53,759 bases of DNA, from the NCBI GenBank assembly GCA_021324185.1, contig JAJPJN010000146.1, forward strand, positions 1 through 53,759, written 5' to 3'. The DNA is from Terriglobia bacterium. Lineage in GTDB: Bacteria; Acidobacteriota; Terriglobia; Bryobacterales; Bryobacteraceae. Each line of letters opens with the position of its first letter. Position 1 is the first letter of the stretch. Shown here one piece after another: positions 1 through 53,759 of this stretch. Under the pieces are notes generated by a model. It was not told the DNA's origin. It worked only from the letters and a program-made list of their open reading frames with translations, and ran no database searches. The position numbers were made by a program, and so were the translations under genes.

Positions 1-888
1 CCGCTGAACTTTTCGGGCAAGCTGTACAAGGTTGTCGCTTATGGCGTGCGCCAAGAGGACGAAATCATCGATTACGAGGAAGTGGCCAAACTGGCCAAGC
101 TGCACAAGCCGAAGATGATTGTGGCAGGCGCGAGCGCTTATTCCCGCGTCATCGATTTTGCACGCTTCCGCGAAGTGGCTGACTCCATTGGGGCAGTCTT
201 TATGGTGGACATCGCCCACTACTCGGGTTTGGTAGCGGCCGGGCTTTATCCCAATCCGTGCGAGCACGCCGATATCGTTACTTCGACGACCCATAAGACG
301 CTGCGAGGGCCGCGCTCGGGAATGATTTTGTGCAAAGAAAAGTTTGCCCAGGCGATCGACCGGGCGGTATTTCCGGGCGCGCAAGGCGGGCCGCTGGTGC
401 ATATCGTGGCGGCGAAAGCGGTATGTCTGCGCGAGGCGCTGACGGATGGCTTCCGGGCCTATCAGCAGCAGGTTCTGGCGAATGCGCGCGCGCTTGCGCA
501 ATCGTTGCAACAGGAAGGCTTTCGCGTGGTTAGCGGTGGGACCGATTCCCACATGTTCCTGGTTGACGTATTCGCCAAGGGGCTGAAAGGCAAAGAAGCG
601 GAGACGGCGCTCGATCAGGCGCACATTACCGCAAACAAGAACGCAATCCCATTCGACGTCAATCCTCCTCTAAATCCGAGCGGTATCCGGCTGGGGAGTC
701 CAGCGGTGACCACGCGCGGATTTCGCGAACCGGATATGCAAGAGACCGGCAGGCTCATTGCGCAGGTGCTGAACAATCCAAAGTCCCAGGACGTGATTGA
801 ACAAGTACGCCGCGGGGTGGCAGCTTTGACCGAGAAATACCCGCTGTATGAATGGCGTCGAACGGCAGCTCCGGCCGTGGCGGGCTGA
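1..888 (+). CDS. glyA: Serine hydroxymethyltransferase, 3' part
   Basis: PLP enzyme that interconverts serine and glycine with tetrahydrofolate as one-carbon acceptor, in the cytosol. The reading frame is open from the first base ([16 protein letters not shown]...), so the N-terminal third or so lies outside the window and the GTG at 46 is not the true start. Family signatures are the [18 protein letters not shown] stretch, the PLP-lysine segment [14 protein letters not shown], and the C-terminal [14 protein letters not shown] block that binds substrate carboxylate. It ends normally 42 bases before the next gene. It is a housekeeping gene at the edge of the exopolysaccharide locus and probably functionally unrelated to it. 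Confidence 0.97.
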
Positions 889-895
889 GGGCCGC
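878..895 (+). promoter_or_regulatory. Weak sigma-54-like -24/-12 match before the sugar transferase
   Basis: TGGCGG-N5-GGGCC has GG and GC separated by exactly 10 bases, but the -12 element is GGGC rather than the KTGC seen at the strong sites. It overlaps the glyA stop. Predicted start of transcription is about 27 bases before the ATG at 931. The evidence is weak taken alone. Confidence 0.25.
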
Positions 896-930
896 ATACG
901 GTCCCCATTAACACCGCGCGCGTCTAAAGA

Positions 931-2127
931 ATGAACGTCCTCTATTTGTCCCACTGTGTTCCCTATCCACCGAACAAAGGGGAGAAGATACGTGCATATC
1001 ATCAACTAAGAGCTTTGGCGGAAAAGCATAGCTTGCACCTTGCCTGCTTTGCGCGGAATGAAGAAGACCTGAAATTTGCGGAGCAGTTGAGGAGTTATTG
1101 CGATTCGGTCTACGCCGAGCCGGTTGGCTCACTGGCAATGGCTTCTGCTTTGCTCCGCTTTTTAGCCGGTTCAAGTATCAATATGGCCCTGTTCGAGAGC
1201 CGGTCTTTGCGTAAATACATCGCTGCACTTAGTAAGAAGATGCATTTCGATGTAGCAGTGGCATACACGGTTCCTGTGGCAACATACATGCCGCGTGACC
1301 TTCCCTTTGTCTTGGATCTGGTGGATGTAGACTCTGAGAAATGGTTTCAATATGCCAAAATGCGCACGCCTGGATCTCTGTATAGAATCGAGGCCGAGCG
1401 GCTGCGCGCGATGGAAGGCCGGTATTCTCGCGCCGCCTCCAGCGCCATCCTGACCACTTACAACGAAGCGGCATTGTTAAGATCATTCACTTCCGGCCGC
1501 ATCGGCTACGTAGAGAACGGAGTGAATTTTGAGGTTTTCCATCCTACCGCTGTTAAGGTGCCGCCCGAACTACAAGGCCGTAGATACCTGGTTTTCGTCG
1601 GCACCATGGATTACTACCCAAATATCGACGCTGTCCTATGGTTTGCAAAAGCAATTTTTCCTGAGCTAAAAAATCGCTTCCCCGATGTTGAATTTCTGAT
1701 TGTTGGACATAGGCCAACGCGCGAGGTATCGAACTTAGCTCAACTTCCAGGTATTACTGTGACCGGCGGAGTGCCCGATATCAGACCGTATATTCTGGGT
1801 AGCCGCGCAATGGTCGCGCCACTTAGGATTGCCCGCGGGATTCAGAATAAAGTGTTGGAAGCGTTGGCACTTGGCGTTCGAGTATTCGGCAGTGCAGAGG
1901 TTTGCATCACTTTCGGAGAGAAAGTACCGGCCGATCTGATCCGGTGTATTTCCGAACGAGATTACCTTACGAACCTCCCGTCGGCATTAGAACGCGAGCC
2001 CGCGAGGGCGCAGAGTGTACCTGACGAGATATACCAACGCTTCAATTGGGAGAACAACGGGGCACAGTTTCTGTCTATGGTCGAAGAAGTAGCTGGAAGC
2101 CATAGAGCGCAGGCTGTATTGCCGTAA
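931..2127 (+). CDS. Exosortase-associated sugar transferase (TIGR03087-like, GT4 fold)
   Basis: 398-residue glycosyltransferase predicted to add a sugar during assembly of the exosortase-associated exopolysaccharide, at the cytoplasmic face of the membrane. The N-terminus MNVLYLSHCVPYPPNKGEKI, the following RAYHQLRALA and the FVGTMDYYPN segment around residue 220 are typical of the stp1-type sugar transferases found beside exosortase (family named from memory as TIGR03087). The donor-site region PLRIARGIQNKVLEALALG (about 290-310) replaces the usual GT4 E-x7-E block. It is convergent with the exosortase gene, with a 2-base gap, so the two 3' ends nearly touch. The start ATG follows glyA by 42 bases. 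The donor and acceptor sugars cannot be read from sequence. Confidence 0.85.
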   Translation: MNVLYLSHCVPYPPNKGEKIRAYHQLRALAEKHSLHLACFARNEEDLKFAEQLRSYCDSVYAEPVGSLAMASALLRFLAGSSINMALFESRSLRKYIAALSKKMHFDVAVAYTVPVATYMPRDLPFVLDLVDVDSEKWFQYAKMRTPGSLYRIEAERLRAMEGRYSRAASSAILTTYNEAALLRSFTSGRIGYVENGVNFEVFHPTAVKVPPELQGRRYLVFVGTMDYYPNIDAVLWFAKAIFPELKNRFPDVEFLIVGHRPTREVSNLAQLPGITVTGGVPDIRPYILGSRAMVAPLRIARGIQNKVLEALALGVRVFGSAEVCITFGEKVPADLIRCISERDYLTNLPSALEREPARAQSVPDEIYQRFNWENNGAQFLSMVEEVAGSHRAQAVLP

Positions 2128-2129
2128 TG

Positions 2130-3062
2130 CTAGTTTTCCGCCACCAGCGTGGGCGCGCCAGCTCCTGTTTTTAAAGCTATCGAGGGCGCGGGCTTACGAG
2201 ACTCAATAAGCGCTAGAGACTTCGTAATGATTAGCAGCAAGCTGAACCCTACCGCGAAAACCATCCAGCCGGCCAGTGTGTGGTAGAACCCTTTTGCCAG
2301 TTGCTCGTTGTAGTCGGCAAGAATGGCTGTACCGGCTACCCGCACCACGTTTGCGGCAATCGCGATGACAGGCGAGATCACGAGCAATATCACTCTGCTC
2401 ACGCCTCTTTTGCAGAACAAAAATCCGAGCAGGATGGCCGAAGCAAACATCGCCGAAAGCGAATTCAACCCGCTGCATGCTTCCTCAACGCCCAGCGACA
2501 AATGCGCCAGGTTGATCACATTGCCGTCCCGGTAAACGGAAACACCAAATCCCTGAGCCACTCTTGCCGCTATATCGGAGGCAAAGAGTTGCAGTGGACC
2601 AGCCATTGAGTTGTAGACCAGAGTCGGGAGCGGTACAGCCGTCGCAAGCAGAATCATTGGGAAACTCAGACGCATGAGCGCCTGTTTTCCCCGAAATGTG
2701 TAGAGAATACCCGCCAGCAGAATAATCAGCGAAATGCGGGTGAGAAAGAACTCGCCCGCAGCTATTCCCACGCTGTACGTCAAGCAGCCGAGTACAACCA
2801 CCGCCAGCCCTCCCACCTGGCAGCTGGCCGGTGTACGGAACAGATACGCGCGCCGGCTCCAGGCGACGGCAATCGCTAATGGCGCGATGAGCAAGCCCTG
2901 GGAGGCGGTCTCCTGATTCCACCAATCCAGAACCAGGTCGCGAACGACAGGCGCATACATCAATGCAATCAGAATGGACCCTGCCGCTATCCAGAGATAG
3001 GAATTGGACTGCCTGGGGATAGGCGGGTCCGCGAGCGGCGTCGCGTGGGCAGGCATGGACAT
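2130..3062 (-). CDS. xrtA: Exosortase (EpsH/XrtA-type membrane cysteine transpeptidase)
   Basis: Integral membrane enzyme of 310 residues that recognises the PEP-CTERM tail of exported proteins, cleaves it and probably transfers the protein to an extracytoplasmic acceptor. About eight hydrophobic segments are visible. The three catalytic positions of the family are present: Cys196 in VEEACSGLNSL, Arg241 in ANVVRVAGTAIL and His261 in FYHTLAGW. The C-terminal EpsI domain fused to many XrtA enzymes is absent; a separate EpsI-like gene lies at 32632. Calling it XrtA (rather than another exosortase class) rests on the surrounding XrtA-type genes. A TGGCAG-N5-GTGCA promoter match lies directly upstream (3070-3087), which would leave almost no leader; the second Met (3056) is an alternative start. 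Likely substrates in this window are the proteins at 40494 and 41399. Confidence 0.93.
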   Translation of the reverse strand: MSMPAHATPLADPPIPRQSNSYLWIAAGSILIALMYAPVVRDLVLDWWNQETASQGLLIAPLAIAVAWSRRAYLFRTPASCQVGGLAVVVLGCLTYSVGIAAGEFFLTRISLIILLAGILYTFRGKQALMRLSFPMILLATAVPLPTLVYNSMAGPLQLFASDIAARVAQGFGVSVYRDGNVINLAHLSLGVEEACSGLNSLSAMFASAILLGFLFCKRGVSRVILLVISPVIAIAANVVRVAGTAILADYNEQLAKGFYHTLAGWMVFAVGFSLLLIITKSLALIESRKPAPSIALKTGAGAPTLVAEN

Positions 3063-3069
3063 TCGGCTG

Positions 3070-3087
3070 CGTGCACGTTTTCTGCCA
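3070..3087 (-). promoter_or_regulatory. Candidate sigma-54 promoter of exosortase gene
   Basis: Reads TGGCAG-AAAAC-GTGCA on the minus strand: GG and GC separated by 10 bases, as required by RpoN. The predicted transcription start falls at about 3061, at the annotated start codon, so either the message is nearly leaderless or translation starts at the second ATG. Confidence 0.5.
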
Positions 3088-3106
3088 TAGGTGTCAATCG
3101 TTTGAC

Positions 3107-3173
3107 AAATTTGGAGAGAACGAAAAAAACTTCGCTCAAAGCAAAATTATTGGGATAGTTTGTCAAATTTCTT
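3107..3173. promoter_or_regulatory. Inverted TTTGACAAA/TTTGTCAAA pair and CGAA-A7-CTTCG dyad in divergent promoter
   Basis: Between the divergent exosortase and FemAB-like genes there are two copies of a near-palindrome, TTTGACAAATTT at about 3109 and TTTGTCAAATTT at about 3161, in opposite orientation. Between them lies CGAAAAAAACTTCG at 3121-3134. Both lie upstream of each gene's -24 element, where an enhancer-binding regulator would act. Assignment as operator sites is inference. Confidence 0.4.
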
Positions 3174-3206
3174 CTGGAAACAAGACGCCGGGAGGGTGCT
3201 GGCGTA

Positions 3207-3224
3207 TGGAACGTGAATTGCCCG
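3207..3224 (+). promoter_or_regulatory. Candidate sigma-54 promoter of FemAB-like gene
   Basis: TGGAAC-GTGAA-TTGCC with the strict GG-N10-GC spacing. It would give a leader of about 50 bases before the ATG at 3285. Confidence 0.6.
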
Positions 3225-3284
3225 TCTGTGAAATGCCGGCGCGATCTCGCCTGCACATAAGCCCGAAATACAGCCAACGAAAGA

Positions 3285-4388
3285 ATGAGTTCTTGTTTGC
3301 CGACAACCTTAGCTGCCCGCTTTGAGTATCCGGAACGGAATTTCGCCCAACAGCACCTTCGAACTCGCCATCTTACCCCGAAGGAACATCCCCTTTGGGA
3401 CGAATATGTTCGCCAGCACGCGCTAGGCACTCCCTTCCACTTAACCGCCTGGCAGAAAACCATCGCCGAGGTCTTCCGGTTTGAGCCGATGCCCCTGGCG
3501 GTTTTTGAAAAGAACACGTTGCGGGGTGTGCTGCCGCTCTTTCTGGTGAAAAATCCGTTTGCCAAGAAAGCTCTGATTTCTATTCCGTTTGCGGTGTATG
3601 GAGGAGCGCTGGCAGATTCTGAGCCGGCCAAGGCGGCCCTGGCGGCGGAGCTGGTCAAAACTGCCCAGGGGCTCGGAGTTGAATACGCTGAGTTGCGAAA
3701 CGGTTATGAAGAACAGACACTTGGGTTCAACCGGGTGGATCGCTATGTGACATTCACGCAACAGATCCGCCCGGACGAAGAGCAGATCATGGGGACGATT
3801 CCGCGCAAGACCCGGTATATGGTGCGGAAATCTCTCAAGCAGTCGTTTGAGACTGAAATCCAAACAGGCCGGTCGAAAATCTTCGAAGATCTTTACGCGA
3901 AGAACCTGCGCAAATTGGGCACACCTTGCTTCCCGGCCAAATTTTTTGCTGCACTTGCCAAAAATTTCGGAAGCGATATGGACATTCGCCACGTGAAATT
4001 CGAAGGCAAAACGGCGAGCGCAGTGCTGACCTTCTATTTCAGAGATCAGGTACTGCCTTACTACGGCGCCTCGGACCCGGCGTTCAATGCCTTAGCTCCA
4101 AACAACTTCATGTACTACGACCTGATGAGATGGGCAGGGGCTCGCGGCTTTCGAACCTTCGACTTTGGACGCAGCAAAAGGAATGGCTCCGGATCCTATG
4201 ACTTCAAAGCGCACTGGGGCATGACGGAACGAGCGCTTCCGTACGAATTGCTCCTGGTCAAACGGAAGACGGTGCCGAACTTTACCCCTGCTAACCCGAT
4301 TTTTAGCCTTCCCAGGAAAATCTGGAGCCGCCTTCCGCTTCCGGTGACGCGTCTGGTGGGTCCAACTTTATTGAAATGGGTGCCCTGA
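3285..4388 (+). CDS. FemAB-like, exosortase-associated GNAT-fold protein (TIGR03019-like)
   Basis: 367-residue cytoplasmic protein of the FemAB/GNAT superfamily, in the subfamily that travels with exosortase and its exopolysaccharide genes. The relatives FemA/FemB use aminoacyl-tRNA to build peptide bridges; the acceptor of the exosortase-linked branch is unknown. Recognisable segments are HPLWDEYVRQHALGTPFHLT near residue 35, the LPLFLVKNPF strand, IPRKTRYMVRKS near 170, and the C-terminal FDFGRSKRNGSGSYDFKAHW block that is highly conserved in the group. The ATG at 3285 follows an AAAG-type ribosome site. It is transcribed away from exosortase and followed 24 bases later by a tRNA-like gene, an interesting neighbour because FemAB enzymes consume charged tRNA. 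Confidence 0.87.
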   Translation: MSSCLPTTLAARFEYPERNFAQQHLRTRHLTPKEHPLWDEYVRQHALGTPFHLTAWQKTIAEVFRFEPMPLAVFEKNTLRGVLPLFLVKNPFAKKALISIPFAVYGGALADSEPAKAALAAELVKTAQGLGVEYAELRNGYEEQTLGFNRVDRYVTFTQQIRPDEEQIMGTIPRKTRYMVRKSLKQSFETEIQTGRSKIFEDLYAKNLRKLGTPCFPAKFFAALAKNFGSDMDIRHVKFEGKTASAVLTFYFRDQVLPYYGASDPAFNALAPNNFMYYDLMRWAGARGFRTFDFGRSKRNGSGSYDFKAHWGMTERALPYELLLVKRKTVPNFTPANPIFSLPRKIWSRLPLPVTRLVGPTLLKWVP

Positions 4389-4412
4389 GAAGGTATGCTG
4401 ATTAAGTCTTCC

Positions 4413-4489
4413 AGGCGGATAGCTCAACGGCAGAGCGCCTCTAAACACACAGAGGAGGCTGCAGCGTTCGACTCCTGCTCCGCCTACCA
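4413..4489 (+). tRNA. tRNA-like gene with abnormal anticodon and T arms (Val-CAC-like?)
   Basis: The sequence folds as a cloverleaf. The acceptor stem AGGCGGA/TCCGCCT is perfect, with discriminator A and encoded CCA. The D arm is GCTC/GAGC, the anticodon stem CCTCT/AGAGG, the variable loop 5 bases and the T loop contains TTCGA. Two departures from the norm are visible. The anticodon loop has 8 bases (AAACACAC) and no U33. The T stem GCAG/CTGC carries an extra C before GTTCGAC. The last seven loop bases match the loop of tRNA-Val(CAC) except that both pyrimidines at 32-33 are A. Total length is 77. It may be a decayed tRNA, a non-decoding tRNA or a frameshifting tRNA; its identity is uncertain. 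Confidence 0.6.
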
Positions 4490-4552
4490 AGTTTTCCGGC
4501 TCTCAGTATCTGAACGTAAAGCAACAGCTTCTGCGGATGGCACCTACTTGCC

Positions 4553-5854
4553 ATGAGCCGGTTGTTACTCGTTTCTTACTTATTTCCCCCACTCGGCGGC
4601 GTCGGCGTTCAGCGTGCCTTGAGTCTGGCGAAGTATCTGCCTCAAAATGGCTTTGAGGTTCATGTCCTGCAGGCGCGCAACGCTGCCGGTCCGGTTTCCG
4701 ATCCGGCGTTGTTGCAACAAATCCCGCCGGGAGTTCGCATTCATCAGGCTTTCACCCCGGAGCTTCCATTCCACTTCAGACAGGCGTTGTGGCGGATCTT
4801 CGGCGGAAAATCCAAACCGGCCAACGCGACTCCTGCGGCCAAGAGCCGATCCTTCCGCCTGACCCGGATTCCCGTAGAAATAGGCCGGCGTGTCCTCTGC
4901 CCTGAGCCTGAAATCACCTGGGTACCGTTTGCTTTGCGGCGCGCGCGCCGGATTGTCCGGGAGTTCGGTATCGATTCGGTCGTAGTGACAGCGCCACCAT
5001 TTTCAGCGTTTCTCGTGGGAGTAGCCCTCAAGCGTGAATTCCCGCATCTGCGGCTCGTTGCGGATTTCCGGGACGACTGGCTCAGCTTTTATCTTGGCGA
5101 GTTCGAATATCAAAACTCCGACTATACCCGCAAGCGGGCCATGCAGATCGATCGGGAGACGATTCAAGCCGCCGATCGTGTCGTTGTGGTTACACAAGCG
5201 ATGCTGGACCGTTTCCGGGAACGATATCCGGATCAGAAATCCGAAAAATTCGTACTGATTCCTAACGGTTTTGATCCCGCCGTGCTCCCGGAACCCGCAG
5301 TACGCGCAAACCACCGTCCCAAGGTTGTCGTGAGCCACATTGGCACGGTATATTCCGCCAGTTCTCCGCGCTATTACCTGGATGCGCTGGAGTCTCTGCC
5401 GGAACACATCCGGGACGGAATCGAGACCAGGTTCGTCGGCCGAATTGCCGAAGAGGAAAAGCCGTTCCTGTCAAACCGCAAGGCGCAGGTGACCTCAGTA
5501 GGATTTCTGCCGCAAAAAGAGGCACTGAACGAAATGGTTCAGGCTGACTATTTGCTGCTCACTATGACGGACTCTGCCAGCCTGACAGGCAAGGTGTTTG
5601 AATATCTAGCCACCGGTAAACCGATTCTGGCGATTGCAGATGAGAACGGCGAAGTGGCCCGCATCTTGCGAGAAACAGGAGCGGGCTGGTGCGCCAGCCC
5701 GAATAAGCCTGACGAAATTCGCACGTTACTCAAAAGAGCTTACGAAAGGATCAGGGCCGGTGGCGCGAATTTCTGTCCTAATTGGAACGTCATAAGACGA
5801 TTTGAGCGCCCCCGGCTCGTAGCAGAATTCGGTCTTCTGGTAAAGAATGCCTGA
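4553..5854 (+). CDS. GT4-family glycosyltransferase
   Basis: 433-residue GT-B glycosyltransferase, probably membrane-associated and using a nucleotide-sugar donor. The N-terminal Rossmann half starts MSRLLLVSYLFPPLGGVGVQ, the usual PPxxGG acceptor loop of this group. The C-terminal half carries VSHIGTVYSASS, the GFLPQKEALNEM segment and the donor-site loop GKVFEYLATGKPILAI around residues 345-360. It is the first gene of a tight operon with the four sugar-nucleotide genes that follow (gap 21 bases), so its donor may be the diacetamido sugar they make. The ATG at 4553 has no clear Shine-Dalgarno sequence. Confidence 0.85.
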   Translation: MSRLLLVSYLFPPLGGVGVQRALSLAKYLPQNGFEVHVLQARNAAGPVSDPALLQQIPPGVRIHQAFTPELPFHFRQALWRIFGGKSKPANATPAAKSRSFRLTRIPVEIGRRVLCPEPEITWVPFALRRARRIVREFGIDSVVVTAPPFSAFLVGVALKREFPHLRLVADFRDDWLSFYLGEFEYQNSDYTRKRAMQIDRETIQAADRVVVVTQAMLDRFRERYPDQKSEKFVLIPNGFDPAVLPEPAVRANHRPKVVVSHIGTVYSASSPRYYLDALESLPEHIRDGIETRFVGRIAEEEKPFLSNRKAQVTSVGFLPQKEALNEMVQADYLLLTMTDSASLTGKVFEYLATGKPILAIADENGEVARILRETGAGWCASPNKPDEIRTLLKRAYERIRAGGANFCPNWNVIRRFERPRLVAEFGLLVKNA

Positions 5855-5875
5855 ATCCCTACTGAAATCGAACTG

Positions 5876-6928
5876 ATGTCCAAGACACGTACTCTACCTG
5901 GATCGCTCCCCCCCACGCCCCGCGTTTGTGTCGTGGGAGCCGGCTACTGGGGCAAGAACCTGATCAGGAATTTTGGGGAAATCGGATCACTCGGAGCGGT
6001 TTGCGATGTAAACAGACGGGCACTCGAGGATTTTTCACTCCGCTACCCTCACATCCGGATCTACGATTCTCTGGCCCAGGTGCTAGGCGACGACAGTATC
6101 GATGCAGTCGCGATTGCAACTCCTGCTGAGCAGCACCACTCCATGGTCATGGCCGCCCTTCGCGAGGGCCGGCATGTTTTTGTAGAAAAGCCATTAGCAT
6201 TGGACAGCGAAGACGGAATCGAGATGGTGGAGGCGGCTGAAAAGCGTGACCTCGTTTTGATGGTGGGGCATCTGTTGCGCTACCATCCGGCCATTCTAAA
6301 AATCAAAGAGCTGATCGACGCAGGAACTCTAGGCCGCGTGGATTACATCTATTCCAACCGGCTGAGCATGGGCAAGATTCGGAAAGAAGAGAATGCGCTC
6401 TGGAGTTTTGCCCCGCATGATATCTCGGTCATTCTCGCGCTCATCGGTGAAATGCCGGTACAGGTTACTGCCACCGGAGGTGCTTACCTGCAGCCGAACA
6501 TCGCCGACGTCACCGTCTCGAATTTACTGTTCGGGCGTGGGACTCGTTCTCACATTTTTGTGAGCTGGTTACATCCCTACAAAGAGCAAAAGCTGGTGAT
6601 TGTCGGGAGCAAGCAAATGATAGTTTTCGAAGATAGCCGGCTCGATAACAAGCTGATGTTGTTCGATAAACATATCGAGTGGAGAAACGGAAATATGGAG
6701 GCTAGCAAGCCGCAGGGGACCCCAATAGAGTTTGGCTCTGAGGAACCGCTACGCCGCGAGTGCGAGCACTTTCTCCATTGTGTCCTCAACCGAAAAACGC
6801 CATTGACCAATGGCCGGGAAGGATTACGCGTGCTGCAGGTACTTCAGGCGTGTCAACGATCCCTGCAGATGAACGGAGAGCCGGTGCAAGTGTTAGCTCC
6901 CCGCCTGCAACGCGTGCTTGCCGTATGA
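5876..6928 (+). CDS. wbpB: Gfo/Idh/MocA dehydrogenase, WbpB/WlbA-like
   Basis: 350-residue NAD(P)-dependent oxidoreductase. By analogy with WbpB/WlbA it would oxidise C3 of UDP-N-acetylglucosaminuronic acid, the step before transamination. The N-terminal nucleotide fold is seen as VCVVGAGYWGKNLIRNFGEIG (15-35); EKPLALD near residue 102 is the family's catalytic-lysine motif. The following genes encode an acetyltransferase, an aminotransferase and a 2-epimerase in the same order of chemistry as the WbpB-D-E-I route, which supports the assignment over a generic inositol dehydrogenase. Its stop overlaps the next start by four bases (ATGA), suggesting translational coupling. The UDP-GlcNAc 6-dehydrogenase (WbpA) that should make its substrate is not in the window. 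Confidence 0.82.
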   Translation: MSKTRTLPGSLPPTPRVCVVGAGYWGKNLIRNFGEIGSLGAVCDVNRRALEDFSLRYPHIRIYDSLAQVLGDDSIDAVAIATPAEQHHSMVMAALREGRHVFVEKPLALDSEDGIEMVEAAEKRDLVLMVGHLLRYHPAILKIKELIDAGTLGRVDYIYSNRLSMGKIRKEENALWSFAPHDISVILALIGEMPVQVTATGGAYLQPNIADVTVSNLLFGRGTRSHIFVSWLHPYKEQKLVIVGSKQMIVFEDSRLDNKLMLFDKHIEWRNGNMEASKPQGTPIEFGSEEPLRRECEHFLHCVLNRKTPLTNGREGLRVLQVLQACQRSLQMNGEPVQVLAPRLQRVLAV

Positions 6929-7551
6929 ACGCCGTTACTCTAGATAGGGCCAGTCACACGTCCTTCCAGCCTGCCTACGTTCACCCTTCCAGCTATATTG
7001 ACGAGCCGTGTCAGATCGGAGCAGGGACCAAAATATGGCATTTCTGCCATATCATGCAGAACTGCCGCATCGGCTGCGACTGCAATCTGGGCCAGAACGT
7101 GGTTGTATCACCGGGCGTATCGATCGGGAACAACGTGAAGATTCAAAACAACGTGTCCATCTACACCGGATGTATCATCGAGGACGATGTTTTTTGTGGC
7201 CCTTCCATGGTTTTCACCAACGTCATTAATCCGCGAAGTCACGTTCCGCGAAAAAACGAGTACAAACAGACGTTAGTTCGGCGTGGCGCTTCCTTAGGTG
7301 CAAACTGCACCGTGATCTGCGGCGTCACGATCGGCCAATACGCTATGGTGGGCGCCGGATCGGTTGTGACGCGCGATGTTCCGGATTATGCGATCGTCAC
7401 AGGAAATCCGGCACGGGTACGCGGATGGATGTGCGTTTGTGGTATCAAGTTGCAGTTTGCAACCGCAGTGCAGATAGAACAAGCCTGTTCTGCCTGCGGC
7501 AAGAAATATTTAAGAGCAAATAATCAAATAGTTCTGAAAGAACAAAACTAA
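6925..7551 (+). CDS. wbpD: Left-handed beta-helix N-acetyltransferase, WbpD/WlbB-like
   Basis: 208-residue acyltransferase expected to acetylate the 3-amino group of the UDP-2-acetamido-3-amino uronic acid using acetyl-CoA. Hexapeptide repeats run through residues 20-170 (IGAGTKIWHFCHI, IGCDCNLGQNVVV, IGNNVKIQNNVSI), and the IWHF histidine is typical of this subgroup. The start was set at the ATG overlapping the wbpB stop; the open frame extends further upstream, but that part is antisense-like and lies within wbpB. The C-terminus adds a CVCG...CSACG pair of cysteine knuckles that looks like a zinc ribbon, longer than the WbpD I remember. Next gene follows after 4 bases. Confidence 0.88.
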   Translation: MNAVTLDRASHTSFQPAYVHPSSYIDEPCQIGAGTKIWHFCHIMQNCRIGCDCNLGQNVVVSPGVSIGNNVKIQNNVSIYTGCIIEDDVFCGPSMVFTNVINPRSHVPRKNEYKQTLVRRGASLGANCTVICGVTIGQYAMVGAGSVVTRDVPDYAIVTGNPARVRGWMCVCGIKLQFATAVQIEQACSACGKKYLRANNQIVLKEQN

Positions 7552-7555
7552 AAAT

Positions 7556-8689
7556 ATGAGTATCCTCGCTGAAAAAACTGTTCCCTTGTTGGATTTGAAG
7601 GCCCAGCATGTTCAGATCAGGGACGAGGTGCTTTCAGCGGTCACACGCGTTATCGACGATCAGAAATTTATTCTCGGCGAAGAAGTTGAGAGCTTCGAAG
7701 CTGAAATTGCGCAATATACCGGCGCGCGCTACGCGATCGGGTGCGCTTCCGGATCAGACGCCCTGACCCTTGCCCTCATGGCGGCTGGCATAGGTCCGGG
7801 AGATCGTGTCGTCACAACGCCCTACACGTTTTTCGCAACTGCCGGAGCCATCTCCCGGGGAGGCGCGATTCCAGTCTTTGCCGACATCGAGCCCGACACC
7901 TTCAATCTCGACCCTTCGAAAACGGAAAGCGCATGTAAGAGCAATGGCGGCGTTCGCGCAATCATTCCGGTCCATCTCTTCGGCGCCGCTGCTGACATGG
8001 CGGCCTTCGTTGAATTAGGAAAGCGGTATAACGCGTTCGTGATCGAGGATGCCGCGCAGGCGGTAGGGGCCGAATATAACGGCCGTCCCGTCGGATCCTT
8101 CGGCCATATAGGCTGCTTTAGCTTTTTCCCGAGCAAAAATCTCGGCGCCTATGGCGATGGCGGCCTGCTTACCACGCAGGACGCGGCGCTCGCTGCGCAT
8201 TTGAAAGCACTGCGCATCCACGGCCGCACTGGAAAATACATTCACGACTGGATCGGCATAAACTCCCGTCTGGACGCCCTGCAGGCAGCCGTCCTTCGGG
8301 TTAAATTACGCTATCTCGACTCCTGGAGCGACCGGCGTTCTGAAAACGCTGATATCTATCGCAAGCTTCTCGCAGATCGCCAACTTCCCATCACCTTGCC
8401 CAACACGCTTCCTTATCAGACCCGCCATATCTACAACCAATTCGTGATTCGGTGCGAATCTCGAGATGAGTTGCAGGCGTATCTTAAAAAACACGGTATC
8501 GGAACCGAAGTCTACTATCCGGTTCCATTGCATCTGCAAAAGTGCTTCTCCGACTTGGGCTATAAAGCTGGTGACTTTCCAGTGAGCGAGAAGCTGGCGG
8601 CGGAAGCGCTCGCGTTGCCGGTTCATCCGGAACTCTCTGTCGATCAGATCGAATACATCTGCTCGACGATCGGCAAGTTTTATCAGTAA
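7556..8689 (+). CDS. wbpE: DegT/DnrJ/EryC1 sugar aminotransferase, WbpE/WlbC-like
   Basis: 377-residue PLP-dependent aminotransferase that would convert the 3-keto UDP-uronic acid to the 3-amino sugar, with glutamate as likely amino donor. PLP-binding features are clear: GCASGSDALTLALMA for the phosphate site, VIEDAAQAVGAEY with the ring-contacting aspartate, and the Schiff-base lysine in FFPSKNLGAYGDGG. GIGTEVYYPVPLHLQ near residue 320 is the family C-terminal signature. It is coupled within the operon: the next gene's ATG begins at the base after its stop codon. In the pathway it works between the WbpB-like and WbpD-like enzymes. Confidence 0.9.
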   Translation: MSILAEKTVPLLDLKAQHVQIRDEVLSAVTRVIDDQKFILGEEVESFEAEIAQYTGARYAIGCASGSDALTLALMAAGIGPGDRVVTTPYTFFATAGAISRGGAIPVFADIEPDTFNLDPSKTESACKSNGGVRAIIPVHLFGAAADMAAFVELGKRYNAFVIEDAAQAVGAEYNGRPVGSFGHIGCFSFFPSKNLGAYGDGGLLTTQDAALAAHLKALRIHGRTGKYIHDWIGINSRLDALQAAVLRVKLRYLDSWSDRRSENADIYRKLLADRQLPITLPNTLPYQTRHIYNQFVIRCESRDELQAYLKKHGIGTEVYYPVPLHLQKCFSDLGYKAGDFPVSEKLAAEALALPVHPELSVDQIEYICSTIGKFYQ

Positions 8690-9802
8690 ATGCGAATCGT
8701 TTCCATTGTGGGCGCGCGCCCGCAGTTCGTCAAACTCGCTGTGGTCGCGCGTGCAGCGGCGGCAGGCGAAATTGAGCACATCACAATTCATACCGGCCAG
8801 CACTATGACCACGGAATGAGTGACGTCTTCTTTGAAGAGTTACGAATCGCTGCGCCGAAACACCATTTGGGCGTGGGTTCCGGATCTCATGGAATACAGA
8901 CGGGTGAAATGTTGAAGAAACTGGAACCTGTCCTGGTCTCAGAAAATCCGGACTGGGTTGTGCTCTACGGGGATACCAACTCCACCCTGGCGGGCGCTGT
9001 TGCCGCTTCCAAACTGGGCCTCAAAACGGCGCATGTTGAAGCAGGGCTGCGCAGCTTTAACCGCCGCATGCCGGAGGAGTTGAACCGCATTGCTGCCGAC
9101 CATCTAAGCGATCTGCTCTTGTGTCCAACGGAAACAGCGATGCAAAACTTGCGTCGCGAAGGCCTTGAGGACCGTTCCGTGTTAACCGGCGACGTCATGT
9201 ACGACGCTTTCCTGGCGGATTCGCAGCGCGCGCAACGAGAGAACGAAAGCCTGCGCTTTAGCTGGCCACCGAAGAGTTACGCACTCGCAACCGTCCATCG
9301 AGCCGAAAATACCGACGAGCCCGACCGGCTGCTTGGAATCATGCGCGCTTTGGAACAGATCAGCTCTGAACTCTGCCCCGTAGTGCTGCCGCTGCATCCA
9401 CGTACACGCAAAGCGTTAGCTGATCTGGACTGGACCGGCCAGCGAGTGGTTACCATCGAGCCGCTTTCGTACTTACAAATGCTGCTGCTCGAGAAAAACG
9501 CTCGCATGATATTGACCGATTCAGGCGGCGTGCAAAAAGAAGCTTATTTCGCACAGGTTCCGTGCATCACTCTGCGCGATGAGACGGAGTGGGTTGAGAC
9601 GCTGGATAACAACTGTAATGTTCTCGCGGGGGCGAACGAGACGTCCATTATCGAAGCGGCTTTTCGGTCCATGAAAGCCGGCCCTTGGTCGTTGCTTTAC
9701 GGCAGCGGTGATGCCGGCATCACCATTGTGAAATTGCTCATCGCACAACGCAATCACGCAACACCTTATAACCCACTCGCGTGCCAGCTTCGAATCTGCT
9801 AG
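8690..9802 (+). CDS. wbpI: UDP-N-acetylglucosamine 2-epimerase (non-hydrolysing), WecB/WbpI-like
   Basis: 370-residue GT-B-fold epimerase. Conserved blocks are SIVGARPQFVK at the N-terminus, YGDTNSTLAGAVAASKL (about 85-100), HVEAGLRSFNRRMPEELNR (about 112-130), LATVHRAEN near 200 and LTDSGGVQKEAYF near 278, which contain the residues that bind the UDP and act in anti-elimination chemistry. In an operon with WbpB, D and E homologues it most likely inverts C2 of UDP-2,3-diacetamido-glucuronic acid to give the mannuronic isomer, but it could instead supply UDP-ManNAc. The last about 20 residues (QRNHATPYNPLACQLRIC) do not look like family sequence and may be a drifted tail. Confidence 0.88.
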   Translation: MRIVSIVGARPQFVKLAVVARAAAAGEIEHITIHTGQHYDHGMSDVFFEELRIAAPKHHLGVGSGSHGIQTGEMLKKLEPVLVSENPDWVVLYGDTNSTLAGAVAASKLGLKTAHVEAGLRSFNRRMPEELNRIAADHLSDLLLCPTETAMQNLRREGLEDRSVLTGDVMYDAFLADSQRAQRENESLRFSWPPKSYALATVHRAENTDEPDRLLGIMRALEQISSELCPVVLPLHPRTRKALADLDWTGQRVVTIEPLSYLQMLLLEKNARMILTDSGGVQKEAYFAQVPCITLRDETEWVETLDNNCNVLAGANETSIIEAAFRSMKAGPWSLLYGSGDAGITIVKLLIAQRNHATPYNPLACQLRIC

Positions 9803-9981
9803 ACGTTGCCCGTAGAAATTAAGTAACGCGTAGCCATCCTGTGCCGATAGGTAAGCGTAGGGGCATCGCTCCGTCCAAAAATGATCTGCGTTGTTGTCCG
9901 AAATAGTGAGCGCGATGTCCGCCCGCTTCGCTTGCCGGTGCCATATTGCGGGGTCTTTTTCCTGCGCCAGGGAGAAGCGAA

Positions 9982-12720
9982 ATGCCGGTGATGCCCGCCG
10001 CACCAACTCTGGCCGGCTTTTACGATTACCGCCTTGTCGCCGTATCCGTATTGATTGCCATGCTTGCGGCTTATGCCGCGCTCGATCTTGCGGGCCGTGT
10101 CACCGCGTCGCGAGGGCGCGTTCGATTCCTGTGGCTCACAGGCGGCGCCGCTGCCATGGGGATCGGTATTTGGTCCATGCATTACGTGGGCATGCTCGCG
10201 TACCGTCTTCCCGTTCAGGTTTTCTACGACTGGCCCACGGTTTTGGCTTCTCTCGCAGCGGCCGTATTCGCATCCGGTATCGCGCTTTATGTCGTGAGCC
10301 GCAACGTCATGACACCGCTCCGCGCTGGAATCGGCGGCCTGCTAATGGGCATCGGAATCGCAACCATGCACTACACCGGCATGGAGGCTATGCGGCTGTC
10401 CGCCATGTGCCGGTACTCTCCGGGACTCGTGACGTTGTCCGTCATTCTTGCGATTGTTATTTCGCTGGTAGCACTCTGGCTAACTTTCAACCTGCGGGAA
10501 GAAGCCCCAGCCATGCGCTGGCGGAAAGTGGCAAGCGCGGTCGTCATGGGAGCGGCCATCCCCGTTATGCATTACACCGGCATGGCTGCGGTAACGTTCA
10601 CGCCCATGGATTCAGCCCCGAACCTAAGTCACTCGGTCGAAATATCCGAACTCGGCATCGCGGGAATCGTTGGCGTCACACTGATGATCCTTGCCCTGGC
10701 CATTCTGACCTCCGTAATCGACCGGCGATTCTCCGCGCAATCCCTGGAACTGAGCCGGAGCGACGAGCGTTACCGGCAACTCGTGGAATCGGTCCAGGTC
10801 ATTTTATGGCGGCGTAATGTCGATTCCTCCACATTCAGCTTTGTGAATAAAGAAGCGGAGGAGCTCCTCGGCTATCCGGCGGAGCAATGGCTGACCAACA
10901 GCAACTTTTTGCTGAGTCACGTGCCTGCGGAAGATCACCAGCTCGTACAGCGATTTTGCGCCGCCGCCGCCGAAACTCGTGAGCCTCAGTGCTTCGAGCA
11001 TCGAATGATCTCCGCCAATGGAAACGTGATCTGGCTAAGAACTTCGGTGCGCCTGATCGCTGGCAGCGGGGGCGCCCAAGAGTTGGTTGGAGTGATGACC
11101 GACATCACGGACCGCAAGCGGGCTCAAGAGGCCGCCGAGAATGCCAGCCGGGCCAAGAGCGAGTTTCTCGCCTCGATGAGCCATGAGATTCGCACGCCCA
11201 TGAACGGCGTTATCGGAATGACCGAGCTCGCGCTCGGTACCGAGCTTACTTTCGAGCAGCGCGACTATATCGCGACAGCGAAGATGTCAGCGGAATCACT
11301 GCTGACGGTCATCAACGATATCTTGGATTTCTCCAAAATTGAGGCCGGAAAATTCGATCTCGATCCGACATGCTTCCAATTGCACGAGAGCATCGACGAA
11401 ACCATGAAGGCCTTGGCGTTGCAAGCCCATGAAAAAGACCTGGAGCTGATCTGCGATATCAAGCCGGAAGTTCCTCGCTGCGTGGTGGGCGATTCCGCGC
11501 GCCTCCGCCAGATCATTGTGAATCTGGTGGGGAATGCCATCAAGTTTACGCAACACGGCGAAGTAGAGCTGCAGGTTAGGCAGGAAGCTCAAGAAGGAGA
11601 TGATCTGCGCCTTCACCTCACGGTGCGCGATACCGGCATTGGCATCCCTTCGGAAAAACAGAAGATCATTTTCGAAGCATTTTCCCAGGCCGATAGCTCG
11701 ACCACGCGAAAGTTCGGAGGAACTGGTTTGGGCCTGACCATCTCTTCGCGTTTGATTGAAGCAATGGGCGGAAAGATCTGGGTGGAAAGCGAGCCTGGCA
11801 AAGGAAGCAATTTCCATTTCACAATCTCTTTGCGTGTCGCGAGCGAAGCACCGCAGCCGCTCGAAGAAAAAGCGCTGGCCGGGATACCCGTTTTAGTGGT
11901 GGACGATAACTCTACCAACCGGCGCATACTAACGGAACTATTGTGGACCTGGCAGATGAAACCGACACCGGCGGCCAGCGCGGAAGAAGCGTTATCTTAT
12001 TTGCGCCGCGCATCCCGGCGCGGCCAACCGTTCACCTTAGTGTTGTCGGACGTCCATATGCCGGTGATGGACGGCTTCGATCTTGCGGATCGAATTAAGC
12101 GGATGCCAAATGCACCCGATGTCGTGATCATGATGCTCACTTCCGGAGAAAGACAAGGCGATGTTCAGCGCTGCCGCGAGCTGGGGATCACAAGCTATCT
12201 CACCAAGCCAGTCCGGAGGGCCGAGCTTCACGCGGCCATAGTCAAGGCGCTAAACGCACGGCCGGCAGGCCAAGCGGAGCAACGCACATCGCCGGCTTCT
12301 TCCCGTCAGGCGCCCGAATCGTCGGGGCTGCGCATCCTGTTAGTCGAGGATAATGCCATTAATCAACGCGTGGCGTTTCGAATGCTCGAGGATGGCGGCC
12401 ACGCTGTGGTTATCGCCAGTAACGGCAGAGATGCGCTGGTGGCGCTCGAACCCGGCGCCTTCGATCTGGTTCTAATGGATGTGCAAATGCCCGAGATGGA
12501 TGGCTTTGAGGCCACGCGAGCTATTCGCCGGAACGAGCAAGGTAAAAACCGGCACATTCCCATCATCGCCATGACAGCACACGCCATGACAGGCGACAAA
12601 GAACGATGCCTGGCGGTGGGAATGGACGGCTACATCTCCAAACCGATTCACGCAGTCGAGTTACTAACCCTCGTCGATAAATTTACGTTAGAAAATCGCC
12701 TCACCCTGTCCGGCCGCTGA
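9982..12720 (+). CDS. MHYT-PAS hybrid histidine kinase with two receivers
   Basis: 912-residue membrane sensor kinase. Residues 1-240 form a seven-helix MHYT domain with the three signature motifs (MHYVGM, MHYTGM, MHYTGM), proposed in this family to bind copper and sense a diatomic gas or redox state. A PAS domain follows ([14 protein letters not shown] onward). HisKA carries [17 protein letters not shown], and the ATPase domain carries [16 protein letters not shown] and [10 protein letters not shown]. The first receiver contains [13 protein letters not shown] and the second [13 protein letters not shown], both with the phosphoacceptor Asp. The ATG at 9982 was chosen because GGGAGAAG lies just upstream; an in-frame TTG at 9946 has no support. 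It stands alone between two glycan operons, and its output is unknown because no effector domain is attached. Confidence 0.92.
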
Positions 12721-12762
12721 ACGCCGGCTGCATCTTAACCGGGTCCTCAAATGAAGCCGGCG
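12720..12762. terminator. Inverted repeat between convergent genes
   Basis: ACGCCGGCT ... AGCCGGCGT, 9-bp arms with a loop of about 25 bases, lies between the stop of the MHYT kinase and the end of the FkbM gene and extends slightly into the latter. There is no strong T-run, so terminator function is possible but not certain. Confidence 0.35.
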
Positions 12763-13673
12763 TCCTCGCGTGAAAATACGACTGTTTCAATCCGCCCGGT
12801 TTGACCGTTGAGCCGCTCGAGAGCTTGTGTTCTTTGAGGCGCGAAGTAGATATCTGTCGAAGAGTCTCCAGGGAAAAAATAAGCGTTAAAGCCGTGCGCC
12901 TGCATCAAGGCGATAACATCCCCGGCAGATTTGTTCTGTTTTTCGAGCAGGCTTGGATGGAGTTCCACCAGTATCTCCAGGCCAACTGGCGCACGCTCCA
13001 GTATTTTTGCCGCGCCCTGCAGAACGTCGTACTCCGCTCCTTCTACATCAATCTTGATGAGCTTTAAACGTTGGACCTGGGCGTCGGTAACGATCTCGTG
13101 CAAAGGAAGAGCGTCTACCTCTTCATAGGGGCAGTCTCCGGATCCATCGCTGATGGTAGTCGTCGAACCGCCATTGCTCTCAATACCCCGATACAGCTTG
13201 AGCCGGCCGCGCGCACTCGATGCCGCCACGTTGATCGCCGATACGCTTTTAACCCTGTTACGCCTGAGGTTCGCCGCTAAATGGCGGTAGATCTCCGGAC
13301 AGGCTTCGACGGATAACACCATCCCATCGCTGCCGACTCGAGTAGCGGCCAACAGCGAAAAATAGCCGATATTGGCGCCTACATCAATGAATGTGTCCCC
13401 GGGGTTGAGCCTGGATGCGACCCAGCGCGAAATCCTCGGCTCCCACATTCCTAAGAAATAGATATGGCTCTGAATCAGATCATGTGTATTTCCCTGTATC
13501 TCGGCCCCAAAGTACGTTTTGGCAACGAATGGGTATGGCCGCCATGCATAGAGAGGATTTGTGCACTTGTACCAGGTCAACCGGCGCAGCGGTTGGAATG
13601 GACAATAGCGCATGAAGGCGCGAACGGCGGGTCGAGAGGCCTGAATGGCAATATTCTTGATCATCATTGACAA
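12747..13673 (-). CDS. FkbM-family SAM-dependent methyltransferase
   Basis: 308-residue protein with the FkbM methyltransferase domain in its second half: DTFIDVGANIGYFSLLAATRVG (motif I, about 93-114), VLSVEACPEIYRHLAANL (motif II) and LKLIKIDVEGAEYDVLQGA (motif III). Such enzymes O-methylate sugars in exopolysaccharide and LPS loci. It is the last gene of the - strand glycan operon that begins with the flippase at 20902. The start is ambiguous between the first and third Met; the preceding gene ends 51 bases upstream. Methylation of the exported glycan is the natural role but the position is unknown. Confidence 0.87.
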   Translation of the reverse strand: MSMMIKNIAIQASRPAVRAFMRYCPFQPLRRLTWYKCTNPLYAWRPYPFVAKTYFGAEIQGNTHDLIQSHIYFLGMWEPRISRWVASRLNPGDTFIDVGANIGYFSLLAATRVGSDGMVLSVEACPEIYRHLAANLRRNRVKSVSAINVAASSARGRLKLYRGIESNGGSTTTISDGSGDCPYEEVDALPLHEIVTDAQVQRLKLIKIDVEGAEYDVLQGAAKILERAPVGLEILVELHPSLLEKQNKSAGDVIALMQAHGFNAYFFPGDSSTDIYFAPQRTQALERLNGQTGRIETVVFSREDAGFI

Positions 13674-13724
13674 ATTCCAAATACCAAGCAGCGCCGGCTA
13701 GCGAACGCGCAACTCTCAAATCCT

Positions 13725-14750
13725 TTACCTGAGGACGGGTTCAGCTTGCGGCTGCCATTCGCGCGGAACTAGCCGGCCGGCGTTTGGCATGAGCTTCCCA
13801 AGCGAAATCATCGGGGCTTCGATGCAGTGGTACAAAACAACCGGAACAGCCGCTGACAAAACGATAAGAACACCCCAGCGCACAGCAGCGCTGTAGGATG
13901 CCAAAACGGTCAAAGCAAACCAGACTACCGTGGTGTGGCTGAGATAAATTCCGTAGCTGTACTTAGCGATGATTTGAGACGGCTTTCTAAGCCAGCCGAA
14001 CGGAATCTCGCGGAACCAGGGAATCGCCAGCCCGAGCACTAAGCCGAACATCCATCTGTACGGCATGTTGTTGTCCCGAGGAGAAATCATCCAAACGGTG
14101 GAAACGATGGGGATTACTGGAATCCATAACCAGCCAGGTAAATATTTTGTATCGCTCTTGGACATCAGCCGCCAGGCAATAATGCCGCCCAAAAAGTTGG
14201 GCGTGTAACTAAATACATCCAGCCGTGCTGATGTCGCCTGCTGCAGCAGCGCTAAACCTACACTGGCGATCCAAATCAAGAAGACCCAGAACAGCGGCCG
14301 CTTTCGACAGAACAGAAACAGGATGGGCAGAAACAGGTACATCTGCACTTCGAGCGGTAGCGACCATAATACGTAGATCATGTCCGGACGAAAAAACAGG
14401 TTTTGCGTGAGGGTAAGATTCGTTCCGAGTGTGAAATGGTCCCATCGATGCGGAAACAGCCAGTAGGTGACGGCTACACAGAAGATGCTGAGTGGGTATA
14501 TCCGAAATGCCCGTCGAATATAGAAGGTCTTGATGAGATTCAGGGCGGGGCCTTGCAGGCGCTCAGCCGACCACATCAATACCAGCGCCGTGTGGACAAA
14601 GAAGATGGCAACGCCCAGTTGCCCAAGGCGCCAACTAAACCCGCTCTCATTCCCAACGGCGGATTTCCAGACATGATGTACGTAAACACTAAGCACCGCG
14701 ACCGATCGCAACAAGTCCAGGTTGGCGGATTCGCCGGGTTTGCTCCTCAC
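13725..14750 (-). CDS. Acyltransferase 3 family membrane protein (OafA-like)
   Basis: 341-residue polytopic membrane protein with about ten hydrophobic helices. The first segment NLDLLRSVAVLSVYVHHVWK carries the His of the acyltransferase-3 family, and the FYIRRAFRIYPL block after it is the characteristic R-R-x-RIxP motif. Members transfer acetyl or other acyl groups across the membrane onto sugars. Its position between a GT4 gene and an FkbM methyltransferase points to decoration of the exopolysaccharide repeat unit. The start is preceded by 59 bases of intergenic DNA after the GT gene. Confidence 0.88.
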   Translation of the reverse strand: MRSKPGESANLDLLRSVAVLSVYVHHVWKSAVGNESGFSWRLGQLGVAIFFVHTALVLMWSAERLQGPALNLIKTFYIRRAFRIYPLSIFCVAVTYWLFPHRWDHFTLGTNLTLTQNLFFRPDMIYVLWSLPLEVQMYLFLPILFLFCRKRPLFWVFLIWIASVGLALLQQATSARLDVFSYTPNFLGGIIAWRLMSKSDTKYLPGWLWIPVIPIVSTVWMISPRDNNMPYRWMFGLVLGLAIPWFREIPFGWLRKPSQIIAKYSYGIYLSHTTVVWFALTVLASYSAAVRWGVLIVLSAAVPVVLYHCIEAPMISLGKLMPNAGRLVPREWQPQAEPVLR

Positions 14751-14809
14751 TGAACGAACGGACTATGCAACCCATTTGCCAAAGGAAGGGCGGTGTTCAA
14801 TCAACTGCT

Positions 14810-15913
14810 TTACCGTTCCAGGACGGAGAGATAGGCCTCCCTATATTCCTGAACCATGCGCTCGCGGGAATACACCGAAACACACCGTTTTCTGTTTGCA
14901 TCACCGAGAGCCATTCGAAGCTCTTTACTGCCCGCGATCTCCTTCAGCGCGCGCACATACGCATCACTATTCCCCGACGGTGCAATCAAATCCCGCGAGC
15001 TGGAGCCGAGCATATGGAACGTATCGCCAACGTCCGTGCAGACTGCCGGCAGGCCCGAGGCCATCGCCTCCAGCAACGCATTCGGCGTTTGTTCGGTCGC
15101 AGAGGACATAACGAAGACATCCATCGCGTTGTAATGGGGAGCTGTATCCTGAACAGCTCCCACAAAACTCACCCGGGCGGCAATGCCAAGCTGCTCAGCC
15201 ATAGCCTGCAATTCCGGCCGGAGCGCGCCTTCGCCAAGGAGCAGAAGATGACTATCGGCAATTTCCGCCTTTGCGAAAGCGCCGATCAGCAGGGGTAAAT
15301 TCTTCTCCGGCCGCAATCCGCCTACGTATCCGAAAACAATCCGATTTTTTGGGATATTTAGCTGCTGGCGCAACTCGCCGTTCCGGCGCGGGCAAAACCT
15401 CTGCGTATCGACGCCGGTCTGGATAAATCGCACACGCTTCCGCTGGATGCGAAAGCTCTTTAACGCGAGTTGTTCCAGTGTTCGGGAAACAACAATCGTT
15501 AGCGGCAGAGTGTTCAGTAGCAGGCGTCGCATCAGCACTCGTCTTCGTTTCAGACCGCCCGCTTCCTCGGCCCCAAACCCGCATTCATTGTGGATGACCG
15601 GGCAGATTCGCCCGACGCGTGCGGCGAGCACGGCATCCATCGCTCCCCAGTTGTACGTCAGCAGCAAATCTGGCCGTAACTTTCGCAGAATGGAACCGAG
15701 CCGAAAGGGAGCGGCCCATCCGCCACGGTTATCTGCATTATTGACCACCCTGGCCTGTGAACAGGGCAAAAGCCGGGATTGGGCCAAAGCGCTTCCGTTT
15801 AGAGGGACAATCGAGTGCACGAATTCCGGGCCCAGATTATTGACCAGCGAGGTGACGCGCAATTCTGTTCCTCCCAAGTCGAAAGTCGGAAGGACATGGA
15901 CTAAATGCGCCAG
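14810..15913 (-). CDS. GT4-family glycosyltransferase, probable CTG start
   Basis: GT-B glycosyltransferase of about 367 residues. The conserved N-terminal strand and acceptor loop HLVHVLPTFDLGGTELRV are in frame, but no ATG, GTG or TTG precedes them; the first standard start is a TTG inside the loop (15877), which would delete strand 1. A CTG at 15911-15913 has GGAGG at 15921-15925 seven bases upstream, so CTG is proposed as the start. The TAG stop of the upstream gene lies one codon earlier in the same frame. The C-terminal half has FGYVGGLRPEKNLPLLI and SATEQTPNALLEAMASGLP, the usual donor-site E-x7-E block. It is the fifth gene of the flippase operon. Confidence 0.85.
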   Translation of the reverse strand: MAHLVHVLPTFDLGGTELRVTSLVNNLGPEFVHSIVPLNGSALAQSRLLPCSQARVVNNADNRGGWAAPFRLGSILRKLRPDLLLTYNWGAMDAVLAARVGRICPVIHNECGFGAEEAGGLKRRRVLMRRLLLNTLPLTIVVSRTLEQLALKSFRIQRKRVRFIQTGVDTQRFCPRRNGELRQQLNIPKNRIVFGYVGGLRPEKNLPLLIGAFAKAEIADSHLLLLGEGALRPELQAMAEQLGIAARVSFVGAVQDTAPHYNAMDVFVMSSATEQTPNALLEAMASGLPAVCTDVGDTFHMLGSSSRDLIAPSGNSDAYVRALKEIAGSKELRMALGDANRKRCVSVYSRERMVQEYREAYLSVLER

Positions 15914-15916
15914 ATG

Positions 15917-17095
15917 CTAACCTCCAAACGCCAGTTGGATCTCGTGCATAACATCGGTTGCCACCGCTGACCAATCGCGGGATGCACCCCAGCGCGCGAT
16001 CTCCGCGTGATCCCAATTGCGCAGTAAAGCAGTCGCAAGGGCGGCCTCTAGCGCAGCATCATCGCCGGCTGGAACCGTTAACCCGTATCGTTCGTCCGGC
16101 AACAAATCCGGCACGGCCCCTACCCGCGTTGCAACCACCGGAGTGCCGCACGCCAAGGCCTCTCGCACCACGTTGGGACATCCTTCCCGTTCGCTGGCTA
16201 AACACAAAACGGATGAAGCAGACATCATGGCAGCGAGCTCGGGCTGCGAAAGCCGGCCGGCAAAGAGGACCCGGTCCGTCAGGCTCAGGGCCTCCACCAG
16301 TTCACGCAATTCCATCGCACAGGCGGGTTCGCTTGGGCTTTCGCTACCGGCAATGACGAGCACGATATCGAATCCTCTGGCCACTAGTGCCGCAACAGCG
16401 CGAATGATGCGGTCATGGCCCTTGAGACGTATCAGGCTACCGGCAGCGAGAATCCGATGCACTCCGCAGCGCTCCCTGCGCTCGAAAGGCTCACGAAATC
16501 TGGCGGAAAACAATGTGCTGTCTACGCCGTTCGTAATCACCGTGACAGCGGATTCGTTAACCCCTAACGCTATGGCCAGCTCGCGCAGTTCAGAGGAGAG
16601 TGCAATCACCCGGGAGCTCCTTCGTAAACACCAGCGCATCGCCATTCGCCGCATGCGGTACTTTGCGTGTACCACTTCCGAGCCACGCAAGGTCAGAATC
16701 AGCGGCTTCCGCAGAATGGCTGAAACCAGTGCGGCTGCCACGCCATCGAGATACCCGAAATGGGCATCGATAACGTCGATATTAAGACCTTTCCGTAGGA
16801 TCAGCCAAAGAACTGAAATAGCCAAAAAAAGCGCATTTATCGGGCTCCCTCCGGGAACGTTCAACCAACGCGGGTGGTATACGAGCAACGACTCGTCCAT
16901 CCGCTCCCGAGGAACGCTTTTCCACGCCTTCGAAACCGATGCACCTTTAAAAAGGGCTACGGGAGCAGCCACAATCACAGGTGTTTCACGGCTCACTTCT
17001 GCAGCCCGGGCTCTGACGAAAATTCCTAAACCCGGCTCGGAAGGGTTCGGGAACGCCGTACTAAACGTGAGTACTTTGCAGTTCGAGCTCGACAT
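15917..17095 (-). CDS. GT4-family glycosyltransferase (TuaC-like)
   Basis: 392-residue GT-B enzyme. The N-terminus MSSSNCKVLTFSTAFPNPSE with PGLGIFVRARA resembles the teichuronic-acid TuaC group. IDVIDAHFGYLDGVAAALV and ILTLRGSEVV follow, and the donor domain has ILAAGSLIRLKGHDRIIRAV and SEREGCPNVVREALACGTPV (E-x7-E). Its 5' end overlaps the methyltransferase gene by 35 bases. Its 3' end carries a GGAGG that seems to serve the next gene, and its stop codon (TAG) is in frame with that gene. The substrate is unknown; it acts in the cytoplasm on a lipid-linked intermediate. Confidence 0.88.
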   Translation of the reverse strand: MSSSNCKVLTFSTAFPNPSEPGLGIFVRARAAEVSRETPVIVAAPVALFKGASVSKAWKSVPRERMDESLLVYHPRWLNVPGGSPINALFLAISVLWLILRKGLNIDVIDAHFGYLDGVAAALVSAILRKPLILTLRGSEVVHAKYRMRRMAMRWCLRRSSRVIALSSELRELAIALGVNESAVTVITNGVDSTLFSARFREPFERRERCGVHRILAAGSLIRLKGHDRIIRAVAALVARGFDIVLVIAGSESPSEPACAMELRELVEALSLTDRVLFAGRLSQPELAAMMSASSVLCLASEREGCPNVVREALACGTPVVATRVGAVPDLLPDERYGLTVPAGDDAALEAALATALLRNWDHAEIARWGASRDWSAVATDVMHEIQLAFGG

Positions 17096-18089
17096 TTTGT
17101 AGCGGCGTTACCTTGGATTTGCGGAAAGCGAGATACATCTCGCCGCCATTGGGTCTATTCTTTTTTTCTTTCCATTCCCACTCTCTTATTCGAATCAGCG
17201 TCCAATTCAGCAATCGTGATAAAGGATAAACCACGGCAGCAAAGGGCAAAAGCAGGTAAAAAGCCATTCTTTTCCAGAAAGGCCTTTTATCGCCTATCGA
17301 TCGAATGATATGTGGTGGCATAACGCGCAGCAGCGAAATCGGCATGCAAACCATCAGGAGAATGAATAACTCGATTGCCGCCCGGGTATTCTTGGCTCTT
17401 TTTGGGTTCAGCCAGTTGAATAGACCCCAATACAATTGAGCGGTCAGGTATTCAAAGCCACTCCAAATCTGGTTGGCAAAAAACGCATGCTCCAAACTCA
17501 GGCCATATTTTTCGCACAGCGACTGCAACTCAGCGGAGGTAAGGCGGCGCACATGCGAAATATCGTCGAGAAAAAACAGCCCGCTGCCGTCCTTCGAGAT
17601 GCCGTTACGTGCCAGGCTGGCCAATCGATGCTCAACAGAACCGGCATTTCCGCAAGGAAGGATGTGCAGAACTGTCCCATCCGGCTTCACTAATCTGGCG
17701 ATATCCGCCACCGTTGCTTCTAAATCCTGCACGTGTTCCAACACATGATGCGTGTATACGACGTCGTATGATGCTGAGGGCAGCGCCCGGTCGCCGAGCA
17801 GATGGTAGTTCACCTCGGCGCAGCGCGCGCGTGCTTTCTCGATGCCCTTCGGCGAGATGTCGCAGCCATGCACATCGAGATTCGGGAAGCGCTGCTTCAA
17901 CGCCATGGCAAAGGTGCCCGTACCGCAGCCGTATTCGAGAACCCTTGCATCCCGCGACGGAAGCGATGCCTCTATCAGCGACAGTACGCGGTCTAATTTT
18001 TCGTTAGACCAGTAATCCATCCACCCGCGCGCGTGGCGCTGATCGTAGAAGCTCTGGGGTGTCTGTTCGCGGGAACTGTTCTGCCTCAT
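17061..18089 (-). CDS. Class I SAM methyltransferase with C-terminal hydrophobic segments
   Basis: 342 residues. The N-terminal 230 form a methyltransferase domain: ARVLEYGCGTGTFAMALKQR (motif I, about 50), VHGCDISPKGIEKARA (motif II) and VVYTHHVLEHVQDLE (motif IV/V). The last 110 residues contain two long hydrophobic stretches (AAIELFILLMVCMPISLL and AFYLLLPFAAVVYPLSRLL), which should tether it to the inner membrane. The start overlaps the O-ligase stop by four bases and the end overlaps the next GT gene, so it is embedded in the operon. It may methylate a glycan intermediate or a lipid carrier-linked sugar; sequence does not tell. Confidence 0.85.
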   Translation of the reverse strand: MRQNSSREQTPQSFYDQRHARGWMDYWSNEKLDRVLSLIEASLPSRDARVLEYGCGTGTFAMALKQRFPNLDVHGCDISPKGIEKARARCAEVNYHLLGDRALPSASYDVVYTHHVLEHVQDLEATVADIARLVKPDGTVLHILPCGNAGSVEHRLASLARNGISKDGSGLFFLDDISHVRRLTSAELQSLCEKYGLSLEHAFFANQIWSGFEYLTAQLYWGLFNWLNPKRAKNTRAAIELFILLMVCMPISLLRVMPPHIIRSIGDKRPFWKRMAFYLLLPFAAVVYPLSRLLNWTLIRIREWEWKEKKNRPNGGEMYLAFRKSKVTPLQNVELELQSTHV

Positions 18090-19408
18090 GTTGTTAGCAC
18101 GCTCATCGATTCGGGTTGCAAGAGAGTTTCCGCCGGGGAATCTTCCAGCTCTGGAGTAGCTGCGGCAGCTTGAGCTGCCATTCTTCTAACCGCTATTCCG
18201 CATCCGGAAATGATCGCCATAAGATGGTATGGAAGATCGAAGTAGCATAGATTTCCGAAGGCGCCTCCGACTGCATAACCAGCTAGCGCCACCTGCGCCA
18301 TACCGACCAGATGGTAAGCCCATTCCGCTCCTTCGATGCTGCGCGCCTCTTTCCGCACGCGGCGGGCGGTCCACCATGTGCTGATTCCCAGCGCTAGAAA
18401 CAGGAACAATCCAACGTAGCCATGCTCTCCGAGGACTTTGAAGTAAATGCTATGGGCAGCATGGAAGTTTCCCGGATCCGGAGCATACCTTTCGAACAAT
18501 GCGGGCGTGAAGGCCTCGAATCCCCCGCCGTTTATGGGCCGGTCGGCCGCCAGATTGACAGCGAAGTGCCAGGCATTGATACGCCCCATAGCCGAATTGT
18601 CTTGTTCGTAAGTACCTACCGTTTGCATGCGGTCGAACCATGCCGAGGGCGCGTAGGCGTAAACGAGGCCCAGTAGAACGACAACGGCGGCTGTCGTCCG
18701 GATGCGGTGCTTGCTTTTCCAGCACAGCATGAGCGATACGCAAAGCAGGGCCAGCATACCGGCGCGCGAATAAGTGCCTATGACGGCAACTACACTGCAG
18801 CAGACGAGTGCGAGCAGACCGAACCTCACCCAGCGCCGCGGCGTGATTGCAACCAGATACATGATGAGAGGCACGACCGTCACAATGGCTAAGGCGAGGT
18901 CGTTGTTATCCGCAATAAAGCTAAAATCCGGCCCGTAAACGCGATTGTTGCCGCCGGTCCGTATCGTGCTAAACGCGCCACGCGCCGCGTAATACCCGAG
19001 TGACAGCACGATGACCCATACGAAGCTGTTCAGGCGCAAACGTGTCGTCATCATGGTCATAATTACGAGAACCATGAACATGATTTTCATGACCTGATTC
19101 CATTGACCCCATGCCGCATCCGCATTGAGGGCCGTCAACGTGCTCAACGTCATCCAGCAGCTAAACGCAACCAGTAGAACGCTTTCTCGTGTCAACGGAG
19201 GCCATTTCCTCTCGCGAGAGATCAGCAACGAGATCAGCAGAACGCTGACGATCACCATCGTGAATGGGAAATAATACGCCCTGTAATAACAGAGCCGGTG
19301 CGGATTCATGTAGGCAAACCAGGCGTACAAAAGAACTCCGATCCATGGTTTCCGTAGAGTAAAGAGGAGCCCGATGGCTGTGACTGCGAATACCGCGTAA
19401 TCTCTCAT
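18086..19408 (-). CDS. Exosortase-associated O-glycosylation ligase / O-antigen ligase family (TIGR03097-like)
   Basis: 440-residue membrane protein with about ten to twelve helices and the large periplasmic loop of the Wzy/WaaL class. The opening MRDYAVFAVTAIGLLFTLRKPWIGVL then AWFAYMNPHRL, the SFIADNNDLALA loop and GRINAWHFAVNLAADRPINGGGFEAF followed by AAHSIYFKVLGEHGYVGL are characteristic of the putative O-glycosylation ligase that accompanies XrtA. It would transfer or polymerise lipid-linked glycan in the periplasm, possibly onto PEP-CTERM proteins, many of which are predicted to be glycosylated. It lies 18 bases after the flippase gene. Confidence 0.92.
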   Translation of the reverse strand: MRDYAVFAVTAIGLLFTLRKPWIGVLLYAWFAYMNPHRLCYYRAYYFPFTMVIVSVLLISLLISRERKWPPLTRESVLLVAFSCWMTLSTLTALNADAAWGQWNQVMKIMFMVLVIMTMMTTRLRLNSFVWVIVLSLGYYAARGAFSTIRTGGNNRVYGPDFSFIADNNDLALAIVTVVPLIMYLVAITPRRWVRFGLLALVCCSVVAVIGTYSRAGMLALLCVSLMLCWKSKHRIRTTAAVVVLLGLVYAYAPSAWFDRMQTVGTYEQDNSAMGRINAWHFAVNLAADRPINGGGFEAFTPALFERYAPDPGNFHAAHSIYFKVLGEHGYVGLFLFLALGISTWWTARRVRKEARSIEGAEWAYHLVGMAQVALAGYAVGGAFGNLCYFDLPYHLMAIISGCGIAVRRMAAQAAAATPELEDSPAETLLQPESMSVLTT

Positions 19409-19426
19409 CCGGTAACCACCATGCCC

Positions 19427-20902
19427 TTACCAGGAGCGGACTGCAGCCGCAATTCGAGCCCTTCCCGTCAGCAACAAGTTTGCGAACCGCTCACGATCCT
19501 CGCGCGAGATAAGGTCAAACAAAATCAACCCGCCGATAAAGGCGATTACCACCACCAGACCTAGGCCAATCTGTTGCACCGAAGAGTTGCCGGCTCCCAA
19601 TACTGCTGCAGCAATGGCCACCGCCGTCAGACCAGCAAGAGCAGCGTAGTGTCTGGGATGCACCGGCAGCGGATTTTCGCGCTGGGCAAACCAGCAGCAG
19701 GCCGCAAGGTATGCGGCCCAGGTAATCAGGGTCGCCCATGCCGCCCCGAAAATCCCGAACGACGGTATCAGAAGCGTATTCAACACAAGATTGAGAGCCG
19801 CGCAAATCGCACATAAGATTCCAAACAACCGGGATTTCTTGGTGATGAACAACATCCCCCGGAAAAAATCACCGATGCTGCGCAACCCATACGCGACGGC
19901 GATCACGGGAACGAGCGCAATTGCTCCCCAGTATCCGGCTGTAGCCGCCATTCCGATCACGGGCCGGGAGAACGCGCTGATTCCCACCGCCACAAACGCG
20001 GCTGTCGCGCTCAGGTAAAGCAGCGTACGTGCAAAATCGGATCGCCAGGACGTTTTTGCCAGATGAGAGTAAAAGGTGGCGTTCCAAACCGCCCCGAACG
20101 GGCCTCCCACAAAAACGCTGACCAGCATCCCCATTTTGTATGCCAAAGCATACACGCCCAAATCGGCCAATGTGGAGTACCGGCTGAGGAAAAAGCGGTC
20201 TGAAAAGTGAACAATGAACGCGGACGAACTGGAAATGATGAGCGGGGATCCAAAGGCAATCAGATGTTTCGCCAGCGGCCATCGGAACGCCCAGGACGTT
20301 TCTCTGATCGTTGCTATTAATAGGACCACAACCGCTATCACGACGACTATGCATTTGCTGGTAAGAAAGCCCCAGATCCCCATCCGCCGCCCAGCTATGA
20401 AATAAATATTCAGGCTGATTAATGCAAGAGTCTGGGCGACTGAGCAGGCAACCCAGACCAGGTGGCGTCCCCGGATCTGCTGGTACAGCATCAACAATTC
20501 AGTCAATGCGCTGAACGACATCGTAAAAAATGCGAGGCGAACGAGAGCCGTTAAATCGGATTTAAAAAGCCACCGGCTTAGGGGACCGGCAAAAAGGACT
20601 CCCACAATGGTCACGGCTGACCCTAAAAAGCAAATCAACCAGATCATGGTTGACACAACATTTCCCCGGCTTTTATCGTCGGGCTGCTCATGATAAACGC
20701 GCACCATGGCATCTCCGGCAGCGGAAATGCCAAAAACGAGCGATGTGACCATAATGGCCAGATCGAGCAACTCAATTGTCCCGTAATCCGATGGGCTTAG
20801 ATAATGCGTATAAAAAGGAAGTAAAAGCAGCCCTACGGATCTTCGAACTAAATCACCAATTAAATAAACAGACGAATGTCTGAGAATGGATTGCAGCGTC
20901 AT
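19427..20902 (-). CDS. Wzx-type lipid-linked oligosaccharide flippase (MOP superfamily)
   Basis: 491-residue protein with about fourteen hydrophobic helices. The N-terminal YLIGDLVRRSVGLLLLPFYTHYLSPSDYG is the polysaccharide-synthase/flippase signature. It should flip undecaprenyl-linked repeat units across the inner membrane for polymerisation by the downstream Wzy/WaaL-like ligase. It is the first gene of the 12747-20902 operon and has a near-consensus TGGAAG-N5-TTGCA sigma-54 site about 40 bases upstream (20940-20957). Confidence 0.9.
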   Translation of the reverse strand: MTLQSILRHSSVYLIGDLVRRSVGLLLLPFYTHYLSPSDYGTIELLDLAIMVTSLVFGISAAGDAMVRVYHEQPDDKSRGNVVSTMIWLICFLGSAVTIVGVLFAGPLSRWLFKSDLTALVRLAFFTMSFSALTELLMLYQQIRGRHLVWVACSVAQTLALISLNIYFIAGRRMGIWGFLTSKCIVVVIAVVVLLIATIRETSWAFRWPLAKHLIAFGSPLIISSSSAFIVHFSDRFFLSRYSTLADLGVYALAYKMGMLVSVFVGGPFGAVWNATFYSHLAKTSWRSDFARTLLYLSATAAFVAVGISAFSRPVIGMAATAGYWGAIALVPVIAVAYGLRSIGDFFRGMLFITKKSRLFGILCAICAALNLVLNTLLIPSFGIFGAAWATLITWAAYLAACCWFAQRENPLPVHPRHYAALAGLTAVAIAAAVLGAGNSSVQQIGLGLVVVIAFIGGLILFDLISREDRERFANLLLTGRARIAAAVRSW

Positions 20903-20939
20903 TCGGCTTTGTGGCGTGGAGACCCCTGACGGGGAGGGT

Positions 20940-20957
20940 TATGCAACTCAGCTTCCA
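20940..20957 (-). promoter_or_regulatory. Candidate sigma-54 promoter of flippase operon
   Basis: TGGAAG-CTGAG-TTGCA on the minus strand, strict GG-N10-GC spacing and a consensus TTGCA -12 element. The predicted transcription start is about 29 bases before the ATG at 20902, a sensible leader. Confidence 0.65.
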
Positions 20958-20973
20958 AAGATGCCAGAAAGGC

Positions 20974-21000
20974 GCGCAGCCGAGTTTTATTCGGCTGCGC
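20974..21000 (-). terminator. Hairpin terminator of dockerin-protein gene
   Basis: Perfect 10-bp stem GCGCAGCCGA/TCGGCTGCGC with a 7-base loop, 19 bases past the stop of the - strand gene at 21019. The T-run on the minus strand is short. It separates this gene from the flippase operon. Confidence 0.7.
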
Positions 21001-21018
21001 TTTCTCGGGAGCTGGTTT

Positions 21019-23922
21019 TTACTGCAGAGTGCAGCTTCCACCCAGTGCCGCGGCCGCTATGGCGTTGACCGAAGCGGAGGTACAGGCCGACATCGTACAG
21101 GGGATTTTGCCGAGCACCTCATCGGTTGCAAGCTGAACATCAAGAATGTTTATGACACCATCGGCATTCAGATCACACTTTGACGGGGGTGGCGGAGCCG
21201 GACTGCCCGTGGCACCCCTCGGAATAAGCGCCCAATGAGGGTTGTCGTTGAAGCTGGCATCCGGCAAAACGTTAGAAGCCATGAAACTCCATGCCGCCGG
21301 TCCATTCGGAAGATTGGTCAGATACGACGTCGCGGCCATCGCATACGCCGCGTAACCCTCCGGGGGGAAGGTATCGGATTCCCCGGCTGGACCATAACCC
21401 GAAGTGAGCGCTTGCCAATTCGGCTGCCAGCCAGTTTTTAAAGAGGAATAAGAATTGAAATACTGCCCCGTAGCCACGTTAATGGTGGGAACTCGCCCGG
21501 TGAATGCTAACCGCGGATTGCTACCCGGGTCGGTGATCAGGCCGGTGAAGAACTGCCCGTACCAACTGACCAGATTGCTCGTTGGATAACCTAATTCCTG
21601 CCCCCGTCCCAACGCAAACATCAGGTAATCCGCGCTGAATTCACTTTCGGCTTCCTGCACCGTGGGTGAGTATTGCCACTCTGAATTGGCTCCGCTTGCA
21701 AACCCGCTTAGGTCCAGAGCGCTACTCATCGTCGCATTTGGACACGATACAGATGTCAGTTGCACCACATACGAGACGTTTCCGCTAGCATCGCCTCCGA
21801 GATAAACATTCGTGTTGGGTAGCAGATGAGAACAGGCTGTCGCGTCGCTAAACTTGACGGTGGAGGAAGCTCCGCCCGTATTGCTGGCCGTTCCGGCCCC
21901 CACGGAAAAGTTGATTCCGTATGCACTCGCAACAATGGCACTGCCTTGCACAAAGATCGGGCCTCCCCGCTGCCACTGATGCAGTGTGGGGTATCCCATG
22001 CCGTTGTTGACTTGAGAGCGGGTCGTAATGCCCCATTGCCAGTTCCCATTGCCATGGAACGGACTGGATGCGCACCAGGGGAAGACATCCGCGCTCGTGC
22101 AGCGGGCGCCCTCCTCGATTGCAACCCAATCATTGGTCAGAGTTTCAAAATACGATTTTTCAGGAGTATTGTCCGGAGAGACGAAGGCGGCGTTGTACAA
22201 TGCACGTAAACCCCAGGCCATAGCCCGAACTTCCCCTCCGTCGTAGCCCACGCCACCTTCAGCCCCTGTGGGTCCGCGCCCGTAGCTCACTGTGGTAGCC
22301 GCACCATTATCGGCTGAAGCTGAAAAGCTGCCGAGAAACCAGGTCTCCTCCAGATAAAACCAATCCCCAGTGACAAGGTACAGCGCCGAGGTTATATCCG
22401 GCTGGTGGGACGTATCTCCGGTAAAAAATCCGGCATTGTTGTAATTGTTGTTTGGGTTGAGGTATGGTCCGGCAACGACAACCGCATCCGCTTGTGCCGT
22501 GTAAGAGTAGGTTAAATACGTACTCATAAACGTCGGCCGTTGACTGATGCTCAGAATCCGGCCTTGGCCGTTCACCCCGCACTGATAAGAGCACCCGTTG
22601 CCACTGGCACGAGTGATGTTTTTATTGGGAGCATTCTCCCGAAAATGGAATGAAAATGCCCCGCCTTGATCGGAGCACACGTGCGCAATTTCCTGCTCCC
22701 GAATATCACCGCTATAGAGATATCTCAGCGTCCATAGCGGCTCCGGCCCGATGTGAGACGCCGCTCCAGTGTTTCCCCAGGCATGGTAAGCGCCGGGCCC
22801 CCAACAATTGTTACTTCCGCCGTAAATATCTGACGAACCTTGCTGTTGGTAGTTCCAGTCGCTGGCTAGCTGAGCTTCGGAAATCGTCCTTGATGCATCA
22901 TAATTCGGGGTGACTTTCGAGGCTGCCAAGTAAGCGAGATTATGATTGACTGCGGCCGGAGGCGGTACAGCCCCGAGCCAGGTCTCCTGCTTGAGGGTTA
23001 TGGTTCCGCTTGGAGTCGACACCTGCCAGCCGCTTACCTGATTATTTTCTGTAACAGTCCAGCGTGTTCCGGCAGCATGCACCACCTTGGCATTCTTGTA
23101 GACCACCGCCGGACTGGAATTCCCCAGAAGCAGAGTCAATGCATAGGTCTGATCTGTCCATGCCGTTGAACTCGCGTTCTCTCCTACAAAACGGATCTTC
23201 ACCTGCTGGGTGGCAGGCCAGAACGTCGCTATGAACATCGGCCGCACCGTCTTGCCGTTGAATCCCATATCGTAGGTTCCGGACTGATCGCAGAGGACAA
23301 CGGTAGTTGCCACCGTACCGCCCGCCCAATAAAACACGGGGCCCAGTTGCGAATTGCTGGCGCCATCCCAGTTCGTGAGAATTGCTCGAGCGGACGCAGT
23401 CTGAGTCGCGGAGTTGGATGTCAACTGCATCTGCGCATCAAAGTTGTAGTTCGCAAGCATGTTCGCTTTGGTTTCCCATGAGCCAGGCCCGCAGTTGCAA
23501 CTCAACTGATTCTGAAACGTGAAGTACATCGTTGATCCCGCCTTCAGCGTCGGAATCAGGAAACTTATGATTGAAAACTTGACGTAGCCCGATGCGAACC
23601 TGTTTTTTACGTCCGCTTGAGTCGTAAGCCATTGCGAAATTGTGGAACAGGTTGCATCCGTGCAGATTCCCACCTGCGGGAAATTTTGGATTGCCAGTGA
23701 ACTCGGTGCATCCATGAATTCCCTCCCAATCTGAATGGGGTAGTTTTGGGTGGTTGCACCCTCGGATTCTTTGATACTGAAGGTATTAGTTACGGCGGCG
23801 TTCGCTAAACAGGAGCCGAGCGCAAAAAATGCAAATACGGTCGCACTAAACCCGGCGCACCGTTGCACTTGAGGCTGTCCAAAGCACATAAACCGTGGAC
23901 GCCCGGCGCTTTTAACGCTCAT
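21019..23922 (-). CDS. Large secreted protein with C-terminal dockerin
   Basis: 967-residue exported protein. A signal peptide is visible (FSATVFAFFALGSCLANAAV). The long middle part, starting NTFSIKESEGATTQNYPIQI, is not a family I can name; it is rich in W, Y, N and G, and its central repeats of aromatic GW/NW turns suggest a sugar-active or beta-rich surface protein. Near the C-terminus a proline spacer (SPAPPPPSK) precedes a dockerin: CDLNADGVINILDVQLATDE is a good calcium loop plus helix, whereas the second half (TMSACTSASVNAIAAAALGG) keeps the helix but has lost the D/N ligands. The ATG at 23922 was chosen over an upstream in-frame start because the signal peptide then begins within 30 residues. 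A cohesin partner candidate is at 36792. Confidence 0.8.
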   Translation of the reverse strand: MSVKSAGRPRFMCFGQPQVQRCAGFSATVFAFFALGSCLANAAVTNTFSIKESEGATTQNYPIQIGREFMDAPSSLAIQNFPQVGICTDATCSTISQWLTTQADVKNRFASGYVKFSIISFLIPTLKAGSTMYFTFQNQLSCNCGPGSWETKANMLANYNFDAQMQLTSNSATQTASARAILTNWDGASNSQLGPVFYWAGGTVATTVVLCDQSGTYDMGFNGKTVRPMFIATFWPATQQVKIRFVGENASSTAWTDQTYALTLLLGNSSPAVVYKNAKVVHAAGTRWTVTENNQVSGWQVSTPSGTITLKQETWLGAVPPPAAVNHNLAYLAASKVTPNYDASRTISEAQLASDWNYQQQGSSDIYGGSNNCWGPGAYHAWGNTGAASHIGPEPLWTLRYLYSGDIREQEIAHVCSDQGGAFSFHFRENAPNKNITRASGNGCSYQCGVNGQGRILSISQRPTFMSTYLTYSYTAQADAVVVAGPYLNPNNNYNNAGFFTGDTSHQPDITSALYLVTGDWFYLEETWFLGSFSASADNGAATTVSYGRGPTGAEGGVGYDGGEVRAMAWGLRALYNAAFVSPDNTPEKSYFETLTNDWVAIEEGARCTSADVFPWCASSPFHGNGNWQWGITTRSQVNNGMGYPTLHQWQRGGPIFVQGSAIVASAYGINFSVGAGTASNTGGASSTVKFSDATACSHLLPNTNVYLGGDASGNVSYVVQLTSVSCPNATMSSALDLSGFASGANSEWQYSPTVQEAESEFSADYLMFALGRGQELGYPTSNLVSWYGQFFTGLITDPGSNPRLAFTGRVPTINVATGQYFNSYSSLKTGWQPNWQALTSGYGPAGESDTFPPEGYAAYAMAATSYLTNLPNGPAAWSFMASNVLPDASFNDNPHWALIPRGATGSPAPPPPSKCDLNADGVINILDVQLATDEVLGKIPCTMSACTSASVNAIAAAALGGSCTLQ

Positions 23923-23983
23923 AGTTTGTCTGATTCCCTTTCGTTTCTGGTTTGGCGGCGGCAAAGGCATCGCGCCTCGTTTC

Positions 23984-24001
23984 CGCGCCCTCATGCTGCC
24001 A
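23984..24001 (-). promoter_or_regulatory. Weak sigma-54-like site before dockerin-protein gene
   Basis: TGGCAG-CATGA-GGGCG has the right GG-N10-GC spacing but a poor -12 element. It overlaps an inverted repeat CCACAT-CGGC-ATGTGG (23999-24014). The predicted leader is about 54 bases. Confidence 0.3.
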
Positions 24002-24065
24002 CATCGGCATGTGGAGAGATTTCGAGAATGTTTCTATCGTCCTGACCACCTCTGTGTTGCGCAAT

Positions 24066-25247
24066 TCACAACAAACGGGTAGTATCGCACGCGGAAGACC
24101 GCTGTTGGGCAGCCATGCAGCCAGCCTGAGCGGGAGGGCGCAAGCGAGTCATCTCCTCATACAAGGAATGAAAACGCGCTGCCATCTTGTCGACGGTGAA
24201 ATTATTGAGTGCCCATTCACGGCTTCGTATTCTCATCGAATTCCGCAGTTCTGGCTGTTTAATAAGCCGCAGCAGCATTCGAGTAAGGGAGTCTACAGAT
24301 TCGGGTTCGCACAATAACCCGGTCTCCCCTTCCACTACAACCTCGGGGATACCCCCCACGCGCGATGCGACTACCGGAACACCATATGCCGCCGCTTCGG
24401 CCAGAACCAATCCGAAGGCCTCGCTTCGTGCGGGATGAACGGCGATATCGGTTTGCCGGTATATCGGACCGAGTTCCGGCCGGAAACCCAAGAAGCGCAC
24501 ATGAGCAGTAATGCCCAAGTCGCTTGCCAGGCGCTCGAGCGCCGGCCGTTCCGGACCCTCCCCGGCAACGATCAAATAAACCGGTAAGTCGCGGCTGAGT
24601 GCCTGAACTGACCTCAGCAGAAGGTCGACTCCCTTGCGGTAAATTAGAGAACCCGCAAACGTCAGGATTATCTTCCCCGAATCCGCGAGCGAAATCAGGT
24701 CAGGATCGTTATTCAAGCGATCGACGCCCTGTGTATCGATCCCGTTATAGATAACCATCATCTTTTCTTTCGATACGCCGTCCTGCTCGAGCCCGCCGAG
24801 CACATGTCGCGAGACACCCACCAACCGGTTTGCGTATCGCAACCCGAAGGCGTAGCGATCACGCTTCAGGTAGGGAGCATGTAGATGCGCCAATATCGGA
24901 ACCCGGCAGAAGCGCGCCGCCGGCAGCATCCACTGCATAGGGCCGCCGCCGTTCGAATGAACTAAGCGGACCCGGTTTTCCGAAATCACCTTTATTCCCT
25001 GCCAGATTTGCCGCCCCCACCGCTCCACGCGATAGTTAGGTTTTATGGATGTCAACAGGACGTCGAATCGGCTGCGGTACACGGGAAAACCGAGTTTTCT
25101 TACCGCCTCCGACATTTCCCGCCCGTTGCACCAAACCACGGCAGAAAATTGTCTTCGCTCGAGGTTGGCCAAAAGATCCAAAAGCACGCGTTCGCTGCCG
25201 CGAATCCACTCGTCTCCGTAATGCACGAACAAAATGGGAACCGGCAT
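24066..25247 (-). CDS. GT4-family glycosyltransferase
   Basis: 393-residue GT-B enzyme and the last gene of the chain-length operon. The start MPVPILFVHYGDEWIRGSER at 25247 fits the family; the open frame runs another 91 codons upstream, but that part is antisense to the neighbouring GT gene. Donor-domain motifs are ILTFAGSLIYRKGVDLLL and RSEAFGLVLAEAAAYGVPVV (E-x7-E), followed by ASRVGGIPEVVVEGETGLL. The gap to the previous gene is 14 bases. The sugar specificity is unknown. Confidence 0.87.
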   Translation of the reverse strand: MPVPILFVHYGDEWIRGSERVLLDLLANLERRQFSAVVWCNGREMSEAVRKLGFPVYRSRFDVLLTSIKPNYRVERWGRQIWQGIKVISENRVRLVHSNGGGPMQWMLPAARFCRVPILAHLHAPYLKRDRYAFGLRYANRLVGVSRHVLGGLEQDGVSKEKMMVIYNGIDTQGVDRLNNDPDLISLADSGKIILTFAGSLIYRKGVDLLLRSVQALSRDLPVYLIVAGEGPERPALERLASDLGITAHVRFLGFRPELGPIYRQTDIAVHPARSEAFGLVLAEAAAYGVPVVASRVGGIPEVVVEGETGLLCEPESVDSLTRMLLRLIKQPELRNSMRIRSREWALNNFTVDKMAARFHSLYEEMTRLRPPAQAGCMAAQQRSSACDTTRLL

Positions 25248-25261
25248 CTGATTGAGACCGC

Positions 25262-26494
25262 CTAGCGCAGTGGCGCCGGACAACTGGCTTCTTGATAAAC
25301 AGCGCGAAATTCTTCGGTCTTCCTGTCCCAGGTGGAGGCGCGGGCGCGCGCGAGTCCCGCACTCGCGAGACGCTCTGCCAGCGCAGGATCTTCCAGCACT
25401 TTCAGACACGCTGCCGCCACAGATGAGGGCGAAGCGCCATCCACGAGCAGCCCGTTCACCCCGTGTTCGACCGCGTCCGGTACGCCGCCCGCATTGCCGC
25501 CAATCACCGGCTTGCGGCAAGCACCTGCTTCCAGGAAAACTAATCCGAATCCTTCTGTATCGCCATCCGGCATCGTCCGGTTGGGCATTACGAACAGATC
25601 GGCAGTGCGGTAATAACCTGGCAGCTCCTCGCTGCGAACATCGGTTGCAAAGACGACCTGGTTTGCGACGTTACACTGTAAGGCAAGCGCGCGGAGGGCT
25701 TCCAACTGGCTGCCAACGCCTACGATCAAGTACGAGAGATTCGGAATTTCCTTCAGGACTTCCGGCAGCGCGCGGATCACTGCATGGTGGCCTTTGCGCG
25801 GCTCTAAGCGGGCCACCGTAAGAAGAATCTTGCGGCCGTGCAGGCCGTGCCGATTTATGATGCTCTCATTCTTAGGGCCGGGATAGAAGCGACCCACATC
25901 CACCCCGTTATGGATCACTTTGAGATTTTCTCGTTTGACGCGGCATCGCCGTACCACTTCCTGAGCCGTGAATGAGCTGACTGCGATCACTCGCGTCGCC
26001 CGGGCCAAAGCTTCGTAAGCTCCATGCGCATAGCGCCGGCTACTGCACCCCGTCGTTAACTCCTCGCCGTGAACATAGTGAATAATGCCGACGCCGAACC
26101 GTTTTCGCAGCGCCTGCCCAACCCGATGCAGCGAATACAGTTCTCCCAGGCAAACTACTTTCACCCCGCGCTTTCGGATGACGAACCCCGCTTCCTCAAT
26201 CAGCTTCCTTTCCAAAAGGCGGTCTTCAAAAAGGAATCTGGCTGCAGAATGAAATACCGTAGCAGGTTTTTCCCGGTATTGGGGTCGCAAGAGGTCGAGC
26301 CTCCGAACCTCAAAGCTTTGTCGCGAGTCCCAGTCCTTCCACCCTGGAAGTTCCCGGCCGTCAACATAACTCTTCTTTGCTGTGATGACACATACCTGGG
26401 AACCTAGCCGCTGGCACAAGCTCGCATACACGTGCGCTGAGCCTCCAACAATCGGAGGGAACGCGCTCGCGATAAATAGGAGTTGCTCCGACAT
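25262..26494 (-). CDS. GT4-family glycosyltransferase
   Basis: 410-residue GT-B enzyme. MSEQLLFIASAFPPIVGGSA gives the PPxxGG acceptor loop, VIHNGVDVGRFYPG the domain boundary, LLTVARLEPRKGHHAVIRAL the donor-domain entry and DTEGFGLVFLEAGACRKPVI the E-x7-E block. An in-frame GTG four codons upstream (26506) is an alternative start; GGAAGAG precedes the ATG closely. It sits 66 bases after the amidotransferase gene in the same operon and probably extends the same glycan. Confidence 0.87.
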   Translation of the reverse strand: MSEQLLFIASAFPPIVGGSAHVYASLCQRLGSQVCVITAKKSYVDGRELPGWKDWDSRQSFEVRRLDLLRPQYREKPATVFHSAARFLFEDRLLERKLIEEAGFVIRKRGVKVVCLGELYSLHRVGQALRKRFGVGIIHYVHGEELTTGCSSRRYAHGAYEALARATRVIAVSSFTAQEVVRRCRVKRENLKVIHNGVDVGRFYPGPKNESIINRHGLHGRKILLTVARLEPRKGHHAVIRALPEVLKEIPNLSYLIVGVGSQLEALRALALQCNVANQVVFATDVRSEELPGYYRTADLFVMPNRTMPDGDTEGFGLVFLEAGACRKPVIGGNAGGVPDAVEHGVNGLLVDGASPSSVAAACLKVLEDPALAERLASAGLARARASTWDRKTEEFRAVYQEASCPAPLR

Positions 26495-26560
26495 ATACTC
26501 TTCCACACCGTGCTCAGACGTGAAGTGATGCTCCCGAATGCCCGTGCCCCCATCACGAAT

Positions 26561-28477
26561 CTAAACTGCGGACACCAGCTCCTGAACTTCCGCTTTAGCG
26601 CAAGATCTTTGATGATGTGCATCCCAAAGCGCAAGCATCAACAAATTCCAAAGCTTACGGCTGTGGTCGTGTCTACCTGACTGATGTTCGCTAAACAGAC
26701 GCCGCGCCTCGCTGGTCCTGATGTAGCTTTCCATCTCATCGCGAAGTACTGTTTGCTGGTAGAGCGATTTCAAACTGGTCCGAAACCAGCGCGCTAGCGG
26801 CACTTGAAAACCCATCTTGCGGCGGTCTATCACTTCAGCCGGCACATACGGGCGCACAGCTTGCTTGAGAATGTGTTTACCTGTGCCAAAACGCACCTTC
26901 AACGCACTCGGCAGCTTGCACGCGATTTCGCCCAATCGATAATCAAGCAAGGGAGACCGGCTTTCGAGCGAATACGCCATCGTGGCCCGGTCGGCTTTAA
27001 CCAGGATGTCTCCCGGTAAATAGGTTTGCAGGTCGACCGCTTGCATTTGCTCGAGAGGTGTAAGTTCACGGACATCGTGGAACAGTTTGCGAAAGTAATC
27101 TCTAGGAGAGTAAGCCTCGCCGCCGAGTAAGCCCGGGGACAAAATTCGTTCCAGCGCCTCATCCCGAAAAGCGGTCATCGAGGTGAAATAAGCGTCGCTC
27201 AGTGTTCGCGCCAAATTGCCAAGCAGCGTCTTTGCGCGAAATACTTGCGGCATATAGTCGAGCTTCGGATAGTATTGGCCCGCAACTCGAAACACCGGAT
27301 CCCGAAACCACGCCGGAAAGCACCTGCGAAGCCGTTCTTCGAACACTCCGTGGATGTAGCGCCGGTAGCCGCCAAATAACTCATCGGCTCCGTCGCCACT
27401 CAGTGCTACCGTGACATGCTTTCTTGTCATCCGCGATAGATACAGCATGGGCACCGCAGAAGAATCGCCGAATGGCTCATCGAACGTCTCGATCAGCTTG
27501 CCAAGCACGTCCCCGATGGAGAGAGAAACAACCTCTTCGCGATGTTCTGTGCCATATCGCTCGACAACTAAGCGTGCGAACGGCAACTCATCAAAATTCT
27601 TCTCTGTGAAGCCAATCGAAAACGTATTGACGCGAGCGCCTGTTTGAGCCATTAAGGCCACAACCGAACTCGAATCCACTCCTCCACTTAAAAACGCTCC
27701 GAGCGGCACATCGCTTATCATTCGGCAACGTACGGCATCGGCCATTTGGGCTCTGAGCGCCTCAATAGCGTCTGCATGCGGATATTCGCATTCGCCGCCA
27801 AATGGCGGGGTCCAGTAGCGCTGTATGCGTACGCCCGATTCCGTAACGACCAGGCTGTGCGCGGGCGGAACCCGATGCACATCCTCATAGATACTGCGAG
27901 GGTCCGGCACATAGGAAAAGGCCAGAAAGTCCGCCACGCTTTGCCGGTCAACGGGGCGGTCGAAGGCGGGAAGAACGGTTAGGCTTTTTAGCTCCGATGC
28001 AAAGCAAAAGCGAAATCCGGGAATGCGTTCGGAATAATATAAGGGCTTTTTGCCGAAACGGTCACGGCATAACAGTAACTTGCGCTGGCGGCGATCCCAG
28101 ATCGCGAACGCGAACATCCCATTCAAATATTCAGGTACGCGTTCACCTACTTCTTCGTATAAGTGGACAATAACTTCGGTATCGCAACGGGTCGCAAATA
28201 CATGCCCTTTTTTTTCCAGATCCTGCCGCAGCTCAACAAAGTTATATATCTCGCCGTTGAACGTAATTTGAATGGACCCATCTTCATTCCCCAGCGGTTG
28301 CGCCCCCCCAGCCACGTCGATGATGCTCAGGCGCCGGTGCCCCAGCGCCACCCGGTCATCAAAAAACTCGCCGTATGCATCCGGCCCGCGATGGCTGAGA
28401 CGATCACACATCAGCCGCAACCAGGATCGATCGACGCGCTCATGCCTGGCGGCGATGAAACCCGCAATACCGCACAT
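26561..28477 (-). CDS. Asparagine-synthase-like amidotransferase, exosortase-associated (TIGR03108-like)
   Basis: 638-residue two-domain enzyme. The N-terminal Ntn glutaminase begins MCGIAGFIA with the catalytic Cys2 and contains LSHRGPDAYGEF and TFNGEIYNF. The C-terminal synthetase domain has the PP-loop GAFLSGGVDSSSVVAL near residue 260 and ALSGDGADELFGGYRRY. It should use glutamine to amidate a carboxylate in an ATP-dependent reaction. In exosortase loci the target is thought to be a uronic acid in the exopolysaccharide rather than aspartate. The diacetamido-uronic acid pathway in this window supplies such a carboxylate. It lies 14 bases after the small Xre gene. Confidence 0.92.
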   Translation of the reverse strand: MCGIAGFIAARHERVDRSWLRLMCDRLSHRGPDAYGEFFDDRVALGHRRLSIIDVAGGAQPLGNEDGSIQITFNGEIYNFVELRQDLEKKGHVFATRCDTEVIVHLYEEVGERVPEYLNGMFAFAIWDRRQRKLLLCRDRFGKKPLYYSERIPGFRFCFASELKSLTVLPAFDRPVDRQSVADFLAFSYVPDPRSIYEDVHRVPPAHSLVVTESGVRIQRYWTPPFGGECEYPHADAIEALRAQMADAVRCRMISDVPLGAFLSGGVDSSSVVALMAQTGARVNTFSIGFTEKNFDELPFARLVVERYGTEHREEVVSLSIGDVLGKLIETFDEPFGDSSAVPMLYLSRMTRKHVTVALSGDGADELFGGYRRYIHGVFEERLRRCFPAWFRDPVFRVAGQYYPKLDYMPQVFRAKTLLGNLARTLSDAYFTSMTAFRDEALERILSPGLLGGEAYSPRDYFRKLFHDVRELTPLEQMQAVDLQTYLPGDILVKADRATMAYSLESRSPLLDYRLGEIACKLPSALKVRFGTGKHILKQAVRPYVPAEVIDRRKMGFQVPLARWFRTSLKSLYQQTVLRDEMESYIRTSEARRLFSEHQSGRHDHSRKLWNLLMLALWDAHHQRSCAKAEVQELVSAV

Positions 28478-28491
28478 TTAGCGTCTACCTC

Positions 28492-28722
28492 TTACGTGCA
28501 TGCACCTTGACTCGATGCCGAGGCGCTCTTCTGTCCCGTCTCGAACAGCCACGTCTCGTCTCGCTGCAGCAGTTCGGCAATTCTCGCTCGCGTCTGTGGA
28601 GTCGGCTCCCGGAAACCATTTAAAATCCGGCTTAGCAACGTCTCATCGATTCCGAGCATCTGCGCCAGGCGGTTCTGCTTAATCCCCGCGCGCCAAAGCT
28701 CCAGCCTCAGATTTGGATACAT
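28492..28722 (-). CDS. Small Xre-type helix-turn-helix protein
   Basis: 76-residue DNA-binding protein made almost entirely of one HTH domain: IKQNRLAQMLGIDETLLSRIL is the helix-turn-helix, and NGFREPTPQTRARIAELLQ completes the five-helix fold. It starts with ATG after AGGA. It sits inside the glycan operon, 47 bases after the autokinase gene and 14 before the amidotransferase, an unusual place for a regulator. It may feed back on the operon, or be a regulator-like protein with another partner. Confidence 0.8.
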   Translation of the reverse strand: MYPNLRLELWRAGIKQNRLAQMLGIDETLLSRILNGFREPTPQTRARIAELLQRDETWLFETGQKSASASSQGACT

Positions 28723-28769
28723 TTTTCCTGTAATCTCCCTAAACTTCTGCCAACCTCAATGCGGCTGGC

Positions 28770-29672
28770 CTACGACGCTTTCGCCGCTGGCTGCTCATAC
28801 CGGTAATACCCATACCGTTTCCTGCGCCAGAGAAACCACGGCTCCACGCAGTTCAAAACCACCCCGAGCAGTTTCTGTTTGGGTATCGTCTCCAGCGTTT
28901 CGATACATGCGCCGCGTCTGCTGTAGTCGGGCCTTGCCACAAAAATTACGCCATCCGCGGCCAGTTGCACCGAATCGTAATCGGCCACTGCTCCAGCCGG
29001 CGGTGCATCAAAAATGACGTAGTCGAAATTTTGCCGCAGCGCGTGAACGAATTGACGCCACCGGTCCGATTCCAGCAACTCCGCTTGATTTTGGTGCTGT
29101 TCGCCCGCCGGCAACACCCAAAGATTAGGCAGTTCTTGAATGCACAATGCTGCCTTTTCGAAAGTGGTCGCGCCTGTCAGAACCTCGGTCAACCCCGGTG
29201 AAACGCTCAATCCGAGGTAGCTCGCCACCTGAGGATGGCGCATGTCCGCGTCAATTAGGGCAACACGGCTCCCGGCCTTCAGCGCGAACGCCGCCGACAA
29301 ATTAATCGCCGTCACGGTCTTGCCGTCCCCGGAACCTGAACTCGAAACCACCAGCATTTTTGGTTTTGACGGGTGATGCAGAATTTTCGTTCTGATCAGC
29401 CGGTACTCTTCTGTTGCTAACCCCTGCCCTTCCTCCTCAAACAGAAGGACCGGAGCCGACTTGGACACCCGCAGAGATGCCGTCCGGCAGGCGTCGTTCA
29501 GCTCATGCGATAAAGGAGCCGGATGCGCCGTTGTGCTCGAACGATCGCTTCGCGCCGCGCCTGGCGGTGACTTCGCCTCGACCGCCAGCCCCGTGTTTTC
29601 CGGCGCCGTGAGCGGAAACTCCGCCGACCCGATCAGTTCAGCCTTTCGCAACGATTCGAAAAAATTACTCAA
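28770..29672 (-). CDS. Tyrosine autokinase of exopolysaccharide system (CpsD/Wzc-C-like)
   Basis: 300-residue BY-kinase. Walker A is VVSSSGSGDGKTVTA (about 108-121), Walker A' is VALIDADMRHPQ (about 138-149) and Walker B is DYVIFDAPPAG (about 217). The C-terminus carries the tyrosine cluster YGYYRYE, the usual autophosphorylation tail. It works with the separate Wzz-like membrane protein encoded two genes upstream, since it has no membrane segment of its own, and regulates polymer length and export. Start ATG is 9 bases after the AAA ATPase gene. It belongs to the type found with XrtA (TIGR03018-like from memory). Confidence 0.92.
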   Translation of the reverse strand: MSNFFESLRKAELIGSAEFPLTAPENTGLAVEAKSPPGAARSDRSSTTAHPAPLSHELNDACRTASLRVSKSAPVLLFEEEGQGLATEEYRLIRTKILHHPSKPKMLVVSSSGSGDGKTVTAINLSAAFALKAGSRVALIDADMRHPQVASYLGLSVSPGLTEVLTGATTFEKAALCIQELPNLWVLPAGEQHQNQAELLESDRWRQFVHALRQNFDYVIFDAPPAGAVADYDSVQLAADGVIFVARPDYSRRGACIETLETIPKQKLLGVVLNCVEPWFLWRRKRYGYYRYEQPAAKAS

Positions 29673-29681
29673 TGATTCACC

Positions 29682-30683
29682 TCAAGCTCGATTCAATCCC
29701 AGTCGTGTTAACCAGCCGCCCGCTTTCGCCCGCTTCTGTGCCTCAGCCTCGTAGCGCTCAATAGTTCTCAGCGAAGGCATCCCCTCCGCTACGGGCTGCT
29801 TTTTCTCAGGCATCTTGAGTTGCGGGGTTGGGCTCGCAACGGCGCTAGCATTTTCCGCATCCACACCGCTGGCCGTATTCAACAGAAGATCGGAAGCCGC
29901 CGCCTCAATCTGGGCGCGATTGATCGTCCGCGTCTCATTCGCAAACGCATTCGTCAGCGCCGTATCGCAAATCGTGTTAATCAGCCGCGGTATGCCGCGC
30001 GAATACTCCGCCAGCGCCCGCGCAGCATCGGCGGTAAAAGGAAGCTTTTCCTTTGCCCCGGCGCGCATCCAGCGCGTTTTCAGATACTGCACAACTTCCG
30101 CTTCCGACAGCGCCCCAATCGCCACCCGGATAGCAATCCTTTGCCGCAGTTGCCGCATATCGTCCCGCGCCAGAACGGCATTCAGCTCGTTCTGTCCCGC
30201 CAGTACAATCTGCAACAGTTTGTGCTCAGCCGTCTCGGCATTCGTCAACAGCCGAATCTCTTCAAGTAGCTCCGGCGACAGCTTCTGCGCTTCATCGATA
30301 ACCAGCACCGGGTTTTTCCCCTCTTCGTAGCTGCGCACCAGAAACTGTTGGAACATCACCAGCCTTTGCGCCTTGCTCGCCGGAATATTCGGGAACCCGA
30401 AATCGAGCATCGTGTACTCCAGAAACTCCGCCGCCGTCAGCGTCGGATGAACCACAAAGCTGAACACGATTCGCTCCGCCGAGACACGCCGCAGTATCGT
30501 TCTCAACAAAGTGGTTTTGCCCGTGCCGGCATCTCCCGTCAAAACAAGAAAACCCTTACGGCAGGTGATCGCATACAGCAGACCAGCAAGCGCTTCTCTA
30601 TGTTTGTCAGTCAGATACAGGAAATCCGGATCCGGAGTGATAGCGAACGGATTCCGCTCGAGACCAAAAAAACGCTGGTACAT
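29682..30683 (-). CDS. Exosortase-associated AAA ATPase (TIGR03015-like, ExeA/GspA fold)
   Basis: 333-residue ATPase. MYQRFFGLERNPFAITPDPD is the conserved N-terminus of the family, so translation is placed at 30683 although the frame stays open for 58 more codons. Walker A is LTGDAGTGKTTLLR (48-61), Walker B is NPVLVIDEAQKLS near 125, and GIPRLINTICDTAL is the sensor-2 helix. Relatives (ExeA) help insert or assemble envelope complexes; the exosortase branch has unknown clients in exopolysaccharide secretion. It sits between the chain-length gene (8-base gap) and the autokinase gene (9-base gap). Confidence 0.92.
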   Translation of the reverse strand: MYQRFFGLERNPFAITPDPDFLYLTDKHREALAGLLYAITCRKGFLVLTGDAGTGKTTLLRTILRRVSAERIVFSFVVHPTLTAAEFLEYTMLDFGFPNIPASKAQRLVMFQQFLVRSYEEGKNPVLVIDEAQKLSPELLEEIRLLTNAETAEHKLLQIVLAGQNELNAVLARDDMRQLRQRIAIRVAIGALSEAEVVQYLKTRWMRAGAKEKLPFTADAARALAEYSRGIPRLINTICDTALTNAFANETRTINRAQIEAAASDLLLNTASGVDAENASAVASPTPQLKMPEKKQPVAEGMPSLRTIERYEAEAQKRAKAGGWLTRLGLNRA

Positions 30684-30691
30684 TGCAATCC

Positions 30692-32380
30692 TCAATACCG
30701 GCTTTTCAGAACGTAGTAGGCCGCCGCCACAAGCAAAGCCGCCGCGACGGAGGAAACCGCAAGAAAGCGCATCCGGATTGATCTCGTGCTGAGCGCGGCA
30801 TCCACCTGTATGAGCGGAACACGTCCTAGCACCGGGACGCTCGCCGGCAGTTCCCATTCGCCCAACAGGTTGTTTCGCGTAATCTCAAGTGCCAGGCCCA
30901 AGCCAAAGGACACCAATAAAGAAGCTGCCACTCCAATCCCGAGCCACAACGACCTCAAGGGTTTAATCGGTTTATCGGGAACGCGCGCCGGGTCTAAAAT
31001 TTCAAAGCGTTCGGATTTCTGCCGCCGCTCCATGTCCGTCGACATCTCCGCTTCATTGCGTTTATCGAGCAGTGATTTGTAATTTGCTTTCGACGTCTCA
31101 TAATCCCGCGTCAAAGCAGCCATTTGCTGCTCAACTAAGGGAAGCGCATCCACGCGCGACTGCATCGCGCCAATCTGCGCCAAAATCTGCTGCCGGTCCA
31201 CCTGCTCCGTCTCCAGATCTTTCTTGAGCGCAGCGAGCTCGCTCTCCATTAACGCGATCTTGCCGCGTTCCTGAATAATCTCCCTGGGAACGACCTGCGT
31301 TCCAGCCGCCCCGGCAGTAGTCTGGCCCGCATTGCCGGCTGCCCCCTTACTTCCCTGCCCGGCATCCTTATTAGCCGCCGCATTATTAGCCGCCGCATTA
31401 GCCGCCGCTTCTCTTTCCGCTTCTTCCCTCTGCGCTTGCTTCAGTTGCGCAATACGCGCCTCGAGCGCCAGAACCTCAGGGTAATCCGGCGTATAGCGTG
31501 TCTTCATTTCAGACAGCGTTCGCTCGAGCGTAAGCAGCGTCTTGCCTTCGGCGTCTGTAACCGCAACGGTTGTGTGTGCAACTTCCGGCGCTCCGGACAC
31601 CGCATTGTTCCTCAACTGAAGGCTGCGCTGCATGTTGGCCAGTAGCGATTCCTCTGTCGAAATCGAGGTTTCGAGCATGACCTTCTCTTGCTGCGCGCGA
31701 TTGATTGCGTCCTGAATGCCTTGCAGTTGAACACGCAGGTTACTCAGGTTAGAAAGGAGCGGATTTTCCTGTTCCGGTAACGATCCGTTGTGCTCCGCCT
31801 TGAACTTTGCTACTTTCTGTTCCTCGTCATCCAGCTCTTTCTTGGCCTGTTCCAGTTGATTGTCAATAAACTCCGACGTGCCTGCGGCTTCCATTTCCCG
31901 CGTTTGCAGATTTTCCTGGATGTAAAAGTCGGCTAACTGGTTGGCAACCGCCGCCACCACCACGGGCGATCGGCCTTCATATCCAACCCGAAAAGCAACC
32001 GGCTTGCCTGTGGCCCAATTATCCTTCTGAACATTTACTGAAATGTCACGACGCATCTGTTCAATAAGTTCTTCCTGCGATTTCGGCCTTCCCTCTTTGT
32101 ACAAGCCGAAATCGTGGATCAGCTTTAACAGTCGCGTCGTGCTCATAATCTGCTGGCTGATAACCGCCAGCCGGTCGCTTACGCCGCTACTAACCGTAGA
32201 GCTGACAAACTTTTCCGGAATTTTTTGAGCGTCGACAAGTATTACTGCTTCTGCCTTGTAGATAGGCGGCATTTCATACACCACGGTCGCTGAAATGGCA
32301 CACAGTAGAACGCTTGCGGTCGCGATAACCCATCTACGCTTCCAAAGCATACGGAGGATCGACAAAGGAGGAAGTGGCAT
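30692..32380 (-). CDS. Wzz-like chain-length determinant, exosortase-associated (TIGR03007-like)
   Basis: About 562 residues. The N-terminal helix WVIATASVLLCAISATVVYE, the periplasmic Wzz domain (PIYKAEAVILVDAQKIPEKF) and a long coiled coil are followed by a helix near the C-terminus (LRSLWLGIGVAASLLVSFGL) and a final hydrophobic tail. An Ala/Asn/Gly-rich low-complexity stretch (EREAAANAAANNAAANKD and onward, about residues 330-365) interrupts the coiled coil. The start is placed at the internal Met (MPLPPLSILRMLWKRRW), which matches the family N-terminus and follows AAGGATGGGG. The upstream in-frame ATG at 32452 would lie before the predicted sigma-54 transcription start. First gene of the 24066-32380 operon. 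Confidence 0.9.
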   Translation of the reverse strand: MPLPPLSILRMLWKRRWVIATASVLLCAISATVVYEMPPIYKAEAVILVDAQKIPEKFVSSTVSSGVSDRLAVISQQIMSTTRLLKLIHDFGLYKEGRPKSQEELIEQMRRDISVNVQKDNWATGKPVAFRVGYEGRSPVVVAAVANQLADFYIQENLQTREMEAAGTSEFIDNQLEQAKKELDDEEQKVAKFKAEHNGSLPEQENPLLSNLSNLRVQLQGIQDAINRAQQEKVMLETSISTEESLLANMQRSLQLRNNAVSGAPEVAHTTVAVTDAEGKTLLTLERTLSEMKTRYTPDYPEVLALEARIAQLKQAQREEAEREAAANAAANNAAANKDAGQGSKGAAGNAGQTTAGAAGTQVVPREIIQERGKIALMESELAALKKDLETEQVDRQQILAQIGAMQSRVDALPLVEQQMAALTRDYETSKANYKSLLDKRNEAEMSTDMERRQKSERFEILDPARVPDKPIKPLRSLWLGIGVAASLLVSFGLGLALEITRNNLLGEWELPASVPVLGRVPLIQVDAALSTRSIRMRFLAVSSVAAALLVAAAYYVLKSRY

Positions 32381-32452
32381 AGACACCCCATCCTTCGCAT
32401 TGGTCTTCAGGCCAAGAGGCGTTTGATTCAACATTTTGTTGCAATCTGGCAT

Positions 32453-32470
32453 GTTGCACTTCCCGTTCCA
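32453..32470 (-). promoter_or_regulatory. Candidate sigma-54 promoter of chain-length operon
   Basis: TGGAAC-GGGAA-GTGCA on the minus strand with GG-N10-GC spacing. Predicted transcription start about 32441, giving a leader of about 60 bases to the ATG at 32380. An A/T-cored dyad CGAAAAATTTCG at 32512-32523 lies about 45 bases upstream. Confidence 0.6.
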
Positions 32471-32599
32471 TTGCGCCGCCTTCCACTTGTAACCCGCATT
32501 TAGTACTGGAACGAAAAATTTCGGTAACTAGTGCTTGCTTTTTTCCCTTTCTCGGCTTTCGCTGCCTTTTTCACCCAACCGGAACGGCAATTCGGCCCA

Positions 32600-32617
32600 C
32601 GGTTGCTCAATTGCAAT
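32600..32617 (+). promoter_or_regulatory. Weak sigma-54-like site before epsI
   Basis: CGGTTG-CTCAA-TTGCA has the right spacing and a good -12 element but a poor -24 element. The predicted transcription start is only about 6 bases before the ATG at 32632. Confidence 0.3.
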
Positions 32618-32631
32618 CCTCGACAGCGTAG

Positions 32632-33249
32632 ATGAGATCTCTCTCTGCGGTAGTAGTGGGCCTTCTGGCCGTAACCCTTGGCTTCTCACGATGGATTGAA
32701 CACAAGCCAGCAGAGCCGCTCGCCAGGCCTTTGCAGGCCATTCCGCCCCAATTGGGTGCATGGCGCGCCTCGAGCAGCAACTCGCTTGGGCCGGATGTCG
32801 AAAAGGTCCTGAAAGCGACCTCCTACGTCTCCCGCACCTACACCGACGGCAGCACCGCCCTTGATTTCTTCGTCGCCTACTACGCAACACAGCATGCCGG
32901 AGAAAGCATGCACTCGCCGAAACACTGCCTTCCCGGCAGCGGCTGGGAAATCGCTCAGCCCGGCAGCCTGCAGCTTTCGGCCGGCTCGCAAACCATAAAC
33001 ATCAATCGCTACCTGATCCGAAGGGGCGCTGACCGCCGCCTGGTGCTCTATTGGTATCAAACCGGCAGTCGCGTCATCGCCGATGAGTACCGCGCGAAGG
33101 CGTTTTTGGCCTGGGATGCGATGGTAAATCAAAGTCTTAGCGGTTCCATCGTCCGCGTTGTCTCTTTGGATGACCCGTCATCGGCGCAGAAGGCCCAACA
33201 GTTTGCTCGCTTAGCCTGGGCTGAAGTAGCACGCTGCTTCCGAGGCTGA
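32632..33249 (+). CDS. epsI: EpsI-family protein
   Basis: 205-residue protein with an N-terminal membrane anchor (AVVVGLLAVTLGFSRW) and a periplasmic domain of the EpsI family (TIGR02914-like), often fused to or adjacent to exosortase. Diagnostic segments are LGAWRASSS, YYATQHAGESMHSPKHCLPGSGWEI and VLYWYQTGSRVIADEYRAKA. The paired HSPKHCLPGSGW stretch with its Cys is the family hallmark. Function unknown; it is required for exopolysaccharide in some species. Here it is 30 kb from exosortase and faces away from the chain-length operon. Confidence 0.9.
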   Translation: MRSLSAVVVGLLAVTLGFSRWIEHKPAEPLARPLQAIPPQLGAWRASSSNSLGPDVEKVLKATSYVSRTYTDGSTALDFFVAYYATQHAGESMHSPKHCLPGSGWEIAQPGSLQLSAGSQTININRYLIRRGADRRLVLYWYQTGSRVIADEYRAKAFLAWDAMVNQSLSGSIVRVVSLDDPSSAQKAQQFARLAWAEVARCFRG

Positions 33250-33270
33250 AACCACGCCTTCGCGCTTAGC

Positions 33271-33657
33271 TCACACGCCGTACATCCCTGCGCCATTCGT
33301 CTGAATCGGTAATCCGTACGCCGCCATCTGCGTCTTCGGCGCCGCTTGACTTCCAATCCGGAACTCCAATATCCGGCAACCGATTCCAAACGAAGCCCTG
33401 GATGTGTCCGCCACAATGCGGACCACTTCGGCTTTGCCTTTAATTACGCACGACGACTCACAGCCCGGCATCGGCGACGGCAGGAAGATCGTAAACCAGA
33501 TCTCTTCTTTCACGCCCAGCGGCTCTCGCACAATGCAGAAAAACCCGTCGCAGCCAATATTGCGTGTCTCCCCCGTAACAGCACTCCCCGTCGATGGACG
33601 AACAAGCTTTATGGGTAGATAAAGGTCAAAGCGCGCAGAAGCTCTTTTGTCGTTCAT
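33271..33657 (-). CDS. PilZ-domain protein
   Basis: 128-residue cytoplasmic protein. RASARFDLYLPIKLV gives the RxxxR-type c-di-GMP contact (partly degenerate), TRNIGCDGFFCIV replaces the D/NxSxxG motif (N-I-G-C-D-G), and GFGIGCRILEF-like sequence (ASFGIGCRILEF) closes the barrel. Members bind c-di-GMP and often control exopolysaccharide export; whether this one still binds is uncertain. The frame is open upstream to a TTG at 33843, but the extra 62 codons have A/T-ending codons and no family match, so the ATG at 33657 is preferred. Convergent with epsI. Confidence 0.75.
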   Translation of the reverse strand: MNDKRASARFDLYLPIKLVRPSTGSAVTGETRNIGCDGFFCIVREPLGVKEEIWFTIFLPSPMPGCESSCVIKGKAEVVRIVADTSRASFGIGCRILEFRIGSQAAPKTQMAAYGLPIQTNGAGMYGV

Positions 33658-33956
33658 TCGTAATTGACTGTTAATGAGTTTGCTCCGCGCGCCGATATAG
33701 AAGCTGCCGCCCGCGGGACTACATTTCGTAAGCAGGTTTAATTCCTTGTCAAGTCTCACAAACTTATCAACCAATTTTTCTAAGCAACGAGCCGTACTAC
33801 CGGAAGTGCTAGTACTGGTTCCACTCAGATTTCTCTTGCTCAATCGTTCAACTTTTGCGAAAGTTCTAAATACATACGAAATTCTGAAAAAGTTTGGGAC
33901 AGCCGCGTTCTAGCTCCGGCCGCCCTTCTTCTGCAGGTTCGGAGGAACTCTCTCGC

Positions 33957-35150
33957 TTGAAGCTCAACGTCTTTACCGATGATCCACAACTTATTTCGAC
34001 CATACGGCAGGTCGCGCCAGATCCCACCGTCTTAGCCGACTTAGATCTCGCAATAAGTGCTGGTGATATCCACATCTGGGATATCGATACCAGCTCCCAC
34101 ATTCCCCCTTCGATTCTGGATGGCCGTGATTCGCCTCTCCTGATCGCCGGAACTGAAAAGAGTGTCTCCGCTGCAGATCATGAAGTACTGCTGCGTTGCT
34201 GCCCTTTGCTGAAGCCCGTCAACGTTTTTTCGATGCGCGCTTTCCTCGATTTGGCCGTCGCCGGAAGAAGCTGCAAACAGAAGGCTCTCACGTGTGACGA
34301 GCTCACCTCAGATCGTGAGACGCTACTCGAATACACCTTGGCCACGAACCTCCGGCTGCAACAGTACGACCGCCAACGGACAAACTTCCTGTCGCGCGCG
34401 CTGCACGATATGCGGGCTCCCTTGACCGCCCTTCACGGCTACTGTGAACTGCTCGCCGACGGCCGCCTGGGTTCCGTCACGCCCCAGCAGCAGGAACTGC
34501 TGGTCCGTATGCAGGCCAGCACGCGCCGCCTTCTTAGGCAGTCAACCGGCATGTTCGAGTTGAGCGTTCTGGGCCATGTTCGCCGCAAGCCGCAACTCGT
34601 TCAGGCGGATATCGAGGAAGTAATTGCCCAGGCCATGCACGACACCTCAATCCTCGCACAGGAGAAAGATATCGAAGTATCTACGCTGCTCGAACCACCC
34701 AGCGAAACACTTTTGCTCGAGCCCGAGCAAATGACGCAAGTCTTCCTAAATATTCTCGAAAATTGCTGTAAATTTACACCTCAGGGCGGCAGCATCCAGT
34801 TATTCGGATCTAACATCGCCTGGGATTTTGGCGCGCAGCCGCTCGAAAACCCGCATCGGCCTTCCGGCTATCGCGTGGATATTCAGGATAACGGCCCCGG
34901 CATTCAGCATCACTTGCTCTCTTCGATTTTCGAAGAATATACCTCCTATTCAGGCGGGCAGGACCGCTCCGGTGGCGGGCTAGGGCTCGCAATTTCGAAG
35001 ATGATTGTCACCGCCCACGGCGGATCGATCTTTGCCACCAACGCCAATCCCGGTGCGAAATTTTCCATCGTTCTGCCTTTTGAACGCGCCGCATCACTCA
35101 GTCCAGCGGAAGATATCAACCCGCCCGTATTACTGCAACTTCCCGCTTAG
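33957..35150 (+). CDS. Soluble histidine kinase, partner of PrsR-like regulator
   Basis: About 397 residues with no membrane segment. Residues 1-110 look like a receiver (LNVFTDDPQLISTIR; GDIHIWDIDT at the acidic strand; LLKPVNVF at the conserved Lys). HisKA follows with FLSRALHDMRAPLTALHGY, and the ATPase domain has VFLNILENCCKFTP (N box), DIQDNGPGIQ (G1) and SGGGLGLAISKM (G2). The start is taken as TTG at 33957, ten bases after GGAGGA; an earlier TTG at 33894 lacks a ribosome site. The regulator gene follows after 37 bases. It occupies the place of the large membrane kinase PrsK but does not resemble it. Confidence 0.85.
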   Translation: MKLNVFTDDPQLISTIRQVAPDPTVLADLDLAISAGDIHIWDIDTSSHIPPSILDGRDSPLLIAGTEKSVSAADHEVLLRCCPLLKPVNVFSMRAFLDLAVAGRSCKQKALTCDELTSDRETLLEYTLATNLRLQQYDRQRTNFLSRALHDMRAPLTALHGYCELLADGRLGSVTPQQQELLVRMQASTRRLLRQSTGMFELSVLGHVRRKPQLVQADIEEVIAQAMHDTSILAQEKDIEVSTLLEPPSETLLLEPEQMTQVFLNILENCCKFTPQGGSIQLFGSNIAWDFGAQPLENPHRPSGYRVDIQDNGPGIQHHLLSSIFEEYTSYSGGQDRSGGGLGLAISKMIVTAHGGSIFATNANPGAKFSIVLPFERAASLSPAEDINPPVLLQLPA

Positions 35151-35187
35151 AGTATCGGGACAAAGGTTCAAAACGAGGAGCAAAATT

Positions 35188-36768
35188 ATGAATACTGTTC
35201 TCATTGGAGAAGATGAACCCGAGATTAGAAACTACCTGAAACTCGCTCTGCAGTGCGAGGGGTTCCACACGCATTTCGCGCAAAATGGCGACGAGGTCCT
35301 TGCCAGCCTTTCCCAACAGGACAAAAATTATTCTGCATTGTTGCTGGACATCTTCATGCCCTTTCGCGACGGCATCGACACGCTCAAGGAAGTGCGCAAA
35401 ATGCGCCCCGATTTACCCGTCATCATGATGTCTGTCGCAGCTACGCCAAGCAATGTAGTCACCGCCATGAATTACGGCGCGACCGACTTTCTGCCTAAGC
35501 CCATCGGGCATGCCGATCTGCGCAAATCGCTCGAAAAAGCCATCGGCAGAATCAACGCCCCGGCTGCGCCGGCGCCAGGCTCTGCTTTTATCCCGGACGG
35601 AACCGCCCCATCGCTTGCCGGAACCTGGGCTCAAAAGATTGACATGCTGCTCGAGCAGATCGGCTCCTCCGACGTGCCGGTCTTGCTACAAGGTGAAACC
35701 GGCGTCGGCAAAGAAGTCGTTGCTCGCAAACTCCATGCCCGGTCGAAGCGCGCCAACGGGCCGTTCTTGAAGCTCAATTGTGCCGCTCTGCCCTCCGAGC
35801 TCGTCGAAAGCGAGCTGTTCGGCTACGAAAAGGGCGCCTTCACCGGCGCCTTTAAGAACACGCCCGGAAAATTTGAGATGGCGAATGGCGGAACCATATT
35901 TCTCGATGAGATCGGCGATATGGATTTCCGGCTGCAAGCCAAGCTCCTGCAGGTGCTCCAGGATCGCGAATTTCTGCGCCTCGGCGCCAAGCAGACCTCC
36001 CGCGTGGATGTCCGCATCATGGCCGCCTCTCACTGCGACTTCGAACAGGCCATTCAGAAAGGCAAGTTCCGCGAAGATCTCTACTATCGACTGAACATCG
36101 TCGACATCCACATCCCGCCGCTACGCGAGCGCCGGGATGAAATCATACCGCTGGCGCATTTCTTCCTGCAAAAATACGCCACGCCGGAGCGCCCGGCTCT
36201 CGAAATTCCCTCGGCGCTCAGCCAGGTACTCCTCGAGCACACCTGGCCCGGAAACGTGCGCGAGCTCGAAAACACCATGCAGAAATATCTCGTTCTGCGC
36301 GATCCCGCGCTCCTCGCACAAGACGTGTGTATGAGAATGCGCAAAAAGGCGGCGCCGGCGGTCTTCAATTCTTCAACCACCTCGACCGCGACTGCCGCGC
36401 CCGTTATGCCGCCGGAGCCCAATCCGGCTGCTGCTCCCCCCGCATCCTCCGTACCGGCCACGGTTGCCTGGTCGTCCGCAACCGCCATCAACACGCAGCT
36501 CCCGGCCCCGGCCTTGCCGCAAGCCGAAGCCGCATTGCCGGATTCCGTTTCTCCGCTCTCGCACGTCGAACACACGCGCAGGCTCGGCGAGGCCCAGGTC
36601 ATCCTCAACGCGCTCAACTCTACTCTGTGGAACCGCAAGCAGGCCGCTGCGATGCTCAACGTCGACTACAAGGCGCTTTTGTACAAAATGAAAAAACTTG
36701 GGATCGGCGAAAAGAGACCCGATCCCGCTGTCTTGGTAAAAAGGCCGCCCGCCGCTGATTCCAATTAG
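35188..36768 (+). CDS. prsR: Sigma-54-dependent response regulator, PrsR-like
   Basis: 526-residue NtrC-class activator. The receiver (residues 1-120) begins NTVLIGEDEPEIRNYLKLAL and has phospho-Asp in LLLDIFMPFRDGID. The AAA+ domain has GETGVGKEVVARKLH (Walker A), ELFGYEKGAFTGAFKN with the sigma-54-contacting GAFTGA loop, and GTIFLDEIGDMDF (Walker B). A Pro/Ala-rich linker of about 80 residues leads to a Fis-type HTH (VILNALNSTLWNRKQAAAML). ATG 35188 follows GAGGAG. It resembles the PEP-CTERM-box regulators (TIGR02915-like) that drive exosortase substrate genes with RpoN. The matching -24/-12 sites across this window are its likely targets. Confidence 0.93.
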   Translation: MNTVLIGEDEPEIRNYLKLALQCEGFHTHFAQNGDEVLASLSQQDKNYSALLLDIFMPFRDGIDTLKEVRKMRPDLPVIMMSVAATPSNVVTAMNYGATDFLPKPIGHADLRKSLEKAIGRINAPAAPAPGSAFIPDGTAPSLAGTWAQKIDMLLEQIGSSDVPVLLQGETGVGKEVVARKLHARSKRANGPFLKLNCAALPSELVESELFGYEKGAFTGAFKNTPGKFEMANGGTIFLDEIGDMDFRLQAKLLQVLQDREFLRLGAKQTSRVDVRIMAASHCDFEQAIQKGKFREDLYYRLNIVDIHIPPLRERRDEIIPLAHFFLQKYATPERPALEIPSALSQVLLEHTWPGNVRELENTMQKYLVLRDPALLAQDVCMRMRKKAAPAVFNSSTTSTATAAPVMPPEPNPAAAPPASSVPATVAWSSATAINTQLPAPALPQAEAALPDSVSPLSHVEHTRRLGEAQVILNALNSTLWNRKQAAAMLNVDYKALLYKMKKLGIGEKRPDPAVLVKRPPAADSN

Positions 36769-36776
36769 CGGGCGGC
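36744..36776 (-). terminator. Intrinsic terminator of cohesin-protein gene
   Basis: 9-bp perfect stem GCCGCCCGC/GCGGGCGGC with a 15-base loop. On the minus strand it is followed by CTTTTTACC, so it ends the - strand gene at 36792. It overlaps the last codons of the regulator gene and may act in both directions. Confidence 0.7.
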
Positions 36777-36791
36777 CCGGATCACGGCCGG

Positions 36792-37838
36792 TTAGGGCAC
36801 TAGCAGGATCTGTGCATAGGCCCAGCCCTTGGTATTGAAGGCCAAGACGAACGCGGGCTCGTTTTGCGAAACCCTCGCTGCGCTGGCAGTAAACGTGGCG
36901 CTTGTCGAACCTGCCGCCACCGTTATGCTGCTCGGCACTCTGATGTTGCCGGTCGCAAGAAGCGTAACCTTCGAACCGCCCTGCGGTGCCGCTCCGCTCA
37001 GACGTACCGTGCAAACGATCGAGCCCGGAGTGGTCAGCGTCGAAGCCGCACAGCTCAACCCGCTCACCGCCGGTGTAACTTCAGGCAGCAGCGATAAGGT
37101 CGTGGACGGCGCGTTACTGCCACCCGTGGCGGTCAGCGTGGCCGATTGCGATGTGGTGACGCCGGCAGCCGTTGCCGTAAACGAAGCCGAAGAACTCCCC
37201 GCCGCAAAGCTCACGCTGGCTGGTGCCGTGAGAGCGGCATTATTACTCGCGATCTGAACCTGAAATCCCGCCGGCGCAGCCGAGCTTAAACTAACCGAGC
37301 AGGACGCGGTTCCCGGCGTATTAATGGACGTCGGAGTACACATCAGGCCTACTTGAGGAAGGGCCGCCGTCACCGTAATGTTCCCAACCGCGCCGCTGCT
37401 CGCGATGGGTTCCCCATCCGCGTCCGACACGACCGTTGACGATATCTGCAGCGGCACCACACTGTCTGGTGGGTTGGCTGCCAACTGCACCGTTGCCGTC
37501 GCGATCGTACCGGACGGTACCGCATTCTGATTCACGCCATACAGAACGCAGGTGATGTTTTGCGCGCTCGGGGTGCAGGCCAATGACTTGCCGGAACCCG
37601 TTGCTCCGCCGGCGGCCGCGATCGATACCCCTGTCACATCGGCAGAGGGGTAGCTCATAATCCATTGCAAAGCAGATGGCTGATCAGATCCGGACGTCGA
37701 AATGCCGATATTAAGAGTGACACTTGTACCGGCGGTGCCACTTCCCGAACCCACGGAAGTGACGACTTGCGCGTTTAAACAAACGACAAATAAGGGTAGG
37801 CACAGACTTGCCATTCCCTTATGTGAATATTTATTCAT
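36792..37838 (-). CDS. Secreted protein with N-terminal cohesin domain
   Basis: 348-residue exported protein. Signal peptide MNKYSHKGMASLCLPLFVVCLNAQ. Residues about 25-165 match a cohesin fold: VTLNIGISTSGSDQPSALQW, ITCVLYGVNQNAVPSGTIATATVQL and the closing ISSTVVSDADGEPI. It is followed by two Ser/Thr/Ala-rich Ig-like repeats, each with a C...C pair (GLMCTPTSINTPGTASCSV and GLSCAASTLTTPGSIVCTV). Cohesins bind dockerins, and a dockerin protein is encoded at 21019. The ATG at 37838 was chosen for the signal peptide. A TTGCGG-N17-TATGCT sigma-70-like promoter is at 37855-37883; no sigma-54 match was seen. No anchoring motif is visible, so attachment to the surface is unexplained. Confidence 0.8.
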   Translation of the reverse strand: MNKYSHKGMASLCLPLFVVCLNAQVVTSVGSGSGTAGTSVTLNIGISTSGSDQPSALQWIMSYPSADVTGVSIAAAGGATGSGKSLACTPSAQNITCVLYGVNQNAVPSGTIATATVQLAANPPDSVVPLQISSTVVSDADGEPIASSGAVGNITVTAALPQVGLMCTPTSINTPGTASCSVSLSSAAPAGFQVQIASNNAALTAPASVSFAAGSSSASFTATAAGVTTSQSATLTATGGSNAPSTTLSLLPEVTPAVSGLSCAASTLTTPGSIVCTVRLSGAAPQGGSKVTLLATGNIRVPSSITVAAGSTSATFTASAARVSQNEPAFVLAFNTKGWAYAQILLVP

Positions 37839-38019
37839 GCAAAGATTTGAAGGTAGCATAATGGCCGTATAAAGCGCCCGCAAAAGTTCTCATCGGACGC
37901 GGCTACCTGGGTTCGCAGGCAATCTTTTCCGGCGAATGGGAGGGTAAGGATTTTACTTGCGGATGTGTGGTGAGGCTTTCTTTAGCCAGCAGGGTGGAAT
38001 GGGCGCGGCTAGGCGTTCA

Positions 38020-38076
38020 CGCCTTGTGGGAGCCGTGCTTTTTGTCCCGCGCCGGCTTCTTCAGCCGGCGTTTGTG
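38020..38076. repeat. REP-like hairpin (copy 1)
   Basis: Intergenic DNA between the cohesin and PrsT genes holds CGCCGGCT-TCTTC-AGCCGGCG (38050-38070), preceded by GAGCCGTGCTTTTTGT. Similar GCCGGCTTTC..AGCCGGC and CTTTTTGTGGGGTCGG pieces recur at 52416 and 53636, so this looks like a dispersed palindromic element rather than a terminator; no T-run follows on the PrsT strand. The remaining stretch 37884-38020 shows nothing else I can name. Confidence 0.45.
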
Positions 38077-38106
38077 CGGGGCAGGTTACAGACTGCAGGG
38101 TCTACT

Positions 38107-40362
38107 TCAGTTTTGGATCTTTTCCGGCATCGGCAGCTTCGGATCAAGCTGAAGAGCCGCCTTCAAATTCTCGGACGCCAGCTCGCGATTGCCCATCTTC
38201 GAATACGCCAGCGCCAGGTGATATCGCCGCTCCGCCGTGGGCTGCTTCGCGACCGCCGACTTGAAGTACGAAAGCGCGGAGTCATATAAATTCCTCCGAT
38301 AATAGACCCAGCCGAGCGTATCCTGCGCGTTGGGATCATCGGGCGCCAGCTCCACCGCTTTCTGCGCATATTTGAGTGCTTGATCGGTATCGTCCAGCGC
38401 GAGCACATACGCCATGCCCGCGAGCGCCGGCTCGTTATTTGGCTGCGCATCCACAACCTTCCGGAAATTCTGTAGCGCTGCCGGCCGGTTCCCGGCCTTG
38501 CTATCGATTTCCGCCAGCCGGAGAATCGCGTCGTTATCAGTAGGATGTTTCGCAAGAACCGCCTGCATCTGCCCCCGCGCTTCGTCCAGTAACCCGAGGG
38601 TCATATCAATATCCGCGACCGCCAATCGCGCCGGCAGGTAGTCCGGATTCGCCGCAATCACCTTCAGAAAGGCATCCCGCGATTTGTCGAGATGATGAGC
38701 GTTCGCCTCCCAAACAGCCACCAGGCTTCCCAGATACGGCGATTGCGGCCGTGCTGCCGCCCGTTCCGTAATAACCTGCATGGCTTTGGCTGGATTGCCC
38801 TGCGCAGCATACGTCCGCGCCAGCAGGTCAACGGCGTTCATATTCTCGGGCTGCTGCTCCAGCACCTTATTTAAGGATGCACGCGCGCCTTCGAAATCTT
38901 TTTGCGACGACCGCAACAGAGCATCCTGGTACAACAGATCCGCCGTCGGGCTGCTCGCCAGCCGGGCATCCAACGCAGACCGCACCTCCGCCGTTTTGCC
39001 CAGCGCCATCCATACCCAGTTTTGTTCAATTACGTACGCAAGATCCTGTTTCTGGCGTGCGGGCGCGTCGTTCAGAACCTGCTGCGCCTCGCTTGCACTC
39101 TTCGCCCGCAGGATCGTCGACAGATCAATCCTCGCCGCAAGCAGCGCCGGATTCAGCCGCAGCGCGTCATTTAGTTCCTGCCTCTGGACCAGCGCATCCC
39201 CGCGCAATGCGGCCACTCTCGCCAGCCCATAGTGCGCCTCCGCAGATTGCGGATTAAAAGTGAGCACCGAATGCAAATCGGCCTCGGTCTGGCTCAGTTG
39301 CCCGCTGTTCAGGAAGAATGTGGCGCGCTGCAATAAAGCATCGGAATCCTTCGGATTGCGTTTCAGCGCCTCGTCCAGAACTTTCTGTGCATCCTGCAAG
39401 TGCCCGCTCTGCGCGTACGTCGTGACCAGCATGGCCCGAACGCTTCGATCGTCCGGGTTTTGCCGCAGAAGCTGGCGCAACTCAGAAATCGCCTCGTCCG
39501 CTTTGCCGTGTTGCAGCAAAAACTCGGCGTGTACGGTTTTATATCCTTGCCCGGGAAGTTGGGAAATCGTGCGATAGTCCTGATCCGCTTCGGCGAAATT
39601 GCCGCGCCGCAGCGCATAACCAGCACTTAATGCCAAAGCAGCCGGGCTTTTCGGATTCAATTCCAGCGCCCGCCGGACCAGCGGCTCGGCCTCTGCCGTT
39701 CGACCCCTCTTGGTATAAAACATCGCCAAAGTAAGCACCGCATCGCTCGACTTCGGCGACTTCTCGACCATATTTTTCAGTACCGCCTCGGCGCCCGCCG
39801 CATCACCCTGCTTCAGCTTCAGGTTGGCCAGATCCACATCGGCACTCAGGTCCTGTGGCGCCTTGTCTACGGCTGTCTGCAGATCCTGTTCGGCGGCATC
39901 TTTCTTCCCCAATCGCATGTCCAGCAATGCCAGCGTTCGTAAAGCATCCGAGTTGCCGGGTTGCGCAGCCAGAACTCCTTCCACGCGCTCTCGCGCCGAC
40001 TTCAGCACCTCCGGATCATGAGCCCCGCTCTGAAACTTGGCAATCATCAATTGCGCGTCGGCATGCTTGGGATTGACATCGGCCGCCTTACGGAACAAAC
40101 CAAAGGCGGTTCGGTAATCCCCCATCTGCGTGTAGACAAGGCCAAGCCGGTAAATCGGCTCGGCATCCTTCGGCATAACCTGAATCGCGTTTCGAAATTC
40201 GAGGATCGCCCGCGGGTAATCGTGTTTGGCTACGAAGTCGTTGCCTCGTTTCATAAACCGGGCTTCCTTCTCAGCGGGGGTTCGCATACACCCCGCAAGG
40301 AATGCGCACAGCACAACGGCGGTCAGGGCACGGGGAGGGCAAATAGCAGAAAGAGTTTTCAT
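38107..40362 (-). CDS. prsT: TPR-repeat lipoprotein PrsT of the exosortase/PEP-CTERM system
   Basis: 751-residue protein. The N-terminus is a lipoprotein signal (ALTAVVLCAFLAGC, lipobox LAGC), so it is probably lipid-anchored in the envelope. The rest consists of about twenty TPR-type helical repeats, for example AILEFRNAIQVMPKDAEPIY, AEPLVRRALELNPKSPAALA and ALKYAQKAVELAPDDPNAQD. Length and layout match the TIGR02917-like PrsT family that goes with PrsK/PrsR. Such a protein may organise exopolysaccharide or PEP-CTERM protein export. A near-consensus sigma-54 promoter, TGGCGC-N5-TTGCA, is 40 bases upstream (40402-40419). Confidence 0.93.
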   Translation of the reverse strand: MKTLSAICPPRALTAVVLCAFLAGCMRTPAEKEARFMKRGNDFVAKHDYPRAILEFRNAIQVMPKDAEPIYRLGLVYTQMGDYRTAFGLFRKAADVNPKHADAQLMIAKFQSGAHDPEVLKSARERVEGVLAAQPGNSDALRTLALLDMRLGKKDAAEQDLQTAVDKAPQDLSADVDLANLKLKQGDAAGAEAVLKNMVEKSPKSSDAVLTLAMFYTKRGRTAEAEPLVRRALELNPKSPAALALSAGYALRRGNFAEADQDYRTISQLPGQGYKTVHAEFLLQHGKADEAISELRQLLRQNPDDRSVRAMLVTTYAQSGHLQDAQKVLDEALKRNPKDSDALLQRATFFLNSGQLSQTEADLHSVLTFNPQSAEAHYGLARVAALRGDALVQRQELNDALRLNPALLAARIDLSTILRAKSASEAQQVLNDAPARQKQDLAYVIEQNWVWMALGKTAEVRSALDARLASSPTADLLYQDALLRSSQKDFEGARASLNKVLEQQPENMNAVDLLARTYAAQGNPAKAMQVITERAAARPQSPYLGSLVAVWEANAHHLDKSRDAFLKVIAANPDYLPARLAVADIDMTLGLLDEARGQMQAVLAKHPTDNDAILRLAEIDSKAGNRPAALQNFRKVVDAQPNNEPALAGMAYVLALDDTDQALKYAQKAVELAPDDPNAQDTLGWVYYRRNLYDSALSYFKSAVAKQPTAERRYHLALAYSKMGNRELASENLKAALQLDPKLPMPEKIQN

Positions 40363-40401
40363 GACAACGTTTACGGCTCGCTCCTAAGGTGTACCTGGAT
40401 T

Positions 40402-40419
40402 CCTGCAATCGGCGCGCCA
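40402..40419 (-). promoter_or_regulatory. Sigma-54 promoter of prsT
   Basis: TGGCGC-GCCGA-TTGCA on the minus strand is the closest match in the window to the consensus TGGCAC-N5-TTGCA. The predicted transcription start is about 31 bases before the ATG at 40362, with AGGAG in the leader. Confidence 0.75.
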
Positions 40420-40434
40420 AAACGTCGAATAAAT

Positions 40435-40462
40435 AAAAAAGGCGGAGCTCTTACGCCCCGCC
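40435..40462 (-). terminator. Intrinsic terminator of first PEP-CTERM gene
   Basis: On the minus strand GGCGGGGC-GTAAGA-GCTCCGCC is followed by TTTTTTATT, 31 bases after the stop codon. One stem mismatch; otherwise a textbook rho-independent terminator that also insulates the prsT promoter. Confidence 0.8.
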
Positions 40463-40493
40463 CATCCTATCGAAAACGAAGTGGAACTACTGT

Positions 40494-41147
40494 TTAGGCT
40501 GCCTTACGCCGGCGCCTGTAAGCAATTCCCGCACCCAGAAGCGAAAGACCCATCAGGCCCAGGCTTGCCGGTTCAGGGGTGGCTGTCAGCGGCAACGTAG
40601 TCTGCAAAACGGCGGGAGCTCCGCAGCACTCGTCGTAATATAACGAGAACGAAAACGTCCCCGACGGTCCAGTGTACGTCCCCGACGAATTTTCGGGCGA
40701 CGTCACGTTAGGCGCGTCCACAACATCGACACCATTAATAATCAGGTCGACGCCGTCATCGTGAAAGATGTTGAACGACTCGCCGGTAGTGACGGTCACG
40801 GTCCCCGTAAGGTCCATGATCGTGTTAGTGGGTCCACTAGACATGGCCAGCGCCGCGGACGAAGCACCGGACGTAATGGTGCCCCCACCGGACGTCACAA
40901 ATGCGGCTCCCGTATAGCTGGGCTGTGCACCGGTTCCGGCTTGCATATTGATAGTGCCGGTTGGCAGGGTAAACGTGTAAGCGCCACTGTGTGATGCTGC
41001 AGCCGCGCTGAAGTTCGCCGCAGTGGCACTGGGGCTTCCGGTCCAAAGGTATGCTGTTCCGCTCACTTGCGCGTTCGCGGCAACAGTCAATCCCATGGTT
41101 GCTACGCAGCACGCAGCCGCGTAGAAGAAAATACTCTTACCTTTCAT
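40494..41147 (-). CDS. PEP-CTERM exported protein, PA14/GLEYA-like
   Basis: 217-residue exosortase substrate. Signal peptide (FFYAAACCVATMGLTVAANA), a beta-rich body and a C-terminal sorting tail: ATPEPASLGLMGLSLLG with the PEP motif, a hydrophobic helix and a terminal RRRRKAA cluster. The body contains IFHDDGVDLIINGV, the DDG-type loop of PA14 domains, and SLYYDECCGAPAVL with a double Cys in the place where PA14 proteins have YYE..G.A. The paralog at 41399 shares all these features. It should be exported, cleaved at PEP and delivered to the surface or glycan. The start has a strong AAGGAGG. Confidence 0.9.
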   Translation of the reverse strand: MKGKSIFFYAAACCVATMGLTVAANAQVSGTAYLWTGSPSATAANFSAAAASHSGAYTFTLPTGTINMQAGTGAQPSYTGAAFVTSGGGTITSGASSAALAMSSGPTNTIMDLTGTVTVTTGESFNIFHDDGVDLIINGVDVVDAPNVTSPENSSGTYTGPSGTFSFSLYYDECCGAPAVLQTTLPLTATPEPASLGLMGLSLLGAGIAYRRRRKAA

Positions 41148-41185
41148 AATCCTCCTTAGAGCTCGAGCTTAAGGCTCGCCCTATG

Positions 41186-41203
41186 CACGCACTTTCAGGT
41201 CCA
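41186..41203 (-). promoter_or_regulatory. Candidate sigma-54 promoter of first PEP-CTERM gene
   Basis: TGGACC-TGAAA-GTGCG on the minus strand with GG-N10-GC spacing. Leader of about 30 bases with AAGGAGG. A CCGATAAATCGG dyad lies about 66 bases upstream at 41269-41280. Confidence 0.6.
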
Positions 41204-41338
41204 CCTCGTCTCCCACAGTAGTTTCAATCAGTTAGCAAATTGGCGATCAGACTTGCTTCGCAATGCAGCCGATAAATCGGGAAACTTTCCTGACATTTTG
41301 CGACCAAATCTCTCACACTCAACACCCCGATCAAAGCC

Positions 41339-41364
41339 AAAAAAAGCGGAGTCGAAGCTCCGCT
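41339..41364 (-). terminator. Intrinsic terminator of second PEP-CTERM gene
   Basis: On the minus strand AGCGGAG-CTTCGA-CTCCGCT runs into TTTTTTGG, 35 bases after the stop codon at 41399. Perfect 7-bp stem. Confidence 0.8.
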
Positions 41365-41398
41365 TTCTTGTTTCGAGATGTCGGTAACTAAACGCGAC

Positions 41399-42118
41399 TT
41401 AGACTGCTTTGCGCCGCCGCCGGTACGCCACGCCCGCAGTTAGTAAAGCAATCCCCATCAAGCCCAGGCTCGCCGGTTCCGGTGTCGCCACCACGCCTAG
41501 CCCTCGCACGCTAAGATCGGCCGGACCGCCGCAGCACTCATCGTAGATCAGTGTGAAGCTCTCCGTAGTTGCCGGGCCGGAGTAAAAATAAGTACTCGTG
41601 TCAGTGGCCGTGGGATCGCTGTCATTTATTACTAAGTTGCCGGCTGCCGTCCCACCCAGATAGAGCTGAACGCCATCATCGTGCGTAATACGGATCAGGT
41701 CATTGTGGGTCAGGGCAGCAGTGCCGGTGATCTCCATAATCGTGCTCTTACAGGTCGGGTTAAAGAAGCTGCCGCAAGGAACGAAACTGTTTGCAAACCC
41801 CTGGGCCATCTGTTGGCTCGCCGCGCTGCTACCGGAGGTGACGGTTCCTCCGCCGCTGGTCACCCACTGATTGCCTGTATAAGGCCCACTGAAGAAACCG
41901 CCCGCCGCAAACGTGACCCCGTTGAATGTAGGGGCCGTCCAGGTATACGAACCCGTGTTCGCTCCCCCAGCGGCCGTGTTGAATTCGGAAAGCGTCGCAA
42001 ACTGTCCCGCCGCCCCCGGAACTCCGATGTACGCTGTGCCGTTGATCTGTGCACTGGCGCTAAAACTAAGTGCCATGACTGCTACGCTGCATGCCGCGCT
42101 ATAAAAAAGAATACGCAT
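41399..42118 (-). CDS. PEP-CTERM exported protein, PA14/GLEYA-like (paralog)
   Basis: 239-residue exosortase substrate and a paralog of the protein at 40494. Signal peptide MRILFYSAACSVAVMALSFSASA, body with TSGGGTVTSGSSAASQQMAQ, RITHDDGVQLYLGG and TLIYDECCGGPADL, then the sorting tail ATPEPASLGLMGIALLTAG and RRRRKAV. The C-terminal 30 residues are almost identical to the paralog, the middle less so, as expected for a tandem duplication with the tail under selection. The body has an additional Cys pair (VPCGSFFNPTCKS). The start at 42118 follows GGGAG by 8 bases; an in-frame upstream ATG at 42202 would precede the sigma-54 start. Confidence 0.9.
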   Translation of the reverse strand: MRILFYSAACSVAVMALSFSASAQINGTAYIGVPGAAGQFATLSEFNTAAGGANTGSYTWTAPTFNGVTFAAGGFFSGPYTGNQWVTSGGGTVTSGSSAASQQMAQGFANSFVPCGSFFNPTCKSTIMEITGTAALTHNDLIRITHDDGVQLYLGGTAAGNLVINDSDPTATDTSTYFYSGPATTESFTLIYDECCGGPADLSVRGLGVVATPEPASLGLMGIALLTAGVAYRRRRKAV

Positions 42119-42161
42119 GAATGTGTCTCCCGCTAGATTGGAACTTCGTCCCCGCTCACCA

Positions 42162-42179
42162 ACCGCACGTCGCTTGCCA
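42162..42179 (-). promoter_or_regulatory. Candidate sigma-54 promoter of second PEP-CTERM gene
   Basis: TGGCAA-GCGAC-GTGCG on the minus strand, GG-N10-GC. The predicted leader is about 37 bases and includes the GGGAG ribosome site of the ATG at 42118. Confidence 0.6.
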
Positions 42180-42458
42180 ATTGGGATGTTTCCTGAAATC
42201 AACTACTTCGCGTCATCTATTTCTGCTCCGTGTCAATCCAGTCCTACTGTTTGGGAAACCGTCACCAAATTTCGGGAATGTTCGCCGTACTACGTTGCCC
42301 AGTATGGGATATCAATCTACGGTGTTACTGACGCCAACCGGCCACCCGCTGGAATAACTTTCAACTTTTTTGGACTGTTGGGTGTTTTTCGATAACTCAC
42401 CCAATCGAGCCACGGCGCTTAGCTTCGCAAAATCCAGTAATAACAACGTTTTGCTAAG

Positions 42459-42476
42459 TGGCTGAAAAGTTGCTCT
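42459..42476 (+). promoter_or_regulatory. Candidate sigma-54 promoter of XrtA-type deacetylase
   Basis: TGGCTG-AAAAG-TTGCT on the plus strand with GG-N10-GC spacing. The leader to the ATG at 42677 would be about 190 bases, longer than at the other sites. Confidence 0.55.
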
Positions 42477-42676
42477 GGTGTGTGCGCCCCATACCAAAGA
42501 GCCTTTATGGTCGAACAGTTGAAAGATTACGTCTGCCTCACTTCTGTTTCTCTCGTTTTAAATTGCGCCATTAAGCTGTTGCAGTGGGCGCGGCCGTCGA
42601 AAAGAACAGAATCATCGAATCGGATCACCTCCGCCATTGTTCCCGTCCTGGCCTCCGACTTAGAACAATAAGAGCA

Positions 42677-43531
42677 ATGCTCAACGTTTTCACCGTCGAT
42701 GTCGAGGATTTTTTTCATCCCACCGAAGTCGGCGGTAATCTGAACCCCAAGGATTGGGATTCGCTTCCTTCCAGAATCGAGCTCGGTACTTACCGCTTGC
42801 TCGACGCTCTCTCTGAGCAGAATATTCGAGGCACCTTCTTCGTTTTAGGGTGGGTAGCGGCCAATAAGCCCGCATTAGTAAGACAGATCGCCGGGCGCGG
42901 GCACGAAATAGCCTGTCATAGCCATGAACACAGGCTCGTTTATAATCTCTCGCCCGCGCGCTTCAAGGTAGATACCTGCAACGCCATACGCGCCATTGAG
43001 GACGCCTGCGGTATTACCCCTCGCGCCTACCGCGCCCCCAGCTTTTCCATCACTCACAAAAGCTTATGGGCGCTCGACATCTTGAGCGAATGCGGCTTTA
43101 CGCACGATTCCAGTATCTGCCCCATTGTTCACGACCGGTACGGCATTCCCGGCGCTCCCAGACACGCCCATACCATCACGACTCCCTCCGGCACACTCAT
43201 TGAAGTCCCTGTCGCCACGGTGCAACTCTCGCGAGATCGCGTTTCACCGGTCGGCGGCGGTGCTTACCTGAGATTGTTTCCCTATCGCTACATGGCCGCC
43301 GGGATTCGCCGCATGAACCAGATCGAAAATCAGCCCGCCTGCATCTATGTCCACCCCTGGGAAATGGATGCCGATCAGCCCCGGCTCGCCAACGGCGCAA
43401 TCGCGCGCCTCAGAACTTACTCCGGTCTACGCTCCGTTGCGGGTAAAATCAATCGTCTGTTGAAGGACTTCCGCTTCACGCGCCTCATGGATGTCCATAG
43501 CGCTCCCTCACAACTGGCCGGCGCCGCCTGA
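42677..43531 (+). CDS. Exosortase-associated polysaccharide deacetylase (TIGR03006-like)
   Basis: 284-residue cytoplasmic NodB-fold deacetylase. MLNVFTVDVEDFFHP carries the catalytic DVED, GHEIACHSHEHRLVYN the metal-binding H-x3-H, AYRAPSFSIT the third motif and CIYVHPWEMDADQP the C-terminal block specific to the XrtA group. It should remove N-acetyl groups from sugars of the exopolysaccharide or its precursor; the diacetamido sugar made at 5876-9802 could be a substrate. There is no signal peptide. The ATG at 42677 matches the family start; the open frame upstream is not conserved sequence. Confidence 0.92.
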   Translation: MLNVFTVDVEDFFHPTEVGGNLNPKDWDSLPSRIELGTYRLLDALSEQNIRGTFFVLGWVAANKPALVRQIAGRGHEIACHSHEHRLVYNLSPARFKVDTCNAIRAIEDACGITPRAYRAPSFSITHKSLWALDILSECGFTHDSSICPIVHDRYGIPGAPRHAHTITTPSGTLIEVPVATVQLSRDRVSPVGGGAYLRLFPYRYMAAGIRRMNQIENQPACIYVHPWEMDADQPRLANGAIARLRTYSGLRSVAGKINRLLKDFRFTRLMDVHSAPSQLAGAA

Positions 43532-43537
43532 ACGAAG

Positions 43538-44734
43538 CTAGCGCTCGTCAGGAATCAGGTACACCCGCGGGCTTTTTTCTGATTTGAGCTGCAGCGATTC
43601 TGAGATCGACCGCGTCGAATCCACCTGAACCGTCATTTGAAACGATGGGTCCGCCGTATGCGGAAAGTACGCCATCCTCCCCGTTCGCATCTGCGGCAGA
43701 TCCAGGCTGACCGTGCGCCTCACCGTCCCATCGGAAATCAGAAGCTCCGCTTTCTGCCGTAAATTGGGGTTCCAGAAGACATTCAACTGTCCACCCGATG
43801 TACGCTCCACCCGTAAGCCGATTCCTTGCGGCGCGGGCGAAGCCAGCGCGCTTTTCGAAGTCCGGAACAAAATGGCCGCCGCCGCGCCGAAGAGAACGAA
43901 GCACGCGCACAACGCCAGCGTCTTCAAAACTTTCGGAATTAAACTCGCGCGTCTAGCAACAGCAGGCGCATAACGCGTCTGTACCCCCTCAACCCCGGCC
44001 CGCTGGACAAGCGCGATTCGAGCACCGCCCCGCGGAGCGGCTACACTCTGTTCACCGGAGTCCGCACCCTGCAATTGGTCATCGGCATCGGAGCGCACAT
44101 CTGTCTTTTCGGCCGCCGGCTCGCTTAATTTGGGCTTTGTGCGCGTATCTGTCAGCAGACCGTATGCTTCTTCGAGATTCGCTTCCCCGGGGAACATGGG
44201 AATTTCGATTTCAGGAACAGGGGCGTCCATAACTCCCGCTTCCCCAACAAAAATTCCCGCCATGCAGGCGCCCATCGAAAACGGCCGTACTAAAAAGGCG
44301 ATGCTAGTCGAATCCGGAAAGCAGCGCCCGATCAGCGTCATATCCTGCTCGCTCGGACAGAATCCCTCGCGCAGATCCGACCGGATATACCCCACAGGAA
44401 CCTGCCCGCCCACCGCAGCCGAACGCACCGCAGCTTCCAGTTTGTTGAGTTCGGAATCGCTCGTGTTATAGCGGCTCGATTCAGAGGCGACCCATTTCAC
44501 CTCGAGAATCGAAAACTTTTTACCGCCCGCTGGTTCCCCGAACACGCCAAAGAGAATTCCACCAATCTCTCGCGCCGGATTTTCTTTCGAAGCCCGCATC
44601 ACCGCCGCTGGAATGGCGCCCAATAATTCCGTCGCGATCGCGATTACCAACTTCCGCGATTCACAATGCCACTCCACGTCCGAGCCGCCAGGCGCACCAC
44701 CCGCATTGCGCAAAATGGGTTCAGCTAAATTCAC
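43538..44734 (-). CDS. JAB/MPN-like protein with degenerate metal site and one membrane helix
   Basis: 398 residues. Residues 30-170 resemble a JAB/MPN domain: ENPAREIGGILFGVFGE, VGYIRSDLREGFCPSEQDM and STSIAFLVRPFSMGACMAGI. In active JAMM proteases the second block reads H-S-H; here it is R-S-D, so zinc binding looks lost. A charged linker, one transmembrane helix (TLALCACFVLFGAAAAILF) and a C-terminal beta-rich domain (QGIGLRVERTSGGQLNVFWN) follow. The orientation would put the JAB-like part in the cytoplasm and the last domain outside. I cannot name a function. It is convergent with the deacetylase gene (6-base gap). Confidence 0.7.
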   Translation of the reverse strand: MNLAEPILRNAGGAPGGSDVEWHCESRKLVIAIATELLGAIPAAVMRASKENPAREIGGILFGVFGEPAGGKKFSILEVKWVASESSRYNTSDSELNKLEAAVRSAAVGGQVPVGYIRSDLREGFCPSEQDMTLIGRCFPDSTSIAFLVRPFSMGACMAGIFVGEAGVMDAPVPEIEIPMFPGEANLEEAYGLLTDTRTKPKLSEPAAEKTDVRSDADDQLQGADSGEQSVAAPRGGARIALVQRAGVEGVQTRYAPAVARRASLIPKVLKTLALCACFVLFGAAAAILFRTSKSALASPAPQGIGLRVERTSGGQLNVFWNPNLRQKAELLISDGTVRRTVSLDLPQMRTGRMAYFPHTADPSFQMTVQVDSTRSISESLQLKSEKSPRVYLIPDER

Positions 44735-44788
44735 GATTTCGGTGTAGAGCTATTGTAGCCAAAACTGGCGCCATGCAACGCAGTTTTC

Positions 44789-46252
44789 TTATGGAATGAA
44801 TGTCGCCGTTGCCGTCCGGCTCAGCTTCTTGTAAATAACCGCCGTATTGCTTCGGCTTAACTCGCCGGATTTTGCGTAAACACGAACCGTCGTTCCATCC
44901 TGTTCCACTGGCTTCACCACGATAGGAAATCTGACATACGATGCGCCCCTGGCGATCGTTACGCTGCCCGGCAGTTGCAACAGATCCGGATGGTCGCTGC
45001 TCAGTGCCACAACCCGCTCCTGGGCGCTGTTGCCATTCTCGATCGCCACCACTCCCGCATACGTCCCGCCGCCAATCGTTAACTGCGGAAGCAGCGCCAG
45101 CACAAGCTCCGGCTGGCCATTCATCAAAGAACTCACGCCTTTGGGAAAAGGCCGATATAACGGATCCCCCACGTTCAGGATCATCCACTTGATCAGCCGC
45201 GTGCTTCGCAGCATCGCGTCGCCCGCATTAGCGCCTTGAAACAGATACAAAAGCGCTTGGTCCGGATGCGGCAGATTATCCAGATACGGCTCCCCAACCG
45301 CGCCGCTCGTGATGGTTATCCCATGCTGCACCGCATTCGCAACCCAATTCGGGCCGCCGCGCGGATTGGCTGCCGAAGCGCTATCCAGGTGCAAGCCGAT
45401 GGCGCCCGGTTTCCAACTGAACGCATCATTGTAATGATTGAGGCTGTACCAGCCGGCGTAAAGTGCAGCGCCATCGCAGCGCAGCGGCGCCGGAGCAGTC
45501 CCAAACTCCTGCTCATGCGTATCTTCCAACACCGGAAAACCAGCCTTCGCCGCAAATCGCGCCGCTTGGTAGATATCCCAATCGCCTGCGCCATAACCGC
45601 TATCCGCCACCGCGGAGATGTTCTCGTAACGCCGGTCGAAACACCCTTGCCCCGTCAGTCCATGCTGCTCGGCATAAATCGCCTTGTCCACCAGCCCCTT
45701 CGCAAGCGCCGGCGTCGCGGCATCCAGCCGCCAGACGGAATAGATGTGCTTCGCGCCCGGCTTTTCGCGGTAACTCAGCAAAGACGCATAGGGTTCATAC
45801 AAATTGCCTTCACTCTGCGCGCGCCCGAAGTAGGGCTGTACTTCCGATTGCTCCGCCACTCTGTGCGGAATAAATTCATCCCAGACGTCTTCCAAAAACG
45901 CATCCAGCGCGTAATTATGCCCGCCCGATTCCAACACGTACGGTGTTCCATAAGAAAGGACAATGTAGAGGATCTTGTCTTTCCCCACCGCATCCAGGCA
46001 CTTACGAACGGGCGCCTCCACCCGGTGAGCAAACTCGTCATCATCGATCGATTCATCGGACCAGGGAGAGATGCGGCAGAAGTTGTGCGCCGGAATGCCG
46101 CGTGCCTTCGCATAGTACTCGGCTACCTGCCGCGATTCATGCCCGCTATACACAACCAGCACGCGGTCGGCCAGTGTCTCCTGCCCTTGCGCAACGGCCA
46201 GCGCCGCAAACAACCCGAAAATGAGCAGCAATGCGGATACTCTCCTGCCCAT
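44789..46252 (-). CDS. TIGR03790-family exported protein
   Basis: 487-residue secreted protein of unknown function. Signal peptide (SALLLIFGLFAALAVAQ), then LADRVLVVYSGHESRQVAEYYAKARGIPAHN, ILYIVLSYGTPYVLES, ITSGAVGEPYLDNLPHPDQ and MILNVGDPLYRPFP, which together identify the family I know as TIGR03790. The C-terminal 100 residues form an additional beta-sandwich-like domain. The Met at 46252 gives the cleaner signal peptide; 46300 is an in-frame alternative. It is found in several Acidobacteria and Planctomycetes near envelope genes, but no reaction is known. Divergent from the YdcF-like gene. Confidence 0.78.
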   Translation of the reverse strand: MGRRVSALLLIFGLFAALAVAQGQETLADRVLVVYSGHESRQVAEYYAKARGIPAHNFCRISPWSDESIDDDEFAHRVEAPVRKCLDAVGKDKILYIVLSYGTPYVLESGGHNYALDAFLEDVWDEFIPHRVAEQSEVQPYFGRAQSEGNLYEPYASLLSYREKPGAKHIYSVWRLDAATPALAKGLVDKAIYAEQHGLTGQGCFDRRYENISAVADSGYGAGDWDIYQAARFAAKAGFPVLEDTHEQEFGTAPAPLRCDGAALYAGWYSLNHYNDAFSWKPGAIGLHLDSASAANPRGGPNWVANAVQHGITITSGAVGEPYLDNLPHPDQALLYLFQGANAGDAMLRSTRLIKWMILNVGDPLYRPFPKGVSSLMNGQPELVLALLPQLTIGGGTYAGVVAIENGNSAQERVVALSSDHPDLLQLPGSVTIARGASYVRFPIVVKPVEQDGTTVRVYAKSGELSRSNTAVIYKKLSRTATATFIP

Positions 46253-46389
46253 TGCGCCCAGCAAGCAAACAATAGCGCTCGGCACATCGGCGATGAACAT
46301 TGTGGGCTGAAACTACGACCTATTTTAGTAGAGGCTGCCCGCTTCTGATCAAACTACTTATATAGCCCCGGCAAGAAACCCTCACGCGC

Positions 46390-47154
46390 ATGACCTATAC
46401 CCAGCCCATTCTCGTTTTTTTCCTGCTTGTTGCGTTCATCGGAGTCGCGCGTTTGAAAACCTGCCCGAAGCGCTGGCTTCCGCTGATTGCAATCTTCGCC
46501 TTAGCACTGATCACTTGGCCGCCGGTAACTGTGCTCTTATCTCAACCTCTCGAAGGAAGGTACCCGATTCGTCCCTTCGATACCCGCCAGAACTACGGCG
46601 CCATTGTCGTGCTCGCAGGTTCCGTATCCCCGCCACAGTTTGAACGCCCGTACTATCTTCCCGATGACGATAGTTTTCATCGTTGTCTGTATGCGGCCTG
46701 GGTTTATGGGCAGAAGCTTTACACGGAAACGCCTTATGGGCAGAAGCCCTCCAGTCAGAAGCCGGTCCGCGTACTAGTCTGCGGTGGAAGCCCACGGAAA
46801 AAAGAGCGGCCCTACGCCGAAACCATGCGCGAGACGCTGCTGCGTCTAAATGTGCCGGAAGAGGCCATCCTGATGGAGGACCAATCGCACTCCACACACG
46901 AAAATGCACTCTATGGAGCCAGGCTGCTGAGACAGTACGGAATCAGTCGCATCGCTCTCGTAACCGACGCGGCCAGCATGCCGCGCGCTGCAGCCTGCTT
47001 TACCAGGGAACAGATCACCGTCATCCCCGCCCCGTCCGACTTCTTCGAGCCCCAGAATCGCATCCTGCCCTCCTGGCAAGCCCTGCGCCAGGACGAACTG
47101 ATCCTGCACGAGTCCCTCGGGCTCGCCTGGTATCGGCTTCGTGGCTGGATTTGA
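46390..47154 (+). CDS. YdcF/SanA-like DUF218 membrane protein
   Basis: 254 residues. Two N-terminal hydrophobic segments (ILVFFLLVAFIGVA and LIAIFALALITWPPVTVLL) anchor it, with the DUF218 domain outside: YGAIVVLAGSV, VRVLVCGGSPRKKERPYAETM, ILMEDQSHSTHENALYGARLL and RIALVTDAASMPRAAACF. DUF218 proteins such as SanA and ElyC affect envelope polysaccharide or lipid-carrier metabolism, and the family is common in exosortase loci. The insertion QKLYTETPYGQKPSSQKP contains a short repeat (YGQK). ATG at 46390. Convergent with the second deacetylase gene. Confidence 0.85.
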   Translation: MTYTQPILVFFLLVAFIGVARLKTCPKRWLPLIAIFALALITWPPVTVLLSQPLEGRYPIRPFDTRQNYGAIVVLAGSVSPPQFERPYYLPDDDSFHRCLYAAWVYGQKLYTETPYGQKPSSQKPVRVLVCGGSPRKKERPYAETMRETLLRLNVPEEAILMEDQSHSTHENALYGARLLRQYGISRIALVTDAASMPRAAACFTREQITVIPAPSDFFEPQNRILPSWQALRQDELILHESLGLAWYRLRGWI

Positions 47155-47168
47155 ATTCCTACCCGCGC

Positions 47169-48275
47169 CTATTTTCCAGCCGCAGCGTGAAACGATCTTT
47201 GCAGCACTTCGCCTTCATCTTCGAGCACTTGCATGAGCTGATCGGGATCAAACACGCTCCGGCGTCGCGGAACCAGCGCGCTCGCTCCAGTGATCCAGCT
47301 ATCGAAATGCTTCCACGGCAGATTCGAGCTATCCACAACGCGTGGCAAAAGAAGGGGATCCACCGCAGGCGCAGCCAGGCCGCCTCCACAGCAAACGGCA
47401 GACCGGATCCCGTATTCGCGCAACCACACCGGAAATTCAGGCAAGTACATGCCGCCCGGATACGAGAAATGGTGGCATTTGCGACCGGTGAGCGTCTCGA
47501 GCACAGTCTGGTTTTCTCCGAGCTGGCGCCGGAACGTCTCGCGCGCCCGCGACAGCCGGTGCCGGTGGGAGTGCAATTGAAAATCGGCCTCTCGAGCCCA
47601 TTCACGCAGCTCCGGTGCGTTGACGAGACACAGCATCCTGCGCGCGCAGAGATCCTGATAATCAATACCCAGACGGCCCGCCAGTTCGCTAAGAAGCTCG
47701 TTCTTCGCAGACCCGGATAGTTTTCGCAGAATGGCGTAGTTGCGCACCATCGCGGCGGCCCGGCATCGTCCCGGATCGTCTAAATGGATCGGCTCGGGAA
47801 AAATTTCTTTCCATTCAACCGTCTGGCCGTTCGCTTTCCACAGCAAATATTCCGCTATGGGATCAAACACGGGTACGTTGTAGTCGACGTAATACGTCGT
47901 CATGTACACCGTCGTCGGAAACCCAAAGCGTCGCAAAACCGGACGGCCCTCAGCATACATCCCATAGAAGCCGTCATCAATCCCGATCGTGGCACTGCGC
48001 GGCGGCAGCGTTCCCGCTTCGAGCCGATCGAGCGCCTCATCCAGCGGAAGCACGCGAATCTCTCGCTTGCGCAGATGCTCCATGCGCGCCTCAAACAGGC
48101 TGGGGTGCATGTAGAAATCCGGAAAACACAGGTGTTCGTCGTGCGTCGCAATCCCGTGATAGCACAAGATAACCAGCCGCTGGCGTCTCCACTCACTGTT
48201 CAAAACGAGCTTGAAGACACCAGTAGCGGCCGCAATGCGCAGCACCGCCGATTTGATCCCCGCTACCAGCGCCAT
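47169..48275 (-). CDS. Polysaccharide deacetylase family protein
   Basis: 368-residue NodB-fold protein distinct from the XrtA-type enzyme at 42677. RLVILCYHGIATHDEHLCFP is the usual entry, SATIGIDDGFYGMYAEGRP holds the catalytic D-D, FQLHSHRHRLSRA the H-x-H-x-H metal site and CHHFSYPGGMYLPE the motif-3 block. Members deacetylate exopolysaccharide or LPS sugars. The ATG at 48275 was chosen; the frame is open for 108 further codons, but these cross two palindromes and lack coding character. The gene ends 14 bases from the convergent YdcF-like gene. Confidence 0.85.
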   Translation of the reverse strand: MALVAGIKSAVLRIAAATGVFKLVLNSEWRRQRLVILCYHGIATHDEHLCFPDFYMHPSLFEARMEHLRKREIRVLPLDEALDRLEAGTLPPRSATIGIDDGFYGMYAEGRPVLRRFGFPTTVYMTTYYVDYNVPVFDPIAEYLLWKANGQTVEWKEIFPEPIHLDDPGRCRAAAMVRNYAILRKLSGSAKNELLSELAGRLGIDYQDLCARRMLCLVNAPELREWAREADFQLHSHRHRLSRARETFRRQLGENQTVLETLTGRKCHHFSYPGGMYLPEFPVWLREYGIRSAVCCGGGLAAPAVDPLLLPRVVDSSNLPWKHFDSWITGASALVPRRRSVFDPDQLMQVLEDEGEVLQRSFHAAAGK

Positions 48276-48289
48276 GGTTGGCGTAGCAC

Positions 48290-48360
48290 CCCAGAGAGGG
48301 AATATTATTACCCTCTCAACCCTGGTGTGTAGATGGACAATCACTAAAATAGTGACATCA
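48290..48360. promoter_or_regulatory. Nested palindromes upstream of second deacetylase
   Basis: GAGAGGG-N10-CCCTCTC (48294-48317) is followed by TCACTA-AAA-TAGTGA and an overlapping GTGA-CA-TCAC at about 48342-48360. They lie 20-85 bases upstream of the ATG at 48275, in an A/T-rich setting, as expected for operators or an mRNA leader hairpin. No protein can be assigned. Confidence 0.4.
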
Positions 48361-48559
48361 CTTAGCCGTACTAGGACTATGAAGCATTTTCGGGTTGCCG
48401 TCGTTCTGTGATGTGAGTGACCTGGCGTGCTGGGGCGTTGTCGATGCGCTCGGTCCCGCCCGCAACCATCGCTAGCTCTGTCGAAGCTCTTTTGCCACGC
48501 GCAGTAATGCGCGGCGATCTTTTCTCGAAATCGCCCCCGCAAGTGAGAGCAGCCTTCTG

Positions 48560-48658
48560 TGGACCTGCCCCCAGTTTGAGACAAACGGTTACGACTCAAA
48601 ATTCATCGAATGGAGAATTGAGTCAATGAGATTGTCTCGCAGGCAGTTCACGAAAGAG
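48560..48658 (+). mobile_element. Remnant of an IS3-like insertion sequence (left end and first codons of orfA)
   Basis: TGGACCTGCCCCCAGTTTG resembles an IS3-family terminal repeat. After about 65 bases an ATG (48626) opens MRLSRRQFTKE, the typical start of an IS3 orfA; then homology stops abruptly and no transposase follows. Recognition is from memory of the family. The rest of 48361-48559 has nothing I can name. Confidence 0.55.
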
Positions 48659-48704
48659 CCTTGCGCATCGATCAGGCGCAATCCAAGCCCCCACAATCCG
48701 CCCG

Positions 48705-49145
48705 TCATCCTTTCAGCCGGATATCAAAGGGGTAAAGCAACGCCTCAACAATGCGGAATTTCTTTGCATCGGGATGTGCAGGATTGAGCAGAAAATTCAC
48801 GGTTTCAGGAACGATCGCGCTAGGAACACGCAGCAACGCAGTGTCGTTCTTCTGAAGCCATGCTGTTCCCACATCGCGCGTCAATTCCAACTGCGATTGC
48901 CATCCGTCAGGCAGCCCACCACGCTCAATTGCTTGAACCTGTACTTCCGGTGCCTCGATCTTCAGCAAAGTGAAATCCGGCGGCACATCATTGGCGCTCG
49001 TGTGAACACACACTTCAAGCAACGCGCCCGCCGCGCTCTCCGCCAGGTACACAATCGGCTGGCCCGCATGATGCCAGCGGCCAGGCGACCGCAAGCCTCC
49101 GGTCCCACCAAGATCCCGATGCCGGCTGATCCTCCATAGGATCAC
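48705..49145 (-). CDS. RES-domain toxin
   Basis: 146-residue protein of the RES family, toxins that degrade NAD+. Conserved positions are visible: Arg in LWRISRHRDL, GRWHHAGQPIVYLAES, the Glu in GALLEVCVH, the DVGTAWL segment, and Ser in RVPSAIVPE with NFLLNPAHPD. It starts with GTG directly after the TAG of the antitoxin gene, so the pair is translationally coupled, antitoxin first. The length is normal and nothing suggests inactivation. Confidence 0.88.
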   Translation of the reverse strand: MILWRISRHRDLGGTGGLRSPGRWHHAGQPIVYLAESAAGALLEVCVHTSANDVPPDFTLLKIEAPEVQVQAIERGGLPDGWQSQLELTRDVGTAWLQKNDTALLRVPSAIVPETVNFLLNPAHPDAKKFRIVEALLYPFDIRLKG

Positions 49146-49565
49146 CTAGACGAACATGCCCTCGTCGATCTGAAGCAGCAGTTCTTCCACCATCCGGCTC
49201 CCCATATCGGTTTTGAGGAGCGACAGTGGTGCGCGCCCCTCCAGCCTCGGATGGGGTTTGCGCAGCCACCCCAACGCCCGCTGTCGAGTGCCGTACACCA
49301 ACTCCGCCAGCGAAACCGTCCGGATCACCCGCAATACTCGATCCGACTCTTCAACAGTCAGCTTTTCACGGCGCGAGCGCCGGTGCTGCAGCGTGCGCAG
49401 CGGAATAACCGTGGCATCGATTTCTGACCGCTCGAGCCCGAGACTGATCAGCCGGCTAATCACCGAAGGCGCCAGCCGCTCTTCTACAATTCGCAGGAGG
49501 TCGGCCTCTGTTGCGGGCGGCTTGCACCCAAGCCAGTTACCGATTTGCGTATTCGGCGCATCCAT
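49146..49565 (-). CDS. Xre/MbcA/ParS-type antitoxin (DUF2384)
   Basis: 139-residue antitoxin. The N-terminal part (LISLGLERSEIDATVIPLRTLQHR) is the degenerate HTH seen in the group; the C-terminal half (VEESDRVLRVIRTVSLAELV, then RQRALGWLRKPHPRLEGRAPLSLL) is the DUF2384 toxin-binding domain that blocks the RES active site. It normally represses its own promoter. The Met at 49565 is preferred; an in-frame ATG at 49607 is possible. Confidence 0.87.
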   Translation of the reverse strand: MDAPNTQIGNWLGCKPPATEADLLRIVEERLAPSVISRLISLGLERSEIDATVIPLRTLQHRRSRREKLTVEESDRVLRVIRTVSLAELVYGTRQRALGWLRKPHPRLEGRAPLSLLKTDMGSRMVEELLLQIDEGMFV

Positions 49566-49771
49566 GACCCAAGCTCTCACTACATTATGCCACGCAGATC
49601 CAGGCAAAATGTCGACCCGGCTGAATGAGATCCAACATGGGCCGATAGCCAGGATGTGAGGTTATTCGCCAAGGCCGCCAAAACCCGACGAGAGTCGCGA
49701 TGTCAGCACCGCATAGAGAAGGGCGCTCGGACCGTGACGTGTATGCAGTATTGGACCTGGGACCTGCTATC

Positions 49772-49860
49772 TGGTGCCCGGGGTGGGACTTGAACCCACA
49801 CTCGCCTTGCGGCGAAAAGGATTTTAAGTCCTTTGCGTCTGCCGATTTCGCCACCCGGGC
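49772..49860 (-). tRNA. tRNA-Leu (TAA)
   Basis: 89-base class II tRNA on the minus strand. Acceptor GCCCGGG pairs with CCCGGGC, discriminator A and encoded CCA; anticodon loop CTTAAAA with anticodon TAA on an AGGA/TCCT stem; long variable arm CGCCG..AAGGCG; T loop GTTCAAGTC. The 3' end faces the IS remnant and toxin-antitoxin pair, a common arrangement for tRNA-targeted integration. Confidence 0.95.
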
Positions 49861-49917
49861 GCGCTCAAAAACCCGCCTGCCCGCCTCCCACTCCGGCAGG
49901 CCCGGCCGCTCTCCGTT

Positions 49918-52341
49918 CTACTTCTTCTTCATCCGCGTGTAGGCCAACTGTTTTTTGTCGCCTTCCACAATCAGACGGTCATCATTGCTGAAATACGTGA
50001 GTTGCCGGCCCTTCGTAACGCCCTTTACGCTGTCTGCCACCTGCGCCTCCCCGCCGTTCAGAATCACTTTGCCGTCCTTCGTGTAATACTCGCAGTGCTC
50101 TGCCGTACCCACGCGCCTGCCGTCTCCCGGCAGCACCTGCGAAACTTGCACTCTGCCATCCGCCACTGCATGGTCCAGCGACGATTCATCCGAATTGTCC
50201 TTCGATTTCGGTGTAAGAAAAGCTTGTATCTGGTCCGCCACCACCGTCATCTTGTCCCGCGTCAGCTTCACGCCGCCCGTATAGAGCGCCACGCGCGTAT
50301 CGTCCCGGTACGTCAATTCCGGCGCGCGAATGATCGTAAAGATCGGCGCATCCACCGCCGCACTCGCCGGATTCCCCGCCGCGCCCTGCGCGCCAGTTGA
50401 ATTCGCTGCACTCTTATCCGGCCTATTATCGATCAACTCGCTCACCACATTCCCCACCGCATGCAGCGATTGCGCATCCCGGTCGATATCAATCTTGTCC
50501 GCCGAAATGCGATTCGCGCCCTGCCACATCACCACATGTCCCTGATAATGCACCACTGTATTATCGTCACGAGTCTGCATCCGGTCCGCCTGCGCCTGCA
50601 TCGCCTTCGAATCGTCCAACATCGACGTGCCCGGCTTCTGATTCTTATCCGGCTGATGCGTCGAGCGGACGTGCCCAACCGCGTCCATATCGACATTCGC
50701 CTGATTCATCACAATTGTGTCCGCCACCGCCGTGCCCGTATCATCCATCACCCGCGCCGAACCATTCAGCGTCATCCGATTGATCGCCTGTTCCAACAGC
50801 GCTTTGTCCGCCGAAGCTTTTCGAACGCCCTCTTCATAGCGAAAATGCCCGTCCTGCTCAACCGTCGCCACCTGGTTCGTATTGGCAGTAAACTTCGCCT
50901 TCAATTCGTCGCTCCAGGTCAGAGCCGGCGGCGGCGCGCCGCCCGCCTTGCCACTGCTGTTTGCCGCGCGCACATTCGACACCGGTTTATCTGTTCGAAT
51001 GGCCGCATTCCACGCCAGAAACGTATCCACATAACTGCCTTCGCCATACAAAACCCGCAACCGCGACGCATCCACCACCCGGTGCGATTGCTCCGGCCGG
51101 TTCGGCTTGAATTCCAACTGCGCCTGCGCGGCCGTGCGAATCTCCTGAATATCTTTCCCGCCCGGCTTCATCTCCAGCTCAATATGTTCGCTGCGCAGAA
51201 TTCGTGTCTCCGGTAATTGCGCTCCCGGCCTCGGCAGCGGCGCCGATTCCGCCACCGCGTTTCCATCCGCCAGCACCAGATGCAGGTCGCTCTCCTCCAC
51301 CGGCTGCCCGTTCGTTTGCTTTGCCGTAACAGCAAAGCGAAGGTCCGCGCGATTGCTCGTCACCGTATTCCGCGCATCCTCCTGCTTCGCCACAATCCGC
51401 GCATTGTTCTCCGCAACAATGTTCACCAGATTTCCGCGCTCATCGAACAAAGCCGTCATCCTATCGGCCGAATAATCCGTGTGCCGGCCCTCGCGATCGT
51501 CCGAGCCGAAAGCATGCTCGCTATCGATCTCGTGCAAATGTGTCTTCTTCGTTCCCGGCCCTTGCTGCGGCCCCCCCGCGTAATCTTCCTCGAGCGTCAC
51601 CACCGAGTTCTGCGCCTGAATCACAGTCGATTGCCGCTGCATCTTCGACCACGGCGACAAATAAATCTTCTCCTCCGCCTCTTTATAAACCAGATCGCCC
51701 GTCTCGATATGCATCTTATTCGCCGCCGGTCCATGCCCCATCCAATCCAGCGCCACCTGCGATTTCAAATGCAGAATCTTCGTGCTCGGATCATAATCCA
51801 CGCCCACGCACTGCCCGTCACCCTCTGAAAAAACAAAGGATGCAGGCTGATCCGTACTCGCTTTCCCCGACTTCGTTTCGTACACAACGCCCGAGGTGAT
51901 CACATGCACGCGCTTCGCAATCACGTCTTTGTTGGCCGCGTCCTGATCCGCCGGCACGTTCATCACGATCAGCACCGGTCCAGCCGATTTCAGCAGCCCC
52001 GACCCCTCATCGAACAGCGCCTTGTCGCTCTTGATATAGGTGTACGCGCCCCCGGCCTTGTCATATAGCCGCATCGCCAGCCCGCGAATCTCGAATGTCG
52101 ACGGATCATGCGTCGCCTGCGCCGATTCAGCTTCCGCCAGCACAATCGGTTTACCGGTCTCCGGATCGGATTTGCGCCAGTGCCAGCCGCTCGGCGAAAC
52201 AGCATCGAGTCCCGGTTTAATGGCCGGCGCCGCCGCCACGCGCACACGCCGCGCCTTCTCAATTCGCAGCTTCAGCGTGTAGCCGACAGCAGCGGAAATG
52301 AGAATCGCGGCCAGGGCAAGAAATAACGACAAACGCCGCAT
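49918..52341 (-). CDS. Large LptC/LptA (OstA-like) lipopolysaccharide-transport protein
   Basis: 807 residues. One N-terminal membrane anchor (LFLALAAILISAAVGYTLKL) is followed by an LptC-like domain (residues about 60-250, with GLAMRLYDKAGGAYTYIKSD and FDEGSGLLKSAGPVLI) and then two or three OstA/LptA-type beta-jellyroll segments: RTDYSADRMTALFDERG-like (HTDYSADRMTALFDERGN), VHYQGHVVMWQGANRISADK and ALYTGGVKLTRDKMTVVADQ. The last ends GRQLTYFSNDDRLIVEGDKK. It would form a continuous periplasmic bridge for LPS between the LptB2FG complex and LptD. It is much longer than separate LptC or LptA, which together make under 400 residues. A single fused bridge is the simplest reading. Confidence 0.83.
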   Translation of the reverse strand: MRRLSLFLALAAILISAAVGYTLKLRIEKARRVRVAAAPAIKPGLDAVSPSGWHWRKSDPETGKPIVLAEAESAQATHDPSTFEIRGLAMRLYDKAGGAYTYIKSDKALFDEGSGLLKSAGPVLIVMNVPADQDAANKDVIAKRVHVITSGVVYETKSGKASTDQPASFVFSEGDGQCVGVDYDPSTKILHLKSQVALDWMGHGPAANKMHIETGDLVYKEAEEKIYLSPWSKMQRQSTVIQAQNSVVTLEEDYAGGPQQGPGTKKTHLHEIDSEHAFGSDDREGRHTDYSADRMTALFDERGNLVNIVAENNARIVAKQEDARNTVTSNRADLRFAVTAKQTNGQPVEESDLHLVLADGNAVAESAPLPRPGAQLPETRILRSEHIELEMKPGGKDIQEIRTAAQAQLEFKPNRPEQSHRVVDASRLRVLYGEGSYVDTFLAWNAAIRTDKPVSNVRAANSSGKAGGAPPPALTWSDELKAKFTANTNQVATVEQDGHFRYEEGVRKASADKALLEQAINRMTLNGSARVMDDTGTAVADTIVMNQANVDMDAVGHVRSTHQPDKNQKPGTSMLDDSKAMQAQADRMQTRDDNTVVHYQGHVVMWQGANRISADKIDIDRDAQSLHAVGNVVSELIDNRPDKSAANSTGAQGAAGNPASAAVDAPIFTIIRAPELTYRDDTRVALYTGGVKLTRDKMTVVADQIQAFLTPKSKDNSDESSLDHAVADGRVQVSQVLPGDGRRVGTAEHCEYYTKDGKVILNGGEAQVADSVKGVTKGRQLTYFSNDDRLIVEGDKKQLAYTRMKKK

Positions 52342-52415
52342 GAATGGGGTGCTATCGCCAGAATAACAGCCGCCGCACCAGCGACAACTGCCTTCTCCAT
52401 CCGGCCGTCGGCCCT

Positions 52416-52470
52416 AATCCCATCGTGGGGTCGGACTTTTAGCCTGCCGGCTTTCGAGCCGGCGAATCGA
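52416..52470. repeat. REP-like hairpin (copy 2)
   Basis: CCATCGTGGGGTCGGACTTTT is followed by a perfect GCCGGCT-TTCG-AGCCGGC hairpin (52446-52463). It shares CATCGTG and GTGGGGTCGG with copy 3 and the GCCGGCT/AGCCGGC stem with copy 1. Confidence 0.6.
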
Positions 52471-52510
52471 AACCCGCGCCCCCATGGAGAACATACGTAT
52501 AGCACCGCCG

Positions 52511-52756
52511 TCAGAGCCAAGTGTCAGTCCATGCCATTTGGCCGGCAAAATAAGCGAAATACGCATAGCTCAGCGAGAAAAGGCTAAGCAACCACGCCGC
52601 GAGACCGGCTCTCCTAACTCTGTGAGCAAGGTAAATGATCAATGCAGAGGATGCGCAACCGATGAGAAGTACCAAAAGGGCATAACGTGCCTGCCTCAAA
52701 CATTTGGGAAACTGGTTCAACCGTTTTGGAAAGCTGGCCGGATTCATACACAACAA
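52511..52756 (-). CDS. Possible small membrane protein
   Basis: 81 residues with two clear hydrophobic helices (ARYALLVLLIGCASSALIIY and AAWLLSLFSLSYAYFAYFAG) separated by a basic turn HRVRRAG. It is not recognised. The composition looks like a genuine membrane protein rather than an antisense artefact, and no other gene covers this stretch, but there is no good ribosome site. It could be the remnant of a longer gene. It lies between two REP-like elements. Apart from it and the hairpin, 52342-52850 shows nothing. Confidence 0.4.
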   Translation of the reverse strand: MLCMNPASFPKRLNQFPKCLRQARYALLVLLIGCASSALIIYLAHRVRRAGLAAWLLSLFSLSYAYFAYFAGQMAWTDTWL

Positions 52757-52850
52757 TATCGCGATAAAATTTCAACAACTACACCATCCTTCCCAGACCA
52801 ACGCCATGCCCCAAAGCACAAGCATCGACCCTTAAACACGGAGCAACCAC

Positions 52851-53513
52851 ACGCGTATAACACTCGGTATCCTTATCGCGCTATCTCTCGGGCTGGTCGG
52901 GGCCGGCGCCGCAGACGAGGGTGTGATCCGCGGTCGTACACTCGCCGAATCCGGCCAGCCCGAGCCGGGAGTGAAGGTTAGCGTAAGTCGCATGAATAGT
53001 CGCGCACAGGCGAAGGCGATTCGTTACGTGGAAACCGATACGAATGGAGCGTTCGTGATGGACAAACTGGCCTGGGGAACATACAGAGTGTTCACGCGGA
53101 AGGAATCTGCGTGCTACCCGGATACATCGTGGAGCTTTTATAGCAATGACGAGACGCCCGTCGCTACCATCAGCGCCGAAAATCCTACGGCGGATGTCAC
53201 CATCAACCTCGGTCCTAAAGCTGGAACCGTCACCGGCACGATGATGGACGCAGCGACCGGCCAGCCTGTCGACGGGGGCGTTCACATGTGGCGCATCTTG
53301 AACCCGAACCGCTGGATCGAGACAGGGATCAACGGATCTGGCTTTGAGTTCCTCGTTCCGCCCGATGTTCCAGTAGGGCTGCAATTTCAGGCAAACGGTT
53401 ACCGGGAGTGGACTTATCCTGGCCCCAACGCAACAGCGGCGAACGGCTCCCTTGTGCTGCAGCCCGGAAACAAGGTGAGCCTGGACATTCGACTCGAGCG
53501 CGCTGCACGCTAA
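52851..53513 (+). CDS. Secreted carboxypeptidase-regulatory-like protein, apparent ACG start
   Basis: About 220 residues. Two beta-sandwich repeats of the carboxypeptidase-regulatory type are seen: GVIRGRTLAESGQPEPGVKV with DTNGAFVMDKLAWGTYRVF, and GTVTGTMMDAATGQPVDGGV with GFEFLVPPDVPVGLQF. The first standard start in frame (GTG at 52923) would remove a clean signal peptide, RITLGILIALSLGLVGAGAA, that is encoded directly upstream. An ACG codon at 52851 stands seven bases after GGAG exactly where the ATG should be; upstream there is a stop at 52833. Either ACG is used, or an ATG was mutated or misread. Such proteins are abundant in Acidobacteria and may bind sugars or peptides outside the cell. 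Confidence 0.65.
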   Translation, partial: TRITLGILIALSLGLVGAGAADEGVIRGRTLAESGQPEPGVKVSVSRMNSRAQAKAIRYVETDTNGAFVMDKLAWGTYRVFTRKESACYPDTSWSFYSNDETPVATISAENPTADVTINLGPKAGTVTGTMMDAATGQPVDGGVHMWRILNPNRWIETGINGSGFEFLVPPDVPVGLQFQANGYREWTYPGPNATAANGSLVLQPGNKVSLDIRLERAAR

Positions 53514-53635
53514 AGCCCCCAAGTGCCGCCGCTCCCGCTCATTCACAACTTTCGAAAATTCTCCTTTCCCCTGTAAAACCAGTCTCTTAACCCCTCCCGT
53601 ACCCCTCCTCGCGCACACCCCCGCCCAATAATTCC

Positions 53636-53700
53636 ATCGTGAGCCCGCAGCCTTTTTGTGGGGTCGGGCTTTCCAGCCCGCCGTCGCCTTTCCAGGCGGC
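53636..53700. repeat. REP-like double hairpin (copy 3)
   Basis: CCATCGTG, then GTGGGGTCGGGCTTTCC leading into the hairpins CGGGCT-TTCC-AGCCCG (53665-53680) and CGCCT-TTCC-AGGCG (53685-53698). Related to copies 1 and 2. The preceding stretch 53514-53635 shows nothing recognisable. Confidence 0.6.
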
Positions 53701-53724
53701 GCACAGCTCAGGAGAACTAAATTT

Positions 53725-53759
53725 ATGGCAACCGCCAAACAGATCGCGGCCAACCGCCG
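53725..53759 (+). CDS. Start of an unknown protein (partial)
   Basis: An ATG with AGGAG 10 bases upstream opens MATAKQIAANR before the window ends. The sequence resembles the N-terminus of a family of uncharacterised acidobacterial proteins that I recall as starting with a similar K-Q-I-x-A-N-R-R stretch. Only eleven codons are visible, so no more can be said. Confidence 0.5.
   Translation, partial: MATAKQIAANR

What the first reader, a model, noticed from the sequence alone, without database searches (positions are those of the whole stretch)
4413..4489. tRNA-like gene with 8-base anticodon loop and bulged T stem beside a FemAB-like gene
The acceptor stem, D arm and CCA are intact, but the anticodon loop is AAACACAC with no U33, and the T stem has one additional C. 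This is unusual for a decoding tRNA. FemAB-family enzymes can draw on dedicated non-ribosomal tRNAs for peptide-bridge synthesis, so a specialised tRNA 24 bases from a FemAB-like gene is worth a look. Decay of a tRNA-Val(CAC) is the sober alternative.
Basis: partly seen in the sequence, partly recalled or inferred. Interest (0 to 1): 0.6.

Follow-up and report, generated by a model that had tools for sequence, protein, structure and literature searches.

The report
Dedicated tRNA gene beside FemAB
Several Acidobacteria carry, right behind a gene for an enzyme that looks able to take amino acids from tRNA, an extra valine-type tRNA gene that seems unfit for normal protein synthesis yet is strongly conserved, so it is probably a private amino-acid carrier for building the cell's outer sugar coat.

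Summary
Window 4413-4489 encodes a full cloverleaf with CCA, an 8-nt anticodon loop without U33 and a bulged T stem, 24 nt behind a TIGR03019 (XrtA/PEP-CTERM-type) femAB gene. The same tRNA follows femAB in 18 of 41 assessable FemAB loci of the order sample (one truncated) and in one genome of another class. In the order scan all 15 high-scoring copies lie behind femAB. The arms covary; the RNA averages 86% identity while its flanks are at background. Its closest relatives are tRNA-Val: A73, A35 and C36 are invariant in 18 of 18 complete copies, but U33 survives in 3, loops are 7-9 nt and 15 carry an extra T-stem nucleotide; 60 of 60 canonical tRNA-Val compared keep U33 and 7-nt loops. The FemAB model matches tRNA-dependent Fem transferases (Z about 26-28). 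Best explanation: a ValRS-charged, non-decoding tRNA supplying FemAB in an exopolysaccharide/exosortase pathway. Charging, EF-Tu evasion, transfer and acceptor are inferred. S. aureus tRNA-Gly for FemXAB is the precedent; valine identity, genetic coupling and the pathway make this a new variant.

The parts
4413..4489 (+). FemAB-linked tRNA gene (tRNA-Val-derived): acceptor 4413-4419/4479-4485, D arm 4422-4436, anticodon stem 4438-4442/4451-4455, 8-nt loop 4443-4450 (AAACACAC; C34 A35 C36 counted from the 3' side at 4446-4448), T arm 4461-4478 with extra C at 4465, A73 4486, CCA 4487-4489
   Evidence: sequence; RF00005 42.8 bits; model R1 102.9 bits (the window is one of the ten rows R1 was built from); anatomy script
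3285..4388 (+). FemAB family XrtA/PEP-CTERM system-associated protein (TIGR03019), 367 aa; presumed partner enzyme
   Evidence: TIGR03019 323.4 bits, cut-off 260.35; Pfam FemAB 29.3 bits, cut-off 24; model pLDDT 91.6; FemX matches
2130..3062 (-). exosortase (EpsH family), context gene; below the cut-off of the exosortase A model
   Evidence: TIGR02602 157.1 bits, cut-off 105.55; TIGR03109 162.9 bits, cut-off 208
931..2127 (+). TIGR03087 PEP-CTERM/XrtA glycosyltransferase; its homologue lies directly behind the tRNA in 11 of 18 complete copies
4553..5854 (+). GT4-type glycosyltransferase directly behind the tRNA here
   Evidence: Pfam Glyco_transf_4
5876..9802 (+). Gfo/Idh/MocA oxidoreductase, hexapeptide acyltransferase, DegT aminotransferase and UDP-GlcNAc 2-epimerase genes: the enzyme types recalled for UDP-2,3-diacetamido-uronic acid synthesis (Wbp-type), a possible source of the acceptor sugar
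   Evidence: families; pathway assignment recalled, not tested

Best explanation
The element is a functional, non-decoding tRNA made from the femAB region. It is derived from tRNA-Val and keeps valine identity nucleotides (A73, G3-C70, A35, C36), so the ordinary ValRS probably charges it. It has lost or relaxed what the ribosome needs (U33, 7-nt loop), and in most copies the T stem, which EF-Tu grips, carries an extra nucleotide. The charged tRNA would therefore stay out of translation and be bound through its nearly invariant acceptor arm by FemAB, which would transfer the aminoacyl group to an amino group of an exopolysaccharide, glycan or other precursor of the XrtA/PEP-CTERM-type pathway. 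Shown: existence, conservation, covariation, linkage, valine ancestry and identity set, FemX-like fold. Inferred: transcription, charging with valine, EF-Tu evasion, transfer by FemAB, and the acceptor.
For: Linkage: R1 hits at E <= 1e-19 in 15 of 250 genomes of the order, all 15 on the same strand 8-228 nt behind a FemAB over the family cut-off. A divergent subtype sits at the same place in G580 and G613, and in G609 where the contig ends inside it. In the phylum sample 3 of 396 genomes exceed 80 bits, all behind femAB. Selection: identity 0.858 against flanks at background; covariation 0.208 against shuffled 0.103, 0 of 500. The downstream gene varies (TIGR03087 glycosyltransferase homologue in 11 of 18, exosortase in 4, another glycosyltransferase in the window, neither found in 2) while femAB is upstream in all 18. 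Valine: the 27 canonical matches read in the phylum scan are all tRNA-Val; in the own genome Val CAC 70.5 and Val TAC 64.0 score highest, then Lys 55.7 and Val GAC 55.6; N-A-C at 34-36 and A73 in 18 of 18; identity set from PMC9976931, passages. Non-decoding: U33 in 3 of 18, loops of 7 (8 copies), 8 (5) and 9 nt (5), extra T-stem nucleotide in 15 of 18, against 60 of 60 ARAGORN-called tRNA-Val with 7-nt loops and U33. The own genome has tRNA-Val CAC, TAC and GAC besides. Enzyme: fold matches FemX Z 28.4 and 27.1, Sba18 26.2, MprF about 19. Precedent: S. aureus tRNA-Gly with weak-EF-Tu features and acceptor-stem reading by FemX, PMC4052509, passages.
Against: 23 of 41 assessable FemAB loci of the order and 29 of 30 outside the window's family lack the tRNA, as do five plasmid-borne FemAB loci of other phyla, so FemAB does not generally need it. 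Three copies (G482, G622, G113) have 7-nt loops with U33 and might still decode; three (G629, G580, G613) have no T-stem bulge; two (G606, G580) have A-C at 15:48. The window's Rfam score (42.8) is below 46 of the 47 tRNAs listed for its genome, all but tRNA-Sec. The bacterial valine element U4-A69 is absent, although the genome's own tRNA-Val genes also have C4. The 60 canonical controls were ARAGORN calls among top R1 matches, which favours normal loops. No expression, charging or enzyme data exist here; most assemblies are drafts.
Confidence: 0.7

Rival explanations
1. Decaying copy of a tRNA-Val gene, stranded by chance beside femAB.
For: Odd loop, bulged T stem and low CM score in the window; three intact tRNA-Val genes elsewhere in the genome.
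Against: Same gene at the same place in 18 complete copies (G113), flanks at background but RNA at 0.858 identity, compensatory changes in the anticodon and acceptor stems.
Confidence: 0.02
2. An ordinary minor tRNA-Val that still decodes, with relaxed loop rules, its place in the operon being accidental.
For: NAC at 34-36 in 18 of 18; three copies have U33 and 7-nt loops; an 8-nt loop is used in yeast mitochondrial translation (PMC7609411, passages).
Against: 15 of 18 lack U33 and 10 of 18 have 8- or 9-nt loops, against 0 of 60 ARAGORN-called tRNA-Val; canonical Val set present in the own genome; linkage to femAB in all strong hits.
Confidence: 0.08
3. A cis-acting tRNA-like element in the femAB operon transcript: an RNase P/RNase Z processing site, or an aaRS/tRNA-sensing regulator.
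For: Always behind femAB (median gap 23.5 nt over 18 copies); tRNA-like elements that bind aaRSs in mRNAs are known (PMC9976931, passages).
Against: Encoded CCA, A73, T loop and, in 16 of 18, a standard 15:48 combination (A-U 14, G-C 2) are kept, which a mere cleavage site would not need; the downstream gene varies.
Confidence: 0.12
4. A genuine non-decoding tRNA used by another enzyme of the exopolysaccharide cluster, FemAB being only a neighbour.
For: The window holds other envelope enzymes, such as an amidotransferase-like protein and an O-glycosylation ligase.
Against: FemAB is the constant neighbour and the only tRNA-dependent-type enzyme recognised among the 18 window ORFs typed.
Confidence: 0.08

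Closest known systems
Non-proteinogenic tRNA-Gly isoacceptors of Staphylococcus aureus used by FemXAB (Giannouli et al. 2009, seen only through passages of PMC4052509 and PMC4810233)
   Same: A specialised tRNA thought to escape EF-Tu and feed a FemABX transferase; changes fall in the T stem and, there, also at G18G19.
   Different: Valine-type, not glycine-type; loop size and U33 altered as well; gene sits directly behind its presumed transferase; exopolysaccharide/exosortase context, not peptidoglycan.
FemX of Weissella viridescens with Ala-tRNA-Ala (4ii9)
   Same: Double-GNAT transferase fold (Z 27.0); an acceptor-stem pair is read by the enzyme (PMC4052509, passage), in keeping with the near-invariant acceptor arm here.
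   Different: Uses tRNA-Ala; substrate is a peptidoglycan precursor.
Sba18/Sbb17 aminoacyl-tRNA-dependent peptide synthases (9wqy, 9wqw, 9wqx)
   Same: FemX-like fold (Z about 26), aminoacyl transfer to a small acceptor (streptothrisamine in two entry titles).
   Different: Seen only as entry titles, which name no dedicated tRNA; antibiotic acceptor.
selC* tRNA-Cys and allo-tRNAs (PMC7609411, passages)
   Same: Natural bacterial tRNAs with unusual arms; selC* tRNA-Cys has a bulged T stem at 51a.
   Different: Those have 8/4 or 9/3 acceptor branches; here the branch is 7/5 plus a bulge and the anticodon loop is altered.
TIGR03019 FemAB of XrtA/PEP-CTERM loci on plasmids of Vibrio, Photobacterium, Sphingomonas, Chelatococcus and Nitratidesulfovibrio
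   Same: Same protein family, in the annotated cases within or near XrtA-system genes.
   Different: No tRNA found in the five loci.

Membership tests
tRNA (Rfam RF00005) | Score at or above the gathering threshold with a cloverleaf | tested here: met
   42.8 bits against 29; missed with default filters
tRNA (Rfam RF00005) | 7-nt anticodon loop with U33 (recalled as the general rule; the 7-nt loop also in PMC7609411) | tested here: not met
   8 nt, A at the U33 place; U33 in 3 of 18 copies
Decoding tRNA-Val | Valine identity nucleotides A73, A35, C36, G3-C70 | tested here: met
   A73 and A35/C36 in 18 of 18; pair 3-70 G-C in 18 of 18; element list from PMC9976931
Decoding tRNA-Val | U4-A69 acceptor pair | tested here: not met
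   C4-G69 in 18 of 18; the own canonical tRNA-Val genes also have C4, so not discriminating
Decoding tRNA-Val | Unbulged 5-bp T stem | tested here: not met
   Extra C at 4465; extra nucleotide in 15 of 18 copies, none in the four canonical tRNA-Val of the same script
S. aureus-type non-proteinogenic tRNA for Fem transferases | A FemABX-type transferase present as user | tested here: met
   TIGR03019 gene 24 nt upstream, FemX fold; presence only, use not tested
S. aureus-type non-proteinogenic tRNA for Fem transferases | Glycine identity | tested here: not met
   Valine-type anticodon and closest relatives
S. aureus-type non-proteinogenic tRNA for Fem transferases | G18G19 replaced | tested here: not met
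   GG kept in the window; second G is C in 3 of 18
S. aureus-type non-proteinogenic tRNA for Fem transferases | Weak EF-Tu binding | not testable with these tools
   Only the T-stem bulge suggests it
FemABX aminoacyl-tRNA-dependent transferase (the protein) | Sequence family over cut-off | tested here: met
   TIGR03019 323.4 bits, cut-off 260.35; PF02388 29.3 bits, cut-off 24
FemABX aminoacyl-tRNA-dependent transferase (the protein) | Double-GNAT FemX fold | tested here: met
   pLDDT 91.6; Z 28.4 to 6snr, rmsd 3.5 over 299 residues
FemABX aminoacyl-tRNA-dependent transferase (the protein) | Aminoacyl transfer from tRNA | not testable with these tools
   Needs purified enzyme
allo-tRNA | 8/4 or 9/3 acceptor branch | tested here: not met
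   7-bp acceptor and 5-bp T stem with a bulge

The most novel reading that the evidence does not exclude
A tRNA gene fixed next to its own transferase gene, kept at mostly short distance in 12 genera (18 genomes with a complete copy), whose anticodon survives mainly as a ValRS recognition tag: a natural, ribosome-orthogonal valyl-tRNA dedicated to decorating an exopolysaccharide or exosortase-sorted surface polymer of Acidobacteria, giving the XrtA-associated FemAB family a biochemical role.
Probability: 0.5. Interest if true: 0.9.

Novelty: new variant of a known kind. Interest (0 to 1): 0.78.

Why it matters
It would be a naturally evolved tRNA that has left the genetic code but kept its synthetase, found by its genetic coupling to the user enzyme. 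It makes the function of the TIGR03019 FemAB family, whose substrate I found in no paper seen here, directly testable: the tRNA predicts the amino acid. It also bears on how a charged tRNA avoids EF-Tu, with 18 natural variants to compare, and offers a scaffold for orthogonal tRNAs. In the window the gene is missed by ARAGORN and by default Rfam filters, so similar coupled tRNAs may be overlooked elsewhere.

Tried and rejected
Decay of tRNA-Val: rejected. Allo-tRNA or selC*-type: rejected on branch geometry. Promoter/terminator scan of 2900-6200: terminators 3 against 4.3 in shuffles, promoters 2 against 1.2. One of the two promoter-like sites (4371-4399, 9 of 12 matches) ends 13 nt before the tRNA, which would suit a promoter of its own, but the number is chance-like and the 20 nt upstream are not conserved; no conclusion. 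Single-sequence folding: the window's minimum-free-energy structure is not the cloverleaf; of four further RNAs, G113, G587 and G493 fold into or close to it and the own canonical tRNA-Val CAC does not; not used as evidence. A copy of the tRNA elsewhere in genomes whose FemAB (same tree group) has no adjacent tRNA: in 12 such genomes the 30 loci fetched (best matches) were all canonical tRNA-Val; weaker matches were not read. More copies in the class of G113: 1 of 38 genomes, G113 itself. A second, dedicated ValRS: none seen; one hit over the cut-off in each of 16 of 18 genomes (partial or interrupted in some), only a fragment or a below-cut-off homologue in G587 and G113. FemAB loci of other phyla: only five plasmid loci were looked at. 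Literature: FemAB + PEP-CTERM + tRNA gave 0 papers; dedicated tRNA + aminoacyl-tRNA + biosynthetic gene cluster gave 0. In some searches no listed title or abstract opening describes this pairing; some searches listed only part of the papers that held the terms. Passages (term finds) were read in PMC4810233, PMC4052509, PMC1569441, PMC9976931, PMC7609411 and PMC12945691; PMC1569441, the first PEP-CTERM paper, holds neither FemA nor tRNA as a word start. The library holds open-licence papers only.

Full report
Observation. The sequence at 4413-4489 reads exactly as described: acceptor, D arm, anticodon stem, T loop, discriminator A and CCA are intact; the anticodon loop is AAACACAC (8 nt, no U33) and the T stem holds one extra C. 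The Rfam tRNA model gives 42.8 bits, above its gathering score of 29, although cmscan with default filters, ARAGORN and the own-genome RF00005 scan do not report it. The FemAB ORF ends at 4388, 24 nt upstream. FemAB is TIGR03019, the XrtA/PEP-CTERM-associated family (323.4 bits, cut-off 260.35). The window also holds an exosortase (over the general cut-off, under that of exosortase A), a TIGR03087 glycosyltransferase, a TIGR03097 O-glycosylation ligase over its cut-off, and below-cut-off best hits to the XrtA amidotransferase and the PrsT TPR protein, so this is an exosortase-type exopolysaccharide region. The near relatives are Acidobacteria by their record titles.

Relatives. A scan of genome contigs with the FemAB protein gave 8 loci, and all 8 carry the tRNA-like gene behind femAB. 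Contig lengths show these to be 8 of the genomes below, so they are not counted twice. A covariance model R1 was built from ten copies. Over 396 genomes of the phylum three hits exceed 80 bits (own, G328, G113), all behind femAB; the next best, 78.6, and the 26 other loci fetched are canonical tRNA-Val. Over 250 genomes of the order, 15 have a hit at E <= 1e-19, 80.1-104.4 bits; in all 15 it lies behind a FemAB over the family cut-off. R1 also found a more divergent copy at the same place in G580 and G613 (63.4 and 62.3 bits) and the first 27 nt of one at a contig end in G609. The order sample holds 42 genomes with FemAB over the cut-off; in G498 the downstream side is off the contig. Of the 41 assessable, 18 carry the tRNA (one truncated) and 23 do not. 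Outside the window's family the phylum sample has 31 genomes over the cut-off, one of them (G235) ending at the contig edge; 1 of 30 assessable (G113, another class) has it.

Selection. Among 15 copies of the window's family, the RNA has mean pairwise identity 0.858; the 20 nt before and 40 nt after have 0.467 and 0.492, where shuffled sequences give 0.454 and 0.471. On 18 complete copies 97.4% of cells pair; 7 of 21 pairs show changes on both sides (shuffled mean 2.3), covariation score 0.208 against 0.103, 0 of 500 shuffles reaching it. The six cells unpaired at one T-stem pair come from the alternative place of the bulge, which the fixed structure cannot show. Relatedness of sequences can exceed such shuffles, but sliding the partners by 1-3 columns drops the score to 0.037-0.087. 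Positions 15:48 are A-U in 14, G-C in 2 and A-C in 2. Decay is thereby excluded.

Anatomy of the 18. Acceptor 7 of 7 pairs with A1-U72, D stem 4 of 4 and A73 in all 18. Positions 34-36, counted from the 3' side, are UAC in 10, AAC in 6 and CAC in 2. The loop has 7 nt in 8, 8 nt in 5 and 9 nt in 5. U33 is present in 3. An extra nucleotide on the 5' side of the T stem is present in 15. By contrast all 60 tRNA-Val read as comparison (43 distinct; 3 own, 27, 30) have a 7-nt loop with U33; they are ARAGORN calls, which favours normal loops. Among own-genome tRNAs R1 scores Val CAC 70.5 and Val TAC 64.0 highest, then Lys 55.7 and Val GAC 55.6. Some distant acidobacterial tRNA-Val(GAC) genes share A1-U72 and the short D loop (A1 in 8 of 60), so the element may descend from such a gene and have moved with femAB; this is inference. 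The published bacterial valine set is A73, G3-C70, U4-A69, A35, C36 (PMC9976931, passages): all but U4-A69 are present, and the genome's own tRNA-Val genes lack U4 as well.

The neighbour test. The tRNA is behind femAB in all 18 (gap 8-228 nt, median 23.5), whereas the gene after the tRNA is a TIGR03087 glycosyltransferase homologue in 11, an exosortase in 4, another glycosyltransferase in the window, and neither in G578 and G525. So the bond is with femAB. A FemAB tree of 77 rows puts all 19 tRNA-bearing rows (G609 labelled by hand) within one of two deep groups (43 rows; the other 34 have none); at least 5 changes of the label are needed, against 17.2 in shuffles, 0 of 500 as low. Early gain with several losses, or transfer, both fit.

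The enzyme. A model from 30 homologues has mean pLDDT 91.6. Its best structural matches are S. aureus FemX (Z 28.4), W. viridescens FemX (27.1; peptidyl-RNA complex 27.0), FemA (26.9) and the tRNA-dependent synthases Sba18/Sbb17 (about 26), then MprF-type enzymes (about 19), with other GNAT proteins at 17.9 and below. Sequence profiles agree. A shared fold does not prove activity. W. viridescens FemX reads the tRNA acceptor stem, and S. aureus has tRNA-Gly species with features of weak EF-Tu binding (PMC4052509, passages; PMC4810233, passages).

Mechanism proposed. Transcription with femAB (or from a promoter of its own: one weak site at 4371-4399, chance-like), processing to a CCA-ended tRNA, charging by the ordinary ValRS (one over the cut-off in the own genome) through A35-C36 and A73, poor EF-Tu binding (T-stem bulge) and poor decoding (loop), then use by FemAB through the near-invariant acceptor arm. 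The acceptor may be an amino sugar: genes at 5876-9802 fit the enzyme types recalled for diacetamido-uronic acid synthesis, but this is a guess. Only the first-order facts (existence, linkage, constraint, ancestry, fold) are shown.

Limits. Assemblies are mostly drafts. R1 was trained on FemAB-linked copies, and the divergent subtype scores no better than canonical tRNA-Val, so unlinked copies of that kind could be missed; the 1e-19 limit was set after the phylum scan. Other phyla could not be scanned; only five plasmid FemAB loci were, without a tRNA. FemAB enzymes without a linked tRNA exist in the same family, so ordinary tRNA must suffice for them or they do something else. No paper describing the pairing showed up in ten searches of an open-licence library (some lists were capped), which does not show that none exists.

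Noticed in passing
own genome G000:C29:21519-21591 (L046; L215): ARAGORN calls a 73-nt class-I 'tRNA-Ser(GCT)' with short variable loop and an imperfect acceptor stem, besides the normal class-II tRNA-Ser(GCT) at L044; possibly another non-decoding tRNA-like gene. Its surroundings were listed as ORFs only.
   Followed up: partly
L202 (G330:C24:83789-83864): tRNA-Val(TAC) with an abnormal D arm beside a tRNA-Asp, in a genome whose FemAB has no adjacent tRNA.
   Followed up: no
window 49772-49860 (-): Canonical tRNA-Leu(TAA), the only tRNA in the window that ARAGORN reports.
   Followed up: no
window 18086-19408, 26561-28477, 38107-40362 (all -): Further exosortase-system-type genes: O-glycosylation ligase TIGR03097 (over cut-off), and below-cut-off best hits to the XrtA amidotransferase and PrsT TPR protein.
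   Followed up: no
L032 298-1605 and L033 336-1823: Mechanical ORF extension reads the tRNA gene in frame into the downstream glycosyltransferase; automatic annotation may therefore hide the tRNA inside a protein's N terminus.
   Followed up: no
own genome G000:C30:31764-31855 (L057): A tRNA-Sec gene is present.
   Followed up: no
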